Notes under the pieces: generated by a model
Databases searched by the model: none
Told to the model about the DNA's origin: nothing
The model's input: only the letters and a program-made list of their open reading frames with translations
IMG/VR virus record: IMGVR_UViG_3300001450_000190
Span: 1-28,283 of that record
Direction: 5' to 3' (one strand)
Length of the DNA stretch: 28,283 nucleotides
From: a virus
Position numbers and translations under genes: made by a program
Shown here: positions 1 to 28,283 of the stretch, piece after piece
Layout of the letters: every line of letters begins with the position of its first letter
How positions within the stretch are numbered: position 1 is the first letter of the stretch

Positions 1-8
1 GTCGGCAC
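1..8. repeat. Left copy of 8-bp terminal direct repeat (candidate cos)
   Basis: GTCGGCAC opens the window and the same 8 bases close it. A GC-rich direct repeat at both physical ends, next to a small terminase gene, is what a sequencing library yields when a short 5' cohesive overhang is filled in at both ends. When the ends are joined, the site reads GGTG-GTCGG-CACC, a small dyad of the type found at cos nicking sites. The identity is seen directly; the cos role is inferred. Confidence 0.5.
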
Positions 9-37
9 CTTCCCCCGTATATAAATAATCTGACACA

Positions 38-64
38 CTATAATTAAAAAACAGTCTATCCCAA
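38..64 (-). promoter_or_regulatory. Candidate late promoter reading toward cos/TerS
   Basis: On the minus strand TTGGGA (64-59) and TATAGT (43-38) are separated by 16 bp, matching sigma70 boxes at 4/6 and 5/6. Transcription would start near position 31 and, on the circularised genome, cross the joined ends into the small basic ORF, TerS and the rest of the late genes. Placement is attractive but the match is only moderate. Confidence 0.4.
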
Positions 65-101
65 AGATTTTAGCTTGTCCTTTTTACTGTCCTTTGATAT
101 G

Positions 102-130
102 GTAATAGTGCTGGGCTTAACCAGCATCAA
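102..130 (-). promoter_or_regulatory. Second candidate leftward promoter with inverted repeat in spacer
   Basis: TTGATG (130-125) and TATTAC (107-102) lie 17 bp apart on the minus strand, each matching the sigma70 box at 4/6. The spacer is almost exactly filled by the inverted repeat TGCTGG-6-CCAGCA (109-126), a classic place for an operator. Alternatively, the inverted repeat is simply an RNA hairpin. Confidence 0.3.
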
Positions 131-206
131 AAAAATACCGTGGGGTTTTTTCCCCAATAAAATAACGGTGCGAAAGGTTTTTTTGATTGGATGAATATGA
201 GAGGCG

Positions 207-236
207 CCGCCATAGCTTTATGTTATGGCGGTTTTT
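207..236 (+). terminator. Intrinsic terminator, plus strand
   Basis: A 10-bp stem CCGCCATAGC/GTTATGGCGG (one G-T pair) with loop TTTAT is followed directly by five T on the plus strand. It overlaps the last codon region of the minus-strand cytosine methylase. There is no T-run on the minus side, so it should not stop methylase transcripts. It would stop plus-strand transcription entering from the left end. Confidence 0.6.
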
Positions 237-1102
237 CCTTTGATGTGTCTATCGATCAATCCGCTATCAACGATCAATCGGCCAATGTATTCCGCGCACT
301 GAGGAACGATACTATTTCCTAGGGATCTAATTCGGTCCACCCGATCGGGAATCCCATCATCTCTTCGACAAAGGCCGGGTTCAGTCGGGAATCCTTCCCA
401 ATAGTTTCCTGCGTGTATCCCTCTTGTATCGCCGCCGACAAACTTTTGTATCCTCCTAGTTTTTTGCATTGATATCTTTCCCATTCCCTCGGTGATGCAT
501 TTTGACGGGCTGCTGTTGCAAGTGGGGTAGGCAGCATCTCGCGCCGCGCCATTCCCTGAAGCGAATATCTTTTCTTTGTGCTGCCTAAGCTTCTGTTGTA
601 TCCGTAGGTGCTCGCTGTTGGGGTAGGCAACTGCAAACCAGCGCCGCCGCAAGTGGGGAGCTCCCATTGACGAAGCTGATACAATTCCCCATTGCATATC
701 GTACCCGATTTTGGCCATTGCTCCGCAAATCTCGGGTAGCCCCAAATTAACGACATTTGGCACGTTCTCCAGGATGATAATTGACGATCGTAAAACGCTA
801 ATGTATTCGAGTAGATTGTACCAAAGACCACTTTTCTTTCCTCCGAGACCCGCCATTTTTCCGGCTGTCGATAGGTCTTGGCAGGGAAACCCCCCGCAAA
901 GAATATCAGGCCGTGGCAATGTGCGCGGGTCTGTCTGTGTGATGTCGTCGAATTTCGGCACATCTGGCCAGTGCTTAGTCAGCACTCTCCGACAAAAAGG
1001 ATCCTTTTCAATTTGCCATACCGTTTTCAAATTGGGTATCGCCCGTTCCAATCCCAGCTCAAAGCCGCCGATCCCTGAAAATGTTGATCCTAATGTTATC
1101 AT
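218..1102 (-). CDS. DNA (cytosine-5-)-methyltransferase
   Basis: This 294-aa enzyme carries the ordered C5-methylase motifs. Motif I (FSGIGGFELGL, residues 8-18) binds AdoMet. Motif IV (GGFPCQDLS) carries catalytic Cys74. Motif VI (ENV, 112-114), motif VIII (RRRW, 152-155) and motif X (LGNSIVPQ, 261-268) follow. About 100 residues between VIII and X form a short target-recognition region, so the enzyme is small for the family but complete. It transfers a methyl group to C5 of cytosine in an unknown sequence, probably shielding phage DNA from host restriction. No restriction partner is visible. The ATG at 1102 has no clear Shine-Dalgarno, and the candidate promoter would start transcription almost at the ATG, so a leaderless message is possible. 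A second long frame is nested inside it. Confidence 0.93.
   Translation of the reverse strand: MITLGSTFSGIGGFELGLERAIPNLKTVWQIEKDPFCRRVLTKHWPDVPKFDDITQTDPRTLPRPDILCGGFPCQDLSTAGKMAGLGGKKSGLWYNLLEYISVLRSSIIILENVPNVVNLGLPEICGAMAKIGYDMQWGIVSASSMGAPHLRRRWFAVAYPNSEHLRIQQKLRQHKEKIFASGNGAARDAAYPTCNSSPSKCITEGMGKISMQKTRRIQKFVGGDTRGIHAGNYWEGFPTEPGLCRRDDGIPDRVDRIRSLGNSIVPQCAEYIGRLIVDSGLIDRHIKGKTAIT
319..963 (-). CDS. Nested out-of-frame ORF, phage LPTPTA/MGFPIGWT-type protein
   Basis: An open frame of 214 codons lies on the same strand as the cytosine methylase but in a different frame. Its translation is not random. It contains SSWRTCQ, a W-PKSGT--NGELYQL segment, two LPTP blocks (LQLPTPTASTYGYN and EMLPTPLATAA) and a C-terminal LNPAFVEEMMGFPIGWTEL. 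From memory these are hallmarks of a widespread phage protein family found beside or overlapping phage C5 methylases, often annotated as hypothetical or methyltransferase-like. No strong Shine-Dalgarno precedes the ATG at 963, and an internal start is possible. It may be a genuine overlapping gene, an overprinted relic, or a by-product of codons for the VAYPNS and GIPDRVDR segments in the methylase frame. I am confident of the similarity, less so of expression. Confidence 0.45.
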   Translation of the reverse strand: MCRNSTTSHRQTRAHCHGLIFFAGGFPAKTYRQPEKWRVSEERKVVFGTIYSNTLAFYDRQLSSWRTCQMSLIWGYPRFAEQWPKSGTICNGELYQLRQWELPTCGGAGLQLPTPTASTYGYNRSLGSTKKRYSLQGMARREMLPTPLATAARQNASPREWERYQCKKLGGYKSLSAAIQEGYTQETIGKDSRLNPAFVEEMMGFPIGWTELDP

Positions 1103-1108
1103 GTTTCT

Positions 1109-1150
1109 GATTTAATCAATTGATATAGCTGTGTCAACCAAAAGTTTACA
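1109..1150 (-). promoter_or_regulatory. Divergent control region with 19-bp palindromic operator
   Basis: TGTCAACC-AAA-AGTTTACA (1132-1150) is an imperfect palindrome with the same layout as the one at 5898-5916 (15 of 19 positions identical). Its left half contains, on the minus strand, a perfect TTGACA -35 box. TAAATC follows 17 bp further on as a weak -10. Binding would block leftward transcription of the cytosine methylase and touch the region just upstream of the plus-strand gene at 1166. Confidence 0.5.
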
Positions 1151-1165
1151 TCAGGAGAATAGGCA

Positions 1166-1549
1166 ATGGCAAAGAAGGACCGTCAGAATATCGTGATAAC
1201 CAGCCGAGCAGGAAACGAAAGAATCGAATCGGCTATACCTAAATTTCAAAGCAGATATGGAATGGATCGGGATCAAGCAACAGCCGTAGCCATCCGGCTA
1301 GAATCCGCCGGCCGGCTTCATGGATCGGATGGTTTGATCTCCAGGAATACAAAGCCCTTCGGCCCTGGCCGCTTCGCCCTTGCAGAAATGGCGATCAGTA
1401 GAATCCCCAAACGAAACAGAACTACAGAAAGGGAAAAGATCGATACGGATGATATGGATACCCTACGGCGGGCCTATGCTGCTCCCAAACGCAAGCTAGC
1501 ACCGAAAAGGATCAAGCCACCGAAGCCAAGAACAAAGCGTAAAAAATAG
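1166..1549 (+). CDS. Basic hypothetical protein with Lys/Pro/Arg tail
   Basis: This 127-aa protein starts at an ATG preceded by AGGAG (about 8 nt spacing). The N-terminal part (about 1-60) has a helical look with the segment RYGMDRDQATAVAIRLESAG. The last 20 or so residues are a run of K, R and P, typical of non-specific nucleic-acid binding. It is transcribed divergently from the cytosine methylase, with a 19-bp palindrome in between, and faces the repeat-rich block at 1566-1735. I do not recognise a family. A DNA-binding role, for example at those repeats, is only an inference from charge and position. Confidence 0.7.
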   Translation: MAKKDRQNIVITSRAGNERIESAIPKFQSRYGMDRDQATAVAIRLESAGRLHGSDGLISRNTKPFGPGRFALAEMAISRIPKRNRTTEREKIDTDDMDTLRRAYAAPKRKLAPKRIKPPKPRTKRKK

Positions 1550-1565
1550 GCCATTCTGTTAGAAA

Positions 1566-1735
1566 CTATCCAACCTATCCAACCTAGCTAACCTATTCCC
1601 TATATAATCTATTTACCCCCTACTCTACCCAAATAATATCTTTGTTGTGGATTAGGTTAGCTAGGTTAACAGTGCTTGTAACCTGCTGATATTTCGACGA
1701 AAAAAAACTGTCAACCTCGCGATAAGGTTAACAGT
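1566..1735. repeat. Iteron-like and inverted repeat block (AGGTTA/TAACCT)
   Basis: Direct 9-mers CTATCCAAC (1566-1574), CTATCCAAC (1575-1583) and CTAGCTAAC (1584-1592) run head to tail. AACCTAGCTAACCTA (1581-1595) recurs as a perfect 15-bp inverted copy at 1653-1667. AGGTTAACAGT occurs at 1663-1673 and 1725-1735, with a near-perfect inverted copy at 1707-1717. The hexamer AGGTTA/TAACCT pervades the block, which separates two convergent genes and contains an AT-rich patch (1600-1645). This could be a replication origin, a cluster of regulator sites or an attachment-like region. The rightmost pair doubles as a terminator. Confidence 0.6.
1700..1735 (-). terminator. Intrinsic terminator of leftward early operon
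   Basis: Read on the minus strand, ACTGTTAACCT (1735-1725) and AGGTTGACAGT (1717-1707) form an 11-bp stem with one mismatch and a 7-nt loop, followed by eight T (1707-1700). It lies 26 bp beyond the stop of the last small gene of the leftward operon. Confidence 0.75.
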
Positions 1736-1760
1736 AGGATGGATAGTCCTTGGTTTGTGA

Positions 1761-1829
1761 CTAGAAGGCGATCAAAAAAAGCGCCGCGATGAAAACACCG
1801 AAGGAAACAAGATCGATAAGACTATCCAT
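1761..1829 (-). CDS. 22-residue hydrophobic membrane peptide
   Basis: The ATG overlaps the end of the ribbon-helix-helix gene (stop at 1822-1824) and is preceded by GAGG nine bases upstream, lying inside that gene. The peptide has an acidic N-terminus (MDSLIDL) and then an uninterrupted apolar stretch (VSFGVFIAALFLIAF) to the TAG stop, enough for one membrane span. It closes the leftward operon just before a strong terminator. Size and composition resemble small membrane peptides such as type I toxins or phage membrane modulators. No sequence family can be assigned, and its reality rests on the overlap, the Shine-Dalgarno and the hydrophobic pattern. Confidence 0.5.
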   Translation of the reverse strand: MDSLIDLVSFGVFIAALFLIAF

Positions 1830-2001
1830 CTTTCTTTTCCTCGATCCATTTTTCAACCAGTCCGATAAGAACCGATGAAAAGGAAATCCCGTCTTCCTTG
1901 CATTCTTGCTTTGCCCTGGCGAGCAATTCGACAGGAAATCGGATTGATATCATCTTCGATTTGTTACCGTGAGATAGCCGGCCGCGTACTCTATTCTTCA
2001 T
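1822..2001 (-). CDS. Ribbon-helix-helix (CopG/Arc-type) regulator
   Basis: This 59-aa protein starts at an ATG overlapping the stop of the upstream gene. Residues 17-56 fit the ribbon-helix-helix pattern: a short strand MISIRFP, then helix VELLARAKQECKEDG, the turn ISFSS, then helix VLIGLVEKWIEEKK. Such proteins bind operators as dimers through the beta ribbon. The N-terminal 16 residues are basic (RVRGRLSHGNKSK). The gene is translationally chained to the 22-residue hydrophobic peptide, a layout reminiscent of antitoxin/regulator pairs. It is a good candidate for binding the palindromes or repeats nearby, but nothing in the sequence shows which. Confidence 0.75.
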   Translation of the reverse strand: MKNRVRGRLSHGNKSKMISIRFPVELLARAKQECKEDGISFSSVLIGLVEKWIEEKKDG

Positions 2002-2224
2002 TACTGCCCCCTTTCTGTATGCGCGGTAGGAGATCAGAAACTCGTTCTTGTACGTATAGACATGTATCCCACGAAGTTATAATTGAATTCGTATCATATC
2101 TTTCTTTTTCGTCTGTCGTTTTTCGCATATATCTTGCCTCTCGTTTCGAATCTTTTATAAATCCAATCGATTTAATGTTAATCCAAATGGATTGTCCCCA
2201 TTGATCTGTTACAGAAATAAACAT
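1991..2224 (-). CDS. Small hypothetical protein, early operon
   Basis: This 77-aa protein's ATG shares one base with the preceding stop (TAATG), so translation is coupled. The N-terminal half (MFISVTDQWGQSIWINIKSIGFI) looks like a short beta-rich unit. It vaguely resembles the strand-G-strand pattern of small FlbD-like or phage beta proteins, too weakly to name. The rest is charged with no clear motif. Its stop overlaps the start of the ribbon-helix-helix gene. Confidence 0.65.
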   Translation of the reverse strand: MFISVTDQWGQSIWINIKSIGFIKDSKREARYMRKTTDEKERYDTNSIITSWDTCLYVQERVSDLLPRIQKGGSNEE

Positions 2225-2388
2225 TACTCGCCCCCTTTCAGGATTGCGCGTAAAATTTTAATGATTCGCTCAGAAAGAACTTGATGAGATCCGCCGTATT
2301 CATCGGAGATTTTCCAGCCGGTATCGAGCATCTGAAGCGCTTCTTTGTTTGTAACGGTTATCAGTTTCCCGTTTATTCTGATTTGCAT
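2224..2388 (-). CDS. Small hypothetical protein, first gene after internal promoter
   Basis: This 54-aa protein begins MQIRINGKLITVTNKEALQ. The ATG at 2388 is chosen over an upstream codon because it follows the leader CATTCAAACAAGG, which also precedes the starts at 5221, 6958 (as CATTCAAACCAGG) and 7272. The sequence suggests a small beta hairpin followed by two helices. It is the first gene downstream of the promoter at 2429-2462 and ends in TAATG overlap with the next gene. Function is unknown. Confidence 0.65.
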   Translation of the reverse strand: MQIRINGKLITVTNKEALQMLDTGWKISDEYGGSHQVLSERIIKILRAILKGGE

Positions 2389-2428
2389 TTTGTATCCTTG
2401 TTTGAATGGTGCTGTATTGCACAATTTT

Positions 2429-2462
2429 AATGTATCAACATTTAAACATATGTCAATACATT
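2429..2462 (-). promoter_or_regulatory. Internal early promoter with AATGTAT/ATACATT inverted repeat
   Basis: On the minus strand TTGACA (2456-2451) is followed after 16 bp by TACATT (2434-2429). Inverted heptamers AATGTAT (2429-2435) and ATACATT (2456-2462) flank and overlap these boxes. The ATAAATGTATTGACAT segment is identical to the two copies near 7 kb, so the three promoters probably share a regulator. Confidence 0.55.
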
Positions 2463-2466
2463 TATT

Positions 2467-2571
2467 TCATTCTATCCAAGAATCTCCCTGATCCATCTTC
2501 ACGAAACCAAGAAAACACAGAATCATCAGGATCAGAAAAGCGACACATGCGCCTGAACAAAGCCAGCTCAT
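2467..2571 (-). CDS. 34-aa single-span membrane protein
   Basis: The ATG at 2571 overlaps the preceding stop (ATGA). The protein starts MSWLCSGACVAFLILM and continues apolar to about residue 25, then ends in a charged tail (KMDQGDSWIE). One transmembrane helix with the tail on one side is the obvious reading. It lies in the early operon, not in the lysis block, so a membrane-modulating or superinfection role is more likely than holin activity, but this is inference. Confidence 0.55.
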   Translation of the reverse strand: MSWLCSGACVAFLILMILCFLGFVKMDQGDSWIE

Positions 2572-2831
2572 TGGGGCGGATAATGGCAAAATTTCCACGC
2601 TTGCAACGCTATTTTTTGGGCTGTTTTTTCTGCTTCGGCTTTGGCTTGCCATCCATTTTTGATTTGATGATAAGCAAAATCACATAACTGTATAAAATTC
2701 ACCCGATCATTAGCTAATTCCATCTGATGAAGATGGCTTATGCACTTTTCCAGGATTTGTTTTTTCATTTTTTCGTTTATCATAAATTCCTTTTCTGATA
2801 TTGCGATCAATCTGGTTTGTTTATTTCTCAT
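2568..2831 (-). CDS. Small helical hypothetical protein downstream of primase-helicase
   Basis: This 87-aa protein's ATG at 2831 overlaps the stop of the primase-helicase gene and is preceded by GGAGGAGGGG, a very strong ribosome-binding site encoded in the end of that gene. The sequence is mostly amphipathic helix (EKMKKQILEKCISHLHQMELANDRV, then QAKAEAEKTAQKIALQAW). No family was recognised. Tight coupling suggests it works with replication or is needed at a similar dose. Confidence 0.65.
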   Translation of the reverse strand: MRNKQTRLIAISEKEFMINEKMKKQILEKCISHLHQMELANDRVNFIQLCDFAYHQIKNGWQAKAEAEKTAQKIALQAWKFCHYPPQ

Positions 2832-5221
2832 TTCCCCTCCTCCGGTGCTGGTGGCGTCCAAACGTAGGAGCTCCTTTTCGTGTCCTTGTTGTACTTTCGG
2901 CGCTTGGTCCAGCCGGCGCCGGAAAGAAGCCCGGATAGCCGCATAAGCACCGCTCTGTTCTGCTGGGGCGATTCGATCTTGAGAACTTGAATCAAAAGAT
3001 CAGTCAAGGTAAATTCTTTCATATCAATCGTTTCACCTGTCATTGTAAATTTTGGTGTTGCCATATATTCAATAATTGCTTCCATCCATGAATCGATCGC
3101 CTTGTAGGGCTCCTGGTATCGGGTCAATTCCTTCTCGAAATCAATCCCGTCTTTCTCGGTCAATCGGCCGGGATCACCCCGCCGAAACTCATATACTGCA
3201 TCGGCCCAAATCAGATCGATATTTTCATCCGTCAATTTGTCCAGATCGATATTTTCCAACATAATCGGATAATATCGCCGGTCTCCAGTAGCATCCCGGA
3301 AAATCTCTAATTCGTTTGATGATCCGCAAAAAACAACCTGTCTTTTCTGGTCGATCTCATACCGCGCATAGGCGGGCCGATATGTATCGGATTGACTGGA
3401 AAGAAAGGATTTCGTGACCGTGCTATCTCTGTTCCTCGTGGAACTCAGCTCGGCGAATTCATAGATCCATTTTCCGCGGAGCTTCGAATATGAATCCCGC
3501 CCGCCCCGAATATCGATAGCCGAATCCGAAAACCAGTCGTCATTTTTCGCCAGTCTTCGAAAAAGGGTGCTCTTGCCGATGCCCTGGGCGCCGAGCAAAA
3601 TCAAAGAACAATCAACTTTACAACCTGGATCAAAGATTCGACGTACCGCGGAAACGAGCCACGCCCGCCCCATTTCGGAGATTAGAAGTTTGAAGCGTTT
3701 TTCCTCCTCTTCGTTTTCCTTTTCTCCCCGGCCCTCCGGCTTTTGTCTTTTCATAATTGTGCAGAACTCGGTTAGGAAAGTAGATGCGTACGGCTTAGCC
3801 TTATCCCTTATTCCGTCGGTCTCCAATTTCTTTAAATATTCGCGTACTGGGTGATAGATATTATCCTCCCTGCGCGCGATGAATTCGATCATCTGCCCGA
3901 CGTCCTCTTTTCGGAACTGCACGCCATAGGCCCAAGATATCTCTAGCCGCAATTCGGTAATATGGTGGTCGGCTATTCTGCTGCCCTGAAATTCCAGCTG
4001 ACCCGTAAATTCGTTGAATCGGATCAGATCGCCGATCGACACGTTCAGAGCATCGATCACCATATGACAATTAGCAAGATTCGCAATCGGTTTTCCTCTT
4101 TTAAATCGCTCCGAATAGTCATCGGGATAGCGCTCCATTTTAACAACTGGGTAGTCATCGCGATGGCCAAGATTAACACTTTTTAAAATGTTGCTGATCT
4201 CTACTTTTGCCGGCTTTTCCTCTAATGAAGCATATGCACGTTGCACCGTTTTTATAATGTAGCTCGCCGGTTTTGCTTTCTTCTCGGTGCCATCTTCGGC
4301 AACATAGTCGTAATCGCGGCCCTCATTTCTGATCTTCGCGCATAATGCATTAAATGCATCGCCGATTTCAACACGTAGCCAACTCAATTCTTTAACGAAA
4401 ACCCAGTCGTACGCGGACGCGCTCTGATCGCCTTTTCTCTTGCCCTGGTTGGCAAAATATCCGGCTAATTCGTCATTTGTATCAATCAATCGGCGCACGT
4501 TCGCCGATAGAATCGGCTTCGGTCGAAAAGAGGATTTTGGTAGTTTCGTCTTCTTCTTCTTGCTCTTCGGCACATCGAAGATAGCGCCGGCGCCGAGCAT
4601 TTCATCCAAGCCATCGAGAGAATGTATATTTCCAGCCATCGCCGCAAAAACCACGCGCACGGGATCCTTTTTCAGATGCCAGCTCAAAGGAAGACGAAGA
4701 ATTCGCGCCCCATCCCATGCATGCGTATCGCCGTCAACCCTTGCAAGCAATCTTTTATTGAGATCCTCGATCCGGTCCAAATCGATTTCCCGATCAAGAA
4801 AATAGTAGATGTGAAGACCGCCGCCGCTTTGAATAATCGCAGAGGGTTCGATCGGCAGCGCATTGACTAGCGCCCAAGTTTGATCCCGGCCCCCCGTGTC
4901 CTTGTCATCGATATCCGACCAAATAACGCGCCCGGGCGAGCAATTCGAGCGTTTCCCGTTCTCGCGGGATTTCCTGGGAAGAACACCGAAGAAAACGGCA
5001 TGATTCGCATTTTTGCATTTCTCGATCAAATTGGGAAGATGAGAAATGAGATCCGCCGCCCCATCAAAAAAGCCGCCTAGATTGTATTTTCGCCGGGCCT
5101 TTGCTCGGTCGGGAATCGGCCGTATCTCGATCAGCGATTCCGCCGGGAACATAAATTCGAGGAACTCACGGAGGAGCCTGTTTTGCTCCTGCCCATCAAC
5201 CGAGTTAAGTTTTCTATACAT
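2828..5221 (-). CDS. Primase-helicase fusion (RepB/AEP-like primase plus VapE-like ATPase)
   Basis: The protein is 797 aa from the ATG at 5221. The N-terminal third looks like an archaeo-eukaryotic-type primase of the RepB/Prim-Pol kind. It has an acidic pair in VIWSDIDDKD (about residues 99-108), then IIQSGGGLHIYYF (about 129-141) with the conserved S-G-G-x-H pattern. The C-terminal part is a VapE-type ATPase, with Walker A GAQGIGKST (about 544-552), acidic YEFAELS (about 587-593) and the sensor-like DATGDRRYYP (about 643-652). It probably lays primers and unwinds DNA at the phage origin, replacing separate primase and helicase genes. The start at 5221 is preferred over 5263 because it follows AAAGG in the shared CATTCAAACAAAGG leader. 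Confidence 0.88.
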   Translation of the reverse strand: MYRKLNSVDGQEQNRLLREFLEFMFPAESLIEIRPIPDRAKARRKYNLGGFFDGAADLISHLPNLIEKCKNANHAVFFGVLPRKSRENGKRSNCSPGRVIWSDIDDKDTGGRDQTWALVNALPIEPSAIIQSGGGLHIYYFLDREIDLDRIEDLNKRLLARVDGDTHAWDGARILRLPLSWHLKKDPVRVVFAAMAGNIHSLDGLDEMLGAGAIFDVPKSKKKKTKLPKSSFRPKPILSANVRRLIDTNDELAGYFANQGKRKGDQSASAYDWVFVKELSWLRVEIGDAFNALCAKIRNEGRDYDYVAEDGTEKKAKPASYIIKTVQRAYASLEEKPAKVEISNILKSVNLGHRDDYPVVKMERYPDDYSERFKRGKPIANLANCHMVIDALNVSIGDLIRFNEFTGQLEFQGSRIADHHITELRLEISWAYGVQFRKEDVGQMIEFIARREDNIYHPVREYLKKLETDGIRDKAKPYASTFLTEFCTIMKRQKPEGRGEKENEEEEKRFKLLISEMGRAWLVSAVRRIFDPGCKVDCSLILLGAQGIGKSTLFRRLAKNDDWFSDSAIDIRGGRDSYSKLRGKWIYEFAELSSTRNRDSTVTKSFLSSQSDTYRPAYARYEIDQKRQVVFCGSSNELEIFRDATGDRRYYPIMLENIDLDKLTDENIDLIWADAVYEFRRGDPGRLTEKDGIDFEKELTRYQEPYKAIDSWMEAIIEYMATPKFTMTGETIDMKEFTLTDLLIQVLKIESPQQNRAVLMRLSGLLSGAGWTKRRKYNKDTKRSSYVWTPPAPEEGK

Positions 5222-5247
5222 TGGTCTTTGTCCTTTGTTTGAATGTT

Positions 5248-5273
5248 GGGGATAGGCGGGCATGCCTATCCCC
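5248..5273 (-). promoter_or_regulatory. 10-bp hairpin in the leader of the primase-helicase gene
   Basis: GGGGATAGGC (5248-5257) and GCCTATCCCC (5264-5273) form a perfect 10-bp stem with a 6-nt loop, between the regulator stop and the chosen start at 5221. There is no T-run after it on either strand, so it is not a standard terminator. It could be an RNA processing or stability element, or an operator. Confidence 0.6.
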
Positions 5274-5278
5274 TTTCT

Positions 5279-5518
5279 CTATTCTGATAGCTCGAATTTG
5301 ACGGTATTCGCGATTTCTCCGCGTACCTGATCGATAGGGCAACCCCTAAGCAAAGCAAGCACGGCCGCGATTCTGCGAAGACTGCGCATTGATGGGAATG
5401 CGCGACGGGTTAGCCACTTGTGAAGAGAATGACGGCTAATCATGAATAATTCCGCCGCCTTTCCCCTGGATAGCTCATTTTTCAGTAATTGACTATCAAG
5501 CCATTGATCGAATTTCAT
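5279..5518 (-). CDS. HTH-type small regulator (Cro/repressor-like)
   Basis: In this 79-aa protein, residues about 14-45 (LSRGKAAELFMISRHSLHKWLTRRAFPSM) fit a helix-turn-helix of the Xre/Cro kind: a helix with KAAELF, a turn at SR, and a recognition helix HSLHKWL. The ATG overlaps the upstream stop (ATGA). It lies early in the leftward operon, right behind the divergent control region at 5875-5916, which is the usual place for an autoregulator. It is therefore a leading candidate for binding the TGTCAAC palindromes. Confidence 0.75.
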   Translation of the reverse strand: MKFDQWLDSQLLKNELSRGKAAELFMISRHSLHKWLTRRAFPSMRSLRRIAAVLALLRGCPIDQVRGEIANTVKFELSE

Positions 5519-5847
5519 AGCCGATCCCCTAATATCGTAATTGTGTATTCCAGTAGTTTTCGCCGCCGTTCCTCTATCCGGCCCCGTCGGTCGGCTAGCA
5601 TATCGCGCCGCAATTCTTGATTCAAGCTATCAATCTCATCAAGATAATGCCTCGATTTTCTTACCCAGTCCTGGGTTTTTGGAGCTGCTGGGATATGCTC
5701 CCATTTGCTCATTCTCTTTTGAAGATGCTCGGCATCGATCAAAGGAAGAGGGCTATCATTTACGCGGATCCATCCATATCGGGGATGTAGCATTTCCACC
5801 CGCCATAGATCTTCTTTTCTCGCTAGTCGTATCATTCTCGTTTCCAT
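5515..5847 (-). CDS. Hypothetical protein, first gene of leftward early operon
   Basis: In this 110-aa protein the N-terminal part (METRMIRLARKEDLWRVEML) is beta-like. The second half, from about residue 65, is a long charged helix with coiled-coil character (EIDSLNQELRRDMLADRRGR). The promoter at 5875-5903 lies immediately upstream. It is translationally coupled to the HTH gene by a 4-bp overlap. No family was recognised. Confidence 0.7.
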   Translation of the reverse strand: METRMIRLARKEDLWRVEMLHPRYGWIRVNDSPLPLIDAEHLQKRMSKWEHIPAAPKTQDWVRKSRHYLDEIDSLNQELRRDMLADRRGRIEERRRKLLEYTITILGDRL

Positions 5848-5874
5848 TTTTTACACCTCGCCACCACAAAACAG

Positions 5875-5916
5875 ATATAATGTTGTAGTTGGTATTTTGT
5901 CAACTTTTAGTTTACA
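5875..5916 (-). promoter_or_regulatory. Main leftward early promoter and overlapping palindromic operator
   Basis: On the minus strand a perfect TTGACA (5903-5898) is spaced 17 bp from TTATAT (5880-5875), the best promoter in the window. TGTCAACT-TTT-AGTTTACA (5898-5916) is a 19-bp palindrome, 7/8 matched in its arms, that covers the -35 box. It lies just ahead of the plus-strand annealase ribosome-binding site. It has the same arm length and spacing as the copy at 1132-1150. Confidence 0.75.
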
Positions 5917-5926
5917 GGAAGGAAAA

Positions 5927-6535
5927 ATGAAACAAATAACGCACGCGATCCACGCGGTAATGGTCGACTCCCAGCACATCCCGAAATCGGGATTTAACCG
6001 ACATATGAAATATAAGTTTTCAACGGTCGAAGATGTCATAGCCGGCACGAAAGAAGCCCGATCAAAGCACGGGATAGCCATTATTCCAGATCATCAGGAA
6101 ATCCTAAATCGCGATGCATTCGGGAAACAATACCTGATTGATATCCGGGCGCACTACATTGTCCGGCACACCGTGTCTGGCGAGGAATTCAAGTTTTCGA
6201 TCCTTTCATCCGGTATCGACAGCCAAGACAAGGCATTTCCCAAAGCGCTCACAATGGCTTTAAAATACGCGTATATTCAGCTTTTTTCCCTTCCACGGGG
6301 CGATGATCCCGATAAATTCTATGAGGAGGAAAAGAAGAAGTCCGTACCCAACGCACGAAAAAACAAGCGCTTTATCGAATTCTGCAAATCCTACGGAGGA
6401 ATTGAAACCGTGCGGAATTGGATGATGGATAACAACTATCCCGATGTGGATACCCTCCCAGCTCATCGGCTTATCGGGATGATTGAAGCTGTTGAAAAAG
6501 GGGCGATCATGATAGATATCCCGGCGAATAGATGA
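5927..6535 (+). CDS. erf: ERF-family single-strand annealing protein
   Basis: This 202-aa protein has the N-terminal pattern of the ERF superfamily: IHAVMVDSQHIPKSGFN, then MKYKFSTVEDVI, then ARSKHGIAIIPDHQE, with a beta-rich core to about residue 125 and a lysine-rich linker (EEEKKKS). ERF proteins pair complementary single strands and drive phage recombination and genome circularisation. The ATG at 5927 is chosen because GGAAGG precedes it directly; a TTG 10 codons upstream lies inside the operator. The C-terminal 60 residues (KNKRFIEFCKSYGG onward) are a separate helical domain. It is co-transcribed with a zinc-finger-like gene and runs opposite to the other replication genes. Confidence 0.85.
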   Translation: MKQITHAIHAVMVDSQHIPKSGFNRHMKYKFSTVEDVIAGTKEARSKHGIAIIPDHQEILNRDAFGKQYLIDIRAHYIVRHTVSGEEFKFSILSSGIDSQDKAFPKALTMALKYAYIQLFSLPRGDDPDKFYEEEKKKSVPNARKNKRFIEFCKSYGGIETVRNWMMDNNYPDVDTLPAHRLIGMIEAVEKGAIMIDIPANR

Positions 6536-6723
6536 AAGAGACCTGCGACAAATGCGGGGGCCGGATTCGTTGGATTGAATGCGACGGAAAAAGGATCCCG
6601 CTTGACGTATACACGATAGAGGAAAGATTCGTTCAGCTAAAGGGAACTTGGGGCCGAGGAATTGCGGGGGTCTCGCATTTCAGGACTTGCCAGGGAAAGA
6701 AGCGATTCCGAATTGGAAATTAG
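6532..6723 (+). CDS. Small zinc-ribbon-like protein
   Basis: This 63-aa protein overlaps the ERF stop by 4 bp (ATGA). CDKCGGRIRWI-ECDGKRIPLD followed by H and C (SHFRTC) gives a C-x2-C...H-x3-C set suited to one zinc ion. The fold pattern, knuckle then G-K-R-x-P-x-D, recurs in small phage proteins of unknown role that sit beside recombination genes. It may assist the annealase or bind nucleic acid. Confidence 0.7.
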   Translation: MKETCDKCGGRIRWIECDGKRIPLDVYTIEERFVQLKGTWGRGIAGVSHFRTCQGKKRFRIGN

Positions 6724-6725
6724 GC

Positions 6726-6750
6726 AAAAAAAAACCCCCGTGGGGGCTAA
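6726..6750 (-). terminator. Intrinsic terminator of accessory unit A
   Basis: On the minus strand, AGCCCCCACGGGGG folds into a short GC stem and is followed by nine T (6734-6726). It lies just after the stop of the 6958-6758 gene. It matches the terminator at 7043-7066 in all but one or two bases. It also sits at the end of the convergent ERF operon but has no T-run on that side. Confidence 0.75.
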
Positions 6751-6757
6751 TGTTTAA

Positions 6758-6958
6758 TTACTTTTTCGTTGCTTTAAATCTTTGCTTTGTTCTTTTTACT
6801 AATTGATCAATCTCATTATCTAAAATTTGATGCATAATTATCTTGTTTTCATTTTTTACAGCTTTAGCAAAATTTAAACCTGTTTGATCTCCTTTTTCGG
6901 CGCGGGCTATTAAACTGTCAATGATTAATTCTATTTGCTTTTGTGGTGTCCAATTCAT
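6758..6958 (-). CDS. 66-aa hypothetical protein, accessory unit A
   Basis: The gene starts MNWTPQKQIELIIDSLIARA and is mostly helical with a basic tail (KRTKQRFKATKK). It has AGGAAAA upstream of the ATG, its own promoter-leader (6971-7037) and its own terminator. It is markedly AT-rich compared with the structural genes. It has exactly the same length as the protein of unit B, although the two sequences are not obviously related. Function is unknown; the self-contained layout resembles a phage moron. Confidence 0.7.
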   Translation of the reverse strand: MNWTPQKQIELIIDSLIARAEKGDQTGLNFAKAVKNENKIIMHQILDNEIDQLVKRTKQRFKATKK

Positions 6959-6970
6959 TTTGTTTTCCTG

Positions 6971-7037
6971 GTTTGAATGTATATACTATTAACCTCCTCC
7001 CGGATGATGTCAATACATTTATTTAATTATCTTCATT
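6971..7037 (-). promoter_or_regulatory. Promoter-leader repeat, copy A (67 bp)
   Basis: This 67-bp stretch matches 7287-7353 at 65 positions; the two differences are adjacent. On the minus strand it holds TTGACA (7013-7008), a purine-rich GGGAGGAGG segment and TAGTAT/TATAC sequences as possible -10. Spacing to these is 17-19 bp, so the -10 is uncertain. AATGTAT and ATACATT heptamers (6976-6982 and 7013-7019) form an inverted repeat around the promoter. Confidence 0.7.
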
Positions 7038-7042
7038 CAGGC

Positions 7043-7066
7043 AAAAAAAAAGCCCCCGTGGGGGCT
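7043..7066 (-). terminator. Intrinsic terminator of accessory unit B
   Basis: On the minus strand AGCCCC-CACG-GGGGCT makes a 6-bp stem with a 4-nt loop, followed by a T-run ending at 7043. It lies five bases past the stop of the 7272-7072 gene, and directly before the copy A promoter. Confidence 0.78.
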
Positions 7067-7071
7067 GGCGA

Positions 7072-7272
7072 TTAGGCTTTTATCATCGCTTGTTTTTGCC
7101 TTTTTCTGGTTGTAATATCGAGTTTAATATTGTTACTCAGTTTTGTGAGTAAGAAGATAAGATCGTTTAATTCAAACTTGTAAACATAGTTTATAATCAA
7201 GTCATCATTTTGATTAATGTAGTGTGAGTATCCGGCCTTTTTTACTGCTTTTTTGATTTCGTTTAAAGTCAT
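7072..7272 (-). CDS. 66-aa hypothetical protein, accessory unit B
   Basis: The gene starts MTLNEIKKAVKKAGYSHYIN at 7272, after AAGGGAAAAC. A longer frame from 7329 would run through the promoter and is rejected. The pattern is a helix, then beta segments (DDLIINYVYKF), then a helix with a basic tail (RKRQKQAMIKA). It is AT-rich like unit A. Promoter, leader and terminator are shared with unit A. No family was recognised. Confidence 0.7.
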   Translation of the reverse strand: MTLNEIKKAVKKAGYSHYINQNDDLIINYVYKFELNDLIFLLTKLSNNIKLDITTRKRQKQAMIKA

Positions 7273-7286
7273 TTTTGTTTTCCCTT

Positions 7287-7353
7287 GTTTGAATGTATAT
7301 ACTATTAACCTCCTCCCGGATGATGTCAATACATTTATCCAATTATCTTCATT
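7287..7353 (-). promoter_or_regulatory. Promoter-leader repeat, copy B (67 bp)
   Basis: This is a near-identical partner of the 6971-7037 element (65/67). It directly follows, and overlaps by a few bases, the end of the small zinc-ribbon gene, with no terminator between. Unit B could therefore also be reached by late read-through transcription. Confidence 0.7.
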
Positions 7354-7468
7354 TTAACAAAATAGGGTATAGCGTCGCCCCGCATTTTTCACATGTTGGA
7401 TCTTCAATATCTTTACTTAAATCAATATATAAATTGCAATTCATGCATACATGAATGTTTTCAGACAT
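7349..7468 (-). CDS. 39-aa zinc-ribbon microprotein
   Basis: The ATG at 7468 lies one base after the stop of the preceding gene. The protein carries two C-x2-C knuckles, VCMNC (residues 7-11) and TCEKCGA (25-31), separated by an acidic segment. This is enough for a single zinc ribbon. It ends the chain RusA, 95-aa gene, zinc ribbon. Such minimal ribbons are usually nucleic-acid or protein adaptors. The role here is unknown. Confidence 0.65.
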   Translation of the reverse strand: MSENIHVCMNCNLYIDLSKDIEDPTCEKCGATLYPILLK

Positions 7469-7469
7469 T

Positions 7470-7757
7470 TTAATTCCAGCGCAAATTATACAAATATTTC
7501 AGCGTCGCCATGATTACGGGGAAAACATGCACGTCTACGGCGAAATCAAAGGATAGCACACCTTTCTCTATCGTTATTTTTGCGACGGGCTGACCAAGCG
7601 ATACGACCAGAAAAGCCCGGTGGTGATAAAGCTGGGTTGAATATTCCTTCATTTTGTCGAAATGACCGCGGATTCTGCTCAGCAAATCCGGGGAATCCAT
7701 ATCTAGGGTGATCCCGTGGTTAATGATTCCCTTGATAATCGTTAATTCGTTGTCCAT
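7470..7757 (-). CDS. Hypothetical protein downstream of RusA
   Basis: This 95-aa protein overlaps the RusA gene by 16 bp. Helices (MDNELTIIKGIINHG, LLSRIRGHFDKMKEY) precede a beta-rich half (AFLVVSLGQPVAKITIEKGVLSFDFAVDV). No catalytic motif was recognised. Coupling to RusA suggests a late DNA-metabolism role, without direct evidence. Confidence 0.7.
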   Translation of the reverse strand: MDNELTIIKGIINHGITLDMDSPDLLSRIRGHFDKMKEYSTQLYHHRAFLVVSLGQPVAKITIEKGVLSFDFAVDVHVFPVIMATLKYLYNLRWN

Positions 7758-8200
7758 CGCGCCGCTAAAACCTCCGTAATGCTGATTTTCGCTTCAATTT
7801 TTTCCTCTATCCCAGCGAACCAGGCCTCGGCCGTGATCGAATAAACTAGATTGTCGTTTTTTATAATCCCGGCCGCTTGAAGCGCATCTAGCACGCTCTT
7901 GATCTGATTATCAATATCCTCTCTACTCCTGCATTTCGGTAGCCGATGATCTTTTGTAGTCTTTCGGATCTTTGATTTCGGCTTTGTGCAAAGGAATAGG
8001 ATTTCGACCTGTAGGGCATTATCTAGGGGTTTTTTCCCCTGCCATTGGTGCCTAAGGATGAATTCCGCCATATGCTGAAATTTCTTGTATTTCGGAGGGT
8101 AGTATGCTCGTTTGTTGGATATCCTGGGGCGCGGATGGCTTGGAATATCGCCGGGAATTGTGATCGCCGGATGCATCAAAATATCTTTGGATTTACTCAC
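7742..8200 (-). CDS. rusA: RusA-family Holliday-junction resolvase
   Basis: This 152-aa protein has the RusA layout: HPRPRIS then YYPPKYKKF (about 22-41), and the metal-binding core REDIDNQIKSVLDALQAAGIIKNDNLV with Asp95, Asp97, Asp105 and Asp116. The family cuts four-way junctions symmetrically; in phages it removes branches before or during packaging. The start is GTG at 8200 with AAAGG six bases upstream. It overlaps the holin-like gene by 8 bp. An ATG eight codons in is the alternative. It sits after the lysis genes, away from the replication genes, as part of the late transcript. Confidence 0.88.
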   Translation of the reverse strand: MSKSKDILMHPAITIPGDIPSHPRPRISNKRAYYPPKYKKFQHMAEFILRHQWQGKKPLDNALQVEILFLCTKPKSKIRKTTKDHRLPKCRSREDIDNQIKSVLDALQAAGIIKNDNLVYSITAEAWFAGIEEKIEAKISITEVLAARWTTN

Positions 8201-8588
8201 CGCTTGCCTTTAATCTGTTTACGTCGCTCTCGATCAGATCAATCCTTCCAACCAAAGCCCGGAAATCTAGCGCCAAAGTCGTAATTTTTTCCGTCATCGC
8301 CTGCACTTTCGCAGTCATCGCCTGAACTACTTCGATGTGTTTTATCGTGGTAGCGTCGCGCGATGTTTCTATTTTTAGGATGACTTCGTCATATCGAATC
8401 CTTAAAGCATCCTCTCTTTTCTGGCTTTTATCCTCAAGGGTGCTGATCTGCTCCATCCATTTATTTGTGAGATCATCTAGTCTTTTTTGCTGCCCTTTAC
8501 TTTGCCAAATTAGATAACCGGCGAATGCGACTAATGGGGGCGCATTGAAAAGCATATCGGTTAAAGCGGTTGTTGTTTGCGGGTCCAT
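8193..8588 (-). CDS. Holin-like membrane protein with coiled coil
   Basis: In this 131-aa protein the ATG at 8588 follows GGAGG encoded in the end of the previous gene. Residues about 12-30 (FNAPPLVAFAGYLIWQ) form one membrane span. The rest is a long charged coiled coil containing the near repeat VQAMTAKVQAMTEKI. The topology, one N-terminal span plus a charged tail next to an amidase, resembles BhlA/UviB-like holins or lysis accessory proteins. No sequence signature proves it. Confidence 0.6.
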   Translation of the reverse strand: MDPQTTTALTDMLFNAPPLVAFAGYLIWQSKGQQKRLDDLTNKWMEQISTLEDKSQKREDALRIRYDEVILKIETSRDATTIKHIEVVQAMTAKVQAMTEKITTLALDFRALVGRIDLIESDVNRLKASGE

Positions 8589-8589
8589 T

Positions 8590-8982
8590 TCATATCCTCC
8601 GGTCGAATAATTCGACACAATTCCTAAAGATATCTTTATCATTTTTTGAAGCGATATGGCAAAATCTCCACAAGGCCTGTTTGTTCAACATATTTCCTAT
8701 TTTCTCGCAATCCGTTTGCGACGTTTTCGCATCCAAGCCCCTTTGCTGCATCCTGCAAAACAGCTCGCGGCACAACAAAGAACCATCGGGATGTTTCTCT
8801 ATAAATTCGGCCGTGCAAACAGGCTTGACTAGATCCAAATCGGTTAATTGCTGCTGCAGTTTTACCTGTTCAAGCGCCGTACTCGGGCCTTGGTTCGCCT
8901 TTTTTTTGCTAATTGCAAGCATGATCCCGGCGCCGCCGCCGCCGCCCGCAATTAGTCCGATGATGAGAGCCGCCCACATCAT
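8590..8982 (-). CDS. TM-anchored cysteine-rich protein in lysis block
   Basis: In this 130-aa protein the ATG at 8982 comes right after the amidase stop. An N-terminal span, MMWAALIIGLIAGGGGGAGI and a little beyond, is glycine-rich and followed by KKK, so the C-terminal part is probably outside the cytoplasm if the span acts as a signal anchor. That part has six cysteines (near PVC, LLC, LFC, TDC, RFC, RNC), suggesting three disulfides. Position between amidase and holin-like gene suggests a spanin-like or lysis-regulating role. No family was recognised, and it lacks a lipobox. Confidence 0.65.
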   Translation of the reverse strand: MMWAALIIGLIAGGGGGAGIMLAISKKKANQGPSTALEQVKLQQQLTDLDLVKPVCTAEFIEKHPDGSLLCRELFCRMQQRGLDAKTSQTDCEKIGNMLNKQALWRFCHIASKNDKDIFRNCVELFDRRI

Positions 8983-8983
8983 T

Positions 8984-9589
8984 CTATTTACTGCCGATGA
9001 AATCGTTAATTCCGTTCGCAATTGCTTCTCCTATCGCCCTCATACCTTTGATCGAAAATAGAGGCTTGTGTGCTCGTGAATCGATGAATGCCGGCTCTGC
9101 ACATATCCCGATGGCCCTAACTCCCTTTATGGTATTAAAAGCGTTTCTAGTCCAGTTTTCCGGGGTCGCCGATATGCTTTTCACCTTGTTTTGGAGCTCC
9201 GGACATGCAATCCTTAGCCGCTCGTTTATCGCATCGGCTAATTCCTTGCCTCTGGTGCTCCGGAAATCGTAAAACATGGACCCGTATCCGATCCCCGATC
9301 CAACTCCCGCATTCAGATGCGCCGCTATGTATATCCCCAATTCACCTTCTTTCTGATAGTGATTCGCGCGCCGATGCCTTTCGAAATAGGCGCCGTCTGA
9401 AATAGGAATTACATCATGGCCCAATTCCCTCAGCCTGATCTCGCAAGCCAGCAAATATCGACTGGTCCAAATTGCCTCAGAATCGTGTACGTCCTTGTCC
9501 CCATCGTTGTCCAGATCCGCCGCCGCGCCCAAGGCCGAGCGCCGGTTGTTCTTCCCTGAATGCTGACGGTCCAAAAATATGACAGTCAT
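8984..9589 (-). CDS. N-acetylmuramoyl-L-alanine amidase (Amidase_3-like endolysin)
   Basis: In this 201-aa protein, His10 (LDRQHSG), Glu38 (HDSEA), His91 (IAAHLNAG) and Glu165 (AEPAFID) fit the zinc ligands and catalytic Glu of Amidase_3 enzymes, which cut the bond between muramic acid and the stem peptide. No signal peptide is seen, so release needs the neighbouring holin-like protein. An unusual DLDNDGDKDVHD loop (residues 25-36) sits just before Glu38 and resembles a calcium-binding DxDxDG loop. The start abuts the stop of the tail-hub gene, putting lysis under the late transcript. Confidence 0.88.
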   Translation of the reverse strand: MTVIFLDRQHSGKNNRRSALGAAADLDNDGDKDVHDSEAIWTSRYLLACEIRLRELGHDVIPISDGAYFERHRRANHYQKEGELGIYIAAHLNAGVGSGIGYGSMFYDFRSTRGKELADAINERLRIACPELQNKVKSISATPENWTRNAFNTIKGVRAIGICAEPAFIDSRAHKPLFSIKGMRAIGEAIANGINDFIGSK

Positions 9590-11368
9590 TTAATTTCTCC
9601 TATTAATTGATACGTTATTCTCCAGTTCCACCGTAAAAATCCATGATCCATTTTTCCAGCTCTTTTCGATGATCTGAAGCTTGAAATTCTCCATGAAATA
9701 TCCGGCGCTGGTGACGGATAGAATATCGCCCAATTGCAACCATCCGTAAAGCGGATCAGCCTGAATTTCCATAGTCATTTTTGGAAGTGCGCGCCGCCTA
9801 ATAATGTATTGCGCCGCCCTCATCGCCGTCTTGAAATCCGAGATATAGCCCGCTTCAATTTCCCGGTATCGATCGCCGTATTTGGTTCGGGAAACAATGG
9901 ATAGATCGCTGCTCGTAATCATCCCGTGGTTGTTGGGGGGCTCAGGATCGATCTTGACGAATGTTGCAAGCCCATCTAGAAAGACGTCAAAGGCATATCG
10001 GAGCATCAAACGATTTACAACGTCCTCCGGCTCGCTCGCCCATTCAACGGGGGAAACGAAATAAAAACCGGCGCCTAATGTCACGTCATAAATCGGACGG
10101 GGAATTTTAGAGAGATAGATAAGGGGAATTACCGGCCTCAAGCCATCCGCGCCGTTAACCGAATGCACGGGGACAAATGGAAAAACGTTATCCTGAAGAA
10201 ATTGATACGGCGCTAATTCGGGATCGTCTATGTAGCCCCCTATTTTCCAATTATTGAGAAATGTCGCGACGTTCTGCCATGCATTTTGATCGATATCCGC
10301 GCCGCACATGTCGAAGAAATAGAGAATCACGTCGCCGGCGCCTTCGAGCGCTCCCGGGCCGTATGTATTGAGTGTTCCTCCTCCTCCACTCCAGGACACA
10401 TAATAGCGAGGTTCGTCGGTCTCACAATTTCCATGCTCCAAGCCCGCATGTCCTCCCGAAATCATCCAAGGATTCACTATCCCGTCAACCAGCGCCGCCG
10501 ATCCGGTCCATTCCGCAAATTGCATTTCCACGTAGCTGATTATGATCCCCTCCGATGTGAGGAATTTCAGTACGGGAACTCCGGTTTTTATATTGTTCTG
10601 ATAATCTCTAATCGTGACCGTTGCAGCTGCAACTTCTCCAAGGGCGATACAAAGCCAGAATTTATCAAAATCCTGATAGTATCCCGGCGCAATAGTCGTG
10701 ATTATCCTATGGATGATAAAGGCCGGCGAGCCGTGTAGAGTATCATTTTTCAACGCTCCTAGATGTCCAGTATAAAAATATTGATACGGGCGCCCAATTA
10801 TCAAAGGATAAACTGATCCGTCGCTAAATTCGATCGGTACATTTACGGCCGGCGCTGGTGGTGCTGGTGGTGCTACGGAGGAATTTGCATTGAAAAAACC
10901 GGTTGCTTTAATAATTGGTTCGGGTTTGTTGGCGGGATTCCTCTCGATTGAAAAAGCCGCGTAACCCTCCGGGCGCTCTGGATTTCCAATTATGGGCTGG
11001 ACGATATCGCCGGAAAACAAGCGGGTCCTTTTTTCGTGAGTTTGCTGCACGACTGCGGCGCGCTCGGTTACCATCGAGAGCTCGGCCGTTGCATTGTCCA
11101 ACAGGCGCCCGAATTGGAAGAATTCGCGTAAAAGATTGACGGGAAAAACCAGCTCAATAGGAATGCTATTTTTTTCCGGGCCTTTCATTTCCTCCATTGA
11201 TTCCGACCAATCGGGATCTGATAGCCCGCCGCCGTAGTGGATGCTTTTTCCTCCGTCGGTCTGGATATCGAGAGGATAGGAGGAAAAGCGGAAAATCCGC
11301 CCGCCCCAAGTAATCTCCAAAAGGAAAATTGGAAGCGCTCCGAGTAGATCGCCGCGGCTAATCCGCAT
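9590..11368 (-). CDS. Tail hub / baseplate-type protein
   Basis: In this 592-aa protein the ATG overlaps the previous stop (TGATG) behind GGAGGTGATC, the strongest ribosome-binding site in the window. The C-terminal 100 residues (YREIEAGYISDFKTAMRAAQYII, then YGWLQLGDILSVTSAGYFMENFKLQIIEKSW) have the pattern of tail-tip hub proteins. In these a domain with a G-D-x-L/V turn closes the tube. A proline/alanine linker (VAPPAPPAPAV) sits at about residues 165-175. Gene order, after tape measure and the large tail protein and before lysis, supports a tail-tip role. Confidence 0.7.
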   Translation of the reverse strand: MRISRGDLLGALPIFLLEITWGGRIFRFSSYPLDIQTDGGKSIHYGGGLSDPDWSESMEEMKGPEKNSIPIELVFPVNLLREFFQFGRLLDNATAELSMVTERAAVVQQTHEKRTRLFSGDIVQPIIGNPERPEGYAAFSIERNPANKPEPIIKATGFFNANSSVAPPAPPAPAVNVPIEFSDGSVYPLIIGRPYQYFYTGHLGALKNDTLHGSPAFIIHRIITTIAPGYYQDFDKFWLCIALGEVAAATVTIRDYQNNIKTGVPVLKFLTSEGIIISYVEMQFAEWTGSAALVDGIVNPWMISGGHAGLEHGNCETDEPRYYVSWSGGGGTLNTYGPGALEGAGDVILYFFDMCGADIDQNAWQNVATFLNNWKIGGYIDDPELAPYQFLQDNVFPFVPVHSVNGADGLRPVIPLIYLSKIPRPIYDVTLGAGFYFVSPVEWASEPEDVVNRLMLRYAFDVFLDGLATFVKIDPEPPNNHGMITSSDLSIVSRTKYGDRYREIEAGYISDFKTAMRAAQYIIRRRALPKMTMEIQADPLYGWLQLGDILSVTSAGYFMENFKLQIIEKSWKNGSWIFTVELENNVSINRRN

Positions 11369-14300
11369 CAGATCACCTCCACCATGTTAATCGATCCGAT
11401 TCTAAAGATTTCACCACGCACAGAAACAAGCTCTTCGCCTATCGCGTTATCGATGCTCGCGGAATCATCGAGCATAACGAGAGCATGTTGTAATTCCCGA
11501 TTGTACACGCGCACTTCCTCCCCTGAATTATCTGCGAATTTGACCGATGGAAGATAAACTACGGGGCGATCCGGTCCTCTCATATGCCGGATGTAGCCGA
11601 GAATGTCAAAGGCGATTCCGCCGAAACTTGCGACAGCTTGCGCCGCTCCATTGTATGAGCCCTTAAACCAGTCCGGCGACGGGCTGCCCCCCATCGGCAT
11701 CAAAGGCGACGTATCCACGGGATCAGACCAATTGATCGAGAAATTCCGCCTTCCCTTCCCAAGATTCCTAGTGCGGATTATTCCATCCGGCTGATCGAAT
11801 GTTTCGGTATTTGCGGAAAAAGTGATTTCCCGGCCGTGAGAATACTGGGGGGCGATGGCATGAAATGGGCCAATCGATAGATGCCCGATCCGAAAATCTC
11901 CCGTTCTCGTGTTTTGCGAGGAAATACGAATTCCGAGCGCCGAATATTTCGCCCCGTTCAGATTAATTATCACCGTTACATTTTTGGGGAAAATCGCAAC
12001 GTCTAGCGACGCAGTTGGATCGCTCGCCTGGGTATCATTTAAAACAATTGTAGCCGGTCGCGGGGTTGTCGTACCATTCCAGGATCCTTCTGAATTGGTC
12101 CGGATTTCCCGATAGACAGGCGGGGCGCCGGGGATTTGCGCCGTTGCACCCGTCAATTCATCGTGGAAAAAATAGGGATGTGGCGCCGCTCCCGTGGGAT
12201 CTGCTACCAACCTGGATCCGTGTCGAGTCGATTTTATTAAAATCCCGGGATTGATCAATTTGATAACTTGCCAAGATGCAGATCCCGCGTCGTATCCTTC
12301 GAGCTGAAAATCCTTGAAATTGATATTTCCTAGATGAATCCCGATCATATCGCTCTGAAATGCGATGTTTTCGCCGTTCGCATCTAGCCGGATGGGTATG
12401 AACTCCGCCGGCACAGCACCGGCGCCGCTTCGCTCTTTACCTCTCCATCCGTTCTGCGGTGATGGTGATTGCGCATGAAAAAGGTTTTCAATACCATAGC
12501 TAGAAGCGGGCGAAACGGAATAGACATCGCTTAATTGGGCGGGTCCGTCCTGGGTGGAAATAAACATTCCCTCGGCCACCTGAAGCGCATTTCCTTCCGA
12601 CGGATACAGCTTCGCCGATAGATCGGACGGGGTTGAAAATCCATTGAAAAGATCCGGGAAGAACTGGCCCCCGTTTCCGTTCTTGTATGCGATGCAGACT
12701 TCCCCCCAATAGCTAATAGCCGATCCTGAAGCGGTCGCCGCCTGGTTCCCGATCGATAGATAGTTATTTGCGCCGGCCCCGCCATCGGCAACCGCCGCAT
12801 TACTTGCCAGCAAATTCCAGCCTTTGGCATCTATATGATCATTTCCCCTCCACCATGCCGAAACCCTCCCATTTCCAAGCGCAACCAGGATTTCAACTCC
12901 CGTATCCGTCAGAATGCTGGCGGGATTCGGTGTAACCGTTGCAAGATTCGCCGCTCCCAGCTCATCGCGTAATTGGATCTGTGTAGGCGAGAATCGGAAA
13001 ATTACCCTGTAGCTGTGCGCCCCATCGCTAATATAGAGATCCGCGGCTATCTCGTTCCCGGATACCGTTCCACCTGTCGCCGGCCGCGCGACGAATCGGG
13101 CGATCGTTCCCGTGGTGGTGTGCGCCGCTATCGGTGATAGCATCGAATACGTATATTTGATGCTACTAGTGGTACTGGTGGTAATCTTCAGTCCTCCGGT
13201 TGTCAATTCCACGACCGGCACGCCTGATATCGTATCAGTCCAATCGGGGAGAATATCCGGCACGACAAACGGAATATAGGTATGGTTATACCCAAATTGC
13301 TGATAAATATCAGCATCCTGGAATCGATCGGGTAATGTTATTGAGCTGTAGCCGCGCAATCCAAAAAGAAGAAGACTATTATCAATCGTTCCAGCCGTTG
13401 TTTCTGGCTGGCAAAATACCCATGTACGCCCCTTTGCCGAGCAAGCTGAGAAATTACGAAGATATTCCGTATCATCGTTCATTGCTTGCACAAATGGGGG
13501 GATCCATCCGGGATCTAATAGGCCGGCATATTGCCAGGTTTCTCCCTGGTCGGTGCTGATTTTCATCCAAAGCCCGCCGTTTCCGCCGTAGGATTGTGCC
13601 TTAGTTGGGATATTTCGAAACAAAACAAAAATATTGTTTTCCTCATCGATCCACGTTGTAAGAGCTCCGGTCTCGAATGTTTTGCTGGTGGTGTTAATAT
13701 ATCCTACATCCCATCCGCTAGAAATGTCCAATTCCAAGGCTCCCCGGCTCGCAAAGGGAAAGAATGCATTGGGGAAAAGAAAGCTTTTACCGTGTCCGTC
13801 TGTGCTCGCCGCATCATTGATACTCGTTATGTAGCTCAAAATAAAACCATCGTCGCAAACCACCATAGACGGAGAATAGCAATAGATATTATCCGCCGTG
13901 GTGCCGATCGTCGTAAACGTCATCCCTTCGTTAACGCTCGCCGCCTGAATGATAATATTGTTTTTTAGCCCTGCCAGTTTCGTGAGTGATCCGATTAAAA
14001 GAATCTGCCCGTTGTGGTGACCAATCGAAATCCGGCCGAGCGAATATACCGATCTATCAAGGGATTGATCAAGCGCACCCGTTGAAACGAGATCCCAATT
14101 TACCCCGTTATCATTCGATCGATAGACGTACAAATTTGATAGATTTGTACTGATTACGTAATTAGCCCAAAATACCAAAATAACAGATCCATCTGAGAGC
14201 TGACACATAGCCGGATTACTTGCTGTGACCGTTGACAAATGCGTCGTGGCATTGAATGCTACGGACCCCGATGAAAAAACAGACCCGTCCGCCGCCATTC

Positions 14301-14736
14301 TTTTAACTACAATTCCATTGCTGCCCACCGCTTCGGTGCTTGAATAGGCTAGCAGGAGATCCCCATTCAGCAGCGCAAGACATGACGGATCAGAATACGT
14401 ATTGAGAGGAACCGAGCTCTTCATTTTAAGGAACTGGAAATCGGTGATAGCATTAAAGGAATTATCGCCGTAATAATCCGTTTCCGTCGCCCTCTTGAAA
14501 ATGAATCCCGCCTTGCTTCTTCCTGGAGTTCCGGCTTTGTGCGTCTTGATATCGATAGCGCTTGTTTGCTCGCCGATAGTGTTCAATACAAGCTTTTCTC
14601 CTCCCGATGGAATCGCCGCGCCCGCTTTTAATTCCGCCGTCGTATAACTGGCTTCTGCTGTCCAAATATCCGCATCAGTTAATTCAAGCGGAAGAATAAA
14701 CCCTCTTAAATATGCCGGTGATCGATCTATACCCAT
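11368..14736 (-). CDS. Large tail protein with Asp-box beta-propeller and lectin-like region
   Basis: This 1122-aa protein has two clean Asp boxes, SNDNGVNW (207-214) and STDQGETW (394-401). A degenerate one, SVNEGMTF (267-274), lies between them. With periodic beta segments from about 100 to 460, this predicts a sialidase-like or BNR propeller. Residues about 490-700 look like a concanavalin-type jelly roll. The C-terminal part resembles distal-tail proteins that join tube to tip. It could bind or cleave a surface glycan during adsorption. Catalytic sialidase residues (the Arg triad, FRIP) were not identified, so enzyme activity is not claimed. The start is TAATG-coupled to the tape measure. 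Confidence 0.72.
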   Translation of the reverse strand: MGIDRSPAYLRGFILPLELTDADIWTAEASYTTAELKAGAAIPSGGEKLVLNTIGEQTSAIDIKTHKAGTPGRSKAGFIFKRATETDYYGDNSFNAITDFQFLKMKSSVPLNTYSDPSCLALLNGDLLLAYSSTEAVGSNGIVVKRMAADGSVFSSGSVAFNATTHLSTVTASNPAMCQLSDGSVILVFWANYVISTNLSNLYVYRSNDNGVNWDLVSTGALDQSLDRSVYSLGRISIGHHNGQILLIGSLTKLAGLKNNIIIQAASVNEGMTFTTIGTTADNIYCYSPSMVVCDDGFILSYITSINDAASTDGHGKSFLFPNAFFPFASRGALELDISSGWDVGYINTTSKTFETGALTTWIDEENNIFVLFRNIPTKAQSYGGNGGLWMKISTDQGETWQYAGLLDPGWIPPFVQAMNDDTEYLRNFSACSAKGRTWVFCQPETTAGTIDNSLLLFGLRGYSSITLPDRFQDADIYQQFGYNHTYIPFVVPDILPDWTDTISGVPVVELTTGGLKITTSTTSSIKYTYSMLSPIAAHTTTGTIARFVARPATGGTVSGNEIAADLYISDGAHSYRVIFRFSPTQIQLRDELGAANLATVTPNPASILTDTGVEILVALGNGRVSAWWRGNDHIDAKGWNLLASNAAVADGGAGANNYLSIGNQAATASGSAISYWGEVCIAYKNGNGGQFFPDLFNGFSTPSDLSAKLYPSEGNALQVAEGMFISTQDGPAQLSDVYSVSPASSYGIENLFHAQSPSPQNGWRGKERSGAGAVPAEFIPIRLDANGENIAFQSDMIGIHLGNINFKDFQLEGYDAGSASWQVIKLINPGILIKSTRHGSRLVADPTGAAPHPYFFHDELTGATAQIPGAPPVYREIRTNSEGSWNGTTTPRPATIVLNDTQASDPTASLDVAIFPKNVTVIINLNGAKYSALGIRISSQNTRTGDFRIGHLSIGPFHAIAPQYSHGREITFSANTETFDQPDGIIRTRNLGKGRRNFSINWSDPVDTSPLMPMGGSPSPDWFKGSYNGAAQAVASFGGIAFDILGYIRHMRGPDRPVVYLPSVKFADNSGEEVRVYNRELQHALVMLDDSASIDNAIGEELVSVRGEIFRIGSINMVEVI

Positions 14737-16721
14737 TATCTTTTCCTCCCGGAACTAGCCGGCACGAGATTTCTGATCCGGGTATTCTCCCGCATGCTCG
14801 CGGCTAGAAATCGGTCAAAGTGCTTAAACGAATTCACCACGACAACCTGAGGTTTCTGCCCTATTTGCTGCACACCACGGGCGCCGCCTATCTCGCGCAC
14901 CGTCTGGCGATCAAGAACCGCCTCGCCTTTTAGCAGCTGCGCATTGACCACATCGGCGCCGTCAACAAATCCCCCCGTATGGAATTTAGGCGGGGGCTGG
15001 CTCATTATCGCCGCCGTCTGGACCGTGGCTAGCCCCGCCATTGCTATCCCGGCCGGGATCCCAGCAATCGGTCCAAACAAAGCGTAAGCTTTCATCGTCG
15101 CGACAGCCGCATTAATCCAAACTTCCGCAACCCCCGCTGTTTGCTGCAATTTATGAAGGGATCTCGCCCGTTCCTCTGTTAATTTCCCGCCGTTCTCCAT
15201 TGTCGTCTGTACTGCAGTTGCAAAGCTCGACATGTAGCCGGTAAAGGCCTTTCCGTAGCTGTTTATGTTGTTGATTCTTCTCTGTAGCGCTTCCTGTTCT
15301 CGTTTCTTTTGCTTTTCATCGTTTTCTTTTCGAACTTTTTCTAATTGATCTTCCATATCAATCATTAGCTGGTTCGATTCCTGAATTGTATTGATCTTTT
15401 CTTTGCTGATTTCCTGTATTTCTCGTAGGCGCTTTATTTGTCCTGCATATTCTTTTTTGATGCGCTGCTCCTTATCGAGCGTCTGATCCTCACTTTTTGA
15501 TTTAATGGCAAGAACTTCATTACGCAGTTTAATCAGATCAATCAGATCTTTTTTTTGCTTGCTCGCGGATTTTGATCTTTCAATGTCTCTTTCTTTCTCT
15601 TTATCCGTTTCCGTTTTCGTTGATTTTTGTGAGCTCGTTAATTTTGTCAAACTCATCATTTTTTCATATTGGCCTGTAGCTCTTGAAAGAATGTTACCCA
15701 TATTCAAAGTGGATTCATTCAAAGCCTTATCTAGGGGTTCCATCATTGTTTTCATTTTAGAATGGCCCTGCTTTCTGATTTCAGTATCGAAAGCCGCCCA
15801 TGCCGCCGGTATATCCTTTAAGCTACGAACCATTAAAACGTCGTTTAATTTTTTTCCTAAACCTGAAAAATCAATAGATAACATTGTGCTAATTGCTGCT
15901 TGCACTGATCCAAAGGCTGATCTTATGAAATCAGCTATGAAAGACAGAACATCCGTAGCAATTGATTTAACAAAGACAAGCGCCCCTACTAATTTTTCCA
16001 AAGCCGCCGCCGGGGAATTGCGGCCGGTCAAAGCGCGGGCCATATCCTGCGCCGCCCGTTCCGTAACCATGCCTAAATCAGCCATTGCGCGCTGCCATCG
16101 GGCGGCTTCCTCCCGGGCTTTCGGCCCCACGTCAACCCCGAATTCTCTTATTTTTTCATTGAACAATTCCATGTTATCAATTGCGCCTGATTGCGTTAAA
16201 GCAGCTCCGGCACCTCTACCGAACATTTCCATTACAATTATATTTCTTTCCGTGCCTTCGCCCATGTTTTTAAGCGCTTCGATTGTTTCGTTAAAAACAT
16301 CGTTCGAATCCCTCATTGATCCGTCTGTTGTTTTTTTAACTTTGATCCCTAGATCCTCGAATGCTTCGGCCTGCCGGCCCGTTCCTTCGTAGGCCATCGC
16401 CATACTTTGCTGAAATCTGATCAGCCCTCCCTCAATGGAATTCAGCGATTTTCCTGAGCCGATCGCGGCTAGCTTCAGAGCCTGCAATGTTTCGACGGCT
16501 ATTCCTGTTTTTGTTGACGCGTCAACAAGCTCATTGACCATATCCGCTATTGATTGATTCAATTTGGCGATTCCCAAAGCCATCGCCGAGACCGCCGCGC
16601 CCGCGACAGCTACCCCCTTCGCGAATTTCGCAAATCCAGATTTAGAATCGGATAGGGCTTTGTTCAGCTTGTCCGCATTCCCCTTGATCATGATCATTAC
16701 TGTACGATTTACATCTGCCAT
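14736..16721 (-). CDS. Tape measure protein
   Basis: This 661-aa protein has an apolar N-terminal segment (FAKGVAVAGAAVSAMALGIA, about 33-52). A long helical, coiled-coil-rich middle with many K/E/Q residues follows. An apolar stretch (YALFGPIAGIPAGIAMAGLA) comes near the C-terminus, then the typical tape-measure ending FHTGGFVDGADVVNAQLLKGEAVL. It sets tail length and is threaded inside the tube. With the usual 0.15 nm per residue, the tail would be about 100 nm. This fits a siphovirus with a rather short tail. Confidence 0.9.
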   Translation of the reverse strand: MADVNRTVMIMIKGNADKLNKALSDSKSGFAKFAKGVAVAGAAVSAMALGIAKLNQSIADMVNELVDASTKTGIAVETLQALKLAAIGSGKSLNSIEGGLIRFQQSMAMAYEGTGRQAEAFEDLGIKVKKTTDGSMRDSNDVFNETIEALKNMGEGTERNIIVMEMFGRGAGAALTQSGAIDNMELFNEKIREFGVDVGPKAREEAARWQRAMADLGMVTERAAQDMARALTGRNSPAAALEKLVGALVFVKSIATDVLSFIADFIRSAFGSVQAAISTMLSIDFSGLGKKLNDVLMVRSLKDIPAAWAAFDTEIRKQGHSKMKTMMEPLDKALNESTLNMGNILSRATGQYEKMMSLTKLTSSQKSTKTETDKEKERDIERSKSASKQKKDLIDLIKLRNEVLAIKSKSEDQTLDKEQRIKKEYAGQIKRLREIQEISKEKINTIQESNQLMIDMEDQLEKVRKENDEKQKKREQEALQRRINNINSYGKAFTGYMSSFATAVQTTMENGGKLTEERARSLHKLQQTAGVAEVWINAAVATMKAYALFGPIAGIPAGIAMAGLATVQTAAIMSQPPPKFHTGGFVDGADVVNAQLLKGEAVLDRQTVREIGGARGVQQIGQKPQVVVVNSFKHFDRFLAASMRENTRIRNLVPASSGRKR

Positions 16722-16723
16722 AA

Positions 16724-17125
16724 TTAATTCCTCCTCAGTTTACCCATGATCTGATCGGCTAGCCTTTTAGCGATTCGATCGGATGCTTTTACGGAGGGCT
16801 CATATAGCAGTTCTTCGGCTATCCTTTTCCCTCGGGCTACGTTCGTACGAGAATCGGCGCCGGCCCTTATTTTCCATGCATATTCAGCGCTATTCGAGAT
16901 TGATCCCTCTACCGTCATCCCCTGCCGTTTTAAATCGGTCTGTATTTTTCCTTTGCTGCCCTGGGAGGGGCCATATTTCTCTTGACGAACCGGCCAATTT
17001 GCCACGGCCGCGCGCTTTGTCGCCGCCAATTCTTTCTTTAATTCCTTTTCAGTTATTGGAGCAGCGCGATCGAATGCACGGGCTAAAGCCGTTTCCATTT
17101 TTTCCATATCGCTAGTGATTTTCAT
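16724..17125 (-). CDS. HK97 gp10-like tail completion protein
   Basis: In this 133-aa protein the pattern, a helical N-terminus, then NWPVRQEKYGPSQGSKGKIQTDLKRQGMTVEGSISNSAEYAWKIRAGAD, resembles the gp10/tail-completion family, in which a beta sheet contains an S-x-x-Y-A segment. The usual place is before the tail tube. Here it lies between the chaperones and tape measure, so the assignment is moderate. It overlaps the chaperone gene by 14 bp. Confidence 0.5.
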   Translation of the reverse strand: MKITSDMEKMETALARAFDRAAPITEKELKKELAATKRAAVANWPVRQEKYGPSQGSKGKIQTDLKRQGMTVEGSISNSAEYAWKIRAGADSRTNVARGKRIAEELLYEPSVKASDRIAKRLADQIMGKLRRN

Positions 17126-17698
17126 ATTTCGCTCCTTGAGACCTGATTTCCTCCCGTCGTTCCCTTATTCTATCGATCATCCTATTTCTTTTGTTTTTCT
17201 TTTCCGTTTTCGGATCCCTGTTTGCTAATTTGTAGTCTGCAATCAGAAGGATCTGCACATCGCGGGGCTGGGTATTAAACCAGCCGGGATCCCTATACCA
17301 ATGCCGGGAAATGATCAACCCCATCCGGGCGAGCTGACCCCCCGGCGAATCCCTAAAATAGGCTATTTTTTTTGGATTTCCTCCTCTCCCAGCAATTGAG
17401 GCGCTAGAATCGTTAAAATCTGGATCCCCGTTTCGACGATATCGGCCGGCGATACCTTCCGGCCGAGCAATTCATCCATAACAAGACCGCCGAATGCGAC
17501 CGGGCGGGCCTGATCCGTATCATATGCTGGTAGCGATACGGCGGGATCTGCACACACACCGATAGCAGCCGCCGCTAGGCGCCCAATATGCGCCTGTGAC
17601 GGGCTAGCCGTCCAAGTTGATATGATGTCATATACGATCGACATTTTGGGCCTGATCAGCTTAATTTCCCCGATCGGGGATAGTGTAATTGTTTCCAT
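17112..17698 (-). CDS. Tail assembly chaperone G-T fusion, made by -1 frameshift
   Basis: A -1 slip on the eight-A run just before the short chaperone's stop continues as IAYFRDSPGGQLARMGLIIS and reads through to 17112, giving 195 aa. The shifted frame is open immediately past the zero-frame stop. It has no good independent ribosome-binding site, though an ATG at 17324 lies in frame. Segments such as RDSPGGQLARMGL and WFNTQPRDVQILLIADYKLA fit the T domain of siphophage G/GT pairs. In those pairs the fusion recruits tail-tube protein to the tape measure. The tail-tube gene upstream and tape-measure gene close downstream support the reading. Confidence 0.82.
17363..17698 (-). CDS. Tail assembly chaperone G
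   Basis: This 111-aa protein starts METITLSPIGEIKLIRPKMS. The ATG at 17698 has the GGAAGGAAAA leader also seen at 5927 and 24000. An upstream codon (17719) lies in the spacer after the tail-tube gene and is less likely. The protein is a small helical acidic chaperone that coats the tape measure during tail assembly. It ends EEEIQKK immediately before TAG, with the slippery run encoding its last residues. Confidence 0.8.
   Translation of the reverse strand: METITLSPIGEIKLIRPKMSIVYDIISTWTASPSQAHIGRLAAAAIGVCADPAVSLPAYDTDQARPVAFGGLVMDELLGRKVSPADIVETGIQILTILAPQLLGEEEIQKK
17366..17373 (-). promoter_or_regulatory. Slippery A8 run for programmed -1 frameshift
   Basis: Eight A on the minus strand are followed directly by TAG (17365-17363). 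Tandem AAA-AAA decoding allows a one-base backward slip without mismatch. An internal Shine-Dalgarno-like GAGAGGAGG lies about 8 bases upstream, which is known to stimulate -1 shifts in bacteria. Confidence 0.8.
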
Positions 17699-17722
17699 TT
17701 TTCCTTCCTTGAAAATCAAATT

Positions 17723-18205
17723 CTATGTGTACGCGACGCCGCCCAAACAGACGCCAGAAATAGCGATGGAATCGGGCTCGCCTTCCGTTACCGTTCCCGT
17801 GAGCTGGCATTTGCTGAACGTGGCGAGGTAGTCCACCGAGTCCCCGATTGATTTGGCATCAATTAAAAACTTGACCGTGCACAAAAACGGCTCGTATCCA
17901 TTTCCGCCGGTGCTGGTAAGAGCTGATCCCGACATGTTTCCGCCGATGAAATCCAGCAATGCGTCGGCCGTTGCCGAGGTCAGAGCTCTGAGATGGCAGG
18001 TAAACGAAAAACTGATTTCTGGATCGTCTCCATCGCGAGCCCCTACAATTGAATTTCGATCACGAATTACCACAAGCGCCGGATTCGATGATTCCCATGT
18101 AAAATCGCCGACATTGAAATCCGCGATGTATGTCGCCGCAACCCCATCCACGAGCGTAACTTTTCCGTCTCGTTTGGTCTTTGCTATGTTGCTAGAATAG
18201 GCCAT
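17723..18205 (-). CDS. Major tail tube protein
   Basis: This 160-aa protein is beta-rich (KVTLVDGVAATYIADFNVGDFTWES, then PEISFSFTCHLRAL). It has a helix-like ATADALLDFIGG and a C-terminal TGTVTEGEPDSIAISGVCLGGVAYT, the usual ending of siphophage tube proteins. AAGGAGATA precedes the ATG with good spacing. Its position just before the G/GT chaperones is diagnostic. It stacks as rings to form the tail tube. Confidence 0.82.
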   Translation of the reverse strand: MAYSSNIAKTKRDGKVTLVDGVAATYIADFNVGDFTWESSNPALVVIRDRNSIVGARDGDDPEISFSFTCHLRALTSATADALLDFIGGNMSGSALTSTGGNGYEPFLCTVKFLIDAKSIGDSVDYLATFSKCQLTGTVTEGEPDSIAISGVCLGGVAYT

Positions 18206-18219
18206 GATAATATCTCCTT

Positions 18220-18663
18220 TTAGATGATAGAAATTTGATGTAGCACGCTAAATTCTAGCGTAGAAAGAATGTATTCACCCGAATCCGTAACCTCATGATC
18301 AAAGCCGCGGAAAAATATCTGTAAACCGGTATGTAAAGGGGCCGCCCTGGTGGTGCATTTTGCAATTACCGACTGCACGGAATCCATGGATAGCCCATAG
18401 TCAAGAACTTGATCTTTTGGACGTAGCCGATAGGGGAATTTAACGAGAATACGGGTATCGCAAAGAATGCCCACGCTTGCGTTCTCCCGCTGCTCTTCGA
18501 GTGCTTCAACCCTGCCGATCCCGACGGAAAAACGCTTTTGTGCTACCGCATTGGGATTTCTGTTGAAATCATCGAATGGGTTGCGGGATTCGGTGAATCC
18601 GCTCAAAGTCGCAATAGCCGTAGCAAAACGCGTACGTATAGCAGAGCAATCAACAAAGGCCAT
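18220..18663 (-). CDS. Tail terminator / neck protein
   Basis: The protein is 147 aa from the ATG at 18663, just after the connector stop; a longer frame to 18747 would run back into that gene. An N-terminal helix (CSAIRTRFATAIATLSGF) precedes beta strands (FSVGIGRVEAL, VGILCDTRILVKFPYRLRP). It ends in a strand-rich domain, matching the small alpha/beta fold of tail terminators. Its position between the connector and tube genes supports this. It caps the tail tube for joining to the head. Confidence 0.65.
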   Translation of the reverse strand: MAFVDCSAIRTRFATAIATLSGFTESRNPFDDFNRNPNAVAQKRFSVGIGRVEALEEQRENASVGILCDTRILVKFPYRLRPKDQVLDYGLSMDSVQSVIAKCTTRAAPLHTGLQIFFRGFDHEVTDSGEYILSTLEFSVLHQISII

Positions 18664-18664
18664 T

Positions 18665-19426
18665 TTACCAATTTCTCCCCCGGCGCCGTGATCCGGCCCC
18701 CGGAACCATCGCCGTGTAGATGACAGCCTTTGCGGGTCGCCGATCATCGTTACCCGAAATCCCCGCTTGTGAATCGTCGTATTTGAAATTCAGCCTTTGA
18801 AATCCCGCCTCGAATGATCGCCGGTGCTCTATCATCAGCTCGTTGTATCTTCCATCACCGAGACCGCTAGATATCATGTCCCGCCATATCAGCATGAACG
18901 AAGCATCTAGATGCACCTGTCGAAGGCTTTGATTCGAGATGATGAGGTAGGGAAAATTACCCTGCGCTTTCAACCTCTCAATTATCAAAATCCATGCTTC
19001 ATCGATGTATTGTTGATAGCTTGTCATTGAGCTGGGCCGGATGCTTTCGAGATCGCTATAGAACTGTACGAGATCAATATCCGAAATTACCCCGTAGAGC
19101 TTTGTGCGACAAATCGCGCACGTCCGCCGATAGGTGTAGACCGTTCCCGAAATCGTCGCCGCCCATTCGATCAGCCAATTATCCGAAAATGGCACCGTCG
19201 CCGGGATATCCCCCGCCCCAATTACATAGCTTAATTCTCCACCGCCCGAAATCGTCGCAGCCGCCCCATCAATCACTTTTTCATTGCTATCATTGATCAA
19301 GCTGAACGTCGCGCCGGTTGGTATCACCACAGCGCCGTCCTCATAGATCAAAAGCGTGGAAGTCGCGGATCTCGCCCGTTCCAATACTTCCTGTAGTCGT
19401 ATTCTTGGTGATGGATAAAGAGCCAT
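18665..19426 (-). CDS. Head-tail connector/adaptor protein with N-terminal beta domain
   Basis: In this 253-aa protein the first ~105 residues are a beta sandwich-like region (TLLIYEDGAVVIPTGATFSL). A helical adaptor-like part follows (ISDIDLVQFYSDLESIRPSSM, then IDEAWILIIERLKAQGNFPYLI, then LRQVHLDASFMLIWRDM). This arrangement recurs in phage neck proteins that dock on the portal. Gene order (capsid, decoration, this gene, terminator, tube) agrees. Confidence 0.6.
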   Translation of the reverse strand: MALYPSPRIRLQEVLERARSATSTLLIYEDGAVVIPTGATFSLINDSNEKVIDGAAATISGGGELSYVIGAGDIPATVPFSDNWLIEWAATISGTVYTYRRTCAICRTKLYGVISDIDLVQFYSDLESIRPSSMTSYQQYIDEAWILIIERLKAQGNFPYLIISNQSLRQVHLDASFMLIWRDMISSGLGDGRYNELMIEHRRSFEAGFQRLNFKYDDSQAGISGNDDRRPAKAVIYTAMVPGAGSRRRGRNW

Positions 19427-19429
19427 TTT

Positions 19430-19759
19430 CTAACCTGTTATGAGATCGTACCATGCTGTCGCGTCGCAAGCCATAAACACAGCATTCCCGGCGCCCAATG
19501 TCGCATATGTATTTCCATCGGCATCTTTAACGACCAAATTCGAACTAGAACTAGCCCTATTTTTAATCCAGAAAGAACAGCCCGATTTCGTAGCAGGTAA
19601 AACAACGTCAATCGTTCCTGTCACGTTTTTAAGCGCCTGATAGGTACTGTCTTTATACGTCAAAGTCTTTGTAGTCGTGATCGTTTCGGCATTCAAGCCA
19701 TTTGTGAGCTGTAAAGCCGTGTCAATGCTGAAAAGTACGTCGCTCGCATATGTCGCCAT
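19430..19759 (-). CDS. Small beta-rich capsid decoration-like protein
   Basis: In this 109-aa protein, KTLTYKDSTYQALKNVTGTIDVVLPATKSGCSFWIKN, then LVVKDADGNTYATLGAGNAVFMACDATAWY, looks like a jelly-roll or beta-sandwich unit. It is often found near capsid genes or at tail-fibre ends, with the closing W-Y/D pattern. Placement after the capsid gene favours decoration of the head. Two bases separate it from the preceding stop. Confidence 0.55.
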   Translation of the reverse strand: MATYASDVLFSIDTALQLTNGLNAETITTTKTLTYKDSTYQALKNVTGTIDVVLPATKSGCSFWIKNRASSSSNLVVKDADGNTYATLGAGNAVFMACDATAWYDLITG

Positions 19760-19761
19760 GT

Positions 19762-19917
19762 CTATTCTCCGTTGTTAATTCGATGTCTGTTTTGCGCCTT
19801 TATCGCCGTTTTGCGCGCATTTTCTTCTGATACTGGTTTTCTGTTTTTGTTTCCGTGTCGAACAATCCGCCGCGTAAGCCTTTCAATTGCTGCTTTTCTA
19901 TCCTGGTCGGTTTTCAT
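19762..19917 (-). CDS. 51-aa basic microprotein
   Basis: The ATG at 19917 overlaps the upstream stop (ATGA) and the TAG lies two bases before the next gene, so the ORF exactly fills the gap. The sequence MKTDQDRKAAIERLTRRIVR continues basic throughout (RHGNKNRKPVS, QNRHRINNGE). No motif was recognised. The perfect fit between neighbours is the main support. Confidence 0.6.
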   Translation of the reverse strand: MKTDQDRKAAIERLTRRIVRHGNKNRKPVSEENARKTAIKAQNRHRINNGE

Positions 19918-20513
19918 GCCGAAACCCCTTTGATAATCGCCGCTTTCTTCATTTTTTCAATCGTCGCATATATGTTATCAATCTGCTCTTTTATCTCTGG
20001 GATATGCTGCTGTCTGTATAGATTATCAAGAGCTCTAGTCTGCTCCTGAACGAAAATAGGAATTAGGTCCTCATCCATTGGTTCAATGTAGCCCTTTGAA
20101 ATCAGCTCGCGCCGGAATGCATTGAAGGCTTTATGATCCAACTTTGTTAGCACGTTGCGCCCCAACTTTTTGGGAACCACGTAGCGAATACAATAGTAAT
20201 AGCCCCCCCTGGCCGGATATCTCGTGAGATAGCCGAGAGACCAAGGAAGAATTGTTTTCCCCTGCTTCATTGCCCGGGCTTGCGCATGCGTCGAATCGGC
20301 GCCGCCGCCGCGTACTGACTGCACGCCCTGAACTCCTGGGATCTCGTGCAATTTGGAAAGCACGGGTAGCCAGTTAAGCTTTTTGCCCTCTTCAACCAAT
20401 TCCCAGCAAATGGGATGATGAACGAGATAAAAAGGAGCGGTCGCCGCGATGGGTAGCCGGTCAGAATGCTGCTGCGATTCGTGACCGATGAATGGCTGGG
20501 GATTAAAATTCAT
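19914..20513 (-). CDS. Hypothetical structural-region protein
   Basis: This 199-aa protein has an N-terminus rich in aromatic and His/Pro residues. A beta middle (GGYYYCIRYVVPKKLGRNVL) and a C-terminal coiled coil (LDNLYRQQHIPEIKEQIDNIYATIEKMKK) follow. AAGGAAGG provides the ribosome-binding site, but that site is mirrored by a complement just after the capsid stop (see the hairpin). It occupies the slot often taken by head-completion or decoration proteins. No family was recognised. Confidence 0.65.
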   Translation of the reverse strand: MNFNPQPFIGHESQQHSDRLPIAATAPFYLVHHPICWELVEEGKKLNWLPVLSKLHEIPGVQGVQSVRGGGADSTHAQARAMKQGKTILPWSLGYLTRYPARGGYYYCIRYVVPKKLGRNVLTKLDHKAFNAFRRELISKGYIEPMDEDLIPIFVQEQTRALDNLYRQQHIPEIKEQIDNIYATIEKMKKAAIIKGVSA

Positions 20514-20519
20514 AAAAAG

Positions 20520-20596
20520 TTTCCTTCCTTTTTTTGGGAAGACGCGCCCGATCGAATGAACGGACGCGCCAAAGATGAGAATGATGAGGAAGGAAA
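20520..20596 (-). promoter_or_regulatory. Long-range stem that would hide the next gene's ribosome-binding site
   Basis: On the minus strand TTTCCTTCCT (20596-20587, just after the capsid stop) and AGGAAGGAAA (20529-20520, seven bases before the next ATG) are perfect 10-bp complements, enclosing 57 nt. The second arm is the Shine-Dalgarno. In RNA this would reduce translation of the gene after the major capsid protein. Confidence 0.5.
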
Positions 20597-20621
20597 TTTA
20601 CACCACCCTCACCCTATTCGT

Positions 20622-21554
20622 TTATTTCACAGAAATCAGCTTGACGATTCGATCAGTTTCGAGAACAGATGCGCCCACATAAAGATTAGCTATGATGGAT
20701 GTAATGCCCTTCTTCGATTCACGATTAAATTCCACGACCAAAGGAGATCCGCCGGGCCGGAATTCCGCGGATGCACCCACCAATTCAGGGGATCCGGTAG
20801 CATATCCGATCGCATTCTGCGAAAACATAGCTGATACCCAATCAGTATTGCCTACGTTATCTTGAACGTAATCAGATCGGAAGATCGACACGCCGAGCAA
20901 ATCGCCGCAATAGCCCTGTGGTTTTGCGCTACTCATTGCTTCTGTAGCTGGCGAAAAGGCTAAAAAGTTATTATTTTCTGTTCTCAAAGCCGCCTGGAGC
21001 TGAGTAAATGCTTTATTTTTAAGCACGCACGAAAGAGGAGAACCGTTATTCGCTTCTTCCAATGCATACAGAGCTTCAAGCCAGCTAGCAACGGAAAGAG
21101 CTGATAAAGAAGTACCTTTTGATGTGGTGGCACTGTCGAAGGTGGCACAAATGATCTGATTGATCCGGGCTTCGGCACTTTTAGCCATCGCAGAAGCGAC
21201 GAAAAAAGGATCGATATCTCGGCCTAGCCCGCTCATAGAGAATAGGTCAGTTAAATCAAAAGCCTGCCCCTGTCTGGCGACGACGACATCCGCATAGCTC
21301 GCATCAATTGCGCCGGCTGTTATTGCTAATGAATCACCGATAGCAGCAAGTGGGGTTTTAGCCCCCAAATCGGTCGTGCGATATCGGATTGTGTCCGATC
21401 CCGTACCGTTTACGGATCCGACAAATGTTACGAACTGGCGCAATGAAGCCATATCGGCCAATTGAAGCGCAATTTCCGCGTTGATCATTGCTTCCATGCG
21501 GATTTTTGCTGTTAAACCATGCGCGTATGTTTGGGGTGATGCCATCGAAGTCAT
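20622..21554 (-). CDS. Major capsid protein (HK97-fold type)
   Basis: This 310-aa protein fits by size and layout. The early helix AEIALQLADMASLRQFVTF is followed by a DTIRYRTTDLG strand and DIDPFFVASAMAKSAEARINQII (spine-like helix). SWLEALYALEEANNGSPLSCVL and a beta C-terminus (SPLVVEFNRESKKGITSIIANLYVGASVL) come after. No N-terminal delta domain is visible; scaffolding is supplied by the separate gene upstream in the late order. It has its own promoter candidate at 21641-21670, because the fibre cassette separates it from the scaffold gene. Confidence 0.82.
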   Translation of the reverse strand: MTSMASPQTYAHGLTAKIRMEAMINAEIALQLADMASLRQFVTFVGSVNGTGSDTIRYRTTDLGAKTPLAAIGDSLAITAGAIDASYADVVVARQGQAFDLTDLFSMSGLGRDIDPFFVASAMAKSAEARINQIICATFDSATTSKGTSLSALSVASWLEALYALEEANNGSPLSCVLKNKAFTQLQAALRTENNNFLAFSPATEAMSSAKPQGYCGDLLGVSIFRSDYVQDNVGNTDWVSAMFSQNAIGYATGSPELVGASAEFRPGGSPLVVEFNRESKKGITSIIANLYVGASVLETDRIVKLISVK

Positions 21555-21629
21555 AATAATATTCCTGTTGAATTTCGGGTGAATTTTTCGTTTACAGGAT
21601 TATCGCTTTTCCGGGTGCTACCCTATCCA

Positions 21630-21670
21630 TTGTAAAAATTATGATATATGATATGATGGAAAAAGTCAAA
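21630..21670. promoter_or_regulatory. Overlapping divergent promoters for capsid and fibre cassettes
   Basis: On the minus strand TTGACT (21670-21665) and TATCAT (21646-21641) are 18 bp apart (TATATC at 16 bp is an alternative), pointing at the capsid gene. On the plus strand TTGTAA (21630-21635) and TATGAT (21652-21657) are 16 bp apart, pointing at the fibre cassette. The two sets interleave, so polymerases would compete. Confidence 0.55.
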
Positions 21671-21684
21671 CCGGAGGAATAAAA

Positions 21685-21993
21685 ATGGCCCTTGATCTAA
21701 CCCTGGCATTCCAGGATAAAAAACCGATACAGACGATAGCGAGCCTGTCGCATACTCATTTTCTTCTCGTCAATATTCCATCGGCAACCCGAAGGATTAC
21801 AGTTGGATGTGAAGCGAAAAAGATTTTCCTCTCGTTCTCGCATGCAGACGGCGCCGCAAAATCCGTAACCGATTGTGTTTGGATTCCGAGCAATACGGTT
21901 TTTTCAATGGCAATTGGCAACAATATCGATTCCTTTGCCGTGGTCGCCGATTCGGCCGCTTCAGATGTCGCAATCATTCTAGAGGAGGTTTAA
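21685..21993 (+). CDS. Small beta-rich protein, fibre cassette
   Basis: This 102-aa protein has GGAGG before the ATG. Alternating strands (FLLVNIPSATRRITVG, IFLSFSH, NTVFSMAIG, FAVVADSAASDVAIILE) suggest a small beta sandwich. It resembles virion-surface modules such as fibre-attachment or decoration proteins. Its stop is one base before the fibre ATG, so the two are expressed together. Confidence 0.6.
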   Translation: MALDLTLAFQDKKPIQTIASLSHTHFLLVNIPSATRRITVGCEAKKIFLSFSHADGAAKSVTDCVWIPSNTVFSMAIGNNIDSFAVVADSAASDVAIILEEV

Positions 21994-21994
21994 A

Positions 21995-23362
21995 ATGGCG
22001 GGTTTTTCTGGTGGTGGTGGTGGTGGTGGTGCTGTTTCGTCCGTGACGAATGGCGCGGATAATCGAATAGCATTGTTTGGATCCGCTGATGCTTTGAAAG
22101 CGGATACCGGGCTAACATATTCAGGGTCTGAATTTGCTGTAACAGGTGATATAAGCTCAACTGGTAACTTTTACGGGAGCCAGTTTTTTTATCATTCAGG
22201 TGATACCGACACGAGTATCAAATTCATGGTGGATCAAATTAATTTGACCGCTGGAAATATCAACATGCTGAAAATCAAAGAAGCAGCTCAGAACGAGGTT
22301 GTGTTTTTTGAGGATGGTAACGAAGTCGATTTTCGTATCGAGGTTCCCGGGCAAGCCTATTTCTTCTTTATTGATTCCGGAAATGATAAATTATACATCG
22401 GCGGAAACACTGCCAACAAAATGACCGATCAAATGATGAATCTTCAGGATGGTAATTTCGGGATAGGTCGAAACAGCGCGGACAATATCGGATCAGAAGT
22501 AATTTATGCAAAGAGCCGGCACGCTACGGATGGATCTCATACTGTTCTTCAGGCGGCTGATAACATCGGGGAAATTGTATTTAAGGGATCAGACGGTGAT
22601 GAGCTGGTCAATGCGGCTAAAATTGTTGGCGGGATTGATTACGGTACTCCTGCAAATAATGATATGCCGGGAAAACTCACTTTTTATACAACTCCCGACG
22701 GAAGTGTTACACCGACGGAAGCGCTTAGAATAGGTCAAGGACAACACGCTGTTTTTCCAAATGGCTCATTATTGGTTCAAGGGTCTGCAAATGGAACGGA
22801 ACTAGGAGGAGGCACAAATGCATGGGCTGGTTTTTGTCTCGATTTTTTTGCAACCGCCTACGATGGGAAAGATGGCGCTAGACTCATTATAAGAGGGGAT
22901 TCAACAAATGCTGATCGTGGTACATTCATCATTCATCAAAACAAAAATGATAATTCCGCGGCTCTCGAAACTGTTCAAATCGATGAGGATGGAAATTTTA
23001 AAACTATTGGCGGGTCTGTTGGTTCAATTTCCGATTCGAGAGTAAAAGAAAATGTTTCTTCTTTGGGATCAGTAATCAGCAAAATAAAGCAATTAAATCC
23101 GGTTGAATTCGATTGGGCCGATCCCATAAAAAATAACAATCCTGCGAGAACTTCTAACCATGATTTTGGTTTTATCGCTCAAGAAGCTGAGATAATTTAT
23201 CCCGATATGATCTATACTGGTGCTGTGACTAATGATGACATGCCAGACAACATCAAGACCATGACCTATGCTTCAATGATCCCGATTCTGACAAAAGCCA
23301 TCCAGGAACAACAGCAACAGATCGAAGATCTGCTAGCGCGTATTGTAGCGCTCGAAAGTTAA
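21995..23362 (+). CDS. Tail fibre/spike with C-terminal S74 self-cleaving chaperone
   Basis: In this 455-aa protein a polyglycine hinge (seven GGT codons in a row) opens it. A beta-repeat body with phrases such as ALKADTGLTYSGSEFAVTGDIS follows. The last 112 residues are a peptidase S74 intramolecular chaperone: SISDSRVKE with the Ser348-Lys351 dyad, VEFDW, HDFGFIAQEAE, and a terminal coiled coil (QEQQQQIEDLLARIVAL). The chaperone drives trimerisation and then cuts itself off before Ser348. It is the likely host-range protein. It runs against all neighbouring structural genes and is more AT-rich, suggesting acquisition as a cassette. Confidence 0.88.
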   Translation: MAGFSGGGGGGGAVSSVTNGADNRIALFGSADALKADTGLTYSGSEFAVTGDISSTGNFYGSQFFYHSGDTDTSIKFMVDQINLTAGNINMLKIKEAAQNEVVFFEDGNEVDFRIEVPGQAYFFFIDSGNDKLYIGGNTANKMTDQMMNLQDGNFGIGRNSADNIGSEVIYAKSRHATDGSHTVLQAADNIGEIVFKGSDGDELVNAAKIVGGIDYGTPANNDMPGKLTFYTTPDGSVTPTEALRIGQGQHAVFPNGSLLVQGSANGTELGGGTNAWAGFCLDFFATAYDGKDGARLIIRGDSTNADRGTFIIHQNKNDNSAALETVQIDEDGNFKTIGGSVGSISDSRVKENVSSLGSVISKIKQLNPVEFDWADPIKNNNPARTSNHDFGFIAQEAEIIYPDMIYTGAVTNDDMPDNIKTMTYASMIPILTKAIQEQQQQIEDLLARIVALES

Positions 23363-23377
23363 ACGAGCCCCTTTTTT
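23350..23377 (+). terminator. Weak plus-strand terminator after fibre gene
   Basis: GCTCG (23350-23354) and CGAGC (23364-23368) form a 5-bp stem followed by CC and six T. It spans the fibre stop and lies inside the 3' end of the convergent scaffold gene. It is short, so only moderate efficiency is expected. Confidence 0.45.
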
Positions 23378-24000
23378 CGCTGCGCGTACCATGTAGCTTT
23401 TATTTCTTCATGCTTTGCCCTGTACATTTCAGGATCACGAAGCGCATTCGTTATTAGATCCGCGGATGTGGTGCCGTTTGTTGGAACTACCGAATTATTG
23501 ACGGGGGGCGCCGATGTCTGCACAATTTGAGGACTGGGAGTGGTGGATTGTGCTACTGGCGCTTCTGCTGGTGGACTGGTGGATCCTAGGTGGGGGCGGA
23601 TGGTAAGGGGCGCCGATTCTGGATTTTCCCGGATCCCTCCTAGCCAGTCGTTTAATTTTTGCCTATCCTTTTTTGGTCTGCTATCCATTTCTCTTTTGTA
23701 GGTCCATTCCACCATGTCGCGCAAATTGGGATCCGTAAACCCGTGCGCCGATATTGTTGTATGAGATTGATATTGAGCTCTTGAATGATTGATATCTTTC
23801 TCCAATTGCTCTATCCGTTCTTTCTGCTCCTGGAATCGGCTGGCGCCGTCTTTGGATTCCTCTAGTTTCTTGCTCATATCCTCGATCCTGGATTCCGCCG
23901 TTCTCGCACGTTCTGACATCGGGGAAAGGCGCTTTCTCACCAGCTCGTCAACCTCGGTTTTTAGGATGTATTCTATCCCGTCGATTTTCTTTATCTCCAT
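23359..24000 (-). CDS. Capsid scaffolding protein
   Basis: This 213-aa protein has a coiled-coil segment (about 22-75, rich in E, K, R and Q), a conserved-looking middle (FTDPNLRDMVEWTYKREMD) and a proline/threonine/serine linker (about 128-175). A basic helical C-terminus (YRAKHEEIKATWYAQRKK) follows, of the sort that binds coat protein. Position between portal and capsid is standard. Its stop codon overlaps the stop of the convergent fibre gene (shared TTAA). Confidence 0.75.
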   Translation of the reverse strand: MEIKKIDGIEYILKTEVDELVRKRLSPMSERARTAESRIEDMSKKLEESKDGASRFQEQKERIEQLEKDINHSRAQYQSHTTISAHGFTDPNLRDMVEWTYKREMDSRPKKDRQKLNDWLGGIRENPESAPLTIRPHLGSTSPPAEAPVAQSTTPSPQIVQTSAPPVNNSVVPTNGTTSADLITNALRDPEMYRAKHEEIKATWYAQRKKGLV

Positions 24001-24010
24001 TTTTCCTTCC

Positions 24011-25474
24011 TTAGATTAGTGGACTTGTATTGAATTCTATATTTTGCAACTGCACGTCACGCAGGTATCTTATCGCCTCTTCTCTGGAAAGATCCGGGAA
24101 GAAGACCCGCAACGCGTCTACCCTGGTAAGATATCCGGCCTGTTGTTTTTCGATTGTATCCTTTCGGATGGCTTCTAATTCTTCCTTGCTTTGTGGAATA
24201 GTTTGATAGCTGATCGTGTATCCGGATTCAGGGAAATCGGTATTCAGAAAACGATTCGCCATTTTTGCGGAAATTTGAAGATTCGAAAGATCGGATTTCT
24301 CCATTGACGGCTTGAATTTCCGCTGGGCATCGCGCTGATCGGACCGAGACATAGAAATTGCATATCCGCTTCTTGGATCGCCGCTCATTTTTTGCACGGT
24401 CGATCCTCGAATCCCTCCGGCAACAGCTAGCTTTCTTTCAAATTTGATAATCGTCTCCATTAGGCGATCGGGGTCCGCCCCGTTAGCCCATTGACCGATA
24501 ACGGGCTGACCTAGCCCTTGCATTTCCGAATCCGGGGATAGAACCAGAATAGAGGATGGATCGGAGGATATCGCCGTGCGCCTGGAATCGCCATCCGCGC
24601 CGTAAGATCCGCCGCCGTCAAGCCCGCAACCCATCACATAGCGCTGGGGAAATGCGCAATCCCGGATTGTATGAACAAGATATGTGTGAAGAGCCGCGCT
24701 AGTCAAAGATCCTACAGCAATTTCCGCATTGGTGAAAGCATCGAATAGTCGATCCCCGATGAGCTGGGCATGATAGCACACGTAGGGAATAAACGGAGCT
24801 CCGAACTTATCCCGGTATGGATAGTTATCGCCGCTTAATTGCGTACCGAGAAATTCCACGGTGCGGTCCTCATTCATGCACCCGTCTTTTCCAACTTCCA
24901 TAATTCGATAGCTTGGATTTAAGGGATCACGAAGATCAAAAACGTCATAGGTCCAGATCTGCCCGTGCTCCGATTTCCTAAGCTTCAATTCCGCGATCAT
25001 CACGGGATTCATCGGATCATTGGGATGGGATTCCGCATAGACCATATCGGGAGTTACGGGAATATAGACTAGGCCATCGCCGTGTACGTCGACACGCACG
25101 AACATTTCCCGTAATGCGATGGTTAAAAGCATTACCCGTTGCATGATGGGCCATAGCCCCCCGCGCGATACGAGACCGTTTTTTGCAAGCAATCCCTCGG
25201 CCTGATTCGCGGAAGTCTCGATAACTCCCACGGCCGGCGCTTCGGTGTAAAGCGCATTCAAAGCAGAACAGACCCCCTTAAAAATGTTGCTTGACATGTC
25301 ATCGACTAGCATAGTCCTTCGATCCGCTGAAAAATGGCTCTCGATTTCACGGGCTAGATCTTCGGACCAATTCCCGGTAATCAGTCTTTTTCTTAGGGCG
25401 GTATGCTCCCATCTTCGCTGAGTATACATATCGGGCGCTGGGGGCTTTCCCGGTTGTAGGGGGTCATATTTCAT
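24011..25474 (-). CDS. Portal protein
   Basis: In this 487-aa protein, the early WEHTALRKRLITGNW, the FKGVCSALNALYTEAP segment, the long helical stem (MQGLGQPVIGQWANGADPDRLMETIIKFERKLA) and SRSDQRDAQRKFKP fit siphophage portals. Twelve copies form the DNA channel at the capsid vertex. It lies just after TerL with AGGTG before its ATG. Confidence 0.82.
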   Translation of the reverse strand: MKYDPLQPGKPPAPDMYTQRRWEHTALRKRLITGNWSEDLAREIESHFSADRRTMLVDDMSSNIFKGVCSALNALYTEAPAVGVIETSANQAEGLLAKNGLVSRGGLWPIMQRVMLLTIALREMFVRVDVHGDGLVYIPVTPDMVYAESHPNDPMNPVMIAELKLRKSEHGQIWTYDVFDLRDPLNPSYRIMEVGKDGCMNEDRTVEFLGTQLSGDNYPYRDKFGAPFIPYVCYHAQLIGDRLFDAFTNAEIAVGSLTSAALHTYLVHTIRDCAFPQRYVMGCGLDGGGSYGADGDSRRTAISSDPSSILVLSPDSEMQGLGQPVIGQWANGADPDRLMETIIKFERKLAVAGGIRGSTVQKMSGDPRSGYAISMSRSDQRDAQRKFKPSMEKSDLSNLQISAKMANRFLNTDFPESGYTISYQTIPQSKEELEAIRKDTIEKQQAGYLTRVDALRVFFPDLSREEAIRYLRDVQLQNIEFNTSPLI

Positions 25475-25477
25475 TTT

Positions 25478-26923
25478 TCACCTGATAATTTTTATGTGGG
25501 TTTTTCTTGGCTGCCGGTATTCCTTGGATAGGATCTGAAGACTCGCATATCTCAACGCGTCGATCCCGTGCTTGTATTGGGAATTTTTGTCAAGCTGTCC
25601 GGATTTTAGGATAGCCCAATTCCGGATTGACTTGATAAGACTAGCACATCGTGGATGAACCTGAAAACAGTCTTTTTGCATTAATTCATGTAGCGCACGA
25701 ATCCCATAATACACTGAAAAGGCGGGCTTGTATGCAGTGTTTATCGTAAATCCCTTGCCGGATGGGTAGCCGAGAATATGCGCGAATGCTGCACGTAGCA
25801 TCTTGTTAGACATCCTTGATCCGTATTTGTCGCCGCGATGCGGCCGGTCTCCTACCCATCGGAATATGTTATTCGGTTCAAGCCTATTTCTCTTGAGCAT
25901 TGCTAGAATTCCTTTTGCGTGCGTTTCCGCTTTGGCGCTTCCAGATTGATATTCATCTAGAACGTAAAGATAATAATCCCCGGGTTTTCTGTCCATCGGA
26001 TCCGGGATTCGGACCGCTATCAATACGGCGAATTGGGCGCCTTCCTGGCTACCGTGATCGATGCCCACTGCGTACTGAAAATTACCAGTAGGAGGAGGAG
26101 CGCTGCTTATGAATTCGGGCCGGAAATCCTTGAAAATTACCCCGTGCGATACGTAGCCCTCCCACGCGCCCGATATTCTGATTTCACGGTCAAATTCCAG
26201 ATAGGAATTCGTGATTTGCTCAATTTCAGCAATTGATAAGAGGGGGTCGCAATTGCGGGGGGTCACATTCTGCACGGTAAGGGGCGCCTGAATATCGAGC
26301 ATTATGCCATCATCGCATAATTTCTTTATGTGACTGCAATCAACCCCCACGGGTGTCATAGTTATAGCGATTTGCCCGCGCTTTCTCAATACCCGTCCGA
26401 CAAGCTCCGACCAGACCAAAGGACCGCAAGGTTCGTCGACAAGCACAAAATCAATCGTTCCCGATGCTAGGGCTATTGTACCCTTTGAAGATCCGCCGGT
26501 CTGCTGTGTCGTTTTTATACGGATAATACTACCATTTTTGAATGATATAACCGGAGTACCGGTACCGTGGAAGCCGCGCGCCGGCGAGAATACCGTTTTT
26601 TCCACCACTTCGTTTTTCGGCAATAGATCCCATAGCCTATTCTGTATTTCCACGGATTGAGACCAGCTGTGACAGATCACCCATACCTGAACGGGAGGAG
26701 ATGTAACTGGCTTAAATCGGTGCTTGCCAAGCGCTCTAAATATGCACTCGGCCGCCCCTGCAAAACTTTTTCCGATTTGGTTTCCTCCACGCAATAGATA
26801 GAATTTTTCTCGGCAGGAAAGAAAGCGCTCTTGAGCTGGGGTAAAACGCGCGTATTCAAGCGGGTTTTCATGCACCCGTTTTTTTAATTCCTGTAGATTC
26901 GTGTGTAGACTCGTGAGATTCAT
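25478..26923 (-). CDS. terL: Terminase large subunit
   Basis: In this 481-aa protein the ATPase has Walker A RGGNQIGKS (residues 45-53) and Walker B DFVLVDEP with Asp163 and Glu164. The nuclease domain has VGIDHGSQEG (Asp289) and a late HGIDALRYA that supplies another acidic residue. The enzyme translocates DNA into the prohead and cuts the genome ends. It overlaps the upstream methylase by 4 bp (ATGA). With the short terminal repeat of the window, cos-type cutting is expected. Confidence 0.93.
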   Translation of the reverse strand: MNLTSLHTNLQELKKRVHENPLEYARFTPAQERFLSCREKFYLLRGGNQIGKSFAGAAECIFRALGKHRFKPVTSPPVQVWVICHSWSQSVEIQNRLWDLLPKNEVVEKTVFSPARGFHGTGTPVISFKNGSIIRIKTTQQTGGSSKGTIALASGTIDFVLVDEPCGPLVWSELVGRVLRKRGQIAITMTPVGVDCSHIKKLCDDGIMLDIQAPLTVQNVTPRNCDPLLSIAEIEQITNSYLEFDREIRISGAWEGYVSHGVIFKDFRPEFISSAPPPTGNFQYAVGIDHGSQEGAQFAVLIAVRIPDPMDRKPGDYYLYVLDEYQSGSAKAETHAKGILAMLKRNRLEPNNIFRWVGDRPHRGDKYGSRMSNKMLRAAFAHILGYPSGKGFTINTAYKPAFSVYYGIRALHELMQKDCFQVHPRCASLIKSIRNWAILKSGQLDKNSQYKHGIDALRYASLQILSKEYRQPRKTHIKIIR

Positions 26924-27555
26924 CGGCTACCAAAAAGAAGGAGCTGTTTCTGGTCTTCTTTCAGCCTGTTCTGTGCACCCTCAAAATAATCCCGGTCGAT
27001 TTCATACCCGTCAAATTCAAATCCCATTCTATGCGCCGCGATCGCGGATGATCCCGATCCAAGATGAGTATCAAGAATTGAAAATCCCTTCTTCGCATAT
27101 TTTGATAGAAGCCATTCGTATAATTGGATGGGTTTCTGTGTTGGATGAATTTTATATCCTGTTACGTTTATATTTCTATGCTTAAAAAGTTCTGTTTGTC
27201 CTTTAAAAGAAGTCCATGCTAATTCTATTTTTGAATATGTAGGCATGAATTGAACTTTATCCCAGCAAATCCAGCATCGACTCAAAGGAAGTTTATCCGT
27301 GAAATATTGTCCACCCCAAACAATTTGGTTTTTTGTTTTTCTACGCAAAAAATCAAAATAATCTTTTGTTGGTGGATGATCCCATTTATCAATTGCTTGG
27401 TTATGATATGCCTTATGTTCTGATCCCTTAATTCCTCCTGATTGCGCGCCTAGTCTTTTCATTCCATACGGAGGATCAACAATTGCAAGATCCCAATGAT
27501 CATCCGGCGCCTCTTTCATTGCCTTCATGCAATCCTGGTAATGAAGTCTAATCAT
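26920..27555 (-). CDS. DNA N6-adenine/N4-cytosine methylase between terminase genes
   Basis: The protein is 211 aa from the ATG at 27555 (GTG two codons earlier is possible). DPPYG (about 27-31) is the catalytic motif. HPTQKP (about 137-142) and LDTHLGSGSS (about 161-170, AdoMet binding) follow, the order of beta-class enzymes. The target is unknown. Placement inside the packaging operon suggests methylation coordinated with late replication or packaging. The middle of the gene (about 27140-27420) is visibly AT-richer than TerS and TerL, a sign of acquisition. No restriction enzyme is nearby. Confidence 0.9.
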   Translation of the reverse strand: MIRLHYQDCMKAMKEAPDDHWDLAIVDPPYGMKRLGAQSGGIKGSEHKAYHNQAIDKWDHPPTKDYFDFLRRKTKNQIVWGGQYFTDKLPLSRCWICWDKVQFMPTYSKIELAWTSFKGQTELFKHRNINVTGYKIHPTQKPIQLYEWLLSKYAKKGFSILDTHLGSGSSAIAAHRMGFEFDGYEIDRDYFEGAQNRLKEDQKQLLLFGSR

Positions 27556-28099
27556 TTTCACGCACCTGGGGAAAGGTGATAACGCGCGATTCCTTCGCCA
27601 TGATTTCTTTTTCTAGCTTCTGACGTATGACGGGGGGTAGCTGTGCGATCGTGGAAAGGATCCCGCTTACCAGCCCATCCGATTCCATCGTCGCCGCAAT
27701 TTCCTTTTGCGCCTGATTTAGCTTTTCACATTCGTCGTAGAGATTCAAGTGCAACCTATGAAGAGAGGGCAACACATTGTATTGTCCGCGCTCCCGGCAT
27801 GCGTGCAAATCCAGATTCACCTCTTCCAATTTTCCACTCTTGAATTGAAGGGGGGGTATGTGCTCGCCAGGATTCGGCGGGGGAATTTTTTTGGCTGGTT
27901 CCTGTTTTCGTGGTGGCAGCTGCGATTGCTTGACACTTCTCTGCACGCTGGCGCCGGCTGGTTCTTTTATGATCCGGTCAATCGTTGATTTTCCACATCC
28001 AAAATGCTCAGCTAGTTTCCTCATAGAGAATTTCTTCGTCGCATAGAGGCGCTTTACATCCTCCCGCTCAGCCGGGGATAGGTTAGCCCTTTTTTTCAT
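27548..28099 (-). CDS. terS: Terminase small subunit
   Basis: In this 183-aa protein the N-terminal HTH (LSPAEREDVKRLYATKKFSM, then LAEHFGCGKSTIDRIIKEP) is typical of TerS DNA-binding domains. A proline/lysine linker, then helices including a putative oligomerisation region (LNLYDECEKLNQAQKEIAATM) follow. The ATG at 28099 is chosen because the HTH begins right after it; the longer frame to 28225 adds a low-complexity Arg/Ser/Lys leader. It recognises the packaging site, here probably the joined ends less than 200 bp away. Confidence 0.82.
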   Translation of the reverse strand: MKKRANLSPAEREDVKRLYATKKFSMRKLAEHFGCGKSTIDRIIKEPAGASVQRSVKQSQLPPRKQEPAKKIPPPNPGEHIPPLQFKSGKLEEVNLDLHACRERGQYNVLPSLHRLHLNLYDECEKLNQAQKEIAATMESDGLVSGILSTIAQLPPVIRQKLEKEIMAKESRVITFPQVREND

Positions 28100-28229
28100 C
28101 GCCGCCCTTCTTCTTTTTTTCCTGGCAAGCCTGCTCTTTCTTGCGCTCCTGCTCCTTCTGCTTTTTCTGTTGTCGCACCTGCTCCTCATGGCGGGTTCGC
28201 GGGCATCCGTAGTATCTGCTTCCATGCAT
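28083..28229 (-). CDS. 48-aa highly charged microprotein upstream of TerS
   Basis: AGGA lies 8 bases before the ATG at 28229. The sequence begins MHGSRYYGCPRTRHEEQ and continues as a K/E/Q-rich helix. It overlaps TerS by 17 bp. An open frame continues upstream through the window edge (GTG at 28283). If the ends are joined it stays open a little further, so the start is not certain. No family was recognised. Confidence 0.5.
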   Translation of the reverse strand: MHGSRYYGCPRTRHEEQVRQQKKQKEQERKKEQACQEKKKKGGDEKKG

Positions 28230-28275
28230 AGGCTTGTCCTGTTTGATATAAACTATCTGGCGAGAGAGGATGGTG

Positions 28276-28283
28276 GTCGGCAC
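28276..28283. repeat. Right copy of 8-bp terminal direct repeat (candidate cos)
   Basis: GTCGGCAC repeats the first 8 bases exactly. The preceding bases GGTG mirror the CACC formed on joining. See the left copy for interpretation. Confidence 0.5.

Follow-up and report, generated by a model that had tools for sequence, protein, structure and literature searches.

Based on the analysis of a C5-cytosine methyltransferase gene in a phage genome and of its relatives, we propose that the locus very probably encodes one heterodimeric C5 methyltransferase from two frames of the same strand, with the motif layout of M.EcoHK31I. The larger product, alpha, is the catalytic half, with the AdoMet site, the catalytic cysteine, motifs I-VIII and a C-terminal motif X helix, as judged from sequence and predicted fold. 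The smaller product, beta, would be an integral subunit of about 170 aa, arising by internal initiation at the GTG at position 831 behind its own GGAGG, as indicated by the sequence and its conservation. Beta would contribute motif IX and, we infer, the small DNA-recognising domain missing from alpha, which would probably place recognition in beta, and the two chains would assemble into the active enzyme. As a single message from a single stretch of DNA specifies both, alpha and beta would be produced together. Judging from phage biology in general, the enzyme probably serves to protect the phage's own DNA from host restriction by modifying it.

The two reading frames

The window denotes the whole stretch of viral DNA that was analysed, 28,283 nucleotides in length; the features of the locus are collected in Table 1. 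A second DNA methyltransferase (N6_N4_Mtase, PF01555, E 2e-14) is located at 26920-27561 (-), beside the terminase genes, giving a phage with both cytosine-C5 and amino-type methylases. A 455-aa ORF at 21995-23362 (+), on the opposite strand to the structural genes around it, has at its C terminus the endosialidase chaperone domain Peptidase_S74 (E 7e-12).

Table 1. Features of the methyltransferase locus, in positions of the window.
Feature	Position	Strand	Remarks
Window			28,283-base virus record; phage genes present: terminase, ERF, RusA, tail genes
Alpha, C5-cytosine methyltransferase frame	218..1102	(-)	294 aa; motifs I-VIII and X; motif IX unrecognisable
Motif IV of alpha (GFPCQ, catalytic cysteine)	878..892	(-)	invariant columns G71-Q75
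Motif VI of alpha (ENV)	761..769	(-)	invariant columns E112-V114
Motif VIII of alpha (GAPHLRRR)	641..664	(-)	conserved columns 147-154
Alpha residues 183-233, linker	404..556	(-)	unconserved; predicted disordered, pLDDT below 50
Motif X, alpha frame (LGNSIVPQ)	299..322	(-)	invariant L261-G262-N263; AF2 helix, pLDDT about 95
Longer beta-frame ORF	319..963	(-)	214 codons, ATG start; entirely within the alpha ORF
In-frame extension up to ATG 963	832..963	(-)	probably untranslated as beta
Shine-Dalgarno-like GGAGG within alpha coding sequence	840..844	(-)	counterpart in 30/31 WW relatives
Likely beta start GTG	829..831	(-)	8 nt 3' of GGAGG; 3-4 codons from the ATG conserved in the WW subgroup
Beta, nested +1-frame gene (likely extent)	319..831	(-)	GTG start, 170 aa plus stop; motif IX
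Beta N-terminal module, SSWRTCQ...WPKSGTICNGELY	664..831	(-)	overprinted on alpha motifs V-VIII
Motif IX, beta frame (LNPAFVEEMMGFPIGWT)	334..384	(-)	nearly invariant in 45 beta proteins

The 214-codon frame that the initial annotation had described inside the methylase gene is present, and so are the LPTPTA segment and the second segment quoted from it. Relative to alpha, beta is read in the +1 frame, its codons starting at alpha codon position 2, and the same relation of the beta match to alpha was seen in all relatives scored, including those from bacterial and archaeal-MAG contigs and E. coli prophages. The third codon position of alpha is the second of beta, so that silent changes in alpha alter beta amino acids. 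When the synonymous codons of alpha were reshuffled 20,000 times, 18 trials gave an open +1 frame that equalled or exceeded the 219 codons observed (about 1 in 1,100), which is unusual, but for a single sequence not decisive; it is the family evidence that decides.

Constraint and translation start across relatives

Relatives were drawn from viral contigs, bacterial and archaeal contigs, phage records, plasmids and E. coli genomes, and about 68 non-redundant ones entered codon alignments, from which differences were counted pairwise. Third-position differences per site in alpha amount to about 0.30-0.34 before codon 87, fall to 0.12-0.15 in codons 87-146, reach a minimum of 0.08 at codons 241-261 and return to 0.29 past the beta stop. 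In 25 independent pairs, synonymous change was 0.147 inside vs 0.303 outside the overlap (Wilcoxon p 0.001), the value inside being the lower one in 19 pairs and the opposite holding in 6 (sign test). The boundaries of this constraint differ between two subgroups, with the third-position drop located at codon 87 in subgroup WW and at codon 63 in subgroup FY; the end of beta differs between the two as well, and the constraint tracks it in each.

To obtain a null for the methylase shadow, the synonymous codons of each relative were shuffled 200 times, and beta-frame identity and stops were recounted. Observed beta identity is 0.340 compared to 0.189 in this null, all 67 of the 67 relatives lie above every one of their 200 shuffles, and the beta frame contains 20 stops vs 277 expected. 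Controls were canonical single-chain C5-methylases from bacterial genomes, as other control queries gave too few viral relatives; their third-position profile is flat (0.42-0.60) and the corresponding +1 stretch holds 2-8 stops. As judged from conservation among the relatives, the second frame is a real second gene, i.e. dual coding and not a shadow of the methylase. The earlier reading of the overlap as overprinting or dual coding is thereby upheld by the depressed synonymous variation, the conserved start and ribosome-binding site, and homology above the methylase shadow.

In the WW subgroup, the beta frame is rich in stops before codon 87 and constrained only from there on. An ATG is found at the same place in 31 of 31 members, preceded by a Shine-Dalgarno match of at least 4 bases in 30, and the alpha residues over this ATG are variable (D, H or N, then G or E). 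An ATG is missing from this position in the window, which instead carries the GTG at 831, 3-4 codons away; no Shine-Dalgarno site was found in the window sequence ahead of ATG 963. Hence, rather than the full 319-963 extent initially assigned, constraint and the Shine-Dalgarno sequence favour GTG 831 as the likely beta start. For subgroup FY, in which beta is both open and under constraint from codon 63 onwards, this suggests an upstream start, and the window may, with lower probability, use one as well.

Motifs and predicted fold of alpha

The initial annotation had credited the methylase frame with every catalytic motif. Motifs I, IV (PCQ), VI (ENV) and VIII of the PF00145 C5-methyltransferase family are indeed present, and alpha matches PHROG 363; however, the Pfam match (E 3.7e-43) covers aa 4-179 only, the TIGR00675 match likewise stops at residue 178-179, and canonical motif IX was not found. 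Neither these two profiles, nor the AF2 model, nor profile alignment, which is not significant past residue 165, revealed the in-frame target-recognition domain and motif IX of single-chain enzymes in alpha. The conserved W..FP segment of alpha, near residues 235-239, could represent a degenerate motif IX, for which profile comparison gave a probability of 0.2%.

In the AF2 model, alpha is ordered in residues 1-180, disordered in 183-233 and ordered again in the motif X helix, 254-293. Superposition on M.HhaI aligns 196 of 327 residues (Z 22.8), consistent with a large domain without the small domain. The linker occupies the place that the target-recognition domain takes in a normal enzyme, and beta is the better-conserved frame there. 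The overlap had been thought to include the target-recognition region of alpha, but the segment in question is poorly conserved and predicted to be disordered. In alpha codons 187-240, position 1 changes faster than positions 2 and 3, the order predicted for a region in which beta is the principal coding frame.

Motif IX and the N-terminal module of beta

The C-terminal end of beta is motif IX (LNPAFVEEMMGFPIGWTEL). Around this motif, identity is 0.73 for beta, 0.56 for alpha and 0.28 for the shadow, and the motif is placed in beta and absent from alpha in the window and in 123 nested relatives (duplicates included). The assignment was reached via split-type relatives, in which IX and X lie together in the +1 frame: nested beta matches their motif IX (E 4e-13), and their IX-X segment aligns with the canonical one in register (E 2e-5, probability 77%). 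The homology rests on this bridge, because the direct comparison of nested beta with canonical motif IX is not significant (E 0.05); full-length profiles of beta and of canonical methylases gave no match when compared.

Conserved blocks in beta are SWRTSQ...PKSG.MRNG.LY, LPTPT and LNPxFVEEMMGFPxGWT, the last of them being motif IX, and the N-terminal module is marked by constraint at alpha codons 87-166. The resemblance of beta to a phage protein family, recognised at the outset, is borne out by PHROG 1008 'DNA methyltransferase' (E 8e-23), but among the annotated relatives examined every copy is nested in a methylase gene or overlaps one, and the free-standing form that had been supposed was not seen. 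The structure model of beta is poor (pLDDT 59, pTM 0.23) and a fold search with it gave no match, so that the small-domain role of beta is a putative one. A 45-residue match of the beta profile to glycolipid transfer protein among PDB sequences (E 8e-4) was dismissed as chance, the biology being unlike and no motif being shared.

Layouts among relatives

Loci with recognisable motifs were scored mechanically, duplicates included, as nested (IX in +1, X in alpha; the window type), split (IX and X in +1) or all-in-alpha (both in alpha), giving 123, 41 and 22 loci, respectively. Motifs IX and X shift between frames, and the beta N-terminal module, unexpectedly, remains +1 in all three groups. In the split and all-in-alpha groups too, alpha third positions are low under this module (0.10-0.23 in codons 113-140) and its homology exceeds the shadow null to an equal degree, the all-in-alpha sample being small (21 non-redundant) and GC-rich. 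As the module is kept where both IX and X are in alpha, donation of motif IX is not the sole role of beta.

The family is found in many phages (e.g. Shelly gp55/56, Vash, Firecracker, Andrew, Lemur, Florinda and Batiatus), in Bacteroidota, Planctomycetota and archaeal MAGs, and in E. coli prophages (e.g. PT62). In the Paenibacillus phage Shelly (L202:924-1961 and 1108-1812), the nested beta was submitted as a hypothetical protein, 'g55 internal gene', with no function; in Synechococcus phage S-H1, alpha is annotated and beta is not. Apparently single-chain methylases of the actinophage type (L204, L209, L213-L233, L312-L326) have a conserved +1 module, WETGQMDLFSE...TSGMTRNG, that extends no further than the in-frame motif IX; several of these loci have the +1 stop exactly at this motif. 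The E. coli PT62 prophage (L382:434-1420 and 3392-4129) has two C5-methylase genes, each with a motif-IX-like +1 segment, the first of them belonging to a very different sequence family. On an Embleya plasmid (L172:1726-4876), a split alpha/beta pair is followed by a second methylase that has IX and X in alpha and overlies a beta-like +1 module, such that two layouts adjoin. In a relative from E. coli PCP07014 (L381:3371-4132) that is annotated as a pseudogene, the alpha frame is interrupted by an internal stop and the beta frame by another.

Alternative explanations

The second frame could be a shadow ORF, open and apparently conserved merely through conservation of the methylase protein. A conserved protein does yield a partly conserved shadow (null identity 0.19), and a +1 frame of this length, at the frequency obtained by reshuffling, is not negligible over many genes. 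However, the low synonymous change is bounded by the start and stop of beta, with boundaries that differ between the two subgroups, the homology exceeds the shadow null in every relative compared, start and ribosome-binding site are conserved, and the canonical controls are flat and stop-rich. The shadow explanation is refuted by these observations, and we regard it as extremely improbable; to keep it, one would have to assume a non-coding constraint on DNA or RNA whose boundaries coincide exactly with these. Beta might instead be a +1 ribosomal-frameshift extension of alpha with no start of its own, in agreement with the invariable +1 relation, with the FY relatives, which are open upstream of codon 87 and lack the conserved ATG there, and with the status of the beta start as a sequence prediction. 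Against this, WW members have beta-frame stops just upstream, followed by the conserved ATG with its Shine-Dalgarno match, fusion at the beta start would drop motifs V-VIII, and the window itself has GGAGG and GTG in place, making a frameshift very improbable.

According to the initial annotation, the second product may modulate a methylase that is sufficient by itself. A separate regulator would accommodate the constraint on the beta N-terminal module even where motifs I-X are all in the alpha frame, which points to a role beyond donating IX. Yet the window and its nested relatives carry IX in beta and not in alpha, and alpha has no ordered recognition domain, and we consider a mere modulator unlikely; carrying the motif that alpha is missing, beta is most likely an essential subunit. 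For the heterodimer that we favour, a wider generalisation suggests itself, which we hold to be as likely as not: throughout a large superfamily of C5-methylases from phages and bacteria, the +1 protein could have arisen by overprinting on the catalytic domain and be an obligate second subunit. If true, many enzymes now listed as single-chain would in fact be heterodimers whose partner has escaped annotation.

Implications

Long same-strand nested genes with both products conserved are rare beyond a few textbook viruses, and this family is widespread, with a constraint signal that is clear, repeatable and has its own boundaries. Beta is usually missed in gene annotation, as pipelines drop or shorten it, and methylases cloned from annotation alone would probably yield inactive enzyme. 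The three layouts suggest a route for motif transfer between overlapping frames, and the new domain represents a case of a conserved protein module arising by overprinting. The apparent novelty lies in how broad the family is, in the clean evidence of constraint and in the fact that the overprinted module persists in enzymes which annotation treats as single-chain.

Relation to known systems

One or two bacterial restriction systems are known in which both enzyme parts come from overlapping frames of the same strand. M.EcoHK31I is the YGGCCR methyltransferase of an E. coli restriction system, and M.EaeI is similar. Lee et al. (1995) reportedly described two M.EcoHK31I polypeptides of about 309 and 176 aa, of which the smaller is encoded in an alternative frame inside the larger gene; the sizes are 294 and 170 aa in the window, where the smaller subunit is likewise nested in the larger gene, in the other frame of the same strand. 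Whereas M.EcoHK31I belongs to a restriction system, the window holds a phage gene, and no restriction endonuclease gene was recognised among the ORFs near the methylase, the small neighbouring ones having been searched in part. A DNA search of E. coli genomes for an EcoHK31I relative returned prophage enzymes only.

M.HhaI shares the large domain and the motif X helix with alpha, but it is a single chain whose recognition domain and motif IX are in frame, and the single-chain control set has neither constraint nor an open run in the +1 frame. M.AquI, the two-subunit CYCGRG methyltransferase, is likewise split into a catalytic part and a motif-IX part; its small subunit, however, holds IX, X and the distal variable region together, which fits the split type of Vash and Firecracker and not the window. 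The paired 'DNA methylase' genes of actinophages (Vash, Firecracker, Andrew and Lemur) overlap with no mechanism stated, and in the actinophages examined motif X stands beside IX in beta, whereas it is in alpha in the window. An out-of-frame HNH insertion in a phage methylase, described for ShiLan (PMC11855218), is a different phenomenon, i.e. an inserted homing gene. A literature search covering part of the literature found no paper describing the nested layout in phages; Shelly gp55/gp56 show it as in the window and are annotated without a stated mechanism. The closest likeness is in the published motif layout of M.EcoHK31I, with motifs I-VIII and X in the larger subunit and motif IX only in the smaller polypeptide (PMC3404938), and by this layout the window locus most likely belongs to the M.EcoHK31I kind, here in a phage.

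Follow-up and report, generated by a model that had tools for sequence, protein, structure and literature searches.

Two tandem small-gene units with near-identical control ends in a tailed phage, and a candidate Arc-like repressor for both

Why would a phage place two small genes with dissimilar products one behind the other, each between almost the same promoter and the same terminator? The locus that raises this question lies in a virus record of 28,283 bp, the whole of which is referred to here as the window. The window encodes a terminase, an Erf-like annealing protein, a RusA-like resolvase, a VapE-domain helicase/primase, an endolysin and DNA methyltransferases, and the two units lie in an AT-rich island of what is read as a tailed phage. 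An earlier note, made from the letters alone, had proposed a swap-in site with fixed control ends and exchangeable small genes. Fixed ends around different small genes are indeed visible, and the swap-in reading of them is plausible.

All features of the island lie on the minus strand, which corrects the earlier note, and in the 5′ to 3′ direction of that strand the order is CxxC gene, promoter B, gene B, terminator, promoter A, gene A, terminator (Table 1). A convergent gene on the plus strand (6532-6723) ends next to the last terminator, on its downstream side. The 67-bp promoter-leader described previously was recovered with 65 of 67 bases identical between 6971-7037 (A) and 7287-7353 (B), or 64 of 67 after a one-base shift. 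Its inner 39 bases are the same in both blocks and absent elsewhere in the window (0 expected from 100 shuffles), and the similarity continues as far as the start codon, interrupted by two small gaps. Positions 1-9000 contain 17 promoter-like sites, a total equal to the shuffle mean of 16.8; B, A and a third promoter, C, score best with 10/12 each, and AATAGT, the candidate -10 of A and B, matches poorly. The leader of each unit has an AGG ribosome site. The terminators with T-runs claimed for both units are likewise present, agree over about 23 nt (96%) and lie 318 bp apart, compared with 316 bp for the promoter copies. Deletion by recombination between the direct repeats, also raised in the earlier note, is a reasonable expectation. 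A riboregulator in the leader is not favoured because Rfam returned no match for an RNA element and the leader of A folds no better than shuffles (z 0.02).

Table 1 Features of the island, of operon C and of neighbouring genes, in window coordinates.
Feature	Position	Strand	Details
Gene with CxxC...CxxC	7349..7468	minus	39 aa, zinc-knuckle-like (by eye); TGA stop inside 5′ edge of block B
Promoter-leader block of unit B	7287..7353	minus	TTGACA -35 at 7324-7329; candidate -10 AATAGT at 7301-7306
Operator-like site of B, upstream	7323..7334	minus	ATGT-N4-ACAT
Operator-like site of B, second	7293..7304	minus	imperfect (TAGT-ATAT-ACAT); centre 30 bp from first
Gene B	7072..7272	minus	66 aa, basic (pI 9.7), orphan; ATG start
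Predicted intrinsic terminator of unit B	7051..7066	minus	hairpin -11.8 kcal/mol, z -1.66, then T-run
Promoter-leader block of unit A	6971..7037	minus	65 of 67 bases as in the block of B
Operator-like site of A, upstream	7007..7018	minus	ATGT-N4-ACAT
Operator-like site of A, second	6977..6988	minus	imperfect (TAGT-ATAT-ACAT); centre 30 bp from first
Gene A	6758..6958	minus	66 aa, basic (pI 9.8), predicted three-helix, orphan; ATG start
Predicted intrinsic terminator of unit A	6733..6748	minus	hairpin -9.6 kcal/mol, z -1.66, then T-run
Stop-to-start block C	2386..2469	minus	diverged third promoter (2429-2469) and leader
Operator-like site 1 of C	2450..2461	minus	perfect ATGT-N4-ACAT
Operator-like site 2 of C	2430..2441	minus	perfect (ATGT-TGAT-ACAT); centre 20 bp from site 1; overlaps candidate -10
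C1, first gene of operon C	2224..2388	minus	54 aa, orphan
C2	1991..2224	minus	77 aa, orphan
C3, last gene of operon C	1822..2001	minus	59 aa, Arc/ParG-like ribbon-helix-helix; candidate repressor for all three promoters
Terminator-like hairpin downstream of operon C	1707..1735	minus	strong; -15.3 kcal/mol, z -6.4
ERF gene	5927-6535	plus	
RusA gene	7742-8200		

The two genes have, as stated before, 66 codons each and ATG starts, and when 6724-7354 was shuffled 3000 times with dinucleotides preserved, two ATG-started reading frames of at least 66 codons arose on the minus strand in about 0.03% of cases. A longer, TTG-started frame of 85 aa for gene B was rejected since its start falls within the promoter, which makes ATG 7272 the likely start. 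The AT-richness noted earlier is pronounced: the GC contents of A and B (0.289 and 0.294, against 0.47 for the window) are the lowest of the 40 listed genes, and the CxxC gene ranks next. Relatives of A or B were detected neither in viral_contigs, where single-protein scans reach close relatives only, nor in PHROGs, PADLOC, NCBIfam or PDB sequences, nor by tblastn against phages down to E 1. Pfam gave no family, with one chance-level match for B (E 0.21). Comparison of predicted folds gave nothing convincing for A (best Z 3.7; none of 122 Foldseek viral matches at E≤0.001); for B, whose model is weak, none of eight viral matches reached that threshold and there was no PDB chain to compare. An action of these small basic proteins on the host or against its defences is a guess.

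The third, diverged promoter copy announced by the earlier note does exist (2429-2469), although it shares with A and B only blocks, namely 16 identical bases (ATAAATGTATTGACAT), ATACATT and part of the leader. Its spacer differs widely from the A/B spacer, and no A/B-like terminator directly precedes it. Common to all three promoters is AATGTAT...ATACATT, with gaps of 30, 30 and 20 bases, in which we recognized paired operator-like sites overlooked by the earlier note, as was the Arc-like regulator described below. Perfect ATGT-N4-ACAT occurs four times in the window, always inside the three blocks (0.2 expected from shuffles), and paired sites are found only there (mean 0 in 300 shuffles). 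This enrichment is partly circular, because the motif was derived from these very blocks, two of which (A and B) are copies of one another; the second perfect site of C is its sole independent support. The ten-base difference between the centre spacings (30, 30 and 20 bp) corresponds to about one helical turn. In each block the upstream site and the -35 overlap. The second site overlaps the -10 in C and sits near the predicted start in A and B, and such positions fit repression.

Promoter C precedes a three-gene operon whose last gene encodes a weakly matched member of the ribbon-helix-helix sequence family. C3 scored 22.7 bits against the Pfam family PF09274 ParG (cut-off 21.4) and matched Arc-like repressors in PHROG (best 9e-5; PHROG 582, 6506 and 228), and its matches among PDB sequences were only 1p94 ParG (E 0.0078) and 1b28 Arc (E 0.52), both weak. 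For repressors of the Arc/ParG kind, autoregulation of their own operon is the usual pattern. The operator-like sites, together with the presence of this putative regulator in operon C, are what ties A, B and C to one another. An alternative regulator candidate is a 79-aa protein with weak HTH/RstR-like repressor similarity at 5279-5518.

Other repeats were observed around operon C and the ERF gene. The non-coding segment 1563-1748 contains AACCTA repeats spaced 9 bases and a 19-base inverted repeat (95%) with arms at 1581-1599 and 1649-1667; it lies near the ribbon-helix-helix gene and may serve in replication or partition. A second operator-like motif, TGTCAAC-N5-GTTTACA, itself read from the window, occurs at 1132-1150 and 5898-5916 (two found, none in 300 shuffles). 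Each copy lies a short way upstream of the ribosome site of a plus-strand gene, the first of the gene at 1166 and the second of ERF at 5927. The hairpin at 1709-1733 has TGTCAAC/GTTTACA half-sites with a wider gap. These sites may mark a second regulon.

The element was not encountered elsewhere in the collections searched. A 27-base pattern of it had no exact match in viral_contigs, and the 67 bp gave a single match in phages (E 0.5), within the portal gene of a Helicobacter phage, which was taken as chance. No match was returned for 781 bp of the region in plasmids or for 1301 bp in phages. The paired-site pattern was present at ten viral loci, none with the A/B spacer; among the window proteins that were compared with those loci there was one weak match (E 0.009), and the loci were taken as unrelated. 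One viral contig of 53% GC (L016:525-560) has a AATGTATTGACAT...TTGACATACATT pair in a similar operator-like arrangement.

The searches made with the terminase suggest a phage nearly alone among the collections covered. In viral_contigs the terminase had one close relative (L003, 77%) and five further loci at 34-35%; no match was found in the phage collection, and no relative in genomes. The close relative (L003/L004, 16,840 bp) matches structural genes only, without the A/B region, which was accordingly seen in no other genome, and the L003 record also lacks the element. No early-region protein was matched by any of the loci L003 to L009 (28 proteins compared). Queries with ERF and with VapE, made for relatives by neighbouring gene, returned none; VapE matched 628 phage records by tblastn, all below 60% identity and none covering 80% of the protein, and these were regarded as general relatives only. 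Within the minus-strand structural block, a gene on the plus strand (21995-23362) encodes a protein of 455 aa that carries a Peptidase_S74 chaperone domain; L003 has other reading frames at the equivalent position, likewise on the strand opposite to the structural genes. A 661-aa tail-tape-like protein (14736-16721) has, at residues 475-547, a sub-threshold match to the Thoeris inhibitor Tad4 (19.8 against 25 bits) that is probably a chance coiled-coil match.

Our preferred reading, in which we place about even confidence, is that the locus holds two moron-like single-gene transcription units in tandem, a recently copied frame enclosing a different gene in each, and that C3 co-represses both with operon C. 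At the sequence level, each unit consists of a sigma70-type promoter match, an AGG leader, a 66-codon frame and an intrinsic-terminator match. The frame would have been copied recently, by tandem duplication or by recombination at the repeat, and would now hold different small genes. C3, produced from promoter C, would bind the paired ATGT-N4-ACAT-like sites round the -35 and the start or -10, and would thereby hold operon C, unit A and unit B under common repression until the early stage of infection or until derepression. The small basic proteins might act on the host. The block edges bear on how the copying could have proceeded. In blocks B and C one edge is marked by the stop codon of the preceding gene (TGA at 7349-7351 and 2467-2469) and the other by a start codon. 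Block A carries the same left-edge bases, AATGAAG, placed after the terminator of B, as expected if the frame of A was copied from the position of B. This is suggestive of a B to A direction, not proof of it.

The same edges can be read otherwise, namely as a mobile promoter in which the stop-to-start block was copied before pre-existing genes without any gene exchange. The stop and start codons at the limits of B and C and the AATGAAG edge kept by A agree with such a process; the terminators, however, were duplicated too, at nearly the same spacing as the promoters, which copying of a promoter only would leave unexplained, and we regard this account as quite improbable. More serious, if still rather unlikely, is that A and B are paralogues: the whole unit would have been duplicated in tandem, the genes would have diverged very fast, and gene conversion or selection would have kept the ends. 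The earlier note had called the two proteins unrelated, a claim that holds as far as BLAST (no similarity, E 0.38 over 9 residues) and the gapped protein score (shuffle level, p 0.40) are concerned. Compared in register, the proteins had an ungapped BLOSUM score of -14 (-43 ± 17 in shuffles, p 0.056) and the genes a nucleotide identity of 38.8% (34.4 ± 3.0% in shuffles, p 0.089), and the gapped nucleotide comparison gave p 0.11. This borderline similarity appears to lean towards a relation, and it is the reason, with the equal lengths, why an ancient duplication is retained as a minority possibility. Single-sequence AlphaFold2 models have three helices in both proteins (confident for A, with pLDDT 90 and pTM 0.69; 76 and 0.38 for B), helices 2 and 3 being similarly in register in the two, but the B model is weak and three-helix topologies are common. 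The promoter spacer is identical in A and B although promoter C shows that it can vary; this argues for a recent common origin of the frames and speaks against the paralogue account. For a fresh frame around very different genes, we infer that exchange or capture is simpler than drift.

That A and B, being adjacent, equal in size and served by the same promoter, form a toxin-antitoxin or similar functional pair requiring equal promoters seems very remote. Most type II toxin-antitoxin pairs are co-transcribed, whereas A and B have separate predicted promoters and terminators, and neither matched defence or toxin-antitoxin families.

Returning to the co-repressed tandem units, a further step, which we consider doubtful, would be a repressor-addressed plug-in frame, in which a stop-to-start operator-promoter block and a terminator capture new small genes and bring them directly under the Arc-like repressor of the phage. 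If true, gene gain would arrive with ready-made silencing, which would explain how orphan genes can be added without immediate cost. The locus, known from one genome without informative relatives, offers a compact example for comparing the control ends of accessory phage genes with the genes between them, and a candidate repressor and candidate sites can be named for it.

Similar arrangements are already known. Morons occur in lambdoid and other temperate phages; PMC1524935 defines a moron as an ORF that has its own promoter, its own terminator and a deviating GC content. A and B resemble them in that each is a single ORF with a predicted promoter of its own (TTGACA, 10/12), its own predicted terminator (hairpins and T-runs at 6733-6748 and 7051-7066) and a deviating GC. 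An operator-like site in common with a repressor operon lies outside that moron definition. Here, moreover, two such units follow one another and their control ends are nearly alike. Promoter early stem-loop (PeSL) cassettes of T4-type phages were reportedly described by Arbiol (2010) and Comeau (2014). In these, small orphan genes are separated by a terminator stem-loop with a strong promoter of early type directly behind it. The account in PMC4503421 presents PeSLs as promoter and stem-loop cassettes of high copy density, linked to gene shuffling. The B-A junction (6971-7066) is likewise a predicted composite of stem-loop and promoter; the present phage, however, is not T4-type and has one composite unit instead of many, its third promoter being diverged and without such a terminator directly before it. 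The present locus is best grouped with the morons, as a tandem pair for which a shared repressor is proposed.
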